From Cornus controversa (Eukaryota; Streptophyta; Magnoliopsida; Cornales; Cornaceae), in the NCBI GenBank assembly GCA_026545225.1, contig CM048853.1, positions 49,959,755 through 50,023,754 of the forward strand: DNA of 64,000 bases, in the 5' to 3' direction. Position 1 is the stretch's first letter; every line of letters starts with the position of its first letter. Below the pieces are notes generated by a model. The model was not told the DNA's origin. It made no database searches and saw only the letters and a list, made by a program, of their open reading frames with translations. Below are positions 1-64,000 of the stretch, piece by piece. The position numbers and the translations under genes were made by a program.

Positions 1-378
1 AGAAGTTTAAACTTCTGATATTATTAAACATAGGTTGTAGACTTGTAGCTACTCACCAGCCCCTGACTGTAGTGATCTTTAAGTCTGCTGGTTTTTGACT
101 TTCTTGATAGCACAGATATTTGCACCCTTACCCTTGTTTGAGATAACAGAAAGTCGGATATTTAAAATAAACTACATAGTGTTGTGACTGCTTAGTGCTG
201 ATAGAACACATAATTTAACTTCTGTCTAGTTATTGTTACTATTTTTTCACAAAAAACGTAGGTCCAGTAGTTGGAAACTTTGTATTAATATCTAATTCTC
301 CCAGAAGAACAAGAAGAACAAATAAGGAGATGTTTAATTTATGTTTACAGAAATTCTTGATGTTATGCTTTTCTCTAG
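1..378 (+). other. NAGLU intron, 3' part
   Basis: Sequence before the first visible NAGLU exon. It ends in a pyrimidine-rich acceptor (ttctctag at 371-378). I see no exon, RNA gene or transposon here; the preceding exon must be outside the window. Confidence 0.7.
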
Positions 379-3300
379 GATAAAAGGCACTACCGCAGTT
401 GAAATTGCATCCGGCCTCCACTGGTATTTAAAATATTGGTGTGGTGCTCACATTTCATGGGACAAGACTGGTGGCATTCAGATAATTTCTGTCCCCAAGC
501 CTGGAGCATTGCCTCTTGTGTCTGATGAGGGAGTTATGATTCAACGTCCAGTCCAGTGGAATTATTACCAAAATGTTGTGACTTCCAGTTGTAAGTACTA
601 ATTTTCCAGACTGTTTCCTTCAATTAGTTATCATTCTTATCTTGGGTAGATGGTATGTATTTACTACCATTGCATAATTTACTCATTCTCACCTGCCATT
701 GCCTAAACTAAAAAGGAAAAAAATGAATCTAGGTTAAAACTGCTGTTATGATGCAACTGTGGATCATTATCCCATCTACTATATGAATCTTATGCCCCCT
801 TAGTTGCTCTTAGCTTATTTTATATAATAAACTTAAACACTTGAATTATGAAATATACTTGTCAGGTGCATGTCCAATAAGATAAGTGAGTACAAAATGG
901 CCTAAAAATGGCACACTGTTCAGTATCCCATATAAGATTGGGTGTGTTAACAAAAGAGTTATTTTTTCACTTTCTTGCATTACTTGGAGTGTGCCAAATG
1001 ATGGTGTTTTGGCTAATACTATTGGTGTGGACATCATAATTTTTTTTTATATCAATTTTGAACTATGTCTCCCCTGTTTTTAACTAGGGAAAAGGTGGAG
1101 TATTATGATGATCTACTGCTTAGCAATTATTTGTGAATTTGGATGGAAAGGAATGTGAGAATCTTTCACTATGAATAGACATCAAGTCCACCTGAGGGAG
1201 TGTCATGGTTACCTTACCTCTAAAGGTTCCAAGAATGTCCTACATCTATGGTACTAGGAGTCTAGGTGTTAGAGGTTCATTCTTGTCCCATATCGGATCC
1301 AGATGGGAAGGAGAATGGGCGGGTAGGCAACACTACCCAGCAACTTAGGCTTTTGGGTCATTAGTAAGCGCCCGACCCGTACCGGTTAGTACTAGAGTCA
1401 GACCCAATCCTTGATCCGGTGTCACGCAAAGCACCAAGTCTGGAGGTCCGGGTCTGCCACCTGGGTATGTAGGGTGGTTCGACCGCAACTAGGGCATTGT
1501 GAGTTCAGGTGGGGGAGAATTTTACATATTTTGTGGCTGTGAATCATGTGATTGCCAAGGACTTAGAAACTCATAATTTGGTGTATACTCAGCTCAACAA
1601 AGCCTTTCTTTCAACTACTTGGGGTCGGCTAAATGTGGTGTATAATCATCTAATATTTAATATATAATCCTCTAATATTTTCTCAGAAAAGGAAAAAAGA
1701 AACTTGCATGGCGGTTAGTAGAAATTTATATAATTACAGAATTTGGTCAAAGATAACATTCAATGTTAAAGAAATCTGGGAGGCCTTTCATGCTGGTATG
1801 TTCTTAAAAATCTGAATAATCTCTCTCTCTCTATATATATCTATCTATTTATCTCAAGGTTTGTTTAATTCAGTTCTAAAAAATAGTTTTCAATAACTTT
1901 GGGAACAACATTGTTCTCTGAAATTAGGTGTTTTCCCACTTAGTTTTCAGAAAACTGTCAACAAAACAAAATTTTCATATTCTTTTCTATTTTCTAGTTC
2001 TCTGAGAACTGTTCTAATATGCATTAGAGGTTTATTGAACCCATGTAAAATTACAAAATATTTTTACTTATAAAAAAAAAGAAATATACAGAATAAATTT
2101 AAACAGATCTAAACATACCACTGTTACCGATAGTACTGAAGTTAATTGTACTGAGTCACCACTTTCCCCTCTCCCTACCTTTTCTTTTGGCCTCATAATA
2201 GGAATTTAGAGTTGGGAATCATGTCAAGACATTTTAGGCTGTCAAAATTTAATCTTCACTGAAGGCATGGGACTTTTAACTAGTGATAACAGTTGAAAAA
2301 AACATCTAATATTTGCTGTTATCTGTTTTCTGTCAAATTTTTGTTTTCACTTGTTGTAAATTGTTAAAAGGAAGAATCTATCTATTGATTTTTATCTTTA
2401 TTTTTTATCATAGGTTATTGAACGTGAAAAAACACCGACAACAACTAATAGAATGATTAAGAACTTAACAAGGCCGGTTAGTTTTTCACTTCCAAAATAT
2501 GAGAAATGAGATGTAGTTCTCTTGCTTTATTGATATTTTAACTTTTTTTTTGACATTTTAGGCTGTCAAAATTTAATCTTCACTGAAGGCATCGGACTTT
2601 TAACTAGTGATAACACTTGACAAACATCTAATATTTTTAATGCTGCTGTTGTCAATAGCTATTATTAATACTTAAAAAACATAATTTCATCATCTTATTT
2701 ACAGATTCATATGTTTGGTGGGATTGGGGAAGGTGGGAGAAGGAGATAGATTGGATGGCTCTTCAAGGAGTTAACCTGCCGTTGGCATTTACAGGGCAAG
2801 AAACAATTTGGAAAAAAGTTTTCTCGGTAAACAAATATATCCACTGTTAACTATTTTGATATGCTCACCAGTCTCTTATCTGTTACAAAGCAATCTTATA
2901 CTATGTTGGAGCTCAAAACTAGAGTGCTTGTAAATTTTAGTTCAAGATACTTTGCTGGAATGTAAAAAATTATCGTGTCTCTTTCTCTATTGGTAAGTGA
3001 AATATACTGTTGCACATTAGATAATTTCAGGCCAGATAGTAGGTAGATAGATAAGTCATAATTACTTATAAAAAAGAAGAAGATAGATAAGTCATAATTA
3101 TTGAATTTGCTTCTCTGTCCAACAATTGTAACGGTCAATATATCTGCTCTATTTTGAGCCTTGATTCTCCTTGGCAGGGCTTGGCACTGCTAGATACTTG
3201 CTTTTGTAATTTGTAAAAGTTTTTGTCCCTGAACCATCTGACTGCAAATGGTATACAGTGGCAAAAGGATTCAAAAATACATCTAGCCAAAATTTCATAG

Positions 3301-6300
3301 ATATACACAAAATTGTTAATATCTTGAGAGGGCCCACACCATTTAGAAGTTGATATATGTATATATATATATATATATATATTTTGGGGTGGGGAGGGGG
3401 GAGGACACTATAAATTTTCTAAAAATTAGTGTATAAAATTAGATCTATTTTCTAGGGATTTGAAAAACCTACTCACTACAGTGGTCTGCCCCTGCCTCAA
3501 GCTTATTCCTGCTATTCTGCATTAGGTTAATTTTAAGTTTAAGTTGCAGCCTCACTCAGTGCCCCAGATGAGTACATCCAAGCTCAATTCTATCCTTCTA
3601 ATTTTTTCTCTGGTAGCAGGATTTTAATATTAGTGCGCAAGATTTGAATGATTTCTTTGGTGGACCTGCTTTTCTTGCCTGGGCTCGCATGGGAAATTTG
3701 CACGGGTATGCATATGTGATTCTTATATATATACACACAAATATATATATGTCTAACCTATTCCTTTTCAATTATAAATTGCAATTTGAGAGTTAATATT
3801 TTTAGAAATCAGTTTATATGTCATCGCATCTAGTTTAATATCATACATCATGATTTCCAATCAGATTGCACTGATCTTCATCATTTAAATTATAGCATGA
3901 AGAAGAATATAGAAGGACTGCTAATAGTTGTTCTTTTGAATATATGTTTTCCTTTGAGTTACTTATTTGAAATAAATAGAACATTAAGTTCCTTCAGTAA
4001 ATGAAAATGGTGTATAAATTCAAAGATGTCACTACGATGAAATACATTCCAAAATGTAAGAGAAAAGAAGAAAATCAAACGTGTGTCTGTATCATAAAAA
4101 GATAGCTCTGGATGGAAATTCTCATTATGCAATTTTGGCCATCTTGCTGCCCTTTTTAAACTGGAAATGCACTTGGAGTTCATCTCAAATTAGTCAATAT
4201 TGGAATTTACACAAGCATCTCACTTTTTGTTGTCCTGGGGTTGATTAATGAGATAGAAGATATGACAACTGATCATTCTTAAATTTCTGAGATCTAATTC
4301 CACTGTTATATTTTATTTTGTTTCTGTTTTAATTCATGAATTGTATTTTATTGTCTTTTCTTGATTAGCTATGTAAGTCATTGCTTGTTGTCTAAATATT
4401 TCATATTTTGTCAACAATAAGAATTGACCCACACACCTACCCCTCCCTCTATATATTGGTGCTACGATTCTAAGATTGCTTTGGCCTTTATTTTTTATTT
4501 TGTCTTTTATATTCTAACATTTATTATATAACAGGTGGGGTGGGCCTTTGTCACAAAATTGGTTGGATCAACAGTTAGTGTTGCAGAAACAAATATTATC
4601 TCGAATGATAGAGTTAGGCATGACTCCAGGTATGATTCAGCTTCATAATTGAAAGGACCTTTCCCTAATGGATTTCATGACACATTATGTTTTACGGAAT
4701 TATCCATTGATACTGTACTTATCTCTTTACCCAATTCAAAATTTGATTAAAGGGGCATATCGTTCTTTAACGAATTCCTCGTTATTTTGACGACTTGTCT
4801 GATTAGATAATTTTTTTTTTCTTTTTCTAGTGCTGCCATCGTTCTCTGGGAATGTGCCAGCAGCATTGAAAGAGATATTCCCTTCTGCAAATATAAGTAG
4901 ACTTGGGGACTGGTATCTCACTTTTGCTCTTTGATGTTCCTATATTTGCTTTATAGTTTATTCTATCAAAAACGTTACTTTTTTTTTTCCTTTTTGGAAG
5001 TATTGTTGTTCTTAAGAAGTTGGGGCTTTTTTCATGTTTCAGATTTACAAGTTGTAATATTGCACTTAGGACCTAGAATATAATATGATCATATTATTAC
5101 TCCCCAATCTTCATTGCTTTCTATCCTTTGCTTTCAATAAAATTTCCCAGTAGAAGAAAAAGGAAATAGTAAGAATCATGTCTTATTTCTTGTTTTAAAT
5201 AGAATGATGCTAGATTAGGTCTAAGTCTTTGTATGATCGTCTTTTCAATTGCCAAAAATGATATCCATGAATATGTATAGAGCCTACAGCGCTGGTACAG
5301 TTGTTGATTGGCATGTAAAGTTTGATCTTTTGTTGTTTACATGGTTAACTGCATGCTATTTGATTTGAAGCCAATGCTTGGAGCAGTTCCTCAAAATCAT
5401 AAATTCCACATGGTACTAGCTTGGAGTTGTTGCTATTTTCCTATATCTTATCCTTCCTCTTGTTAAAACTTTAATGATCACAAAATTCTGTTGTAGTTAC
5501 TCTGTTACTTTGACAGCTAAGAGTCTAATGGAGTTGGGGTGGAAGTTTGTCAGAACTACCTTTCATCAATTTAATGTTGGTTTTCCACTATAAGAGAAGT
5601 AAAAAGGAAAAAAAACAAAACAGATCAAGGCAGTAACTTAGAAGTTTTTTTGCTTATATCTGTGTTTACCAGAACTGCATTATGTTTTCAAAATGAATTT
5701 AGTTGAGATACAAAATTAAATTCCATTATTTTGACTCATGTGGAATCTTGTGTTCTGGACCTCTGGCAGGATTAGGACTGTTGCATTTACTTGTAAAATT
5801 GGTAGCATTTCACTACAATCATTGTATGGTGTTTCGTGATGTTGCATAGCATCTATCATTCTGAATGGTGGCTTTAGCTGCTTTATACCGTTCTCTATTA
5901 GATTCGCTTTAGCTTTTTGTATATGAACCTAAAGCGAAACACTCTGGAAATATTTCTCTGTCATGCTTCCCACTCTTACTCATGACATACACCAGTTTTC
6001 CCACCTTGGATCTTGGCTTAAGTCGTAAAGCAGTTGCCTGGGGTTGGGATAGGTCTTAGGTTCGAATCTTGCATAGAAAATTAAAGGGAAAAATAAAACA
6101 TACATGATTGAATAACATGAGAAAGATGTTGCACATAGTTGAAGCCAGCTTTAAAAGAGGACATAAGTGCATGATGGATCTGAAACTATCCTTAACCTGT
6201 ACCTTAAGATAATCTTAATGTAGATTGACATATGATGTCCTTCTCTCATTAGTTACTGCACTGGATCTTTTAAGCTACCTGTTGGGTCCCACATTACATA

Positions 6301-9300
6301 TAGACATTAGAAGGACTCTGAATGCCTCTTATCGTAACCATTGTTTATCAGATAATCCATACTTGAAACATATAAGATATAACATATATCTTCTTGGTTT
6401 GGTAGGGGTAAAGGAGAGAAGTAACCTTTTGTGGGTAGAATTTGGCATGGGGTTCATTGGGAGAATCATAGTGATATTCAACATCAAGATGGGACAAAGC
6501 TTTTGCTCTTCAAAATAAAACCATGCACATTACAACTTGCCCTGGAAAAATCATTTGTAAAGTCCTTTACAAAATGCTGGTAATAACCCGCTAGTCCCAA
6601 GAAGCCATATATTTCAAATACGTTCTTTGGCCTTTCCCAATTCATTACTGCTTCAATCTTAGAAGGATCTACGGAGACTCCTCCTTCTGACACCACATGT
6701 CCAAGGAACTTCACTTATGTTAGTCAAAATTCACATTTTTTATATTTGGCATACAAACGGTGTTCCCTCAAAATCTGCAATACAGTCCTCAAATGGATCT
6801 CATGTTCCTCTATGGAAGAAGAATACATGAGAATGTCGTCCACAAATACCACCACAAATCTGTCCAAGTACTCATTGAAGACTCGGTTCATTAAGTCCAT
6901 GAATGCCGCCGGTGCGTTTGTCAAACCAAATGGCATCACTAGAAACTCATAGTGCCCATATCTAGTCCGAAAAGCTGTCTTCGGACATGTATCAAATCTC
7001 TAACCCGGAGCAAGTTGGGTGGGACTTGAATGCAGTTAGTGCGTACTGCTCGACGTGGGATGCCAGCAAGCCTCTCGTATGGTGTTGCCGGTATGGGTGG
7101 ATGGCCTTCTGCGGCCCGGCTGGCCCTCGCGGTCAAGCTTCTTGTGGCAAGTGCTTAAGGGTACGTGAGATCTGAACATATGCAATTTATATATATACAT
7201 ATACATATTATATTATATATATATTTAGCGACTAAACTTTGGATTGATATATTCTGGTTAGCCTATTCAAGTTACATCTATTAGGTTGGGCAGCTTTGTG
7301 GAGTCTGGGATGAGTTTGAGCTAGAAAACAAAAGTTTAACATGAATCAATGCCTTATGCATAGTCTACGTGCTTGAAAGAAAGCTCCTATAACTTCATTT
7401 GGAATATCTACCATGAATTGAACTTCTAACACTGTATTTCATTTGATATTTTGTGCCAATTTTTGCTTTTGTATTCATTTTAAGGTTTATGTAAATACTG
7501 AGGCTTCTGGGTCTTCTTTTCACTGACATTTGCAGACTTGTTATTTGTTCCCCTGCTGAAATGAAATTTTATTTTGGAAGCTTGAGATATTACTGCTTCT
7601 CATATGTTATCCACAAATTGAAGTTTCCATTTCTGCTTCATCTTAGGAACACTGTTGATGGTGATCCTCGGTGGTGTTGTACTTTCCTTCTCGATCCTTC
7701 TGATCCTTTATTTGTGGAAATTGGGGAGGCTTTTATTAAGAGACAAATTAAAGGTTCGCTACGAATCTGTTAGTCACTTGAGTTCTGAGTTAAATTAACA
7801 AAGTATGCAGATTTTCCCTAGTGTTTGATGGTTTTGACCTTGAAAATTATTTGATACTCGGGAAATGGAAATATGAAGAAACAGAATTTTGAAATGCTGG
7901 AATGGGCATGTATTCATGTTCTTTATGGTCTCTTTGGAAGTACTTGGGGAGCACAATTTTGGTACATGTATATGTAATTTTGTACAAAGGCACACATCAT
8001 ATGCATCTGAACATACTTTTACTTGCAGACATGCATAAATGCAACACACGCGAGCATAGTAAGTTTTGCATACATACACATATATAATCCACTTGGGCAT
8101 CCTTTTCATTTGTAGTATGTGTAGAAACTGAAGACTAGAGAGAGAGAAGTTGAAGCTATTTCGTATATTCATTCTATGTAAAATGGGTACAGTATCTCAT
8201 ATATTTGTACAAGGAAATGTAAATGACAATATTACCCCTATGGGTGTAATTACAAATATACCCTAATACATATACATTCTAACACTCCCCCTCAAGCTGG
8301 AGAATATATATCATATAATCCCAGCTTGGAACAAATAGCCTTCAACCGATTATGACCAAGAGCTTTAGTAAACATGTCTGCTAATTGATCTTCAGATTTC
8401 ACAAATGGAGTGGAGATATTCCCGCTTAATATTTTGTCTCGAATGAAGTGACAATCAACTTCAATATGTTTGGTCCTCTCATGAAATACAGGATTAGAAG
8501 CAATGTGAAGTGCTGCTTGGTTATCACAGAATAACGGAATAGGAGTTGTAACAATCATCCCTAGTTCCTCGAGAAAATGTTGTAGCCATGTCAACTCACT
8601 AGAGGTATGGGCCATTGCCCTATACTCAGCTTCAGCACTAGACCTAGCTACCACTGTTTGCTTCTTGCTTCTCCATGTAACAAGATTTCCTCCTACAAAG
8701 GTGCAATAACCTGTAGTAGATCTCCTATCTGAGGGAGAACCAGCCCAATCAGCATCTGTAAAACCTTCCACTTTGAGATGCCCATTCGATTTATACAACA
8801 ACCCAAAACCTGGAGCTTGCTTGAGATATCGGAGAATTCGAAGAACTACATTCCAATGCGGCACCCTAGGTGTTCCCATAAATTGACTTACAACACTGAC
8901 TGCATATGAAATATCAGGCCGAGTAATAGTGAGATAAATTAATTTCCCAACAAACGTCGATATCTTCCAGGTTCATCAAATAAATCACCCTCATCAGACA
9001 CGAGTTTTGTATTTGGATCCATAGGAGCATCGACCGGACGGCCACCTAGCATTCCTGTTTCTTCTAACAAGTCCAACACATATTTTCTTTGAGATAAACT
9101 TATACCTTCTTTGGATCTAGCAACTTCAATACCCAAGAAATATCGAAGTTCACCCAAGTCTTTTGTGTGGAACCGGTTTTGTAAAAACAATTTCAACTTA
9201 ACAATGCCTTCAAAATTGTCACCTGTGATAACAATATCATCCACATACACAACAAGAAAGATGAAACCAGCTCTAGTATGCTGGTGAAATACCGAATGAT

Positions 9301-12300
9301 CTGTCTGACATCTGATAAGACCAAATTCTGATGCTGTCTTGGAGAATTTTCCAGACCAAGCTCTTGGAGATTGTTTCAAACCATACAAAGCCTTCTTAAG
9401 GCGACAAACAGCATGACGATACTCCCCCTGAGCAACAAATCCAGGTGGTTGCTCCATATAAACTTCTTCAGATAAGTCACCATGTAAAAAGGCATTTTTG
9501 ACATCCAACTGAAACAACGGCCAATTACGATTGACGGCAAGCGAAATAAGGACCCGAATAGATGAAATCTTAGCAACAGGGGAAAAAGTTTCATCATAGT
9601 CAAGACCATAGGTCTGAGTATACCTTTTTGCAACCAGACGAGCCTTGAACCGCTCAATAGAACCATCATGATGGTATTTGACAGTGTAGACCCACTTACA
9701 CCCAACTGGGTGGGAACCCGGAGGTAAGGGAACAAGATCCCATGTCCCATTACTATGAAGTGCATCCATTTCAAGTACCATTGCTTGTCGCCAGGCAGGA
9801 TTAGAAAGAGCATCCTGCAAAGTCTTGGGAACAAGAGTGGCAGATAACTGGGATAGAAAACATGAGAGAGCAGGAGATAAATGATTATATGAAACAAAGT
9901 GAGAAATAGGATGGGTAGTAACACACGAACGAGTACCTTTTCGCAAGGCAATAGGAAGGTCAGGAGCATCAATAGGAGGAACCTCAAGAGAAGTAGACAA
10001 TTGGTGGGAGACTGCCTGGGGTCGTCTACTATACACTTGAAGTGGTTTCGGTGTGACAGACTCACTAGAAGAAGAGATAACAGGTAGCGGAAGCAACAAG
10101 TCAGTATTCAAAGTCAGACCGCGGGAAGAGAAGAAAGAAGTGTCCTCAAAAAAGGTGACATCCATACACACAAAATAACGACGAGTGTGAGGGTCCCAAC
10201 ATTTATAGCCCTTTTGAGTGCGAGAGTAGCCAACAAATACACATTTAATGGCACGAGGGGATAATTTATCGGCGCCAGGACGTAACACATGAGCAAAGCA
10301 CACACAACCAAAAACACGAGGAGTCACCACAAATAAAGGACGATCAGGAAAAACAATAGAGGAAGGAGACGTCCAATTTAGAACGGAAGATGGCATACGA
10401 TTAATTAAATAGCAGGCAGTTAAAACGGCATCTCCCCAAAATGCTTTTGGAATATGCATATGTATCATTAAAGTTCGAGCTATTTCAATTAAGTGCCTAT
10501 TTTTCCGTTCTGCTACTCCATTTTGTTGAGGAGTATAAGAACAGGAAGTTTGATGCAAAATACCATGAGAATCACAGAATTCAGAAATAGCACCTTGGAC
10601 ATACTCCATAGCATTATCAGATTGCAAAGTACGAATAACACAATGAAATTGGACCTCAATTTCTTTATAAAACAATTGAAATATAGAAAGAAAATCAGAA
10701 CGATCTTTCATTAAATATAGCCAAGTCATCCGTGAATAGTCATCAACAAAAGTAACAAAATAGGAAAAACCTAAGTTGCTGGTATGACGGGCAGGACCCC
10801 AAATATCAGTATGCACTAATTCAAAAAGAGAAGACCGACGATTATTAATACGGGAAGGAAAAGAAACCCTATAATGCTTGCCTAATTGACATGACTCGCA
10901 GTCCAAAGTAGTGACAGACTTAAGAAAAGGTAGTGCAAACTTCAAGTACTGCAAAGAGGGATGACCCAATCGATAATGCCACTGGTTGGCGGAAACTCGG
11001 GAATGGAGAGCCATACCACTAGTAGACGACCCACAATCCAGGTAGTAGAGGCCATTTTGTTCAAGACCGCCACCAATCGTCTTCTTCGTTTTGAGGTCCT
11101 GAAAAACACAAAAGGAAGGATAAAAGGTCACAGAACAGTTGAGTGCTTGAGTCAGCTTGCTCACAGATAACAAATTAAAAGGAAAGTGAGGAACCAATTG
11201 CACAGAAGATAATGAAATAGAAGAAGTGGGTCTAATTGTTCCCTGACCAATAATAGGACGAGTTCGACCATCGGCTAAAGTAACAGAAGATGTGGACGTA
11301 GATTTGCGAAGGTGAGAAAATAAATATTCATTATCGGTCAGATGGGTAGATGCCCCAGAGTCAAGAACCCAAGGAGAGGAGGACGCCTGTAAGTTCGAAA
11401 AACAAGCAATGTTACCTGACTGGGCAAAGGTAGCAACACCGTCACGGGACTTGTGTTGTGCCTGGTGGACCAAGGCACGGAACTCAGCACGGGATAATGT
11501 GACAAGATCACTAGGAGATGAGTTGGGTTGTGAGACAGAGGCAGTAGAGGCTGAATGCTCAGAATGATCGTATGCACGAGATGGGTGAGAAGCAACAGTG
11601 TCGGAGGAAATAACTGCTTGATTTGCCCATGTGGGTTTTCCATGAAGATCCCAACAGTACTCAATAGTATGATTGGTGCCATGACAGTGGTCACAATGAC
11701 GAGTATCGACACGGGCATTGCCACGACCACGCCGACCTCGCCCCCTATCACGACCACCATAACTGCGAGGACCACCCATATTGCCTCCATAGCTACGGTT
11801 GCTACTGGAAGGACCACGACCGCGGGAAAAAGGTGGAGTAGAAGATGGAGTCAGCATCGCTGAATGTTCTTTCCCAACGGATTTGGCCGGTGATGATTCA
11901 GCAACTCTAAGTAAGCGAGCATAAATGTTACCCAAAGAGGGGAGTCTGCCATCACCAGCAAGAATTTGATCTCGAATAGTCTGAAGACTAGTATCTAAAC
12001 CAGCAAGAAAAATGGAGACATGAAATTCCTCGCGTTGTCGTTTTTGAATCTCGAGATCTGTGGTCAGTGGATGGTATTGATTCAATTCATCCAACAAGCC
12101 TTTGAAGGCACTGTAATATTCATTGATGCCTTGGCCTGACTGACGGAACAAAAACATCTTTTCATACAAAGAGTAGATTCGTGAAATATTCTTATCCATT
12201 GAATAGGTTTCTTTAACTGCATCCCAGATTTCCTTTGCAGTATCCACGAACATAAAGTTGGCTGAAATGGAGGAGTCCATACTATGCCACAACCAGGACA

Positions 12301-15300
12301 TGACCAGATAATTGTTAGCTTCCCAATCAGCATAACCGGGATCGGTGGTGGATGGAGGAGCATTAAAGATGAAATGTAATTTCCTTCTAGCCCCTAAGGA
12401 AATCTTTACAGCTTGGGCCCATAACAAATAATTGGTATTGTTGAGTTTTACGGTTGTAATTTGCAACCCAACAAGATCAGTGGCAGCAGCAGAAGTCTTG
12501 ACTTCCAAAGGGACAGTGATAGGAAGCTCGGCCATGAAAGCTTAGCAAAAATTGGGTAAAAAAAAATTGGACCGAGCAAAAAAAAATATGGCCGGAAAAG
12601 AGGTTTGCAGAGAGATGGCAGCACAAAAAAAAATTCTGGTTTCTGGACTCTTTTTTTTTTTTTTTTTTTCGGGTTGACCCGGGAAATACCTGGTGGGTCG
12701 GGTCGGGTCAATCACAGCTGGGCTTGGTTTGGATCAGCCGGGCTATCCCAACCTTGAATTGCCTATTCGTGTACTGGATTGGGTTAATAACTTAGCCCAA
12801 CTTTGTGTTGCCTATTTGTGCAACCAAACGCCCCTCTTCTTCAACCTTAAAACACAGACAGCCCAACCTTGTGGTCCTCGACACCAGATCGACGATGAGC
12901 ACCAAACAGTGGCACCAAACAGAACGGCGAGAGCACCAAACAGAACGGCGAGAGGCAACGACACCGAATCGACGATGGAATCCGGCGTAAACAAAGATCA
13001 CAGCGAGAAACAAGTTCTTCAACGGAGAGAGAGAGATCTGCTGACGATGACCAGAGACGAAACCATCTCTGCTGATAGTGACCCACGAAACAAAGGTGAC
13101 GAAAAATGCTTCAGATCAGCTTCTTGTTTAGTTTCGGCGACGATGGATGACGTCGTTTCACTTGCAGGGCCAAAGAGATCGGAGAACACTCTCTACGATT
13201 TCTCTATGGCAGCACCAGCAATAGCAATGGCAACAGCAACACTGAAGTAGAAGAATTTCTGCTCTGATACCATGTAGAAACTGAAGACTAGAGAGAGAGA
13301 AGTTGAAGCTATTTCGTATATTCATTCTATGTAAAATGGGTACAGTATCCCATATATTTGTACAAGGAAATGTAAATGACAATATTACCCCTATGGGTGT
13401 AATTACAAATATACCCTAATACATATACATTCTAACAGTATGACAGTTAAAAAAAAAAATCTGATGCTAAATATGGAGTCAGAGATGCTAAAAATGAAGT
13501 ATATGATTATCTTCGTTCTAAATTTCGTACATAGAATGGGGAGAAAGAATATATATAGATTTGCTAAGTTAAGGAACAGGAAATCCGAGATTTTAAATTG
13601 CATCATGAATTATGATCTGTGGATCTTTGTTAAAGGTGGAAATTTATTTGAGAAATTATTTAATGAAAATTATATAATAATGTTATGTCTAAAAGAATAT
13701 AGTAACTTTAGGGAGATTTATAAAACTTTTTTTTTGGTAAGATCAGTATGTGAGGTGAAAAATGCATTGAGAAAGTTGAGAACTGCAGATATCTTGATTG
13801 ATCATTTTCAGAAAAGGCAATTAGGTTTTATGGAATATCTCTTTCTGGACCTTAAAGAGGTAAGTCTAGGAGGGGAAACCTGTAGAAATGGTTCTTGGCA
13901 AAGTGGTTAGATAAACATAGCTAGTGAAACTACACAAATTGCAGGGGAGTCGATGAAGAAGATTGACCCCAGAAATGGATGCTGAATTTATCAGGACCTT
14001 CTCATCAAAGCCACCTGGAGAGGTTTATACAGGTGCATTCAAGAGGGGTAGCAAAGCCAAGTGAAGCCACTAAACAAATAAATCCTATCTATTATTTAGC
14101 TTCATGTTTGCTCCATTATTGTAGACTACTATTAGGTCCTTATTGTTTTAATTTAAAAGTCATATTCTGTCAAGTGAATTGCTTAAGCAGGGGTACTAAT
14201 GTCTTATTTTATCGAGGCAACACTAGGTTATTTATCTCGCTATAAAATGTAATGCCCCACCCAATCCTGACACAATGTTGTTCGCTTTTGGTTCCCCCGG
14301 ACTAGAGAGTTCCCAGGGGGTCACCCATCCTGGTACTACTCCCAGCTAAACACACTTAACTGTGGAGTTCTGGTGGGTTCACAACCATTATGGCTTTAAA
14401 ACGTGTCGTGTCATAGAAGGGTGATAAACATACATATATACTTCCTCATTCCTCACCTAGGCGATGTGGGATTGAGCACTTGTAGCCTGCCAGTGTGGTA
14501 GCTCGCCCAGTGTCTCGCATCTGCTCACATTACACCCGCCCACAAGGATCACCACAATTCACCCCCTTAGGAGGCCCGACGTCCTCGTCGGCACACTTCC
14601 GGCTGGGTCAGACTTTGATACCATTTGTAACGCCCCACCCAATCCCGACACAATATTGTCCTTTTTTGGTTCCTCCGGACAAGAGACTTCCCAGGGGGTA
14701 CCCATCCTGGTACTACTCCCGGCTAAGGACGCTTAACTATTGAGTTCTGGTGGGTTCACAACCATCACGGCTTTAAAACGAGTTGTGTCATAGAAGGGTA
14801 ATAAACATATATATAACACTTCTCCATTTCATACCCAGATGATGTGGGATTGAGCACCCTGTAGCCTGCTAGTGTGGTAGCTCGCCAGTGTTTCGCACCT
14901 GCCCACAAGGGTCAACACATAAATACTACCTAAACAGAATGTACAAGAAACCTTGTTATTCTATTCCTTGAGAATCAGTAATGAAAAGTTTCCTTGGGTC
15001 CCACTGAAACACCAAACTTTATTATTGTTCAGTTTTTCTGTAGAGATATTGCATTCTTGATTATTTCTTCATATTTGCTATTGGGTTTCTCTATTTTCTG
15101 CACCAACAGCCTTACTTATAGTGTAAATCTTGGGGTTTTTTAGAAATTTGAAAATGTTCAAAGTAGTTTTAATAAAAAGGGCAAACCTAGTGCATGAGAC
15201 TCTCGCCATTGCGGGGTCTGGAGAGGGTCAAATGTACGCAGCCTTACCTCCGCACATGGAGAGGCTGTTTTAATATTATCATTATTTCTAAATTTTCAAT

Positions 15301-18300
15301 CACACAGCATGTTCAATTGTAAGGTCATAAATTTGTTTTTAGTTGATGAATTTGACATTGACGCATCACTTTCTCCCTCTCTTTTGACTGTTCATATTAA
15401 GTGCTTGATTGCTTAAGAATTATAAAGAAGTGTCTGATTGCTTGAGAAAAGATCTGCCTTGTAAGATTTTATCTGTATCTCCACTTTGATTTGATTCATT
15501 AACTACTTTGTTGTTTCATCTTCTGTTTGAATACGGCAGAATACGGGGATGTCACAGACATCTACAACTGGTAATTTCTGTTATTTAAATTTTGTTGTAA
15601 CCTGCCATCTTGAAGCATATATTACATTGAAGCATGTTTTATGAGCTCATGTTCCTTAACATTTTCACATTTAAGCAGGATTTCTAAATTTTTATTTCCA
15701 ATATCTTGTGCCCCCATAATACTTAGCTTTATTGGTATGAACTGCTTGGTGCAAATAGATTGTGGTCAATCTTAGTTTGACAAGAGAAATACATGGACAA
15801 TTTGGTAAAGTCACTTATAGGAGGTAGGATTTAGTTTGGAAGTGGCGGAAAGCTACAGTAGGTTGCCCCTATTAATTATAACCTTAACCCTCTTCTACCA
15901 ATTCTTAATATGGTCTCAATTATTCTTCAGAAAACCTAGTTAAACCCAATCCTTATTCTTCATTGTCATGCTGTTTTTCAACGATCTTGCACCCATGGGG
16001 GCCTTAAATTTTTTCTGTCATAATTAAGAATATCTAAGATGACAAAAACTTGCATATTATAATTTTGCTTGCACCATTATTTTCTTCTTTCAAACAATAG
16101 AGTTTACTTTTATTGCCAATATAAGTTATTTTTTCTTGTACATGTTATCATATCTTTTTTTCCCCCTTGATTGGACTTGAACACATCTTAATTTACCATT
16201 TTTAACTATTCATTGAATTTACATTAAAAGCTTGTTAATCGATAAATGTTATTTTCAAACTTGTAAATGTCATGGGTTTGGCTCAAAAATTTCACCATGT
16301 TGAATATTGATATGTTACATTTTTTCCCACTTGTATTAGATGAGCTTTGTTGATGTTTTGACTTTCTTTTTGTGCTTGTACATGCTTTCTAATTTTCATT
16401 ATGCTTATCAACTAGTTGAAATATTGATGTCCTTCACTATTTATTTCTGAACAATTGTATGATAAAATGATCTTGTTCGCAGTTCGTTTTGTATTTTCAT
16501 TTGAGATGTTTTTTCCTTTCTCAAAGCTTCCATTTGCATGTTTACATGAATATTGAATTACACGTCATCCTATATAACATAGTGATACATTCAATGAGAA
16601 TTCCCCACCTACAAGTGATCCGACATATATCTCAACTCTTGGAGCTGCTGTTTATAAAGCAATGTCCAAAGCGGACAAGGATGCTGTGTGGCTAATGCAG
16701 GTATGTTCCTCACTCTCCACACTCATATGCTCCATGACTCTATTCTTCACGGCCACTCCTGCTATAGCTCTCCTTTCCCTGTTTTCCTTGATGGTGTCAA
16801 AGTGGTACTTCATGTCTTTGCATTCAAATGCATCTGGTGTGTGATTAGTTGTTTGTCCCTGTCCTCTGGTCTTTGAATTTGTAATATCTCCATGAATTGA
16901 GAATTACAACTTAATAATATATTGGTTAAACAAGACTGCATCTATATCCAGTCATTATATGATTGATATTGATGTCTTGGTGATCGGTGTTTAAAATTTT
17001 GCGGCACTTGCTGGTGGATAGTTAGGAAGGGTGCATAGTGAGGAGAGTTAGAGCAGTTAGTAGGCAGCTCCAGTTTGGTGGATTACTTGGTGGGAAAAAA
17101 AATTGGACCTTTAACAGGGTAGAGTTTACTATTTGGAGAGTTATGCATCTAATACTTTTTGTCAGTGGATAATCTTCAGTTTTTGCAGATTCTATTATAG
17201 AGTTTTTGGGAGATGTTGTATTGTATAGCTCTGTTCAAGTCCTGTGTACATGGGTTGGTGTCCTTTAATATAACTTGTCAAAAAAAATAAAATAAAATAA
17301 AAAGAAAGAGGGAGAGAGAGAGAGTAGAAGGCAAGAATAAAAGACACATCTGAAACTAACTTAAGATTGGATGTGTCTTGAACTAGATAGTGAAAAGAGG
17401 GTGGTTCCAGCCTGATTTATTTTCCAAAATCTGCGAACAGCCTCACTTTTACAGAAAATTTATGGATGTTTTATATTCTTCTTCATCTTTCTTATATGAC
17501 AACATTCTAAGTTCGTAATTAGTAGATTAATTTTATCTTACGGATTCTTTTCCGTTATGTGAATCAATGAATTTATATCTTGTCTTCTTCACACCATCTC
17601 ACTTTACAGCATGGTTGCACTTGTCTTCAACAACGTAGCCAGGATTTCTTTATCATAAACCTTCCTATTCACAAGTCTCCGCACAGACTGCAGGCTTTTC
17701 TTTTATGCTCACTGCAGGCCTTGCTTTTATGCTCTATGATACATAAAATGACACAGTTGACTGATTTACCAATGTGCAGGGTTGGCTATTCTCATCAGAC
17801 TCATCATTCTGGAAGCCACCACAAATGAAAGTATGCACTACCTTAAGAAGAAAGAAACTCTTATCATGTTATCTTTCTAATTCCTGGCCAGTTCAGTCAT
17901 ATCTCATTTTATAAGTTCAAATGGTAAACTCTGCCATTTGGCTTATTGTATTTTCATCTAAGGTTATGTTATTTTGTTGGTTGCTTGTTTCATGGTTGTT
18001 AATATGCGTAGGCAAGGCTACCTTATGTGATTATACCCTCCCACTAAAATAGGTGCCTAAGCAATTGCCCTGGTAAACTTTGATATATAACATATAAAAT
18101 TTTATTACATGGGCTGTTACTAATCATAATTGCTCCTTCAAGAGATGCTTTGGCATTACTGCAGCATATTTTATGGTGAGAAGAATGCACATTGTCTTTA
18201 TATGCTACATTGCATAATTGCCACAGCATGTTAAAGGTTTCTGTCTAATCATGCTTCGAGGCATGCTGTATTGTGATATAACTAATAGATATAACTGATC

Positions 18301-21300
18301 CAAATTCTTAATGAACACCCAGGATAACTCCCTAGGTGCCCGTTAGGTATCTTTCTTGGTGCTGTTAGGTGATTTGACAACATTGATGCGGATAATATTA
18401 AAAATACAAAAACAAAAGTAAATTTATGATGAGCCCAGTGAGAAACTAAGGTTATTCAACTAATTGGAGGTGCCAGAAGAGGAGAACAGGGTATTGCATT
18501 ATTTGCACATATTGGCTACCCTCATAGTTGAACTTGTGGTCTCATTCTTGGCAAGTCAATTTTTTTACCATTGCACCAAGTAATGATCCCTAATATAATT
18601 TTATTATATCAACATATAAATAAATACATATGGCTAAAAATAAGCATAGCATGGTGCCATTTTTTTTAATAATACACATACGTGCATGCATATGTATATG
18701 CATTACTCCCTAAAATAAAATTTAATATTTCTAGTTTCTTTTGGTAGCTAAGACGCACACCAAACTCACACGCAGACATACACTCACTCATTATTGCCCC
18801 AGTAGGGACTTGAACCCTCAACCTCCCCTGTGGTTGGAAGGGAGAGAGCACTTGAGATATAGGCTGGGTAAACTTTTAGTATTCTAAAGAATAAAACAGA
18901 AGTAATATTAATTTTTATTAACTCCTTACTAGTCTTTTCATATTTTTGTATCTCTATAATTTAAAATATATACTTGCGTTATTTCAGTCCGTCCTGTTGT
19001 TCCATTGGTTGAACAGTGATCCAATGACCCAATTCTCTTGTTCTGTTAATGTCTGTGCCTGATCTAAATAACTATGTCCGTATTTGATATTTCTGAACTA
19101 ATCATGGATTAACTAATTTCTTTGTGTTATTCTAGTCACTCCCTCCCTTGCAAAAGTACTGCCTATATACACATGCTTTTGTGTTCTCATGCATTTACTG
19201 GTTCTTACAATAAATTTTATCTATTTGTTATCAAGTTAATTTATATTTGACAGGCACTTCTACATTCTGTTCCATTTGGGAGGATGATAGTTCTTGATCT
19301 ATTTGCTGATGTTGTACCCATATGGAAGGCATCGTCTCAATTTTATGGAACTCCTTATATTTGGTAGTCACATCTTCTATAGTTCTATTAAGAGTTGCCA
19401 TAATTTAATATCTTTTGAGATTTTCAATCTTCAGAACATGTCTTCTAGTTGAAATTAAAAATTCTGTTAAATAATGTACAACTTCTAATGTACATAAGGT
19501 GTATGCTGCACAACTTTGGTGGAAATATTGAAATGTATGGCATATTGGATGCAATTGCTTCAGGTCCAGTTGATGCTCGTGTCAGTGAAAATTCAACCAT
19601 GGTATGCTATGCGTTATAACGATTATGTATAATAAATTGTCTTGGGTGCATGCATTCTACTTTTATGAAATCAGCAAGAGTTAAAGTAACAAGAAGAGCG
19701 ACCTGCTTATTAGGTCAACTCAACAAAGCCTCAGTCCTCACTATTTTAGTTCTACATAAATCTTTTTTGCAATTCTCTATCTAGAGTCACATCTTCTGTT
19801 GAGCTATATCAGTTCACTATATGATGACTAAACTTGCTGTTTTCTACTTTTTTTGTGCATTCCAATTCAGAAAGTTGCTATCATAGACATGGTATTTTAT
19901 CTGTCCTGGATTTCTAAAATGACGAGCATATGATTCTTCCACATGCATTTTGATTGGTTATTATGTGTTAATAATGTTTTATATTCTATTTTAGGGTATA
20001 AGTCATTTAACCATTTTTTTAAATTTGGTTGATCTAAATAAATGTTGGCTCAAGCGTTCATAACATTCTTTGAGTAGTCCGAGTGAGAATATATTTACTA
20101 AAATTTATGAGAATTTTTTGAGGTTAAAACTTGGTCACATCAATAAGCTGCTTTTATCTGCAACATGGAAAGACTTCCTTGGTAGTTGTTCATACCATTT
20201 TCCCTATATTTTTGGAAGTGTTCCCAATTCATGAAAAAACTAGTGGATATTTTCCCCCATTTCTTCATGCATTTTTCGCTAAAAGAAAGTCAGCAAGAAG
20301 TCTGATCAAAGTCCGTGTGTATTATCAAGCCTTAACCCAATGCTGTGTGGTCAATTACATGAATCTTGTTTCTCCATTCTTTACAGTAAGTGTCCAAAAT
20401 TTCAATTAAATTGTAGGTCAGCAGCTATACTTTCTATTAATGGGAATGAAAAAAAGAAGACGGCATTTCTTCTATACCATATTAAGTGTCCCTGTTAGGA
20501 TTCCTTTTATATTTGCAGAACCTTTCTCCTATACCAGTTTCAACTTACAGTCCTTACCAGCATAGCCATATGTCTTTGTTGCACATGGCCAAACAATCCA
20601 AATCAGATTTCTCTTTTTTGTCTCAATTGGTGGCTGGCCTACCTTTGACTAAATGAATTAATAACTAAGTATTTAAAGAATGGATTATAGGTCCCAAAAC
20701 TCAGATGAAATCTCTCCACAATGTGTTATTTTAAAATTCTTAAAACAAAAGATAAAAAAATAAATAGATTAGATTCTAGGGCTGTTGAGTAATTCCAATG
20801 AATCAAAAGTTCCCATCTCTCTCTCTCTCTCTCTGATAGATGATTTTTTTGATAAATCTGGTAAATGATTTGTTATGGACTCTTACTTCCCTAATTATTT
20901 TTTCTTTATCTTTCTCAATTGATCAAAACTGCAAACATCTTGATAGAATATTTTATGAACTTGGGATATTTGACTTTAATTAATTGAATTCTTACTAATT
21001 GAATATTGGACAATTGTTATTTTAATTTTGTTTCCTGGTAGGTATATCGCAAATGAACCCATTTGTTCTATTGGGACTCGAACCCTCAACCTTTCATTGG
21101 AAGGAGGTGGCAGTACCACTGGGGCTAAGCCCCTGGTATATTGGACATTAGTTTTCATAGTATTATTTTATTTAGTTAGGTTAAGCAGGGGTGATAAAAA
21201 TATATGAAAAATATCTTTTCGTTTTCTTTCCTTTTTCTTTTTGTTTTGGTAGAGCTCAAATAAGGGATTTCAAATTATATGTATTCAAATTTCCTTCATT

Positions 21301-24300
21301 TTGAACATGTCAGGAACTTTAAAGTTTCTCATCCAAACAATACTAAGTTGTTAGCTGGTCATCATATGTAGATGACAACAAAGGATTTAGTACCTGATAG
21401 GATTCTGTGATCTTAGCATATGGCTGTGGCATAAATTATGAAAATTGCTACATGAGAACTTCCATTTGAGCATGTTTTGATGTTTTTTATTGTTTTACTT
21501 CTATAGATCACTTGTCTATGTAAAATATCAGAGAGCTTGTGTTATAAAGTATAATAAATATTATTGTCTTCTTTGGACATCTCTTCTTACATTCTTTGCC
21601 AAGCTCAAGTGCTCAACTATGTAGCTTACTAATTATCCATGTTCCTCATAGGTTGGTGTTGGCATGTGCATGGAAGGAATAGAACAAAATCCAGTTGTCT
21701 ATGAGCTGATGTCTGAAATGGCATTTCGAACGGATAAAGTCCAGCTTGAGGTAATTGAAGTTCTCTAATTGACAATGAAAACATGTTGGAGAGCTTTACC
21801 TGCTTTCTGTTTGAATAATTGTTGGCATTTTCTGTCTTCCTTACTCTGGGTAAGGTAATCTGTTACTTCTCGTGTATTTGACAAGGACACAACCACTAGT
21901 ATTGTTCTTAAACAATGATATGAGGTGTCTGGGACTACTACATCCAGAAAAAGTTGTCTCACAATGCAACTGTAACTTTGTCAATGGGTATAATGGTATA
22001 AGAATGTTTACTTTGATCACCATTCAGGTTTATAACTGAAGTCATTTATATGGTGCTCTTACTGCTGAGGGCTGTGCATGGTAGAACTGAGGTATTCTCT
22101 TAAGTGCTTTTCAAAAGAGATGCTTACTCATGCAGAGATTGGTGGTTGTGGGATCAAGACACCAAAGGCCATAATGACTTGCCAGTCTGTCATTTTGTTT
22201 ATTTTCCCAATCTATTTGTTTTACTGGGTCGTGGTTGTAGATGTTCTGAGACAGGGCATGGAATGGCTGAAAACCTACTCTATTACTCTTGTAGGAATGG
22301 CTGAAAACCTACTCTCGTAGACGTTATGGTAAAGCAGTTCATCAAGTTGAGGCAGCTTGGAAAATTCTACACAGCACAGTTTACAATTGTACGGATGGAA
22401 TTGCTGTACGTTTTCTGTTTTTATTTTTTTATTATTTTCTTTCGAATGAAATCTAGTGTTTCTATGTCATTCACTTATGAATAGAGGATAATCTTGGATC
22501 TACACTTGAATGTGATATATCATATATCATATATGTGTCCAATAGATCAAGTCTTCAATTGCATATTTTCTAGAAGGTTAGAGGATCTAAATCACTAACT
22601 TTAACAAAACAGTGACTTATTCATCCAGTTCTAAATGAAAAAATATGTTGAGAGGATAATTGAAGAACACATCTAATTAATTTATAAAGAATTCTTACAG
22701 TTGTTATGTGAAAGCATCTCTCTCTCTCTCGCGTAAAGAAAGGTAGAAATTGTACTTGGCTATGTAAAATAGCAACCCATCTCATGGAATATTACCTCTT
22801 ACAAACTCTACCAAGACATAGGATAAGTTACTTGGAGTCTTTAAGGAATGTGTTCTTAGATCCTAAATAAATGCAATATTGTATTGTTCTATAACTTTAG
22901 TGGGTTCGTTAGTTACTAACTAAAGGGTGTTTCATGGTTAATTCTGTGGTTTCCCTTAACACAAACTGATAACTCTTTTTCCTTTTTTTCTCAATCAATT
23001 TGTCACAGGACCATAACATAGATTTTATAGTTAAATTTCCTGATTGGGATCCATCGCTGAACACCAGTTCTGAAATATCAAAACCAAACCAGATGCAAAA
23101 TCTCCTTGCACCACACGGACACAGAAGATTCCTTTTCAGTGAAACAAGGTCCCTCTTACCTCAACCACATTTATGGTATTCTAACCATGATGTCATCAAT
23201 GCATTGCGGCTGTTCCTTGATGCGGGAAGCGATCTTGCTGGAAGCCTCACATATAGGTAAAACTCTAATTGAAATTATATGTGTAAAACCCAGCAAAACT
23301 CCTGGTTTATTTCTTCCGACTTACTATCTTGAGCACATGCTGGTAATATAGGGCCTGTTTTGGTTCAGTTTTCTGAAAACAGAATGCTGTTCTCAGAAAA
23401 CTGAACCAAACAAGCCCATAATTTTCTAGGTTTTTCTCAATTACTGTAGATATGACTGCCCTCTGCTTGAAACATATGTTACACTTTCTTTTTCATAGGG
23501 AACAGAAACCTTTACCAAGTAAGAAACAAAATACAGAGAGAGAGACTGATATTGTCAAAGAGTAAAATGGACTTGATACACAAAACCCCAAAAATTGGTA
23601 TGATGAAACAACTTAGGGGCCTATTTGATTAAGTTCTTTATGTGCTGCTAAGTTACATGTTTGCTGATATAAATATGTGATGACGACTTTTATCTTGTAA
23701 ATCTAGCCTAGAAACTGTCTACTTCAGATTCCACATCTTGTAAAATTATAAGGGAAAAAAACCATGAATTTTAAAAGAATTACTAATATGTTTATAAAAT
23801 TGACAGGTATGATTTGGTTGACTTAACTAGACAAGTACTGTCAAAGCTAGCAAACCAGGTATATTTGGATGCAGTGACTGCTTTCCGGGACAAGGATGCC
23901 AAAGCTTTGAGCTCTCAAAGCCAGAAATTTCAACAGCTCATCAAGGACATTGATAAACTTCTTGCTGCAGATGATAATTTTCTACTTGGAAGTTGGCTTG
24001 AAAGTGCAAAAAAACTGGCCCTAAATCCTAGCGAGATGAGTCAGGTGCACATGAAATAATTTTTCCTTCAGTACTTTATGCAGCTTAATTCAAAATAGCC
24101 CAACTTAGTGTGTGAACTTTTCCGAGTTGGTTAACAGATATAACACGAATTAATTATTTAACCTTCTCCTTTTTTGATCAACAGATATATATACTTATAT
24201 GTGTTACCTTTCCTTTTTTCCTCTAATTGCTTCAGTATGAGTGGAATGCAAGAACACAAGTTACAATGTGGTTCGATACTACAAAATCCATTCAGAGTCA

Positions 24301-24650
24301 ACTTCATGATTACGGTAAGCTAACTTTCTTAAAATGTGGGACTTATTGTTGATCGATTGATTTTCATGCTTCATTGTTGGTGTAATGTTACGTTTTTCAC
24401 TGGTCTATGATCAGCAAACAAGTTCTGGAGCGGATTGTTAGAAGGCTACTATTTGCCACGAGCCTCAAAATATTTCACTCATTTGTTGAAAAGCTTGAGA
24501 GAAAATGATACCTTCAAGTTGGAGGAATGGAGAAAAGAATGGATAGCATTTTCAAACAAATGGCAAGCGGATTCCACGCTTTACCCAGTGAAGGCCCAAG
24601 GAGATGCCCTTGCTATTTCAAATGCACTGTATGAGAAGTATTTCAGCTAA
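379..24650 (+). CDS. NAGLU: alpha-N-acetylglucosaminidase (GH89), 3' 17 exons, 5' end outside window
   Basis: Removes terminal alpha-linked N-acetylglucosamine; in Arabidopsis the orthologue CYL1 is needed for reproduction. Exons: 379-590, 2705-2826, 3620-3705, 4535-4629, 4831-4912, 7647-7753, 15540-15570, 16583-16700, 17780-17830, 19254-19363, 19499-19601, 21652-21750, 22295-22405, 23009-23256, 23807-24044, 24236-24314, 24415-24650. All internal borders are GT-AG and the phases join without a break, giving 708 residues plus TAA. The first full codon begins the stretch [19 protein letters not shown]; about 98 N-terminal residues by comparison with the Arabidopsis protein must lie upstream. 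Family landmarks include [35 protein letters not shown] (exon 8) and [13 protein letters not shown] (exon 12); by family knowledge the Glu of the last two are the catalytic pair. Exon 7 is only 31 nt. Introns reach 7.8 kb (7754-15539) because of transposons, but the coding sequence looks intact. Confidence 0.95.
591..2704 (+). other. NAGLU intron (2.1 kb) with an unplaced GC-rich block and a short direct repeat
   Basis: Begins GTAAGT and ends TTTACAG. Roughly 1160-1520 is clearly richer in GC than its surroundings (gggcgggtaggcaacac, gacccgtaccgg, gtccgggtctgcc) and looks like inserted DNA; I cannot name a family. A short direct repeat lies at 2228-2315 and 2552-2636. 1825-1860 is a TC/TA microsatellite. 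No exon is seen. Confidence 0.55.
2228..2636. repeat. Dispersed direct duplication of about 85 bp in a NAGLU intron
   Basis: The segment starting gacattttaggctgtcaaaa occurs at 2228-2315 and again at 2552-2636, including ttaactagtgataaca and catctaatattt, with only a few substitutions and small indels. About 235 bp separate the copies. It sits just before exon 2705-2826. Origin unknown. Confidence 0.75.
6005..6100 (+). mobile_element. tRNA-derived SINE-like sequence
   Basis: Carries a pol III A-box-like sequence (TGGCTTAAGTCG, near 6014) and, about 35 nt further on, a B-box-like GGTTCGAATCT (near 6059). This spacing fits a tRNA-related SINE head. The ends are not defined and no TSD was found, so it could also be a decayed tRNA relic. 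Confidence 0.45.
6515..6990 (-). mobile_element. Ty3/gypsy reverse transcriptase fragment
   Basis: The minus strand reads [20 protein letters not shown], then [16 protein letters not shown], then the RT active site FVDDIL, then [12 protein letters not shown] and [16 protein letters not shown]. This is the palm and connection part of gypsy RT, running from high to low coordinates. It is broken by a stop near 6720 and shows no LTR, integrase or gag. The upstream end is fused to a PR-4 exon fragment on the opposite strand; the other end fades out near 6535. Confidence 0.85.
7003..7165 (+). pseudogene. PR-4/barwin-domain exon fragment (captured gene piece)
   Basis: The plus strand encodes [20 protein letters not shown], then [27 protein letters not shown] and KCLRV. 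This closely matches the first half of the barwin domain of pathogenesis-related protein 4 (hevein/wound-induced chitin-binding family), with its conserved Cys residues. It is followed by GTACGTGAG, which may be the original intron donor. No signal peptide precedes it and no second half follows. Base composition is clearly richer in GC than the surrounding intron. It abuts a gypsy RT fragment, so it is an orphan exon piece inside a NAGLU intron, not a gene. Confidence 0.85.
8120..8284 (-). repeat. 3' LTR of copia element 1
   Basis: 165 bp, TG...CA. Identical to the LTR at 13273-13437 except for one T/C difference in the stretch reading cagtatctcatat here and cagtatcccatat there. Confidence 0.95.
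8292..12535 (-). pseudogene. Copia gag-pol polyprotein with one frameshift
   Basis: The open frame runs from ATG 12535 for 1198 codons to a TAA at 8939-8941; the coding sense continues in a shifted frame from about 8950 to 8292. Domains in order: copia gag (1-220), Arg/Gly-rich linker, zinc knuckle C281-X2-C284-X4-H289-X4-C294, protease DSGA at 392-395, integrase zinc-binding region (HYRLGH, then CESC) and core (HTDIWGP, SDNAMEY), RT with YVDDIVITG, and in the second frame RNase H with DADWAGS and AEAEYRA. The break is a single missing base in the RT-RNase H linker (RRLLGN versus the family's R-R-L-V/I-G). Everything else is open. Not a host gene. Confidence 0.95.
12540..13272 (-). other. Untranslated leader of copia element 1
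   Basis: Lies between the 5' LTR and the gag ATG. It contains a homopolymer A run on the minus strand (T run at 12651-12669) and an imperfect duplication of the unit accaaacagaacggcgag around 12920-12955. No separate gene is supported. Confidence 0.6.
13273..13437 (-). repeat. 5' LTR of copia element 1
   Basis: 165 bp, TG...CA, followed on the minus strand by the tRNA-Met-type primer-binding site. Flanked outside by the TSD GTATG. Confidence 0.95.
13443..14247 (+). other. NAGLU intron between copia and Cassandra elements
   Basis: A plus-strand open stretch of 156 codons at 13443-13910 has no recognisable domain and a Lys/Asn/Ile-rich composition typical of AT-rich noncoding DNA. I see no gene here. 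Confidence 0.5.
14248..14919 (-). mobile_element. Cassandra-type TRIM retrotransposon with 5S rRNA-like LTRs
   Basis: Two related repeats at 14248-14556 and 14626-14919 start TGTAA(T/C)GCCCCACCCAATCC and end CACA. They enclose a 69-bp internal region carrying a primer-binding site like TGGTATCAAAG on the minus strand (near 14613-14623). Flanks TAAAA (14243-14247) and TAAAT (14920-14924) form a TSD with one mismatch. Within each LTR the minus strand resembles plant 5S rRNA: AGAACTCCACAGTTAAG, then GAGTAGTACCAGGATGGGTG and ACCCCCTGGGAA. LTR-borne 5S sequence on a tiny non-coding element is the hallmark of Cassandra. The left LTR has about 16 extra bases near its end. Confidence 0.92.
14305..14385 (-). 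other. 5S rRNA-like domain in Cassandra LTR (left copy)
   Basis: The minus strand matches the middle and 3' part of plant 5S rRNA (AACTCC.CAGTTAAG, TAGTACCAGGATGGGTGACC, CCTGGGAA). A second copy is at about 14685-14752. It is part of a retroelement, not a working 5S gene: the rest of 5S rRNA is missing and there is no rDNA spacer array. Confidence 0.85.
15170..15275 (+). mobile_element. Au-type SINE, 3' part
   Basis: Contains agtgcatgagactctcgcca, ggggtctggagagggtcaaa, tgtacgcagccttacct and ggagaggctgtttt in order. This matches the conserved body and tail of plant Au SINEs as I know them. It lies in a NAGLU intron, sense to the gene. The tRNA-like head is not clear, so the copy seems 5'-truncated. 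Confidence 0.7.
15571..16582 (+). other. NAGLU intron (1.0 kb)
   Basis: Starts GTAATT, ends AACATAG. AT-rich; nothing recognisable in it. Confidence 0.6.
16701..17779 (+). other. NAGLU intron (1.1 kb) with possible retroposon tail
   Basis: Starts GTATGT, ends GTGCAG. Around 16980-17330 the sequence ends in an A-rich run followed by GA repeats (aaaaaaaataaaataaaataa, then gagggagagagagag), which may be the 3' end of an old retroposon. I cannot assign a family. Confidence 0.4.
17831..19253 (+). other. NAGLU intron (1.4 kb)
   Basis: Starts GTATGC, ends TTGACAG. Contains the minus-strand SINE-like sequence near 18770. Otherwise AT-rich with nothing recognised. Confidence 0.55.
18760..18870 (-). 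mobile_element. tRNA-derived SINE-like sequence
   Basis: The minus strand has a B-box-like GGTTCAAGTCC (plus 18806-18816) inside GAGGGTTCAAGTCCCTACTGG. A related sequence lies at about 21030-21140 with the same GTTGAGGGTTC(A/G)AGTCCC core, which suggests one SINE family. The ends are not defined. Confidence 0.5.
19602..21651 (+). other. NAGLU intron (2.0 kb)
   Basis: Starts GTATGC, ends CCTCATAG. Holds the SINE-like copy at 21030-21140 and a TC microsatellite near 20818-20835; no exon or other gene seen. Confidence 0.55.
21030..21140 (-). mobile_element. tRNA-derived SINE-like sequence with A and B boxes
   Basis: On the minus strand an A-box-like TAGCCCCAGTGG (plus 21116-21127) is followed by a perfect B-box GGTTCGAGTCC (plus 21074-21084). 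This is pol III promoter architecture. The sequence cannot fold as a normal tRNA that I recognise, and it shares its core with the copy near 18800, so a SINE is the better call. Confidence 0.55.
22261..22328 (+). repeat. 34-bp tandem duplication at a NAGLU intron/exon border
   Basis: The unit beginning gaatggctgaaaacctactc starts at 22261 and again at 22295, where it forms the first codons (EWLKTYS) of exon 22295-22405. The upstream copy therefore carries a pseudo-exon start 34 nt inside the intron. The true acceptor CTTGTAG at 22288-22294 precedes the second copy; the first copy has no AG directly before it. Confidence 0.9.
23351..23417. mobile_element. Small hairpin MITE in a NAGLU intron
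   Basis: A 67-bp near-perfect inverted repeat: left arm GGGCCTGTTTTGGTTCAGTT, right arm AACTGAACCAAACAAGCCC, with a short centre rich in TTTTCTGA/TCAGAAAA. ATA flanks both sides (…aata|GGG and CCC|ata), consistent with a short TA-rich TSD. No coding capacity. Confidence 0.7.
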
Positions 24651-24947
24651 GACTTCAGATTTGCTGTAAATAATTGAACCTGTAAAACATTCAGACGTTC
24701 TGATTTTGTGTAATAATATCACCACTTTGAGCCCTTTAAGGTCTTTTGTCTCAATTAGACTGAAGTTTATGATCATTCAATTCTGCACTTGGATATAACA
24801 ACAATGACTCTAATGAAAGCAAAAACCAATGAAAGAATTAGTCATCATCCCATTCACAATGTGAAAATAACAAAAAATAAAAATCACAGTTGGACATGTT
24901 TCTTTCTTCCTACACTTTGTATCAACTATCAACAACTGTATCAGATT

Positions 24948-27900
24948 TTAAACCAATTCCATAAGGAGAGGGTCACCTGCTGCCATGACTCTTATTAGTT
25001 TTACAAAATCTGGCTCACTAGAAACACTGCATGGGTGCACAGCGGGTACTTGAGCAGAATAAAAGTCTGAAAAGTTCGTGGACGGTGCTTCTGTCTTATA
25101 AATCATTCTATTAAGCACAGAGTCGAAATTCTGTGGTGAGTCCATTGCCATGAAGAACATGGGCACTGCAATCTTGTGGTGGATTTCGAGACTGCCCACC
25201 AGATCCACAAGATCCGTGAAGTCCCCCACGAAGCGTCGAGGGATATAAAACAGCTCAGAACCACATACGGCAAGGCTCTTTTCACTGGGGTCACTTTCCT
25301 TGTAGTTGACCTGAAAGTGAACTGGCATTGTGCTCACTACTTTCTTTATCATATCTACTTGTTTTGAGAACCACAGTGAATTGTTTCTAGTACTTGAGAT
25401 AGTACTATGAGACATGGGAACCTGCATAAGATGAAGTTTATGAGTAAGAGATTGTCTGAAGCCCGGGGTTTTAAGGGTGTTACACTTGAACTTGAGGCTC
25501 GCGTTACCTTGTTTGTGATCCACAACTTAGATTTGTCTGCTTGCAACAAATTCCAGTAATTGAGAATTGTATCATCCTGGAGGAATAGGAATCCTTCTAC
25601 GCTAGTAAACCTGTCAAATATCTTTGGCAGATACCTGTAAGCAATTTACAAAAGCGTTAATAAACATATTGCTGGTGCTTATAATAATACATCTTCAAAC
25701 TGTTCAAAACAAATGCTAAGGGAACTTAAATATTTAAACTGCATATGCTTTAAGAAACAAAATTCGACTCACTTGGATACTAAACTCAAAGGTTTGTCTA
25801 ACTATTTGGAGTGGCTAACTATTCTACCCTATTAGAAGTCGTACCTCTGTTAAACCATACAAAATCATATCTTTCTTTACCATCTTAACCCATATCAACA
25901 TTGGTCTAAGCCTTCTCCTGGCAATTGGCATCAACCTCATGTGCACCACGTCTCTCTTTGTTGCACATAATTAGTTTTCTTAGTCGAATCTCTCATTTGA
26001 TCTACAAGAAATACTACAACAATTTCACGAATGTAATCACTTCCAATTTTGTCCTTTCTTGTCTTACCACACATGCATCTCAACATTTGTCTTTCGGCCA
26101 CGGTTATATTGTGAACATGTTTCTTACCACCCAATATTCTATTCCATAAAGTATGACTGGTCAAATAACCATTTATAAAATTTACCAGAAGGTTGAAAAT
26201 TCAAATCTTTATATTCTGTAATATATCATTTAATAGAAGTAGATTACTTTCCCATTTATTTCAAAATTTCTTGTTCACAACTTTCAAGTATAAAGAGCTA
26301 AATAACATTAAAACTTGGGTATACATGCACATGAAGAGTTCATTTTGTTTACTACTGAAATGAACCTAAAATGTTCCCAGAAGCATTTAAATAAGGTTTT
26401 AATCAGGAGTTTCATTTATATATCAACTCGTTCCTATTTTATTAATTGACCTTGTGATGATTCAGTTGCACCTTTGACCTTTCCAACAACATACAAAATG
26501 CCACAGAAAATGAAGTTAAATTTTCTGATGTGATGTAGAAATATGGCATTGATGCATAAAAAACAAACACGATAAAATGAGGAGCAACAATTTAAAGTAA
26601 AGATGGTTTGAGATAGTCATGAATTCCAGCAAGTTCTTGAAATGTGAGGGAAGTGCAAATGTGAAGTTGATATATGTTGACAGAGAACTCATTTAGAATA
26701 ATGTTGCGTGAGTGGGTGAGGGAACAAAAAATTATGACATCAACAACTTACTTATACGCTTGATCCAACTGGCTTTGCTCAACTGCAAGATCTGCATCAG
26801 CTTGCGTTGACAGAATAATCACAGTTTTGAATATTCGGCCATAAAGCAATCTCCATTCCAAAGCAGTACGTTCAACAGGCCCATTGACAAACATGATTAG
26901 CACAACATTACCAAAGTTTTTTCTGCACCGGATCAGATTCCCAACTTCGTAGTTCACAGTCTCTGATTCCTGAACCCCCAGATGCACAGAGGGTAATTTT
27001 CGAGGGACATATTCCTTACGGTCCCCATGACCAATGGTTGCCTTCTGCCTATCCAGTTCTATTGCCATCAACCTCGGCTGCTGGTACCCAACAGCAATCA
27101 AGTCCTGCAGCCAAGCGGCAGTAAATTTCACATCCTTCTCAGTCCAAAACCCTTCTTCTGCCATGGTATAACTTAATTCCATTATTTTCTTAAACAATCT
27201 ATGTTTTTCAGATCTCCAAGAGACCAAGAACTTAATCAAACGACCCACGTTTACATGAAGATCCCTCTCTTCCGAAAATGGATATGCTTCAATGTTATCA
27301 TATCTATGAACTGTAGGAGGATAAACAGCTACAAATCCACCAATCTCCCACAATAGCCTCTGTGCCCAGTAACCCCTCAACACATCAGAAGCCATTGTGC
27401 TAACAGAAACCGGAAGCATCAAACCCCAAAATGCATTATAATGAAACAATGTATTGAATGAATTAATTGGCACCATTTTACCTTGAGGCATAGCAACTTT
27501 CGGGGCATGCTCATCGAACCTTATATCAAATGCTTCTGAACCCAACTTTCTGGTGGAATAGAAAACTGAATCTACATCCGGTAGGCCATTAGATATACCC
27601 TGTTGTATAAATTGCATTCCTCCAGACACTTCAGTGTAAAATTCTTCATGTCCAACTTCACCTACATTCTCTAAGGGCAACCCCCTAGGCCAAACTGATC
27701 GCTGCCCAAAATGAATATACGGATTCACAACTGTCCGATTCGGGTTCTCATGACTATACTGCAAAATAACTTGCTGCTTTGCAACTACTTCACCCAAATG
27801 TAAATCAAAATGCTTCCCAATGTCCCCCTCAATCACTTCCCCACGATCATCAGCATCAAAGATTCTTTTCGCGCCATGTTGAATAGCGAAAAGATATCCA

Positions 27901-28448
27901 ACACTCTTCCTAATATAAGAATCATAAGGAAGGTAATCCACAACCCTAAACCCTAAACTGGCTTGTTGTTCCAGTGACAAATATATAACACCTTTAAAGT
28001 TCCAATCTTTTGGAGTCCTTGAATTACCAACCGCAAGAACTTGCCAACCCTTTATCTTAACAAGACTCCGAAGCGAATCGGATGGATAATCCGACACGGA
28101 GACAACAATCCATTGATCGGACCGGAATGAAGCGAAAGGCGAGGACTTATCGATAATGGGTTGGATTGATTTGAAGCTAATTTTGGGGAATTCGATCTTT
28201 TCAGAAGGTTTTGGGTGGGTTTGGAAGCAGAGGAGGGCGGTGCGGTCGCCGGCGTTGAGGAGGAAGAAGAGGGCAGCGACGGTGAGGGTTAGGAGGGTAA
28301 TGGTGAAGATTTTGAAGGAATTTTCGGATAGCCATGTGGAGAAATCTAGGCTTTTGGATTCAGAGAAGCGATCTGAGAGAAGGGTTGGTTTGGATTTGAG
28401 ATGGGGTTTTGTGGGTTTGGTGGGTGAGTGATCTTGTTGAACCAACAT
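24948..28448 (-). CDS. STL: STELLO-type Golgi glycosyltransferase-like protein (DUF288), complete
   Basis: Three exons on the minus strand: 28448-26752, 25634-25508 and 25421-24948, all GT-AG, together 765 residues plus stop. The start is the ATG at 28448 (MLVQQDHSP), which matches the N terminus of known STELLO proteins. A cytosolic N-terminal region precedes one membrane helix (about 47-65, IFTITLLTLTVAALFF). The lumenal part has the conserved SVGYLFAIQHGAKRIFDADD stretch with a DxD-like DADD at 198-201, IHFGQRSVWPRGLPLENVGE, RYDNIEAYPF, GHGDRKEYVPRKLP, GPVERTALEWRLLYGRIFK and the C terminus MAAGDPLLMELV. Arabidopsis STL1 and STL2 reside in the Golgi and interact with cellulose synthases during complex assembly. 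The gene is convergent with NAGLU, the stop codons being 297 nt apart. Confidence 0.95.
25635..26751 (-). other. STELLO intron 1 (1.1 kb)
   Basis: Donor GTAAGT and acceptor TTACAG on the minus strand. No exon, RNA gene or transposon recognised inside. Intron 2 (25507-25422) is 86 nt. Confidence 0.8.
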
Positions 28449-28914
28449 TGTACCCAAAACAACTCTATACCAGATTTCAATAGCTGTTTTGAATATGTAT
28501 TAGTATTCCATCCCTGAACCTCAAAGCTTGAATGAACTGAGAATTGAACAATCTCTCTCCTTCACAACATTTACTAAACTGGGAATCGAACTCTCTCTGT
28601 CCTCCCCCCTCCCTCACTCTAAACTATGTGACTCTGATTTCTTGTTGGCTGCCGACAGGTTTGTTAACGTTTTTCTAAGAAATAATATTCCCACGCGTTT
28701 TGGAGCGCGTGATAAACCATAACTTCACAAAGACAGTAAAATTTAGTTGCGTATTTCACACGCTCTAGGCAGGATTAGCTGTATTGCTGCTTAGGATGTT
28801 CATGATTCTTTGCCTTCAATCTAACCACCGGTGGTTGATGCTTGCTGTTTGTTTCTTCTAAAGCTACCTTAAACATTATGTCACATGCTCACACATCAGT
28901 TTCGTATTAAAAAA

Positions 28915-28947
<33 letters not shown>

Positions 28948-29127
28948 TTGGTAAATTCAATAGAAATATGATAAATTACACTGAACACCATTGAAGTTTA
29001 AACTAATTACACATGACATTAATATTACGGTAATGGATTGAACAAGACCGACATTAAATTTTAGAACGACTTTACCGTTTTACCCCTTATATTTTATTAT
29101 TAAAAATAATAAAATAGGTATATGAAA
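28449..29127. other. Upstream region of STELLO
   Basis: Should contain the STELLO promoter and 5' UTR on the minus strand; I see no convincing TATA box. A (TA)n microsatellite followed by a T run lies at about 28916-28950. No gene found. Confidence 0.5.
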
Positions 29128-29689
29128 TGAAATACCTCTTACAATTTTTACACATGAGGTGACCTGTTTCACACGTAAAACCTAAATGATATTTACAACT
29201 GATAGCATACAAGCATAGAATATAAGAATAAAAGAAAAAGAATTTTAAATACTAAAAGGAAAGTTTAACTGAAATAATAAATAACCTTAAATATACAAAA
29301 TGCAAGTCTAAACTATATAACTTGAAAGTCCTATAAGTCAATGATCCCTTAACCAAAAATTATAAAAGTAAAAACTTTATGGAAGGATCTAAGTCCTTAC
29401 ACTGAAGTTCGGTAAGGAATAGATGGCTGCTACACTTTATGAACTTCACGCTCTAATCTCGAGGTGAAAACTGTCTGAGACCTGAAATATCAACAAAGTG
29501 GGTTAAACCCACGAGCAAGTTCCCTCTACTACCACCCAATCAGAGAACCGATAAACATACTCTCTATATGAGGGACAATAAAATACATAGATGTACACAT
29601 ATCATTTTCTAATTTAACTCCTGTCCCAAAATAGAAACCAACCGTACCAACCTATCCATTATCACGTCAATTATAGAATATCTTCCTAA

Positions 29690-30275
29690 GTTCAAACCAA
29701 AGGCAATTCTTACATTCCTGAACATGTAAACCTTATTGATATAAGGCAATCCTAACATGCCTCCCTTATAAACGTATTAAATACCTTATTAGGTATTTGG
29801 CAATCCCGACAATATACAAACATACTTTTTCTCATTTAACCTACGATTCCTAATTAGGACAATCCTATATCCTCTACCAACCCATATGTTATCACAAAAT
29901 ATAGAACACGATTTCTTAGGTTTAATTCAAAGGTAATCCATACATGCTTAAACCCCTAGTAAGTATATATCCTACTATTATTTGGCAATCTTGACATACC
30001 TCATTTATCTACATATTATATGCCTAGTATTTGGCAATCCTGACATGCCTTCTTTATTTAAATATATATATATATAAACCTTATTATGTAACTGGCAATC
30101 CTCACATGTCTCCCTTATAAACCTATTTAAATACCTTATTAGGTATTAGCAATCCATACATGCCTCCCTTATAACATATTAAATACCTTATTAGGTATTG
30201 ACAATCCATTCATGTCTCCCTTAATCATTTAAATACCTCATTAAGTATTGACAATCCTCACATGCCCCCTAGATT
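29690..30275. repeat. Degenerate tandem repeat of about 50-60 bp inside the solo LTR
   Basis: The pattern ggcaatcctgacatgcctcc followed by cttataaac.tatt.aatacc and ttattaggtatt recurs about seven to nine times with drift (near 29742, 29801, 29990, 30030, 30090, 30150, 30200, 30250). Repeat length varies and copies are imperfect. Confidence 0.75.
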
Positions 30276-31630
30276 AGCATTGTAATAAATAATCTAATAT
30301 GCTTAAAAGCATACTAACTAACATCACACAATCCTATCGGCACATGAATTAATTAAACAAAATAAAGTACATAACCGATCACGCAAGCAGACAAGTTTAA
30401 CATACTCTCATATACTGTTTCAAACATTAAACAATAAGTCAAGTACGTTTATGATAGCAGAGAAACCATTACAGAACAAGTAATAGACACTTAAACCTGA
30501 TTTAAACACTATACAATTACTCAAGAACATTTATGAAAGTAAAGAAACAATTAAAGGAAAAATAAACAATTAATTAAAAGAGAACCTCACAAAAATCAAC
30601 ACTTCAATTTAAAAATCAAGTATCTAAACCTAGCTCTAACCTAGGGTTTCGGGCATATTCTATTTTTAAAAGTCCTATTTTATTTTTTTGAATTTTTCTG
30701 AAATTTTTCGATAATTTAAAAATATTTCCAAAATAAAAGAAAATGAAATTCAAATTTTGAGGTATACTTTGTTTACAAATTTACAACAAGAGAAACTCAT
30801 ATCAGCTTGAAATTTAAAACCCATGTGTATTTTGTCCCTAAAAGCTTATTTTAATTTTTCAAAAATTTTATAGAATTTAAAAGTAATTTTAAAAATTATT
30901 TTTCCTTTTTTTTTTAATTTAAAAAGAATTAAAAATATTAAAATATTCTGGACTGGGCCCAAAATGGGCCTAGTGGGTGGACCCAGCGAGTGGGATCGGA
31001 ATACCACTTTTCTGGTCCTGCCGACAACTGGAAAGGGGCCCACGCACCCCACCAGCCGGTGACGCACGTGGTGCCCACTTTCTCTTTTTTCTTCCTTTCT
31101 TTCTTTTTTTTTTTCCCTTTTTTTCGCAACTACGAATAGCCATATTACCGAATCTTCCCGGCCATTTTTAGGCCACCTTCGAACACCGAATCTCGTGTAT
31201 GAATGTACCATTCAACTTCTCTCGGTCTAAGCTATGCATTGGTATCGAAATCACCCTCAATCACGACCTAAATAAAAATGCCCCAATTTCAAGTTTTAGG
31301 GTTCTAAAATTTCAAACTCAAATTCTGGTCAAACTATCCATCGATTTGCAACCAAACTTACAGAGTCTATTCAGGAGAGCAAGATCAACATATTAATAGG
31401 AACAAAAACCTTCGAAAATGACGATTACGTTAAACACAAATCTCATGTTTATATATATATATATATATATATATATCCGCCTATACAGTCATATATATAC
31501 ATGCATATACATATGAAAAATTATCCCATAACTGTACCAAACCCACATATTACTCACGTTTAATCCACAAAAAATCCCTTAGCATGCATAATCATACAAT
31601 ACGTATATTCAAGTATATACGTATATTCAA

Positions 31631-31742
31631 GCAACATATAAAAAATAATAATCTATGTTTACAAGTTCAACAGGGAAGAGAAAAGCAAGCAACATATAAA
31701 AAATAATAATCTATGTTTACAAGTTCAACAGGGAAGAGAAAA
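31631..31742. repeat. 58-bp perfect or near-perfect tandem duplication
   Basis: The unit gcaacatataaaaaataata… through agttcaacagggaagagaaa starts at 31631 and again at 31689. It lies inside the solo LTR. A smaller duplication of cgtatattcaag sits just before it (31603-31632). Confidence 0.85.
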
Positions 31743-32409
31743 GTTTGAACTTGCCTCTCGATGAACCGGAATTCGTCCCAATGAATCGCTCATTCTCTCC
31801 CTCCTCTCCCGCGTCTACGTTATTTCGGTCTTTGTGCGTGAAAGTGACATAAACCCTAACCCTTTTCTTTTTCTTTAGAAAATTAATAAAATTTAAAATC
31901 ATTTAAAAGAAAAATAAAGAAAATCACCCCTAACCCATCGCACTAAATATACACCTAGCCCAACTATTCCATCCCAACTCAACCCAAACCCAAATTCTCC
32001 CTAGCCCAATCTAAAAATTTAAAATAAAATAAAAATACAAAAGTCTAGTCCGACTAAAATTAAATAAAATAACAATAACTAACTTAAAACATTTAAAATA
32101 CTACATAAACAATTCAAGGCACTAAAAGAAAAATAATTTAAATACATAACACATTTAAAACATCAAGTAAATAATCTAACAACAATGCAATTAAATTAAA
32201 ATTAAATTAAATAACCTAAAACTTACAGGATATTACATGAAATTACTATTTTGTCCACGTAAAAAGTTTCTTTTCCCCCTTCTTCCTACCATTTAAGATC
32301 CTTTATTACTAACATACAGTACATCAAATATACCACGATTGTGGCTTTTTATGATTATGATATATCAAATAATACTATAAAAAATTCAGAGGCAGGGCAA
32401 GCAGGGCAC

Positions 32410-32560
32410 ATGTTAGACGGAGAGAAGGGGTGGTGGGTTTATTAACAAATAAATAATATACTTTGTAATTACCTCGATATGTATTGTTGTTCCATTCTCT
32501 AACAACTTATACATTTAGAGCCATTTGTATTCTAACATGATATCAGAGTCTTGATTAATT
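32410..32560 (+). mobile_element. LTR end plus primer-binding-site remnant
   Basis: The sequence ends tctaacaacttatac…tattctaaca and is followed by TGATATCAGAGTC at about 32538, close to the initiator-tRNA-Met primer site TGGTATCAGAGC. This looks like the 3' end of a copia-type LTR and the start of its internal region on the plus strand. No coding part follows. Confidence 0.45.
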
Positions 32561-32725
32561 CTTTAAAGTTTTCGATTCAAGTTTCCATATATGTGTATTC
32601 ATTCCTCAGTATGATGTGCAAGTTTGAACTTTGCTTTACTTTAACTTTTGGGACAATTGATAGCGTAAAATTGAACTTGGGATCTAGAAGGTATTGAATT
32701 CAAGTCTCCATGCATGTATGCCTTT

Positions 32726-32773
32726 ATTCACCAATTTGGAGTGTGCACGTACAATTGGTACAAGTTAACATAG
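32726..32773 (+). repeat. 48-bp direct repeat, left copy
   Basis: Starts attcaccaatttggagtgtg and ends ttaacatag. Identical to 33790-33837. The two copies border exactly the inverted LTR structure between them. Confidence 0.95.
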
Positions 32774-33757
32774 GCTAAGGGCAACAGAAAATAAACAGAA
32801 AGAAAGCACGAGAATTGCCCAAAAACTCAAAGAAAAGTCTCTAGTATTCAATATTATTATTCAAAATCAAAAGTACATTCGAATCAACCCACAAGCCGGG
32901 TTATATAGCTGAACTTCGTCAACATTACCAAAAATAGCAAAAACCTAATATTCTTGCCAAAATAAAATACGAAATAAAAGAAGAAAGTTGTCAGAATTCT
33001 GGCCCAAATCAAGCCCAGAATCTCTTCCTAATCAACAAAATAAATATTACCAAAAAAGGAAAGAAATAACTAAAATTAGAGATTCGGAGGGGAAAACAGT
33101 GGATTTTGACCTCGAAAACAGACACATCCAGCTTTAGCTAGGTGCCCACGACTGATGCAGGAGCATCCGAGTCAGATGATACTGAGCTGTCAGACGACAC
33201 GTTGATGGCATTGAAATATCTTGAGTTGGCAGATCAGCGTAAAGATGGCAGGAAACCGTGACCTTGTCACTAATTAGGGTATTTTTGGACGCGCTTCAGT
33301 ATTTTGGCCATAACTTTGGCTACAGGTGTCAGAATCGCCTTTATGACCACAATTCGGAAAGCTTGGTTCGGCGCGCACGTCGTGGGCACCCAGCTAAAGC
33401 TGGGTGTGTCTGTTTTCGAGGTCAAAATCCACTGTTTTCCCCTCCGAATCTCTAATTTTAGTTATTTCTTTCCTTTTTTGGTAATATTTATTTTGTTGAT
33501 TAGGAAGAGATTCTGGGCTTGATTTGGGCCAGAATTCTGACAACTTTCTTCTTTTATTTCGTATTTTATTTTGGCAAGAATATTAGGTTTTTGCTATTTT
33601 TGGTAATGTTGACGAAGTTCAGCTATATAACCCGGCTTGTGGGTTGATTCGAAGGTACTTTTGATTTTGAATAATAATATTGAATACCAGAGACTTTTCT
33701 CTGAGTTTTTGGGCAATTCTTGTGCTTTCTTTCTGTTTATTTTCTGTTGCCCTTAGC
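32774..33757. repeat. Long inverted repeat (379-bp arms) built from LTR sequence
   Basis: Arm 32774-33152 is the reverse complement of 33379-33757 with about six mismatches. The 226-bp loop is 33153-33378. The right arm and loop belong to a complete LTR (33153-33789); the left arm is an inverted partial copy of LTR positions about 227-605. A transcript across it would fold into a long hairpin. Confidence 0.95.
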
Positions 33758-33789
33758 CTACAGAATAATCACTATTCTGTCCGGCGTCA
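33153..33789 (+). mobile_element. LTR (637 bp) of an unassigned retrotransposon, right half of the foldback
   Basis: Runs TGATGCAGG...GGCGTCA. A diverged copy with a perfect TSD is at 42745-43368, which fixes the LTR boundaries. It contains a TATA-like tatataac near 33624. No internal region is attached. Confidence 0.85.
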
Positions 33790-33837
33790 ATTCACCAATT
33801 TGGAGTGTGCACGTACAATTGGTACAAGTTAACATAG
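33790..33837 (+). repeat. 48-bp direct repeat, right copy
   Basis: Identical to 32726-32773; see that entry. Confidence 0.95.
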
Positions 33838-34001
33838 TATCAGAACTTTCATTTCTTCAAAGAAAGACAAGTAACAAAGCCACTTATTTATGCTATTGAA
33901 TAATGTTTAGATGCAGAATATGACATCTGCTTATTTTTAACAGAAGTAATAATCATTCATGAGTTTGAGATTTTATTGCTGCAGAAATGCCCATCAGTTT
34001 T

Positions 34002-34799
34002 CTAACTAGCGTTGTCATACCAGAACTGTGCTTGAAGATAGTCAATCACCTTCTTGTCAACTTGGAATGCCTTGGCAAGAACATCATCTGAAATTGGTGG
34101 GTCCGATCCAAACACTGCATTTGCAATGGTGATAACCCCAGGATTTTGGCTGCTCAATCCAGCAAATGCCACTGCACTGGTCTTTGCCACATTGAATTGG
34201 AAGTGAATTAGTCCCTGTGGGAACACGAAAACATCTCCTGGTTTTAAGACCTTAGTGAAGAAACGATTGTCCGGATTGGAGGTGACAAAGCCGACATAGA
34301 GAGTGCCCTCCAAGACGAAAAGGACCTCAGTAGCACGCGGGTGTGTGTGGGGTGGGTTAAGGCCACCTTCAGGGGCATAGTCAATGCGTACTAAGGATAT
34401 TCCAAGAGTGTTGAGTCCTGGTAGTTGGTCTACAGATACAGCAGACACCGTCGACCCAACTGGATTCGATGTGTTTCTAGCAATATTTAGCCCCGAGAAG
34501 AAGAAATCATCTGCTACAGCAAGCTTTGGGTCCTTGCAGAACTTTCCATTCACAAACACTGCAACCAAAGAAAAGGAAATCAAGTCCAATCTAATATATA
34601 TATATATATATATATATGTATATGTAAAAATAGGAGAGGAAAATGCAAGAGATGATCATATACAATCGAGCTTGGAACTGTTAACAGCAACGCAGAAGTC
34701 CTGCAGTTGGGTAGGATCAGTGGCAGAGGCAAGTGAGAATGCAAAAGCTAACATGGCTGTGGCTAAAAGGAAGTGAATATTGCCCATCTTGATCATCAT
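34002..34799 (-). CDS. Germin-like protein, subfamily 1 type (copy GLP-A)
   Basis: Two exons on the minus strand, 34799-34664 and 34558-34002, with a 105-nt intron; 230 residues. The start ATG at 34799 is followed at once by another ([12 protein letters not shown]…). A signal peptide ends at about SLASA, giving a secreted protein. The cupin carries the germin box [10 protein letters not shown] with two His and the Glu, and HFQF with the third His: the four expected manganese ligands. Two Cys (DFCVA and FCKDP) can form the usual N-terminal disulfide. The sequon NTS in RNTSNPVG is present. It is the most diverged of the four GLPs here (APEGGLN instead of APKGLN, YDNAS end) and is in opposite orientation. 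Enzyme activity (oxalate oxidase, SOD or other) cannot be inferred from sequence. Confidence 0.95.
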
Positions 34800-34897
34800 G
34801 GTTAAGAAGCTAGTCACAAACAAGAACTCTATATTTGGACTATACTTTGCAAGATTGCTTGGGTGAGGGGTGAGAAATCTAGCAGGGGAAAGGTGGC

Positions 34898-34905
34898 TAT
34901 TTATA
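34898..34905 (-). promoter_or_regulatory. TATA box of GLP-A
   Basis: TATAAATA on the minus strand, about 100 nt upstream of the ATG, in the context CTATCTATAAATAGCCACC, which is shared by all four GLP genes. Confidence 0.85.
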
Positions 34906-37900
34906 GATAGAGAATGCTTGAGTTGGTCTACTGTTAAACCCTATGTGTCTTCAATTGTAAGATTGCTTTTGGTAAATTAAGGACAAATTTTCAACAACTA
35001 TATATATATTTCACCCACTTCTCATTTATGTTTCAGCTTAGGTCAAAATATTTCCGTTGAACTTTAATGCATGACTACGTACTTATTCAACATCATTTTT
35101 CATATCTTTGTCCTTTTAATTCTGTGATAATGCATACTTTTTTTCAAGAATGTTTAATTGTTACTTTAACAGTTAGCTGCATTATAGTATTTGCGTATTC
35201 TGGCTGATTTATTGGACCCTCTTTATGTCTGTTTATTAAAAGCATTACTGCATGACTTGTTAACAAAAAAAGGTCCCATGAAAAGGAAAGTTGATCTATT
35301 ATTTTAAAACACATTAACTTCGAGCAATCAGGAACACCTCCTATATATGCTCTTTGTTTTTTTTTTTTTTGAAAGATGGAATCCTAAGTAACTTTTTATC
35401 AGTTACACAATACAATATATCGATTACACAACATGTGATATAAAATTGTTACGATTACGCATGCATCATCACTAGAGGATTCGGGTTCAACTTCGAGGAT
35501 GTGAAAGACTTGAATAACAACTACAGTTATAAAGTTTCGATTCTCCTCCCTTAGTCCCTTGAGACCAGCCTCACTGATTTTTTTTTTTTTTATATAATTA
35601 AAACTGGCACGAGGTTGCTAGATGTAACAACCTATTTGAAGTTTAAGAAAATATTTCTGCAGGCAAAATTTTCTTATATATATATATATATATCTTAAAG
35701 TATTTGGATTTTGTTTTTATTGTATCCAACTTTCATGAACATTGCACCTTGTGCAATGACAAGTGCCTTAGTCCAAAAGTGAGACCCCGCTCAAATGGGA
35801 GCCTTGTGCACAATTTTTTTTTTTTTATCTAACTTTCATGAAGACTTCAAAGGCAGAGCTAGAATTTTTTACTTTAGTTTGACATGGAGGGTTAGAGTTC
35901 AGAAAGAAAGTTATATATAAAACTGAACAAATTAATTAACCATATTTCAAGTTATAAAATTGAATTTTTGTTTGGATTCAAACCCACGTTTTCACACTTA
36001 AAAAGCTTTTATAAACAAACAATGGCAAGTGGTTCAAAACCTAGCAGGGGTAAAATAAAACTGGGCTTAACGACGATGCATTATAAAGGAAACAATGTAG
36101 TCTTAAGACAGTGATATATGCCAAGAGTTGGCTGCTAAAATTTTCAGTCTTCTAGTTTGATCATTTTAATGTAGGGAAATACTAAACGTCATAAAATTTT
36201 ATCATGAATTGTCTTCATGAATGATGTGGCAAGTTATAATATCATTGACATTCCGTGTATGAAAAAAATTCCACCAATACTAACTCACCATTTAATTGTC
36301 ACATCATTCAAGATAAAAATTCATGAAATATTTTCATGACGTGTAACATTACTCTTTAATGTATACTTACAATATATAATATTGGGTACATTGGAATGGA
36401 ATGAATGAATGCCGAGAGAAAAGCAAATAACATATTTAATTAAGTTTTAACCGTAATTTTTTTTTTTTGAAAGGTTGTAACACAATTATTTTGAGAGAGA
36501 ACTATCACGGTAATTTTAAGCACTATTACTAACAAACTATTTTATCTCTGACATCCCTTCTCTCTTGCACATCTCTCTGTATGAGTTACAATTGTACGTG
36601 GACATTTGAGTAAGCAGTACCACTTTCCCATATCACTGTTTCAAGTTTCAATCCAACTTAACAAAGCCCTGTACAAATTTTTGGCATCAATTTTATGAAT
36701 TCTCTCGCTTTCATCTACTATAACTTCTCCTTTTTTGGGTTGGTAAGCAACACCACACAAGAATCATACACACGGCACTGTTATATGTGGTGTTCTAACT
36801 GCTCACCTTCTCTTTGATGAGATCTCATACCATTTTGAGCCAATCATTCATGTGATTATTAATCAAAATTCAACTACTCCACACAATTTTATATCGTTTT
36901 TGAAAAATAATTTATCGGATGAGTTCAACAAACTGGGAATGATTGGGCTCCACCACTGACATTGTCAGTCATATCACTCTAATTTTCAAACTAGAAAGCA
37001 TGAATATGGACACAGAATACGGGTATAACATAACACGGATATGATGATACAGAAATTTTTTAAAAAATAGGACATGAACACGGCGATAATACGGCTATAA
37101 AATAATAATATAATATATTAATATATATTAATTATTCAACGAAAAAAAGACTACATTACATAAATACTTCAATTTATCATCAAGTAATTAAAAACCAAAC
37201 CAAAATAAACAAATATATTAAAAAATCACTTATTTAGTCCTCATCATATATTTACTTTAGATTTTTAATCATAACTTAGTCATGTATAATTTCGTTTTGA
37301 AATACTTGAATATATATCACTATTACAAAGTATTCGATACGTGTTCGAGGAGTGTCCTAAAAACAAAAATGTCAGAATACTTCTATAAAGTATCCAAAGA
37401 GTGTTTAAGTGTTGACACAATTTTCAAGTGTTTAATACGAGTACAATACCTTCGATAAAGTATTCGTGCTCTCTAACTTCCAAATGATATGTAAATGCTC
37501 ATCTGTTTTTTACTACAGGTCTTCTCTTTTCCTACCATCCTCTTCAACATGCATGGGTCATCTCACTCCTCTTCAACGCAAGATTTATTGGATTCATACG
37601 TGGACAATCCAAGGAAAGGAAAACTGAAAGCGAAAGGAAAGGAAAAAAAGATTAGGGTGTTGTTGTAAGATAAGGATGGGGGTGTGGAAAACTGAAACTG
37701 ATCATTAAGAAAAGGTTAAATATTTGAAAGAGTTTTTTTTGTTGGGACAAATTAATATTCCTTTGTTCCGCACAAGGGAACCACATCACAAGCAAACATA
37801 GGAAAATATTCATTTTTAACTGTCTCTTGAGTCTTCTATGGCCAGGTGGCATGCCTAGTTTTATTCCTAACAATACTTTGGTATTGTAGGATTATCAAAG

Positions 37901-38108
37901 CAGTTTAAAGTTTGTTTAGAGGTGGACTTGTGGTTAGAAGCTTTAATCACACTCATATTGCCCTAATACCAGAAGTTTAGAAAACCTCCGCAATGTGTCA
38001 CTTCATAACTCTCTGGAATTTGGTTTACAAAATTATTTCTCTAGATCATTAGTGAGATAGTAAATTGTATTACCAATTCAAGAAAAGATGTTATTTTTAA
38101 TTAAAAAT
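34906..38108. other. Intergenic region upstream of GLP-A
   Basis: AT-rich, 3.2 kb. It contains a MITE-like inverted repeat at about 36174-36357, microsatellites (35340s T run, 35670-35690 AT) and many A/T runs. The longest open frames have no recognisable product. No gene is supported. Confidence 0.5.
36174..36357. mobile_element. MITE-like element with long terminal inverted repeats
   Basis: The left arm (…actaaacgtcataaaatttt, cttcatgaatgatgtggcaa) and right arm (ttgtcacatcattcaagata, aaatattttcatgacgtgta) are imperfect reverse complements of about 58 bp, separated by about 65 bp of AT-rich DNA. Non-coding. Exact ends and TSD not settled. Confidence 0.6.
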
Positions 38109-39531
38109 TGTTGGGCAACCTAAAGGAGCGAATATCGAGATCCAATGAAAATTAATAAAACAATTACAAACAAACACAAAATATAAAGTGATTCGACCAA
38201 AACTGACCTTCATCCACGAATAAGAAAAGATTCTACTATAACCATGTGTATGCCTTTTTACCACGTATCACTCCATGAACCTATATCATTGCTATCGGTA
38301 CTATTGGTGTTTTTCCCACTCTATCAACCCATAAATTATTTTTAGTCATCAACTCTCTCATGAGACTATATTTCTCTCAATATGAGGAGTAACCTAAGTA
38401 CCTATTTATAGAGTTTCAAACCCAATTCTTTGTTGCATAAATATTACAATTCCTTGGAACCTGGACTTGTTTAATAAGAAATTCTCTAACAAAATATAAC
38501 GATCTAAAATCGAAACCTAATTAAACTAAGAATTTGAGACACAATTCCGAACAATTTTTGCTTTGACTCAAATTTTATCTGGTCAACAATCATCGCTTCC
38601 CACAACATTGATCAAAATAATTCATTGCATCTTCAATCTTGTACACAAATCAAATCACTCTTTAGGGACTTCCACCCATAGACCATTTATGCGACCTAAT
38701 TTAGGGACTTTTCATCCAAAGAGCCAATTCTTCCTAGTTTGATTTAGGGACTTTCAGTTACGGAGTTAGTTCCTCCTTACTATTCAAATTGCATACCAAA
38801 ATGTCACGATCCTCCTACAAAACTCTGATTGTCCACACTATACACTCCTCGATCAGTCAAACCTCCAAGGTTCCACCTTAACTACTAGAGCTCTACGCCA
38901 TAAAATCCATTACGATTTTCTGACCATCGTGACTAAACAAGCTAACTGATTGACTACACCAGCAGCTGAAACTTGTTGCAACACATGTTAAGACTTCTTG
39001 TGTTTTATGGATATCTTTTGATCACCTTCGGCTCTGATACCAATTTGTTGGGGCAATCAAACAAGACGAATATTGACATCTAATGAAAGCCAACAAAGTA
39101 ATCACACACAAACACAAGACATAACATGATTCGGCCAAAACCGGCCTACGTCCAAATATGAGAATATTCCACTATGATTCTTTAGAGATATTACAACAAT
39201 AGAACACCAATGCCTCATACATGCATTTTCACTATGTACCACTCCATGAGCCTGTCGATCTCCTCGCTACCAGTGCCATCGGTGTTTTTCCTACTCTACC
39301 AATCCATAAACTATATCTACCTATTAACTCCCTCATGAGACTATATCTCTCTCCATCTCACAAAGTAACCTAGGTACTTATTTATAGAGTTCTAAACTCA
39401 ATTTCTTATTGTAGAAAGATTACAATTTCTTAAAAAAATCCAAGACTTGTCTAATAAGAAATTTTCTAACAAAATACAGTTCTAAAATAAAACACTAATT
39501 AAATTAGGAATTGGAGACACAATTTCGAGCA
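38109..39531 (-). mobile_element. Non-autonomous LTR retroelement (TRIM-like) with TSD
   Basis: Diverged LTRs at 38109-38553 and 39046-39531, both TGTTGGG...CA. The initiator-Met primer site TGGTATCAGAGC on the minus strand lies just inside the right LTR (39031-39042). The TSD AAAAT is present at 38104-38108 and 39532-39536. The internal region is 492 bp without coding capacity. The LTRs differ at many sites and by an indel, so the insertion is old. Orientation is minus. Confidence 0.9.
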
Positions 39532-40707
39532 AAAATGAAGACACTCTTCTACATGAGCAGGAGAATTGTTGGTTGAAATAGGTTGTGACTTCTATCATTT
39601 GATGTTCTGAGATTAATTGACCATACCATGTAAGTGGTGTTATGATGTTGTATACTTGTATCACTAATAAATCCAAGTTCTAATTCTATGGATAGCATAG
39701 GCATACTGAGTTTGACAGTGGTAAATGAGTAAACAAGTTATGGGTTGTGACTGGAGTGTATCATATTCATTATTCAGTTATTGTAATCAGTGAGCCCCAA
39801 GGTTAAACCAGAGTCCTCAATGGGGCAATGACCTTAAGGGACCCCCTCTACCCTTGTTTATTTCTTCTATGCGCATTAGGCTTCCCTTTACTATCACAAG
39901 TAGCAGAACAATTTCACATTTGTCTTTGGCAGACTATACCATTCTCTTTTGTGGATCAGCTACAGAAGGAGACTGGCACATGCTGTGTCAGTTTTAATCA
40001 TGTCCTGCTTCAAATTTCCACAGAGCTTATCTAAGAATACAAACTCCCTTCAGAAATTCTGGTGTGGAACAGAAGGATGAGAGAAGACTTTCCTTAGTTG
40101 GGACTTATTGAGCAAAGAAAAAAGCAGATGGTGGGTTAGACTTTAATTAGTGATTGTAAAAGGTTCAACCAAACTCTATCAGCGAATAAAAGGTGGAAAT
40201 TACTAAAAGTATTTTATCTCTTGTATTTTTATTTACTGTTAATTTACATTTTATTGTTAGTATTATTCATATTTTAAAAGTTGTCCAACTTTTGTATGTT
40301 TCTCAATTATAAAGCTTTATGTATTATGTTGTGTAAATTATGAAGTGTAATAGTATTAGAAAATTTCCTGAACACATTCATCAAAGGTTTCTATCCATAA
40401 GTTAGCTCAGTAGAAGTCAGTTTTCTTGCTGGAGAGCAAGCAGCCTCAGTTCCCCTTTTACAGGGGGGGCTTTGTTCCTGTTTGCTTTAGTTAAAGCTTG
40501 ATATTCATTGTTTCAAATATTCCTTAATAGCTGTAAGCTTTTAGAGCAATTGGCAATCTAACACCCTTATGAGTGTGTGTATATATATTAGTGTATTGGC
40601 ATGTCCACGGTGTTTCAAAATCGTGACCGTTAGATGGTTAGATAGACTGATTTTAGAACCTAAATAGGCAAATACATTTTAGACCAACCTTAAATGTTAT
40701 ATTTAGA
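39532..40707. other. Intergenic region before the GLP-B duplicon
   Basis: No gene recognised. A stretch near 39790-39850 (ccccaaggttaaaccagagt, caatggggcaatgacctt) resembles one near 51640-51690 (ccctcaatgaggtagcgcc) only loosely and may be an old repeat. Confidence 0.45.
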
Positions 40708-41154
40708 CTTAAGAGAGTCAGTTTCATATAAGAGGACGATGTATGTGCTTAGAAATAAGAGAGAATTTACAGTCCACAAAAACGGAGGAAGGTAAGCCGC
40801 CCCGTGGAGTGTTTATAATTTCAAAAGAGTCCACTGAGATATGGGAGAGAGAGAGGGAGGCAAGTGCAACTTATATATATATATATATTGATTAATTCAC
40901 CTTCCTTGGATTGTTTAATCACTCAGATTTGTCAAATTTATCAACCACATTAAGGTGCAGGCCTCATTACCCGAATACACGGAAATTGAGTATGGTTTGG
41001 CCTTCTCTGGTTTATTTTGAGTCTACGTGGGATTTTGGCACGCCAGAGCGAAGTTTTCAAATCGCGAATACAATGATGCAAATGAGCAATTCAACATCTA
41101 TGAAAATATATATATATAAAAGAAGAGGAATATATGATAAACTTGGATATGAAA

Positions 41155-41194
41155 AATGACCACTTCAATATGTTGATCAGTTGAAGTGGTCATT
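41155..41194 (+). promoter_or_regulatory. Conserved 40-nt stem-loop upstream of GLP-B
   Basis: Arms AATGACCACTTCAA and TTGAAGTGGTCATT (14 bp, perfect) around a 12-nt loop. About 260 nt upstream of the ATG. The same stem recurs upstream of GLP-C and twice upstream of GLP-D. Function unknown; it could be a protein-binding palindrome, a cruciform or a transposon relic. Confidence 0.8.
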
Positions 41195-41374
41195 ATTAAA
41201 GTCTTCAAGATATAAATATGTCGTTGTAAGCTGAGGAATATAATTGAGAAGTGGCGTATAATGGTTTTAGAAGAACAATTCCTACTTGAAATAGAAAAAA
41301 AAAAAAAAAAAAAGACTAACCATTGAACACATTGACATAGGGAAGCACATTGACTAATTCAAGTACTCTTTATC

Positions 41375-41382
41375 TATAAATA
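41375..41382 (+). promoter_or_regulatory. TATA box of GLP-B
   Basis: TATAAATA in TATCTATAAATAGCCACC, 69 nt before the ATG. It lies within a core promoter and leader segment nearly identical among GLP-B, C and D. Confidence 0.85.
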
Positions 41383-41450
41383 GCCACCTTTCTGCTGCTA
41401 GATTTTCTCACCTTTCACCCAAGCAAATCTTACAAAGAATAAGCTTAACA

Positions 41451-42233
41451 ATGATTAAGATAAGCTTTCACTTCCTTGTAGCCACAACCATCTTGGCTTT
41501 TGCTTTGTCACTAGCCTATGCTTCTGATCCTAGCCCTCTCCAGGACCTCTGTGTTGCTCTTAATGATTCCAAGTCTGCTGGTATATGTTCTATCTCTCTC
41601 TTCTTATTTTGTGTGTGTATTTGCTTTTGATTTCCTTATATATATAGATTCTTATGTATAACACCTATTCCTTTGGGTGCAGTGTTTGTGAATGGGAAGG
41701 TTTGCAAGGACCCAAAGCTTGCCACAGCCAATGATTTCTTCTACTCAGGGCTCAATATTCCCAGAAGCACATCGAATCCAGTTGGTTCGACTGTCACTCC
41801 TGTGAATGTTGCTCAAATACCAGGGCTCAACACTCTCGGTATATCCTTGGTACGCGTTGACTATGCACCTAAAGGCCTCAACCCACCCCACACGCACCCG
41901 CGTGCTACTGAAATCCTTGTTGTCTTGGAGGGCACTCTCTATGTTGGCTTTGTCACCTCCAATCCTGAAAATCGTCTCTTCACGAAGGTCCTTTATCCTG
42001 GAGACGTTTTCGTGTTCCCAGAGGGGCTAGTTCACTTCCAATTCAATGTGGGAAAGACCAAGGCAGTGGCATTTGCTGGACTAAGCAGCCAAAATCCTGG
42101 GGTGATCACCATTGCAAACGCTGTGTTTGGGTCGAACCCAAAGATTTCTGCTGATGTTCTTACCAAGGCATTCCAGGTTGACAAGAAGGTGGTTGACTAT
42201 CTTCAGGGACAGTTCTGGTGGGACAACAATTAG
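41451..42233 (+). CDS. Germin-like protein, subfamily 1 type (copy GLP-B)
   Basis: Exons 41451-41580 and 41683-42233, a 102-nt intron, 226 residues. A signal peptide ([20 protein letters not shown]…) precedes [13 protein letters not shown]. The cupin has the germin box [10 protein letters not shown] and HFQFNVG with all metal ligands, and Cys in DLCVA and VCKDP. Exon 2 encodes exactly the same protein as GLP-C; only a few silent differences occur, all near its 5' end. Unlike GLP-A and GLP-D, the usual N-glycosylation sequon is lost (RSTSNPVG instead of RNTSNPVG). Exon 1 has L where the others have F (QDLC versus QDFC). A polyadenylation-type AATAAA is at 42259-42264. Secreted, cell-wall role by family; activity not deducible. 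Confidence 0.96.
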
Positions 42234-42470
42234 ACTTACTTATGGGCATTTCTACAACAATAAAAGAAATCCCATTAATGATTTTTTTTTTTCATTTTGT
42301 TAACAATAAGTAGATTTCATGCCATCTTCTGTTCCTAATCATATTTCAATAGCATAAAGAAGTGGGCTTGTTATATATGTACTACTCATTTGTTACAAAA
42401 GGTTTTCTCATAATATAATCATTTGTTTATTAATAAACACCCCATCTGTTCTCTTTGCAATATACAGTTA

Positions 42471-42505
<35 letters not shown>

Positions 42506-42744
42506 TGGCAAGAACAGAGTGCATTGCTAGTAGATTTGCAATGGATCCCCAAGCATTCAGATTAATATTACTTGAGCATTGACTTCAAATAGAGATAAAG
42601 AATGTATGTACCGAAGAAGACTCATATTGCTCTGATATGCACTGAAGATAAAACATTGCCAGTTTACTATATGGATTGGATAAAGTACAGTTCTCCGTTA
42701 AATTGTGATGGGGTGTGTAGATATTAAAAAATTACATGATGAAC

Positions 42745-43368
42745 TGATCCAGGAAGATCAAAGTAAGAGGATGCTGAGTTGTCAGATAGCACGTTGATGG
42801 CCCTGAGTTACTATGAGTTGGCAGATGAGCGCGAAGATGACAGGAAATCGTGATATTTTTCCTAATTGGCACAGTTTTGGGTGCATTTCGGTATTTTGGC
42901 CATAACTTTGGCTACGAGTATCAGAATCGCTACTATGACCACAATTCGGAAAACTCTCTTCGGCGCACATGTCATGGCCACCAAGCTGTCATTTTCGATG
43001 TCAAAATCCACTGTTTTCCCTTTCAAATCCCCATTTTTAGTTATTTTTTTCCGTTTATAGTAATATTTCTTTTGTCATTTAGGAAGTGATTCTGAACTTG
43101 ATTTGGGCTAGATTTTTAGCAGAGTATTTTTTTTATTACGTATTTCCTTTTGGTATGATTATTGGGATTTTGCTATTTTTGGTAAAATTTCGATATTGAC
43201 CTTTTTTTTAGCTATTGTGGGCTGATATTGACGTGATTTTGATTTTGATAATATTGGATTGAATACCAGAGGGTTTTCTCTGTGTTTTGGGCAATTCTCC
43301 TGTGTTCTTCCCTGTGAATTACCTGTTGACACTAGTTTACAGACTAATCACTATTCTGTTCGGTGTCA
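42745..43368 (+). mobile_element. Solo LTR (624 bp) with perfect TSD
   Basis: Runs TGATCCAGG...GGTGTCA, flanked by TGAAC at 42740-42744 and 43369-43373. It aligns along its length with the LTR at 33153-33789 (shared cataactttggctac, atgaccacaattcgg, aatcactattctgt) but is more diverged. No internal region. It lies in transposon DNA that interrupts the GLP-B 3' flank. Confidence 0.93.
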
Positions 43369-43373
43369 TGAAC

Positions 43374-44288
43374 CCAAACTATAATTTAAACTTATTTTCA
43401 GTTTAGTACACTTTGGAATGTTGTTCAATGAGTCAGATAATTTGAAATCCAAACCCACTACAAATAAATGGGTCATGGGCTGATTCAAATTATCTAAAAA
43501 TATCCAAACACACTTGAAAATAGGTCAAATGGATAATTAAATATATATATATATACATATATAATTATCATCAAAGATAATTATTATATATATATTGGAT
43601 AATTATCACAGTTATCATAAAGGATAATTATAGAATAATTATTAGAAGAAAAGAAAGTTACAAATCTACCCTTCCAAGAAGTCTATAAATAGAGGTAGAG
43701 GGTGAAGAGAAGGAGGGAGGAGACTGATAGAATACTGAAGCTCTGCCAGACTCTGTCTTCAATTAAAACTTGAAGTTCTGAAGACATACATTCATCCAAC
43801 TTTCAAAGTCTTGAAGAAAAATAGCAACAAACATATTCAAAGTCATGCTGTTCTTCCTTTATAATTCAACAAATTCAAAGAATCATCAACAAAACTGTTC
43901 GATATCAAGCTTCTTCAGCCCTTGATCAGAAATTCTCACCGACTTTCTTTAACAACAAACACTTGAAGAGGACTCTCAGCAACCCGATTTAAGATCAAGC
44001 TCTAGTAGCCCTTGAATCCGGATCAGCAACAAGAAGACTCCTAGATAAAGCTGAAACTCTGCAGGATTCTTCACTTTAAATCCAAAGCTCCAAATCATCT
44101 AAATCCTGAAGGAGAAGAATAATAAGCACATCATCCACGTACCGTTCTTCACCAAAGTTTCAATCCAATTCAAAATCAAGCTCTAGTATCCCTTGAAGTA
44201 GGATCACCAAGGAGATCGAATCAGAGGAATTTGTTTTTCTTTTGTAAAGATCCACAGAGATTTGTAACCCATATTTCTTGAAATTAAT
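43374..44288 (+). mobile_element. LTR-like segment with TATA box, family not assigned
   Basis: Part of the DNA inserted between 42706 and 46866 relative to the GLP-C duplicon. It has TATAAATA at 43684-43691 followed by a purine-rich leader (gaagagaaggagggaggaga), as in an LTR or promoter. Repeated phrases occur downstream (caagctctagtagcccttga, caagctctagtatcccttga; near 43998 and 44180). No coding region is seen. Confidence 0.45.
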
Positions 44289-44355
44289 TAATATATTTGA
44301 TATATTTGACCACGTGTTTTGATCTTATTTTCATACTCGAAATTTGTGTGTATAG
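44289..44355 (+). repeat. 67-bp direct repeat, left copy
   Basis: Begins taatatatttgatatatttg and ends gtgtatag. Identical to 46510-46576, which begins at the base after the CACTA terminus. Confidence 0.95.
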
Positions 44356-45643
44356 TAATGTATGAGAAAATACCCAAACAGTAGCATGAACTGTGCCATT
44401 TTCGCACTAAAGAAACAAGCCCAACCCGTCTTTCCAAGTGGGCTTGAAAAACTACCAAACAAGAAAACAAAACAATCATGAACAATTGAAAGGAAACAGG
44501 GTGAAGCCATCTCTCCAAACTAACCAAATCAAATAGATGAAGTGTCTTAACTTAAATTTCCAAATTAATAAAATCTCCCAAACCAAGCAGTGAAAACCAT
44601 GTTGACACCACATCAAGAAAATGAGGCCATCCTATATTACCTTTTTGTTCTTCTTCCTCCCCTTTTTGTTCTTCTATTCTTATTCTCTGGCTATGAAGAG
44701 GGAAAAGAAAAAAATGAGGCTACTATTTTTTCTTCTTCTTCCTCCCCTTTTTGTTCTTCTGTTCTTATTCTCTGGAGAGACACAAATAAATAAATAAATA
44801 TTTAGGACATATACTATATATAAATAAATCACTTAAAATTGAAACTACCTTATACAAAACAGCACATATATGATATATCCATATATATGTAAATTAATAT
44901 TCATATATAGAAGTTACTTGTTGGTTTTTTTTTTCCACCAGAAAGAGTCACAAAAAATTTCTTATAAACAATGTGAGTACGCTGCATATCATTTTCCTTT
45001 CCAAAAATGACATAAATATATATATGGGGATTATTGAAAAATATATAAAAAATAAATAGAGAAATCATTTTGTTCTAGAAAAAGTAAAAAAAAATTAGAG
45101 GGAAACCTACCAATGTAATTGAAAGGAAGTGAACTTGTAGACTTTGTAAACACCACATAACACTAGCAAATATCCAAGTTGTCCTATTTATATTGCGCCA
45201 TAACTAATCATCCAGAAAAAAAACCCATTTCAAATATCCAAATCCTGATTAAGAAAAAATAATAATAAAAGAATAGTGCAACATTACCACGAGGAGTTGC
45301 CCACGCCACCTTTATCAGAAGAGACAACAATTATATCTTTAATCCCATCAATCTTGAGGCTTTGGGCATTCACCCCCTTTCCACTCTGTGTCGCATAACC
45401 CCTGACAGTTCCTAGCTTCTTCAATAAACACAGCCAGTGAGTGAGAAAAAACACTCCATTTCTTTGTAATCATAAACTAAAAGAAAAATAATAATAAAAT
45501 AAAACAATAAATTGAGGACAAAAATCACTCTCAGCATACTCTGTTTGTCACAATCATTGAACCAAACTCACTATTTGAGATTGTGTTCTTGTGTGTGCGT
45601 TTATGTTTATGTTCATGTGTGTGTGAGAGAGAGAGATACAAAC

Positions 45644-45645
<2 letters not shown>

Positions 45646-45694
<49 letters not shown>
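45646..45694. repeat. (AT)n microsatellite
   Basis: About 24 uninterrupted AT dinucleotides. Flanked on the left by a GT and GA tract. Confidence 0.97.
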
Positions 45695-45695
<1 letters not shown>

Positions 45696-46104
45696 CAGAG
45701 AGATATAGAGAGAAAGAAATTAATACCTTGTAAATTCGTTCAATCAGGGATCCATTGCTTGCTAGAAGAGCTCTACAAATGGAATGCGAGTGAGAAATTG
45801 AACCGAGAGAGGGAAGTAACTTCACAGAGAGTGAGAGATTGGGGCTTCGATAGAGAAAGAAAGGGATCTGATGGATACAAAAGAGAGAAATCTAGGGCTT
45901 CACGGTAGATGTAAGAGAGAGATTGGGGTTTGAGGGTTAGGGCTATCTTCGTTTACAACTTTCAGGGCTTCAAGCAGAGTCTCTCTTTAAGTTAAAATTT
46001 GCAAACCTTAAAGACATGTATTCGCATCTGGAAAGGGTAAGGCGTAAGGAAAGTTCTGGCGCTATATTTCCCGCTGAAAATTTTGGTGACCAAAACTTCT
46101 AAGG

Positions 46105-46490
46105 ATTTAGTGACGGTTTTTAATGTACCGTCCTTAAAGGGTGTGCTATACTGACGGTAAATCTTTTAAGGACAGGCAAAAACTGTCACTAAAAGTCCTA
46201 TTTTGGACTGTCACTAAAGGACTGTTATTAGTGACGGTTTTTTTGTACTGTCACTAAAGGATTGTTATTAGTGACGGTTCTTTGGACTGTCACTAAAGGA
46301 CTGTTATTAGTGACGGTTTTTTTGGACTATCACTAAAGGACTGTTATTAGTGACGGTTTTTTGGATTATTAGTGACGGTTTTTGGACTGTCACTAAAGGA
46401 CTGTTATTAGTGACGGTTTTTTTGGACTGTCACTAAAGGATTATTATTAGTGACGGTTTTTTGGACTGTCACTAAAGGACTGTTCCTAAA
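46105..46490. repeat. CACTA subterminal repeat array
   Basis: About seven units of 50-55 bp built from tagtgacggttttttggact and gtcactaaaggactgttatt; each holds the motif in both orientations (TAGTGAC and GTCACTA). The units differ by single bases and indels. Confidence 0.9.
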
Positions 46491-46509
46491 AAGCCTAATC
46501 CTTGTAGTG

Positions 46510-46576
46510 TAATATATTTGATATATTTGACCACGTGTTTTGATCTTATTTTCATACTCGAAATTTGTGTGTATAG
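46510..46576 (+). repeat. 67-bp direct repeat, right copy
   Basis: Identical to 44289-44355; see that entry. Confidence 0.95.
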
Positions 46577-47967
46577 GGTGTTAGACTTTGATTGTGTTTC
46601 AATTGACGTAGAGGAAAGATAAACATTAACCATGGCTGCCATTTTTAGATGGATTTGAAAACTGAAGAGTTCGTCTCCTACCCGAATTTAGTCACACCCG
46701 ACTTTTATAAATACGGGAGCGATCCATTATCCAAGTATGCAATTAATACACTTTTTCAATTTTTGACTTGACCGTTGAAACATAGTATGCCAGCACGACA
46801 CCAGACTTCGTTCCAGTTACCCTTTTCTTGTCTTTTCAAATTAGCGTTGACCTAAATCGTGCCTCCAAGACCAGAGAAGTATTAAGTTCTTGGTTACACA
46901 CCATGTTGATCTTAAAAAGGAAGACAATGATTGATCATCCAACTTGAGCTAGGCATACCAACTAACTAAATCCATAGACTTTCTTTTAGCATCTAATATT
47001 GTACAGAACTTCGTTTAGAAAACTAAAAAATTCTACCTAGTTCAAAACATTTATTCAACATTTTGTGTGAATCGAACAATCTTGTTATTACTGCTCATCG
47101 AAAGTTGATTTTTTTTTTTGGAGTACAAACACCAATTCCCTATTTCATGTTATCATTACTACTATATCATTATTGCTATACTAAATCCGGCCTTGTTTTG
47201 GTCTCGTATTCCTCTCTATCTCATGGAATTTTGAATTGCCCATAACACTAAAAATTTGAGAAGGAACTATGGAATAGTGTTTTTATTTCTCAAGAGGTGG
47301 AAAAATGTTCAAAATTAACTTAAACATCGATACAAACAATGTCTATGACAGGGTAAAATGGGCTACTCTGGAAAGCATGATAAAATTGAGTTGGCTACGG
47401 CTAAAATGTTATGTTATGTCTAAAAGGGTGTTTAAGGGAAGATCATTTCCAATTTCCTCCTTACTAGAAGGCCACAGAAAGGTTTAATCCTTCTTGGACT
47501 TAGAAAATCATTCTTGAAAGAAGGGAGTCAGTTTTATATAAATTAACTATGGAGGACGATGCATGTACTTAGAAATAAGAGAGAATTTACAGTCCACAAA
47601 AAACGGAGAAAGGTAATTAAGCTGCCCCGTGGTATAATTTCAAAAGAGTCCACTGAGATATGGTGGAGAGAGAGGGAGGCAAGTGCAACTTCTATATATA
47701 TATATATATTGAATAATTCACCTTCCTTTGATTGTTTAATCACTCAGATATGTGAATTTTGTCAACCACATTAAGGTGCAGGCCTCATCACCCGAAGACA
47801 CGGAAATTGTGTATAGTTTATTTTGAGTCTACATGGGATTTTGGCAGGCCAGAGCGAAGTCTTCAAATCGCGAATACAATGATGCAGCTAAATCTTAAAT
47901 GAGCAATTCAACATCTATGGAAATATATACATATAAGAGAAAAGGAAGAATAAGCTAGGATATGAAA
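46577..47967 (+). other. GLP-B 3' flank remainder and GLP-C 5' flank
   Basis: 46577-46866 is inserted DNA of unknown origin. 46867-47500 is the displaced 3' flank of GLP-B and 47524-47967 is the upstream flank of GLP-C (matches 40708-41154). An AT microsatellite lies near 47694-47709. No gene. Confidence 0.6.
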
Positions 47968-48007
47968 AATGACCACTTCAATATGTTCATCAGTTGAAGT
48001 GGTCATT
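47968..48007 (+). promoter_or_regulatory. Conserved 40-nt stem-loop upstream of GLP-C
   Basis: Same 14-bp arms as at 41155-41194, with a one-base loop change (tatgttcatcag). About 255 nt before the ATG. Confidence 0.8.
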
Positions 48008-48160
48008 ATTAAAGTCTTCCAAAGATAAGTATAGAATTAAGTGGCGTATAGTGGCGGTTGAAGAAGAACAATTCCTCCTTGAAATAGAAAAAATAAAATA
48101 AAAAAGAGTAGCCATTGAACACATAGGGAAGCACATTGACTGGTTCAAGTACTCTCTGTC

Positions 48161-48168
48161 TATAAATA
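48161..48168 (+). promoter_or_regulatory. TATA box of GLP-C
   Basis: TATAAATA in CTGTCTATAAATAGCCACC; 94 nt before the ATG, followed by the same leader as GLP-B. Confidence 0.85.
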
Positions 48169-48261
48169 GCCACCTTTCTGCTGCTAGATTTTCTCACCTT
48201 TCACAAAGCAAATCTTACAAAGAACAGCAAATAAAGAGTGTTATTTTGTGATTGCTTAACC

Positions 48262-49044
48262 ATGATTAAGATGAGCTTTCACTTCCTTGTAGCCACAACC
48301 ATATTGGCTTTTGCTTTGTCACTAGCCAATGCCTCTGATCCTAGCCCTCTGCAGGACTTCTGTGTCGCTCTTAATGATTCCAAGTCTGCTGGTATATATT
48401 CTATCTTTCTCTCCTTATTTTGTGTGTGTATTTGCTTTTGATTTCCTTATACATATAGATTCTTATATATAACACCTATTCCTTTGGGTGCAGTGTTTGT
48501 GAATGGGAAGGTTTGCAAGGACCCAAAGCTTGCCACAGCCAACGATTTCTTCTACTCAGGGCTCAATATTCCCAGAAGCACATCGAATCCAGTTGGTTCG
48601 ACTGTCACTCCTGTAAATGTTGCCCAAATACCAGGACTCAACACTCTCGGTATATCCTTGGTACGCGTTGACTATGCACCTAAAGGCCTCAACCCACCCC
48701 ACACGCACCCGCGTGCTACTGAAATCCTTGTTGTCTTGGAGGGCACTCTCTATGTTGGCTTTGTCACCTCCAATCCTGAAAATCGTCTCTTCACGAAGGT
48801 CCTTTATCCTGGAGACGTTTTCGTGTTCCCAGAGGGGCTAGTTCACTTCCAATTCAATGTGGGAAAGACCAAGGCAGTGGCATTTGCTGGACTAAGCAGC
48901 CAAAATCCTGGGGTGATCACCATTGCAAACGCTGTGTTTGGGTCGAACCCAAAGATTTCTGCTGATGTTCTTACCAAGGCATTCCAGGTTGACAAGAAGG
49001 TGGTTGACTATCTTCAGGGACAGTTCTGGTGGGACAACAATTAG
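48262..49044 (+). CDS. Germin-like protein, subfamily 1 type (copy GLP-C)
   Basis: Exons 48262-48391 and 48494-49044, a 102-nt intron, 226 residues. Start ATG in CCATGATTAAGATGAGC. A signal peptide ends near SLANA, then [13 protein letters not shown]. The cupin, germin box and metal ligands are as in GLP-B, with an identical exon-2 protein. From the codons for NTLGISL to the stop, exon 2 is identical to GLP-B at the nucleotide level, while the first 150 nt share several silent bases with GLP-D instead (gta, gga codons). It lacks the sequon, like GLP-B (RSTSN). AATAAA at 49070-49075. Secreted manganese cupin by family. Confidence 0.96.
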
Positions 49045-49075
49045 ACTTACATTTGGGCATTTCTACAACAATAAA

Positions 49076-50078
49076 AATCAAATCCATGAATTAATATTAT
49101 TATTAATATTTCATTTTGTTAAAAATAACTAGATGTCATGTCATCTTCTGTTCCTAATCATTGTTCAATAGCATAAATAAGTGGGCTTGTTATGTACTTC
49201 TCATTTGTTACAAGAGGTTTTCTCATAATATAATCAGTTGTTTATTAATAAACACCCCATCTCTTCTCTTTCTCATATACAGTTATACACTCTCTCTTTC
49301 AAACACACACACTGACAAGAACAGAGTGCACTGCTAGTAGATTTGTAATGGATCCCCAAGCATTCAGATTAATATTACTTGAGCATTGGCTTCAAATAGA
49401 GATAAAGAATGTATGTACTGAAGAAGACTCGTATTGATCTGATATGTACTGAAGATACAGCTAGCATTGCCACTTTAAGATATGGATTGGATAAAGTATA
49501 TATAGTACTCTCTTAAATTGAAACCAAGACCAGAGAAGTATTTGGTTACGCACCATATTGATCTTCAAAAAGGAAGACAATGATTGATCATCCAACTTGA
49601 GCTAGCCATGCTAATTAACTAAATCCTTAGACTTTCTTTTAGCATCTAATATTGTACAGAACTTTGTTTAGAAAACTAAAAAATTCTACTTCGTTCAAAT
49701 CATTTATTCAACATTTTGTGTGAATCAAACAATCTTGTTATTACTGCTCATCCCCTTGAAAGAAACTTGATTTTTTTTTTTGGAGTACAAACACCAGTTC
49801 CCTTTTTCATGTTATCATTACTACTATATCATTATTGCTATACTAAATCTGGCCTTGTTTTGGTCTCCTCATGGAATTTTGAATTGCCCATAACACTAAA
49901 AATTTGAGAAGGAACTATGGAATAGTGTTTTTATTACTCAAGAGGTGGAAAAATATTCAAAATTGTCTTAAACATCAATACAAGCAATGACTATGACAGG
50001 ATATATGGAATGGTGCTTTTTTCTCGAGAGGAAAAATGTTCCATGTTTTTTTGGTTAAATAAAGAAATAAAAGTAAAT
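49076..50078 (+). other. GLP-C 3' flank
   Basis: Part of the tandem duplication; matches the two halves of the GLP-B 3' flank without their transposon insertion, so it serves as the empty site. Contains a local duplication relative to GLP-B around the tRNA gene (caatgactatgacagga and caatgtcaatgacagga). No gene apart from the tRNA. Confidence 0.6.
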
Positions 50079-50149
50079 GTGGCTGCTGGGATTCGAGCCC
50101 AGGTCTCCACGGCCACAACGTGGAATTCTTACCACTAAACTACAGCCAC
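50079..50149 (-). tRNA. tRNA-His (anticodon GTG)
   Basis: 71 nt on the minus strand: acceptor GTGGCTG pairing with CAGCCAC, the anticodon stem CCACG/CGTGG around loop TTGTGGC with anticodon GTG, and T arm CTGGG-CTCGAAT-CCCAG. An internal B box (GGCTCGAATCC) is present. A short T run (cttttatttc) follows on the minus strand as a possible pol III terminator. The sequence agrees with the plant nuclear tRNA-His consensus as I know it, with no obvious defect. It lies only in the GLP-C copy of the duplication. Confidence 0.93.
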
Positions 50150-50269
50150 GGGGATTTAATATTTTCAAAATGTAGTTAAACATCAATACAAACAATGTCA
50201 ATGACAGGATAAAATGGGCTTCCCTGGAAAGCATGATCAAATTGAGTTCCACAGTCAACGGCTAAATTA

Positions 50270-51588
50270 GGGCCCGTGTGGTAACCGTTTATGTTTAGTG
50301 TTTATATAAACAGTATTTATGTTACGCTTTTGTTTATCCATAAACATGAGTGTTGTTTGATAACGAGAAAACGTTTGACTTATTTTAAAAATCATAAACA
50401 GAAAAACATGTTTGTTAACCTTAAATTATTATTTTTTTAATTTTAAAATCAACACAATAAACGACATAAAAAGTCAAGTTTATGTTACAACAAATATATA
50501 TAGTAATAACAGAGCAAGAAATATACATAAAAAAGAAATAAATAATATTGGGTTACATATATATCTACACAGCAAATGATATTGTAAAAGTAGAATAACC
50601 CACAACCCAGAAGGCCCTAACAAGTAGGGGGATGCACACGATTCGATTTTTTACGGTTATTGAAAAAATCAAAATCAGAACCGTTCCCAACGGTTCTTTA
50701 ATTTTGAAACCGGAATAAATGAGTTCGGTTCAATTCGGTTATTATAGGAGTTGTATTTAACCTTATAATAGTTATAATAACTTCATTGTTTAAAATTTTT
50801 TACATAACAAAATGTTATTATATATATATATATATAATAGAAAATCATTATAGGAGTTATATATATATATATTAAATGGTTCCAGTTCCGATTCCAAAGT
50901 TTGGAACTAGAATCGTAGTGAACGGTTCGATTTGGTTCAATTTGTATGGAATGAGAAGAGGGATTTGGAGGGCATAGTCTTTCTCTTGAACTTCTTACGT
51001 TACTACTTTTTTTTTTTTTTTCTATTTTTCTTTCAACACTGAAAATGAATGAATGATATGTGTACAAAATACCATTCTTATTTATTTGACAATGAAATAG
51101 TTGAGACTTCTTTGTTTTTTCCTCAAATAAGGTTTTTTTTTTTTAGCATGGGTGCCCCTAAGTAACTATTTCTTATTATCAAGTATATTAGTAATTATTC
51201 ATATTGTACCAAATATTTTTTTCTCAAGGCAATTGAAGTTCTTTAATTCTGTCCACACTTGATAATTCTAATATTTTTATCATTGTACCAAAAAATAGCC
51301 TTTTATAATTTTTTTTTCTTTTCTTTTTCTCACTTTTAGTTTCAATTTTTAATTAAAATAATATAATCACCATTTTAGATAAAAAAAGAAAAAAAAGTTT
51401 TTTTTTTATAATAAACATAAACAATAAACATCATTTTAGTGTTTATGATTTGAAGGCTTAACTACAGTGTTGTTTTAAAAGCGGTTTGACAATTTATAAA
51501 CAAAACAAAAATTATCAAACATGTTTATCATAAAAATTTGTTTTGATAAACAATAAACACTAAACATAAACGGTTACCAAATGGGCCC
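50270..51588. mobile_element. Non-autonomous PIF/Harbinger-like transposon
   Basis: Inverted terminal repeats of about 36 bp (GGGCCCGTGTGGTAACCGTT… at 50270 and its reverse complement ending …TGGGCCC at 51588, about two mismatches). Flanked by the 3-bp TSD TTA at 50267-50269 and 51589-51591, as for PIF/Harbinger. 1319 bp, AT-rich, no transposase frame. An internal segment (50630-50960) with cggttcaattcggttatta and ggttcgatttggttcaattt phrases may itself be nested. The paralogous site near 47404 (ggctaaaatgttatgttatg) lacks it. Confidence 0.88.
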
Positions 51589-51591
51589 TTA

Positions 51592-52819
51592 GGTTATGGT
51601 TGTACTTGTAATGTATCAATATTCATGTAAAAAAAAATTAGACCCTCAATGAGGTAGCGCCGCAGCGGCAAGGCACCCCCTCTATCATGTGTTTTTCTTC
51701 TTCTATGTGTATGAAGATAAATTATTGAATTCCTCCTTGTGCAAGGATTGTGACGTTAATTTGAAGAATGCAACAATGTGACTGAGGCATTCAATTTTAA
51801 ATTCTTGACAAGGTTGAGTGAGTGTGAGTCTAAGATATGATCTCTTATACTTTGTTTCAACGATAGTGGATTTGGTTCTTCGAGGCAATAGCCTCACCCG
51901 TGATTTTTTTCGTCTTGGGTTTTTTTGGGTGTTATCTCTGCACTTTACTTTATTTACTTATTTTATGTGTTTGGTTAATTATTAATTGGACTTAAAATCG
52001 AATTAATCTAAAAAATTAAACAACCTAATCACCAGCTTGGTTTTAAATAAGCTTTCGCAGCCACTTTCGTACCACGCTACTCAAATATTTAAGAATCAGG
52101 ATAATTTTTTCCATGGTTAACCTCATACTATGGAGAAAGCCTAAGTCTTTACATGGAAATGCCAAAGTAACATTCTTAAAAAGAATCTGGCATGAAGACC
52201 CTATCTGCAAAATGGAGGTAGTATCTATTGATCATCTGCTAGCCAGATTTTTTTTTCCAGCCATTGAGTGTTACAGAATTTCACAAAAGAATTAAATTTA
52301 TAGGAGGAAAGACTGAAGGGTGATGACAAAAGACAAGAAGCAGTAAAGGCGAATAATACCCAGACAAAGTAATTTAGAAACTAGTCTTTCCATTAACAAA
52401 TACAACTTAAAACAAAGTTTTGTTCTTTATCTTTCTTTCCAATGAACAAATTAACTTCAATGTATATATATGCTCAAAAGAATTCCTTCAAATTCCATAT
52501 CATGCAGTTAATGCACCCTTTCGAAGGCCTTCCATGTCATGCATAAAGGGCTCATTTTGTGTTACAATCCATATCCATCAGGTAATCTCTCTCATTGGTA
52601 ACATTCTTCTTGTTGTAGAAGAAAGGTTCATCTGCTGATTTGTTTAGTTATAAGATGGCCTCAGCTTTGCTACAACTAAGGAAGAGTTGTCTATGAATAT
52701 CATATGTTGGAGACCTAATATTCTCAAGTTTTCCATTGTTGCAGGGTTATTTACACTAGTAAAGCCAACTAAATAATTGATGCACACTCCTCAAAGGCCC
52801 TCTATCGAGAGGCTAGTTC
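51592..52819. other. Intergenic region between the Harbinger-like element and the GLP-D promoter
   Basis: No gene or clear transposon. The stretch 52330-52375 (gacaaaagacaagaagca, gaataatacccaga) resembles 55273-55318 next to copia element 2, so GLP-D is flanked on both sides by related DNA. Confidence 0.5.
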
Positions 52820-52954
52820 TGTTGGAATGCAAGCTGTCTGTCTTCAAATCAGCCAGCATACACAAATACTATGATGCAGCTAAATCTTAAATGAGCAATT
52901 CAACATCTATGAAAAAAATATAAGAGAAGAGGAAGAATAAGCTAGGATATGAAA

Positions 52955-52994
52955 AATGACCACTTCAATGTATTGATCAGTTGAAGTGGTCATT
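52955..52994 (+). promoter_or_regulatory. Conserved stem-loop, distal copy upstream of GLP-D
   Basis: Arms AATGACCACTTCAA and TTGAAGTGGTCATT with loop tgtattgatcag. Confidence 0.8.
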
Positions 52995-53255
52995 ATTCAA
53001 GTCTTCAAGATATAAATATGTCGATGTAAGCTGAGGAAAATAAATGATTGTTGTTGAACAATTCATCTTCACCTAAATACACAGAAATTTTGTATGGCTT
53101 GGCCTTCTTTTAGTTTATTTTGTTGGAAGACCTGGGCAAAGTCTTCAAATCAGCCAGTATACGCAAACAATATGATGCAGCTAAATCTTAAATGAGCAAT
53201 TCAACATCTTTGAAAAAAATATAAGGGAGGAGGAAGAATAAGCTAGGATATGAAA

Positions 53256-53295
53256 AATGACTACTTCAATGTATTGATCAGTTGAAGTGGTCATT
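53256..53295 (+). promoter_or_regulatory. Conserved stem-loop, proximal copy upstream of GLP-D
   Basis: Left arm AATGACTACTTCAA has one change, leaving a T-G wobble in an otherwise complete stem. About 277 nt before the ATG, close to the spacing in GLP-B and GLP-C. Confidence 0.78.
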
Positions 53296-53460
53296 ATTCA
53301 CCAGGTCTTCAAGTGATAAATATGTTGATGTAAAACTGAGGAAAAATGAATGGGAAGTGGGTGCTAGTTGTTGAAGAACAACCCCTTCTTGAAATAGAAA
53401 AAGAAGGCTAACCATTGAACACATAGGAAAGCACATTGACTAATTCAAGGACTCTCTATC

Positions 53461-53468
53461 TATAAATA
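53461..53468 (+). promoter_or_regulatory. TATA box of GLP-D
   Basis: TATAAATA in CTATCTATAAATAGCCAC, 104 nt before the ATG. Confidence 0.85.
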
Positions 53469-53571
53469 GCCACTTTTCCCCTGCTAGATTTTCTCACCTC
53501 TCACCCAAGCAATCTTGCAAACAATAGTCCACATTACTCCAAATAGTGTAATAGTTTGTGACTGCTTAACT

Positions 53572-54424
53572 ATGATCAAGATGGGCAATATTCACTTCCT
53601 TTTAGCCACAGTCATCTTGGCTTTTGCATGCTCTCTTGCCTCTGCCTCTGATCCAAGCCCTCTGCAGGACTTCTGTGTCGCTGTTAACGATTCCAAGTCT
53701 GCTGGTACATGCTCTCTGTAATGCATTATTTCCATTATTTTTGTCTTTGGTACTCACATGTGTATGTGCGTATCTATATAGATATAGATATATTTTTTTA
53801 TTTCTTTACTTTTCATTGCATTTTCTAGTGACATTCTTATAGCTCAATATAACACTCATTGCTTTTGCTGCAGTGTTTGTGAATGGGAAGTTATGCAATG
53901 ACCCAAAGCTTGCCACAGCCAATGATTTCTTCTACTCAGGGCTCCATATTCCTAGAAATACATCGAATCCAGTTGGTTCGACTGTCACTCCTGTAAATGT
54001 TGTCCAAATACCAGGACTCAACACACTCGGCATATCTTTAGTACGCATTGACTATGCACCTAAAGGCCTCAACCCACCCCACACGCACCCACGTGCTACT
54101 GAAATCCTTGTTGTCTTGGAGGGCACTCTCTATGTCGGCTTTGTCACTTCCAATCCTGAAAACCGCCTCTTCACAAAGGTCCTATATCCTGGAGACGTTT
54201 TCGTGTTCCCTGTGGGGCTAATTCACTTCCAATTCAATGTGGGGAAGACCAATGCAGTGGCATTTGCTGGGCTCAGCAGCCAAAATCCTGGGGTGATCAC
54301 CATTGCAAACGCGGTGTTTGGGTCGAACCCAAAGATTTCTGCTGATGTTCTTACCAAGGCATTCCAGGTTGACAAGACTGTGGTGAACTATCTTCAAGGA
54401 CAGTTCTGGTGGGACAACAATTAG
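53572..54424 (+). CDS. Germin-like protein, subfamily 1 type (copy GLP-D)
   Basis: Exons 53572-53704 and 53874-54424, a 169-nt intron, 227 residues. Signal peptide [20 protein letters not shown]…; its N terminus is closer to GLP-A ([10 protein letters not shown]) than to GLP-B or C. The germin box [10 protein letters not shown] and HFQFNVG are intact, with Cys in DFCVA and LCNDP. The sequon is present (RNTSNPVG). Differences from GLP-B and C include KLCND, LHIPRN, PVGLIHF and TVVNY. AATAAA at 54449-54454. Secreted manganese cupin by family; specific activity unknown. Confidence 0.96.
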
Positions 54425-54454
54425 ACAAGTTATAGTCAATTTCACAACAATAAA

Positions 54455-55324
54455 AAGCAAATCCATGAATGATTCTTTTTCTTTTTGTTAAAAATAAGCA
54501 GATGTCATATACTGCTCATAATCACACTTAATTCAATAGAATAAATAAGTGGGTTTTTTATGTACTCAATTCTCATGCTTTGCTCTAGAGAATGGTTTAT
54601 GACCCAGCCATGCTAGTTAATTAAATTCCGACTTCATTGCAGGAAAAGAAAAAGTAACACCAGATTAATTCAAACTAATTAAGACCATCGGATATTGTAT
54701 AAAATGCTTCATTTAGAAAACTGAAGAATTCTAATTGCTTGTTCAAATTATTTAATCAACATCAAGCCAATCAAACAATCTTGTTATTGCTGCTGGCCCT
54801 CCATGCTCTATGAACAGAATTGATTACTTTGACTTTTTGAATTAAAAAACTACAGGGTGTTTTAATAAAATATAAAGAGAGATTATACAATTTCATTAGC
54901 AAGTTTAACTGATTTTGACGAGGAAGGTCCTTGAATGACCCAATTGCCTCCTGACAACAGTTGACCACTCACTTCATTTCAAAGCATTGGGAGATTAGTA
55001 TACCAGTTCCGGGGGGTGGGGGTGTGTGTGTTGGGGGGGTTGTTCTTTGTGAACTTTTAATTTAAATCTTCATAGAGCTGTTTTTACGATGCAACCCTCC
55101 AAGGTAGGCCTCAGGGCGCAATGACATGCCCAATTTTTTTCAAATTTACTGAGAACTGGAGAAACTGATATTACTAAAGCAATTAAAGTTTCGTTAAGAA
55201 GTTAACATATGCTCAGAAGCTCTAATCACCTAAAGCTAAAGGAACAATAAGCTTTATTGGAGAAAATATTGTAGGAAAATGACACAAGACAAGAAGCAAG
55301 GCAGGTGAATAATACCCTAATGAT
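54455..55324. other. GLP-D 3' flank
   Basis: 54560-54790 is a diverged relative of the GLP-B and C 3' flank (gaagaattctaattgcttgt, caatcttgttattgctgctg), showing that the older duplication included it. 55010-55050 is a G-rich run. No gene. Confidence 0.55.
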
Positions 55325-55329
55325 GTAAT

Positions 55330-55506
55330 TGTGAGAATTGTAAAGAGAGAGAAGAAGAGATAAAAACAAAAAGGGGCTAGGATTTCTATTATAATCTCGA
55401 TGCAAAGTTACAAACATGAAAACCTAATAAAGAGAATATATATAGGCTTACAAACAAAATAAAGTAAAAGACTATTCTACCCTTATTAAATATAATTACT
55501 CTAATA
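55330..55506 (-). repeat. 3' LTR of copia element 2
   Basis: 177 bp. Differs from the other LTR by G/A (ctcgatgcaa versus ctcgatacaa) and T/A (ataattact versus ataataact). Confidence 0.95.
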
Positions 55507-55519
55507 TCCCCTCTCAAAC

Positions 55520-58500
55520 TCACGATGCGGCTGCTAAAAGCATCGAGAGTTTGTCAACCAAAAAATGAAAACGCGGAATAGGATGTGACTTTGTAAACAA
55601 GTCTGCAAGCTGCATGGAGGATGTGACAAAGGGCAAAGTAATAGTGCCATGCTTAAGGTGATGTCGAGTGAGATGACAGTCAATCTCAATATGCTTGGTT
55701 CGCTCATTAAAAACGGAGTTGTGAACAATCTGAATAGCACTTTTGTTGTCACAATGCATAGGAGTGGGATGAGAAAGAGAAACACCCATGTCTGCAAGCA
55801 ACCAACGTAACCAAACTATCTCAGTGGTAGTAGATGCCATAGCACGATATTCAGCTTCTGTGGAAGATCTAGAAACGACAGCCTGTTTTTTACTCTTCCA
55901 AGAAATAAGATAATCACCCAAAAATATACAAAAACCAGTGATAGACTTGCGATCTATTGGATCACCAGCCCAATCAGCATCTGAGTATGCACGCAGTTCC
56001 AAAGAAGAGGTCGATGGAAGTAAAAGACTCTGAAAGAGAATGCCTCGAAGATATCGAAGGATACGAAGAACAGCAGCCCAATGAACTGTAGTTGGTGAAG
56101 CAATAAACTGACTAACAATGTGAACAGCATATGCAATATCTGGACGTGTAATAGTGAGATATACCAGGCTACCAACAATAGTACGATATAAAGTAGGATC
56201 TGGCAAAGGGGTACCATCAGAAGGAGGATATCGAACATTAAGCTCAAGAGGAGTATCAGCAGTCTTAGTATCAGTGAGGTGAGCACGCTCAAAAATGTCA
56301 GCTGTGTACTTTGACTGAGATAGAAGATATCCTTTTGGAGAGAATGCTACTTCAATACCTAGAAAATAGCGAAGAGAGCCCAAGTCCTTCATTTCAAATT
56401 GTCGAGCTAATTTTGACTTCAACACTGCAATCCCATCAACATCATCACCAGTAATAATCATGTCATCAACATACAAGGAAAGAAGAATACGACCTGCAGA
56501 GGTACTCTTAATAAAGAGAGCTGAATCATGATGACTTGGGCAAAAATCAAGAGAGGTAATCACAGTAGAGAACTTCTCAAACCAGGCCCGGGGTGCCTGT
56601 TTGAGACCATATAAAGCTTTCTTGAGCCTGCAAACATATCCAGGATTATGAGAAACACCAGGAGGGGGAATCATGTAAATTTCTTCTTGAAGATCGCCAT
56701 TCAAGAAAGCATTTTTAACATCCATCTGAGATATATGCCACTGACGAATAGAGGCAACTGCAATAAGAGTACGAACAGTAGTCATTTTTGCAACAGGAGC
56801 AAAGGTCTCCTCATAATCCATACCATACTGTTGAGAAAATTCCTGGGCAACCAATCTAGCTTTGTACCGCTCAACTGACCCATCAGACTTGGTTTTGATT
56901 TTATAAACCCAACGAGAACCAACCGTACTTCTACCAGGAGGTAGCAGTACCAAATCCCAAGTATCTGTCTTATACAAAGCAGAGAATTCCTCAGCCATAG
57001 CCTGCTGCCAAAGAGGATCAAGAACTGCCTCTTTATAGGATAAAGGCTCAGAGAGACAGTGAATAGAAGCTAAAAAGGAAGTAAAAGAATGAATAAGAAG
57101 AATAAGCAAAGTCTGGTAGTTGAGTGGACTTACGAGTACGTTGAGGATAACGAGAAGGAGGATCCACAGTCTCAGGAACTGCTTGGGTGGCCACAGGAAG
57201 AGAGGGAGTTTCAGGTGTATCAGAGAGCAAAGGACCAGTATCTGCAGAACTATCAGTACGAATCCTGCGAGAAAAATGATGAGGAAAAGGAGTAATAGGA
57301 GCACGAGGACTAGAAATATTTTGTGAGTCAATATGGACTTGAGAAGACAAATTATCAGTATCATCAAAGAAAGGATCAATATGGATGAGGTCAGATTTGG
57401 TCATGTTATGAGTACTAGCAGGAATAGAAAAGAATGGTATATGCTCAAGAAACAAAACATGACGAGATACATAGAGTTTTTGGGTAATTGGATCAAAACA
57501 CCGATATCCCTTTTGACCCTCACCATAGCCAAGAAAAACACAAATGGCAGAGCGAGAAGATAACTTGTTACGCTCTACACGAGGACGTAGAACAAAACAA
57601 GTACAACCAAAAACTTTCAAGGAAGAATAATCAGGAGCATGCCCATATAACTTTTCAAAAAGTGATAAACCTGAGATGTGAGAAGATGAAATCTTACTAA
57701 TTAAGTTGACAGCAGTAAAAACTGCTTCTCCCCAAAATTCACTAGGAACTGAAGCAGACAATAAGAGAGAACGAGCAGTTTCAACAATGTGCCTATGTTT
57801 TCTCTCAGCAACACCATTTTGCTCAGGAGTATCTGTACAAGAAGTTTGATGAACAGTTCCATCTAAGGCAAGTAATTCACAGAATTTATTAGAAGTGTAC
57901 TCCCCACCCAAATCACATCTAAAACACTTAATAACACCAGAATGTTGAGTTTTAACAAGGGCTCGAAAAGCATTACAAATACTAAAAAATTCAGAACGAT
58001 ATTTCATAAGATAAACCTAACAATAACGAGTGCAATCATCAATAAAGGAAACATAATATCGAGACCCCCCTTTTGTGGCAACGGGAGAAGGTCCCCACAC
58101 ATCAGAATGGACCAAGTCAAATGGTGCAAGAGAAGAAGAAATACTTCGATTAAAAGGTAAAGCAGAAAATTTTGCCAGTTTACAACCACTACAATCAGAA
58201 ATGTTATGAGTTTGCAAATTTCCTAATGCTCCTGTAGATGCTAAATATCTTAAACGAGAGGCCGAAACATGACCAAGGTGAGAATGCCATAAATAAAAAC
58301 TAGAAGAAGAAGAATTCAAATGAAAAGATGACAAGTCCACACTGGGAGCTGCAACAACTAGTTCTTTTAGCTCGTCCAAAATGTAAAGTCCCCCCTGCCT
58401 ACGGCCTATCCCAATTAGCTTCTGGGATTGCGGATCTTGCACACGACAAGAAGAAGAAGAAAAAGATATTGAGTAACCAGAGTCACATAACTGACCAACG

Positions 58501-59771
58501 GAAACTAGATTCATCGTTAGTTTGGGAATGTGATAAACACTAGAAAGAGATAAATTAGGTTTGACAACAGAACCAACACCTGCTAAAGGCATAGGAGTGC
58601 CATCAGCAGTCATGACAAACACAGATGATGTAGGACATAAAGAAGCAAAAGATGAGGAATCAGGTGACATATGATGTGAAGCTCCAGAATCTAAGACCCA
58701 TATGGAAGAAGACATACCTGAAGAACTAGAAGATAACTGACCTATTGGAGAAGAGGTGGACATAGCATGTGGCTGTGTGACAAGGAACTTCTGAAATTAG
58801 TCAGCGAGGGTGGCAACTGTGGAATTAGAAGATGATGAAACTCCAAAACCAAATGAGTCTGATGGTGGTACAACTGCTGCAGTATTAGGTTGCGGAGGCC
58901 TATAAACTTGTTGTGATTGATTTCCTAATTTCCATGGAGGAGGCTGTTGCTTCTACTGTTGTTGTTGTGGCTGAGTTCTACTCAAAAGTTTTGGACATTG
59001 AGCCTTCCAATGGCCCTTCTGCTTACAGAAACTACATTCATCAAAACCAACCTTCACGTGAGTCTTGTTCTGATAGTTGAAAGGTAGTCTAGAAGGAACT
59101 GCTAAAACAGATGGATTAGGTGCTGGGAGAATTCCTTTTCGTGCCTGAGACTTAAGACGTATCTCCTCAGTCAACAATTCACTGACCACTGAATCAACAG
59201 AAGGAAGTGGGCTACGATGCAGAATTGACCCACGAAGTCCCTCAAAATCATCACGAAGAGCCATCAAAAACTGAACTAGTCGTTGTTCCTCCCTTCGAGC
59301 AATATACGGTGCACATGCTCGTAGCTCTGTTGATTCCGTGAGAGCCAACTGATCCCAAAGATCTGTCATTGCAGAGTAGAACTCCTGAACACTCATACTT
59401 TTCTGTTCAAGAGCTCGAATATCAGATTCTAACTGATATTATTTTGCGAAGTTAGACTGTGTGTACAGTCTTGCCAAATGGTCCCAAACCTCCTTGGCTG
59501 TTTCATACTTTGTCAACTGTGTACCTATCGAATGTTCAACAGAATTGTTGATCCAAGTGATAATTTTTGAATTATTTGCTTCCCAAACATCTAACAGATC
59601 TGCATAATTTTCAACTGTTTCATTCTTGGGTTGACCCGAAATTCCACTAATATAACCCCACATCTTTTTGCCCTTAAGAAAATTTTTCATCACATAACTC
59701 CAATACGAATAATTCTTTCCATCTAATCTAACACTAATAGACTGAAGCGAGTCATCTATTTCACAAGCCAT
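55520..59771 (-). pseudogene. Copia gag-pol pseudogene (element 2)
   Basis: Starts at ATG 59771 (MACEIDDSLQ). In the same frame it is cut by stops near 59439, 58953, 58796 and 58017, then shifts frame near 57060-57120 and runs to 55520. Domains in order: copia gag (KNYSYWSYVMK, TWINNS), zinc knuckle CSFCKQKGHWKAQC, protease DSGASHHM, integrase ([34 protein letters not shown]), RT (YVDDMIITG), RNase H (SDADWAGD, STEAEYRA). All four stops can be explained by single C-to-T or G-to-A changes. Not expected to yield protein. Confidence 0.93.
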
Positions 59772-60052
59772 GTCGAAGAGAGGAGAAAGTCAAATACCAG
59801 AGACGAACGGTGCGAATCGGAACAGTACGATTAACCAAAATAAGTACGAAGAGAGATGAAAGCCAAATACCAGAGATAAATGGTGCGAATCAGAACAATT
59901 CGATGCTAAACGGAAGCGATACCAGAATCAGATCGATGCCAAAACGCTCCAAAAAAAAAAAATTTTGTTCCGCGGTCAGCGTAGATGGGATATACAGTTC
60001 TTCCATGTGATTACCAATCAAAGAACTCATCTGGATCATTGCTCTGATACCA

Positions 60053-60229
60053 TGTGAGAATTGTAAAGAGAGAGAAGAAGAGATAAAAACAAAAAGGGGC
60101 TAGGATTTCTATTATAATCTCGATACAAAGTTACAAACATGAAAACCTAATAAAGAGAATATATATAGGCTTACAAACAAAATAAAGTAAAAGACTATTC
60201 TACCCTTATTAAATATAATAACTCTAATA
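60053..60229 (-). repeat. 5' LTR of copia element 2
   Basis: 177 bp, followed on the minus strand by the primer-binding site. Confidence 0.95.
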
Positions 60230-60234
60230 GTAAT

Positions 60235-61210
60235 TATATATGCTCTTCTTCTAAATATATCTTTTCCTAAACCACACAGATTTTCTTCTAAACCATCTAG
60301 GAGTAAATTTTTTTTGTTTCCTATGTTTACTTAGCATCCAAGATTATGTGCCTATAAATAGGCCTTTATGTATTGTTGATCACCTTCACCACTGGAGATG
60401 ACACCATTTGCTTCATCCTGACAGTCAATCATAGAAAATTCTGCCTTGTATATATATATATATTATGCAGATAATAAAGGAAGAAAAATATGACAGTCCA
60501 ACTCAACCAGTATCAATGTGTCGAAGTAGCTGATTTCAACGAGTCCCTTTTTCTGATTTTTAAATCAGTTTTCAATTTAACGAGCAGCTTTCGGTTTTAC
60601 CATCGCTCCAACGAGTTCGCTTTTTTGCAACTTCTTTATATGTGTTTTCATCCACCGTTGGTAACATCATCAGATTGCTTTCACGAACCATAGCATATAT
60701 GTGTCAAAGTTGCTGATTTTAATGAGTTCCTTTTCTGATTTTCAAATCAGTTTTTGCTCTAACGAGCTGCTTACAGTCTTTTCGTCGCTCTAATGAGCTC
60801 CTTTCGTTTACCGAGCCGCACTTTTGCAGTTTCTTTGTCTATGTCTGCAGTCACGGTTGGTAATATGACCAGATTTTTTTGTCGAGCCATATTCAAGATT
60901 TTGTCTCCAAACTCAAGTTAGCTTCATATAACTCACCTTGAGTTTGCGGGGGCTATTAGATTATATATTCCTATTATATTTGTTGTTAGATTATATATCT
61001 TTTCCTAAACCACATAGGTTTCTTACACCTTCTTCTAAACCATCTAAGATTAGGATTTCTTGTCTCCTGTGTTTACTTACCCTGCAAGATTATGTGCCTA
61101 TTAATAGGACTTTATGTATTGTTCATAATAATTCAATTCAATATATACAATTCAATCAAATTCAATAAATTAAGATAAGAATATAAAATATTTTTCCTAT
61201 ATTTCTAACA
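60235..61210 (+). mobile_element. Degenerate LTR element remnant
   Basis: A likely LTR at 60984-61210 runs TGTTAGA...TCTAACA. A related stretch at about 60262-60390 shares ttttcctaaaccacac, cttctaaaccatct, agattatgtgccta and tttatgtattgtt. Between them is an imperfect tandem repeat of about 180-200 bp (60515-60690 and 60694-60890) and a purine tract (gtttgcgggggc, near 60945). The left LTR is damaged at its start, where copia element 2 sits. No coding region. Confidence 0.6.
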
Positions 61211-61316
61211 GAGAAACTAATGAATTAAAATATTGTTCCAGTAACGAATATAATTAACATAACTATGTTTTCCCTCTCATTTTCTTCCTCCAATGAACAA
61301 CCTTTGATGTATGCAT

Positions 61317-63434
61317 TGTTGGTTATGGTGGCTCGAATTAGGCGCAAAAAGGCGTCGAAAGAGAGAAGAAAAATTGGGCGCTGAAATTGTGGATAGCGAC
61401 ACTGAAATTATGGACAACGGCATTGAAAATGTGGATGGCACCGGCCAAGACCCTGCCTAACTGTCGGCTCAACCCTCTCCCCTTTCGTTATTTAAGCTCA
61501 CTCATCTGTATATAATTGGTGTGGCAGCAGGTGCTAGTGCGATGTAGGCACCATCGATATGTGCACACTATGTGTGCACAAATCAGCAAGTTGCAGATTT
61601 AGTGCAACAGAAGTGTTGAAATCTGATACAACTGATATTTAACTGTCAGTAATCTATGAGACAGAGAAAGTAAGGATCTGAGAGGAAAAATCTGTATCTG
61701 TATATTTTCTCCGATAATGAATCTGTTGCTTCCTGTGGACGTAGGCAATTGTCGAACCATGTAAATCTCTATGTATTTGTGTGTGGTGTTTTGATTTGAA
61801 TTTTTGGGCTCCCGGCACAACAAATTGGTATCAGAGCTTTGGTTAAGAGCATTTTTTCTCACTGTCCAAAAATTCAGAGTTCTCAAATTTTGGTTTTGAG
61901 CATACTGGAGGGTAGATCTCACTGATACGAGTCCAAAACGGAACAAACCGGAGGTCAAACGGAGGTCGGAAGAGTTTTCACGTATCGCCAGAAGGAACCA
62001 CATGACCTAGATGCTCCCCACACGTGATCACACGCCGGTAGGTTAATCAAAGCGTCCTGTTCACGCGCAATAGAAGAAAAAGAAGAGGAGTGGTGGCCAC
62101 GCGCCAACTCGCCTTATGCGCTGCACGTGCCTGCTTCCGCAGCTGATCTAACTTAGCGAGTCTGGACCGAGTCGACTCACTGACCAAGCCTTTGACTTAG
62201 CCGCCACATTAGTAGAAGACTCCACGTGTTGACCACATGGCTGGACTTTTTGAAAATTGCAATTCTACACCTTAACTTTCTAATAATTGTAATTTAGTCC
62301 CTGAGTTTTCTGATAATTGTAATTTTGTCCCCGAAGTTCTTGAAATTTTTAATTTTTCCCCTGAACTTTTTGATAATTACAATTATGCCCATGAACTTTT
62401 TGTTAATTGCAATTTAGCCCCTGAAGTTCCTAAAAATTACAATTCTGCCTCTAAATTTTTTAGAAATTGCAATTGAACTTTCTGTTTATCACATCGGAAT
62501 TCTGGAATAGTATTATTTGGAGGTTGCGATCGTTGAGAAGATGGCAACTGCAAAATTTGATGGGCACTATTAACTTTGGCATGTGGAAATGCAAAGTTTT
62601 GAATTCTGAATGTTCCTACCATATGTGTCCTAACAGACAGTGGTTCTCAAGTTTTCAGGAGCTTGATGATGAGTAGTGTTTGTGGGCAACGATAGTGCCT
62701 ATCAGACAAAAGGGATAGGAACAACCATTTTTGAAAATGCAAGATGGTACAATCGGACGACTAACGAATGTTCGTTATATTCCGGATTTGAAGAAGAACC
62801 TCGTCTCACTAGGGTCTTAGATTCCATTGGTTACAAAGTGACCATGGAAAATGGAGTCTTGAAGGTTGTACGCGGTGCATTTTTTGGGATAAAGGGTGCA
62901 TTGGAGGCAGCATTGATTGGTGGATTCTCGCCAAGGTGGAAAGTGTTGATTAGTGGATTCTTGCCAAGGTGGAGATTGTTGGTTATGGTGGCTTGAATTA
63001 GGTGCAGAAAGGTGCCAAAATAGAGAAGAAAAATTGGGCGTCGAAATTGTGGACAACGGCACTGAAATTGTGGACAATAGTGCCAAAAATATGGACGACA
63101 CCGACTCAACCCTCTCCCGTTTTGTTATTTAAGCTCACTCATTTCTATCTACTTGATGTGGCAGCAGGTGCTAGTACGATGTAGGCACCATCAGTGTGTT
63201 CATAAACCAGTCAGTTGTAGATTTAGTGCAACAAAAGTGTTGCAAATCTGGTACAACTGATGTTTGACTATTTGGTAATCTGTGAGACTGAGAGAGAAAA
63301 TATGTATCTATATATTTTCTCTGATAATGAATCCTTTGCCTCCCTTGGACGTAAGCAATTGCCGAACCACGTAAATCTCTGTGTATTTGTGTGTGTGGTG
63401 TTTTGGTTTGAATTTCTGGACTCCCAACACAACA
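61317..63434 (+). mobile_element. Copia deletion derivative
   Basis: LTRs TGTTGGTTATGGTGGC... at 61317-61822 and 62977-63434, both ending CAACA; the right one is shorter through deletions. The primer site TGGTATCAGAGC is at 61826-61837 and the tract CAAGGTGGAGAT directly precedes the right LTR. The internal part keeps only a gag start (MATAKFDG, near 62538) and a decayed protease segment (CSYHMCPNRQWFS; YIPDLKKNLVSLG; KVTMENGVLKVVRG) split by stops. Integrase, RT and RNase H are missing. Flanks TGCAT and TGCGC do not match perfectly, so the TSD is eroded or the ends recombined. Confidence 0.88.
62250..62475 (+). repeat. Minisatellite of about 38 bp in the copia derivative leader
   Basis: About six degenerate units of the type aattgcaattt.gcccctga followed by actttttgataattg. 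It lies between the primer-binding site and the gag relic. Confidence 0.85.
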
Positions 63435-63472
63435 TGCGCCCAAAAATTCCTTCAAAATCCATAACCATGGCG

Positions 63473-63474
<2 letters not shown>

Positions 63475-63516
<42 letters not shown>
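63475..63516. repeat. (CA)n(TA)n microsatellite
   Basis: About 15 CA units followed by five TA units. Confidence 0.95.
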
Positions 63517-63517
<1 letters not shown>

Positions 63518-63614
63518 CATCTATTTCCTAATGTCCATCCACCCTTTTGTCGGTCTTTCATGTCATGCATCGATATCTCCTTTTATTATGCTTTCTTGAT
63601 TACGCTGCAATACT

Positions 63615-63770
63615 CTAAAAAGGGGCTAGTCTAGTGCATGAGGCTTCTATTACGCAACCTTACCTCAGTATGAATAGGCAGTTTCTGGTTAGTTTTTGGT
63701 TACAAACACGTGACCGGGAGGTCACAATGAAACAATTTTACCATTGCGCAAAAGCCCACCCTCAATTATG
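63615..63770 (+). mobile_element. Diverged Au-type SINE remnant
   Basis: aaaaggggctagtctagtgc, atgaggct, then acgcaaccttacctc and aggcagtttctgg, in the same order as the better-kept copy at 15170-15275. The middle is shortened. Confidence 0.5.
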
Positions 63771-64000
63771 CTACAATACCCTATGATGTGAAAATATGAG
63801 ACATTATCAAGCTAGAAGCGTTAGCCTAATCTACCCCTTGTATGGAAGAAATCTCTTTATGCTAATAAGAAACAAGAACAAGAAGCATGCACTCCACATG
63901 TATGGTAGAAAGTTAACACTACACTGAACTGTCTCTTGTGGTGTTGGAACTGCTCACCTTCTTTTCTAAAGACGAGATCTGATACCATCTGAGCTGACAA
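63771..64000. other. Right end of window
   Basis: No feature recognised. The last 20 bases (gatctgataccatctgagctg) loosely resemble a primer-binding-site context, which may mark another LTR element continuing beyond the window. Confidence 0.3.

Follow-up and report, generated by a model that had tools for sequence, protein, structure and literature searches.

A 1,016-bp insert in the 64-kb window (the whole stretch of Cornus controversa DNA that was analysed, 64,000 nucleotides) consists of a complete LTR preceded by an inverted partial copy of the same LTR, and it lies between identical 48-bp direct repeats. We interpret this foldback as the scar of one uncoordinated LTR-retrotransposon integration, in which one end was joined to the target, the other autointegrated and the remaining broken end was closed by end joining, and we give this reading a probability of about 0.5.

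Anatomy of the insert

The insert and its flanks are made up of the following parts.

32726-32773, plus strand: left 48-bp target-site duplication copy, the final TAG of which is shared with the beginning of the inverted arm
32774-33152, minus strand: inverted partial LTR, the reverse complement of LTR nt 227-605
33153-33789, plus strand: complete LTR of 637 bp (TG...CA), with nt 1-226 as the loop between the arms
33790-33837, plus strand: right 48-bp target-site duplication copy, adjoining the CA end of the LTR directly
42745-43368, plus strand: solo LTR of the same family, with the 5-bp TSD TGAAC at 42740-42744 and 43369-43373

With the TAG overlap left out, 373 of 379 arm positions were the same in both copies. 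With the overlap, the inverted partial LTR reached LTR nt 608 and the arms spanned 32771-33152 and 33379-33760 (382 bp, 376 identical positions, six mismatches), resulting in an arm identity of 98.4% over 379-382 bp. The sequence-only reading had described an inverted partial copy with 379-bp arms and about 98% identity in front of a complete LTR, and a 1.0-kb insert with perfect 48-bp flanks; both descriptions hold, as 32726-32773 and 33790-33837 are identical. Among the 42 inverted-repeat pairs of at least 40 bp counted in the window (the 25 longest were listed), the foldback arms were the longest. The 30-bp core of the 48-bp repeat, searched with up to 3 mismatches, had two sites in the window, those two repeats only, and two matches were obtained in 0 of 100 shuffles.

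The solo LTR, found exactly where the sequence-only reading had placed a copy, was 75.5% identical to the LTR of the foldback over its length. The termini TG (33153) and CA (33789) are therefore fixed independently of the foldback, by comparison with a solo LTR that carries its own TSD. Such TG...CA termini are those of an ordinary LTR insertion.

Foldback chimeras are a known class of artefact. An assembly or amplification artefact is nevertheless barely credible here, as the arms of an artefact should be identical, whereas these differ at 6 of 379 positions, and a 48-bp duplication is not expected from such an artefact. The discrete 1.0-kb unit with its inverted repeat would also suit a non-autonomous foldback element (LTR-derived, MITE-like or TRIM-like) that transposes as a whole and includes the 48 bp. 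We consider this very improbable, because the outer ends show no inverted-repeat relationship to each other and no second foldback of the LTR family was present within the 64-kb window. A junction 24-mer showed 0 matches in the viral_contigs set, which is a very weak test for plant DNA.

The three junctions

At the right junction, the exact LTR end (CA, 33789) adjoins the target. The inner junction joins the other exact LTR end (TG, 33153) to nt 227 of the oppositely oriented LTR, with no overlap, microhomology or filler. At the left junction, the LTR is broken at nt 605-608 and shares a 3-bp overlap (TAG) with the target; for comparison, about 6% of 20,000 random joins would show an overlap of at least 3 bp. 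The exact termini at the inner and right junctions point to cDNA ends, perhaps joined by integrase, rather than random filler.

The inner junction, an exact LTR terminus at an internal site of the element, joined without microhomology, has the arrangement that marks autointegration. Uncoordinated integration is marked by one canonical LTR end at the target, a non-canonical opposite end and a target duplication or deletion of aberrant length; the foldback shows the CA end at the 48-bp copy, a left end broken at LTR nt 605-608 and the 48-bp duplication. Two termini and one broken end would be expected from two joins made by strand transfer or terminal ligation and a third made by end joining.

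The short fixed TSD of an ordinary LTR insertion or solo LTR was not found. TSDs of 5 bp each (GTATG, GTAAT and TGAAC) flank the other three LTR insertions that were examined in the window; the sequence-only reading had called the 48-bp flanks far longer than a normal 5-bp TSD. The 5 bp to the left of TG are ACGAC and those to the right of CA are ATTCA, so the LTR itself carries no 5-bp TSD.

These flanks also bear on a history of two successive events, in which a nested or normal LTR insertion was followed by a deletion, an inversion or repair with template switching. Plant genomes often contain nested LTR insertions. For Arabidopsis, PMC11624286 reports one EVD element inserted antisense into another EVD. 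Nesting would place an identical 5-bp duplication to the left and right of the inner LTR; ACGAC and ATTCA differ, which excludes a simple nested insertion. The remainder of the older LTR (inverted nt 1-226) is also missing on the right. A later rearrangement would have to end exactly at TG by chance and leave a 48-bp duplication bounding the insert. We regard two successive events as unlikely.

Hairpins were also seen near the breakpoints. An LTR hairpin at nt 608-628 (33760-33780) sits at the outer end of the inverted arm, the main stem of another at nt 234-255 (33386-33407) lies 7 nt inside its inner end, and both positions are possibly due to chance. The strongest-folding stretch of the LTR (folding window at nt 218) coincides with the inner junction. 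Breakpoint hairpins were set aside as evidence, because the folding window at nt 600 ranked only 49th of 600 and both hairpins were noticed post hoc.

The 48-bp duplication and the empty site

The left flank contains a diverged copy of the sequence that spans the outer border of the left repeat.

32560-32623, plus strand: diverged repeat unit in the left flank, which aligns to 32683-32750, a stretch spanning the outer border of the left 48-bp copy

An alignment as good as this one was obtained in 0 of 1000 dinucleotide shuffles. A weaker alignment, of 32533-32568 with 33830-33862, crosses the outer border of the right 48-bp copy (6 of 1000 dinucleotide shuffles), and a looser flank alignment was matched by 8 of 500 mononucleotide shuffles. 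When the joined empty site was reconstructed, the alignment was no longer than that of the left border alone. Because the diverged repeat of the flank aligns across the outer borders of the 48-bp copies, a single ancestral copy is favoured: the empty site probably held one 48-bp copy, and the insertion would have made the second. A 48-bp pair older than the insert is disfavoured, as each repeat stops exactly where the insert begins or ends, and the left-border alignment stood at 0/1000. The earlier proposal of a staggered break with fill-in gains support from the same two observations, namely the exact abutment of repeats and insert and the probably ancestral state of one copy.

The target (32533-32750 and 33830-33862) is a degenerate repeat with TAACAT-TATCAGA motifs, which we take to resemble an LTR/PBS border or a tRNA-derived element. 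Tandem Repeats Finder, run on 32300-34000, reported no array over the flank unit; it reported only a short stretch of 12-bp period inside the arm.

The strongest rival explanation makes use of the same staggered break without integrase. Two LTR cDNA pieces, one a whole LTR and the other broken and inverted, would have been captured by end joining at a chromosomal break; opposed nicks 48 nt apart would amount to a staggered double-strand break, and its overhangs would have been filled. This explanation fits both the 48-bp duplication and the 3-bp overlap. Vaughn and Bennetzen (2014), cited in PMC8355091 and PMC6097286, is said to be the source for natural plant insertions interpreted as staggered-break products. 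PMC8355091 documents that staggered breaks can leave small tandem duplications, reports a like interpretation of natural plant insertions, and supports fill-in at staggered breaks in mouse and human cells. The same paper gives tandem duplications as 60.9% of the mutagenic outcomes at 3'-overhang breaks and 9.8% at 5'-overhang breaks in wild-type mouse cells (PMC8355091). In mouse zygotes, breaks can take up LTR-retrotransposon pieces, sometimes several linked ones; duplications of 4 or 10 bp accompany some of these captures, and the authors state that integrase did not make the 10-bp one (PMC4516963). However, the captured mouse elements described there had lost both of their ends, and the pieces were joined through microhomologies of 1-5 bp (PMC4516963), whereas the LTR of the foldback is untrimmed at both TG and CA and its inner junction has no overlap. 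Capture of cDNA at a break is possible, but we judge it somewhat unlikely.

Proposed mechanism

Under the preferred reading of an uncoordinated integration, the cDNA terminus CA (now 33789) would have been joined to the chromosome at ATTCACC in the normal manner of integrase. The TG terminus (now 33153) would instead have been joined to an LTR between nt 226 and 227, either that of its own cDNA or that of a sister cDNA. Autointegration of this kind would leave the full LTR facing an inverted LTR segment. The loose end of that segment, broken at about nt 605-608, would then have been closed onto the far side of the target break by end joining, using the 3-bp microhomology TAG. The breaks in the target strands would have been 48 nt apart and not 5, and gap filling would have produced the 48-bp duplication. 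If a full element entered, LTR-LTR recombination may later have removed the interior and left one LTR. We infer the agency of integrase at two junctions, the order of the steps and the reduction to a solo LTR.

Autointegration is favoured because the inner junction lacks microhomology and filler, as strand transfer would give. Depending on the spacing of PBS and PPT in the element, ligation of cDNA by end joining could give the same exact LTR ends without integrase. A search confined to the window showed no second foldback, no empty allele and no autonomous element of the family, which counts against the preferred reading. Self-primed fold-back synthesis was also considered as the source of the inverted arm; it is unlikely, as the last bases of the primer end mismatch the LTR before nt 227 (compared by eye).

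Both components of the preferred reading have precedents. Among XMRV integration sites, 13 of 15 had a 4-bp duplication, one had 5 bp and one had 273 bp; in the provirus with the 273-bp duplication, 5 bp including the conserved CA were gone at one LTR end, and uncoordinated joining was suggested by the authors (PMC2857682). Ty DNA autointegration is described as yielding inverted or truncated circles, and the yeast circles showed no general sign of autointegration, with one mosaic read fitting it (PMC4751563). For circles in plants, PMC10959353 names auto-integration as a presumed source.

A literature search found no description of a chromosomal autointegration product, and a foldback-LTR arrangement with an over-long duplication was not recognised in any paper; absence from print is claimed for neither. 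Garfinkel (2006) is cited on autointegration products.

Age and divergence of the arms

The K2P distance between the arms was 0.016. If both arms had the same sequence when they inserted, substitution rates of 1.3e-8 and 7e-9 per site per year give an age of 0.6 to 1.1 million years. If the arm derived from another copy of the element, however, its differences could be older than the insertion. Five of the six differences are transitions, and four of these five stand in a CG or CHG context (scored by eye with C taken as ancestral; P 0.033, with small n), weakly suggesting methylation-type decay. The identity of the two 48-bp copies is compatible with this divergence, as the chance of 0 differences in 48 positions is 0.46.

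Direction of the LTR

The direction of transcription was assessed from the following boxes.

33624-33630, plus strand: TATATAA box, LTR nt 472-478
32901-32907, minus strand: TATATAA box, the mirrored copy in the inverted arm

This is the one TATATAA box of the LTR, and with TG (33153) as the start and CA (33789) as the end of the LTR it points out of the foldback in each arm. The TG...CA termini are compatible with either LTR strand, and the core TATATA reads on the opposite strand as well in a both-strand search. The TATATAA box and a 35-codon frame that starts at nt 2 favour the plus strand for the LTR, with the direction less sure, and outward-facing promoters in both arms appear likely from the motif.

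The 35-codon frame opens both LTRs (33154-33261 and 42746-42853) and ends at an aligned TGA; the copy in the solo LTR has one internal stop. The frame may represent the last part of an element ORF that extends into the 3' LTR. The differences by codon position number 11, 6 and 7, and because third positions are not enriched there is no sign of selection on the frame. A Pfam scan of the 35-aa peptide gave no match at E 0.01.

Hairpin RNA and siRNA potential

The predicted RNA fold of 32771-33760 on the minus strand had an energy of −718 kcal/mol, against a mean of −228 kcal/mol for 20 shuffles, so the arms are not a chance pairing. The locus has the long near-perfect inverted repeat of a Mu killer-type hpRNA, and siRNAs against the LTR family, as proposed before, may be made. 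Rfam gave no match at the gathering score in 32000-35000. The solo LTR at 42745 had 1 of 362 exact 21-mers and 0 of 359 exact 24-mers in common with the arm, and 31 of 362 21-mers within two mismatches; by such counts it is predicted to be a poor siRNA target.

A hairpin RNA would need an outside promoter, because the TATATAA boxes face outward if the LTR is on the plus strand; this argument falls if the LTR runs the opposite way. Readthrough from the neighbouring minus-strand germin-like gene is a candidate source of such a promoter. A wider proposal is that self-attacking integrations become fixed as LTR hairpins, from which readthrough or an LTR promoter would yield siRNAs silencing their own family, and that this is a recurrent, overlooked origin of Mu killer-like silencers. 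We treat that proposal as a decidedly long shot.

In Arabidopsis, hairpins made from LTRs have been discussed as possible triggers of silencing, and close inverted LTR pairs were sought in EVD silencing and not found, in a search that its authors call limited by insert size (PMC11624286).

Neighbouring features

The following genes and elements were located around the foldback, in a window that we take to be plant nuclear DNA.

34002-34655, minus strand: cupin gene of a four-member family, inverted relative to the other three
41631-42233, 48442-49044 and 53843-54424, plus strand: the other three cupin genes of the four-member family
8120-13437 and 55330-60229, minus strand: young Copia-type elements (Pfam RVT_2) with the 5-bp TSDs GTATG and GTAAT

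Cupin_1 was detected in the two family members scanned with Pfam (E 1.2e-54 and 1.6e-57), and the other two were assigned by DNA similarity. Judging by the translation, all four genes probably encode germin-like proteins. The stop codon of the minus-strand gene (34002) is 164 bp away from the right 48-bp copy, and the similarity of this inverted copy to each of the other three ends at 33872, 34 bp from the same 48-bp copy. Both Copia-type elements have short LTRs, of 165 bp (99.4% identity) in one and 177 bp (98.9%) in the other. An inverted repeat at 23329-23440 (54-nt arms, 4-nt spacer, 76% complementary) is MITE-like by look. A tRNA-His gene (anticodon gtg; 50078-50149, minus strand) lies between stretches repeated around 47-50 kb.

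Comparison with known systems

Mu killer of maize is an inverted duplication of transposon DNA. The foldback is likewise an inverted duplication of transposon DNA that could give a hairpin RNA; the likeness is one of inverted-repeat structure. It is a natural LTR hairpin of the sort sought at short distances in Arabidopsis EVD silencing (PMC11624286). A natural hairpin makes the siRNA output of such structures directly testable.

XMRV clone C-3 shares with the foldback one canonical LTR end, one lost terminus and a long target repeat (273 bp). The accessible text on the clone mentions no inverted LTR segment, whereas in the foldback 379 bp of inverted LTR stand in place of the lost end (PMC2857682). 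The clone is retroviral, and the element of the foldback belongs to a plant LTR family. In the autointegration products of Ty1 and retroviruses, an LTR terminus is likewise joined, inverted, to an internal site of the element. Those products are extrachromosomal circles (PMC4751563), whereas the foldback is chromosomal and only one of its ends would have autointegrated. The mouse-zygote captures (RMDR) have in common with it LTR-retrotransposon DNA at a repair site, one microhomology junction and more than one piece joined. They differ in that the captured pieces, in the cases given in the available text, were truncated at both ends, whereas the LTR of the foldback is complete with exact TG and CA (PMC4516963).

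Autointegration is thus known from circles (PMC4751563) and uncoordinated integration from cultured infections (PMC2857682), as far as the available parts of both sources go, and the foldback probably combines the two in one chromosomal scar. The locus suggests that such integration products can persist as heritable chromosomal scars. It also provides a search rule for plant genomes, namely an exact LTR terminus together with an inverted LTR and an over-long target duplication.
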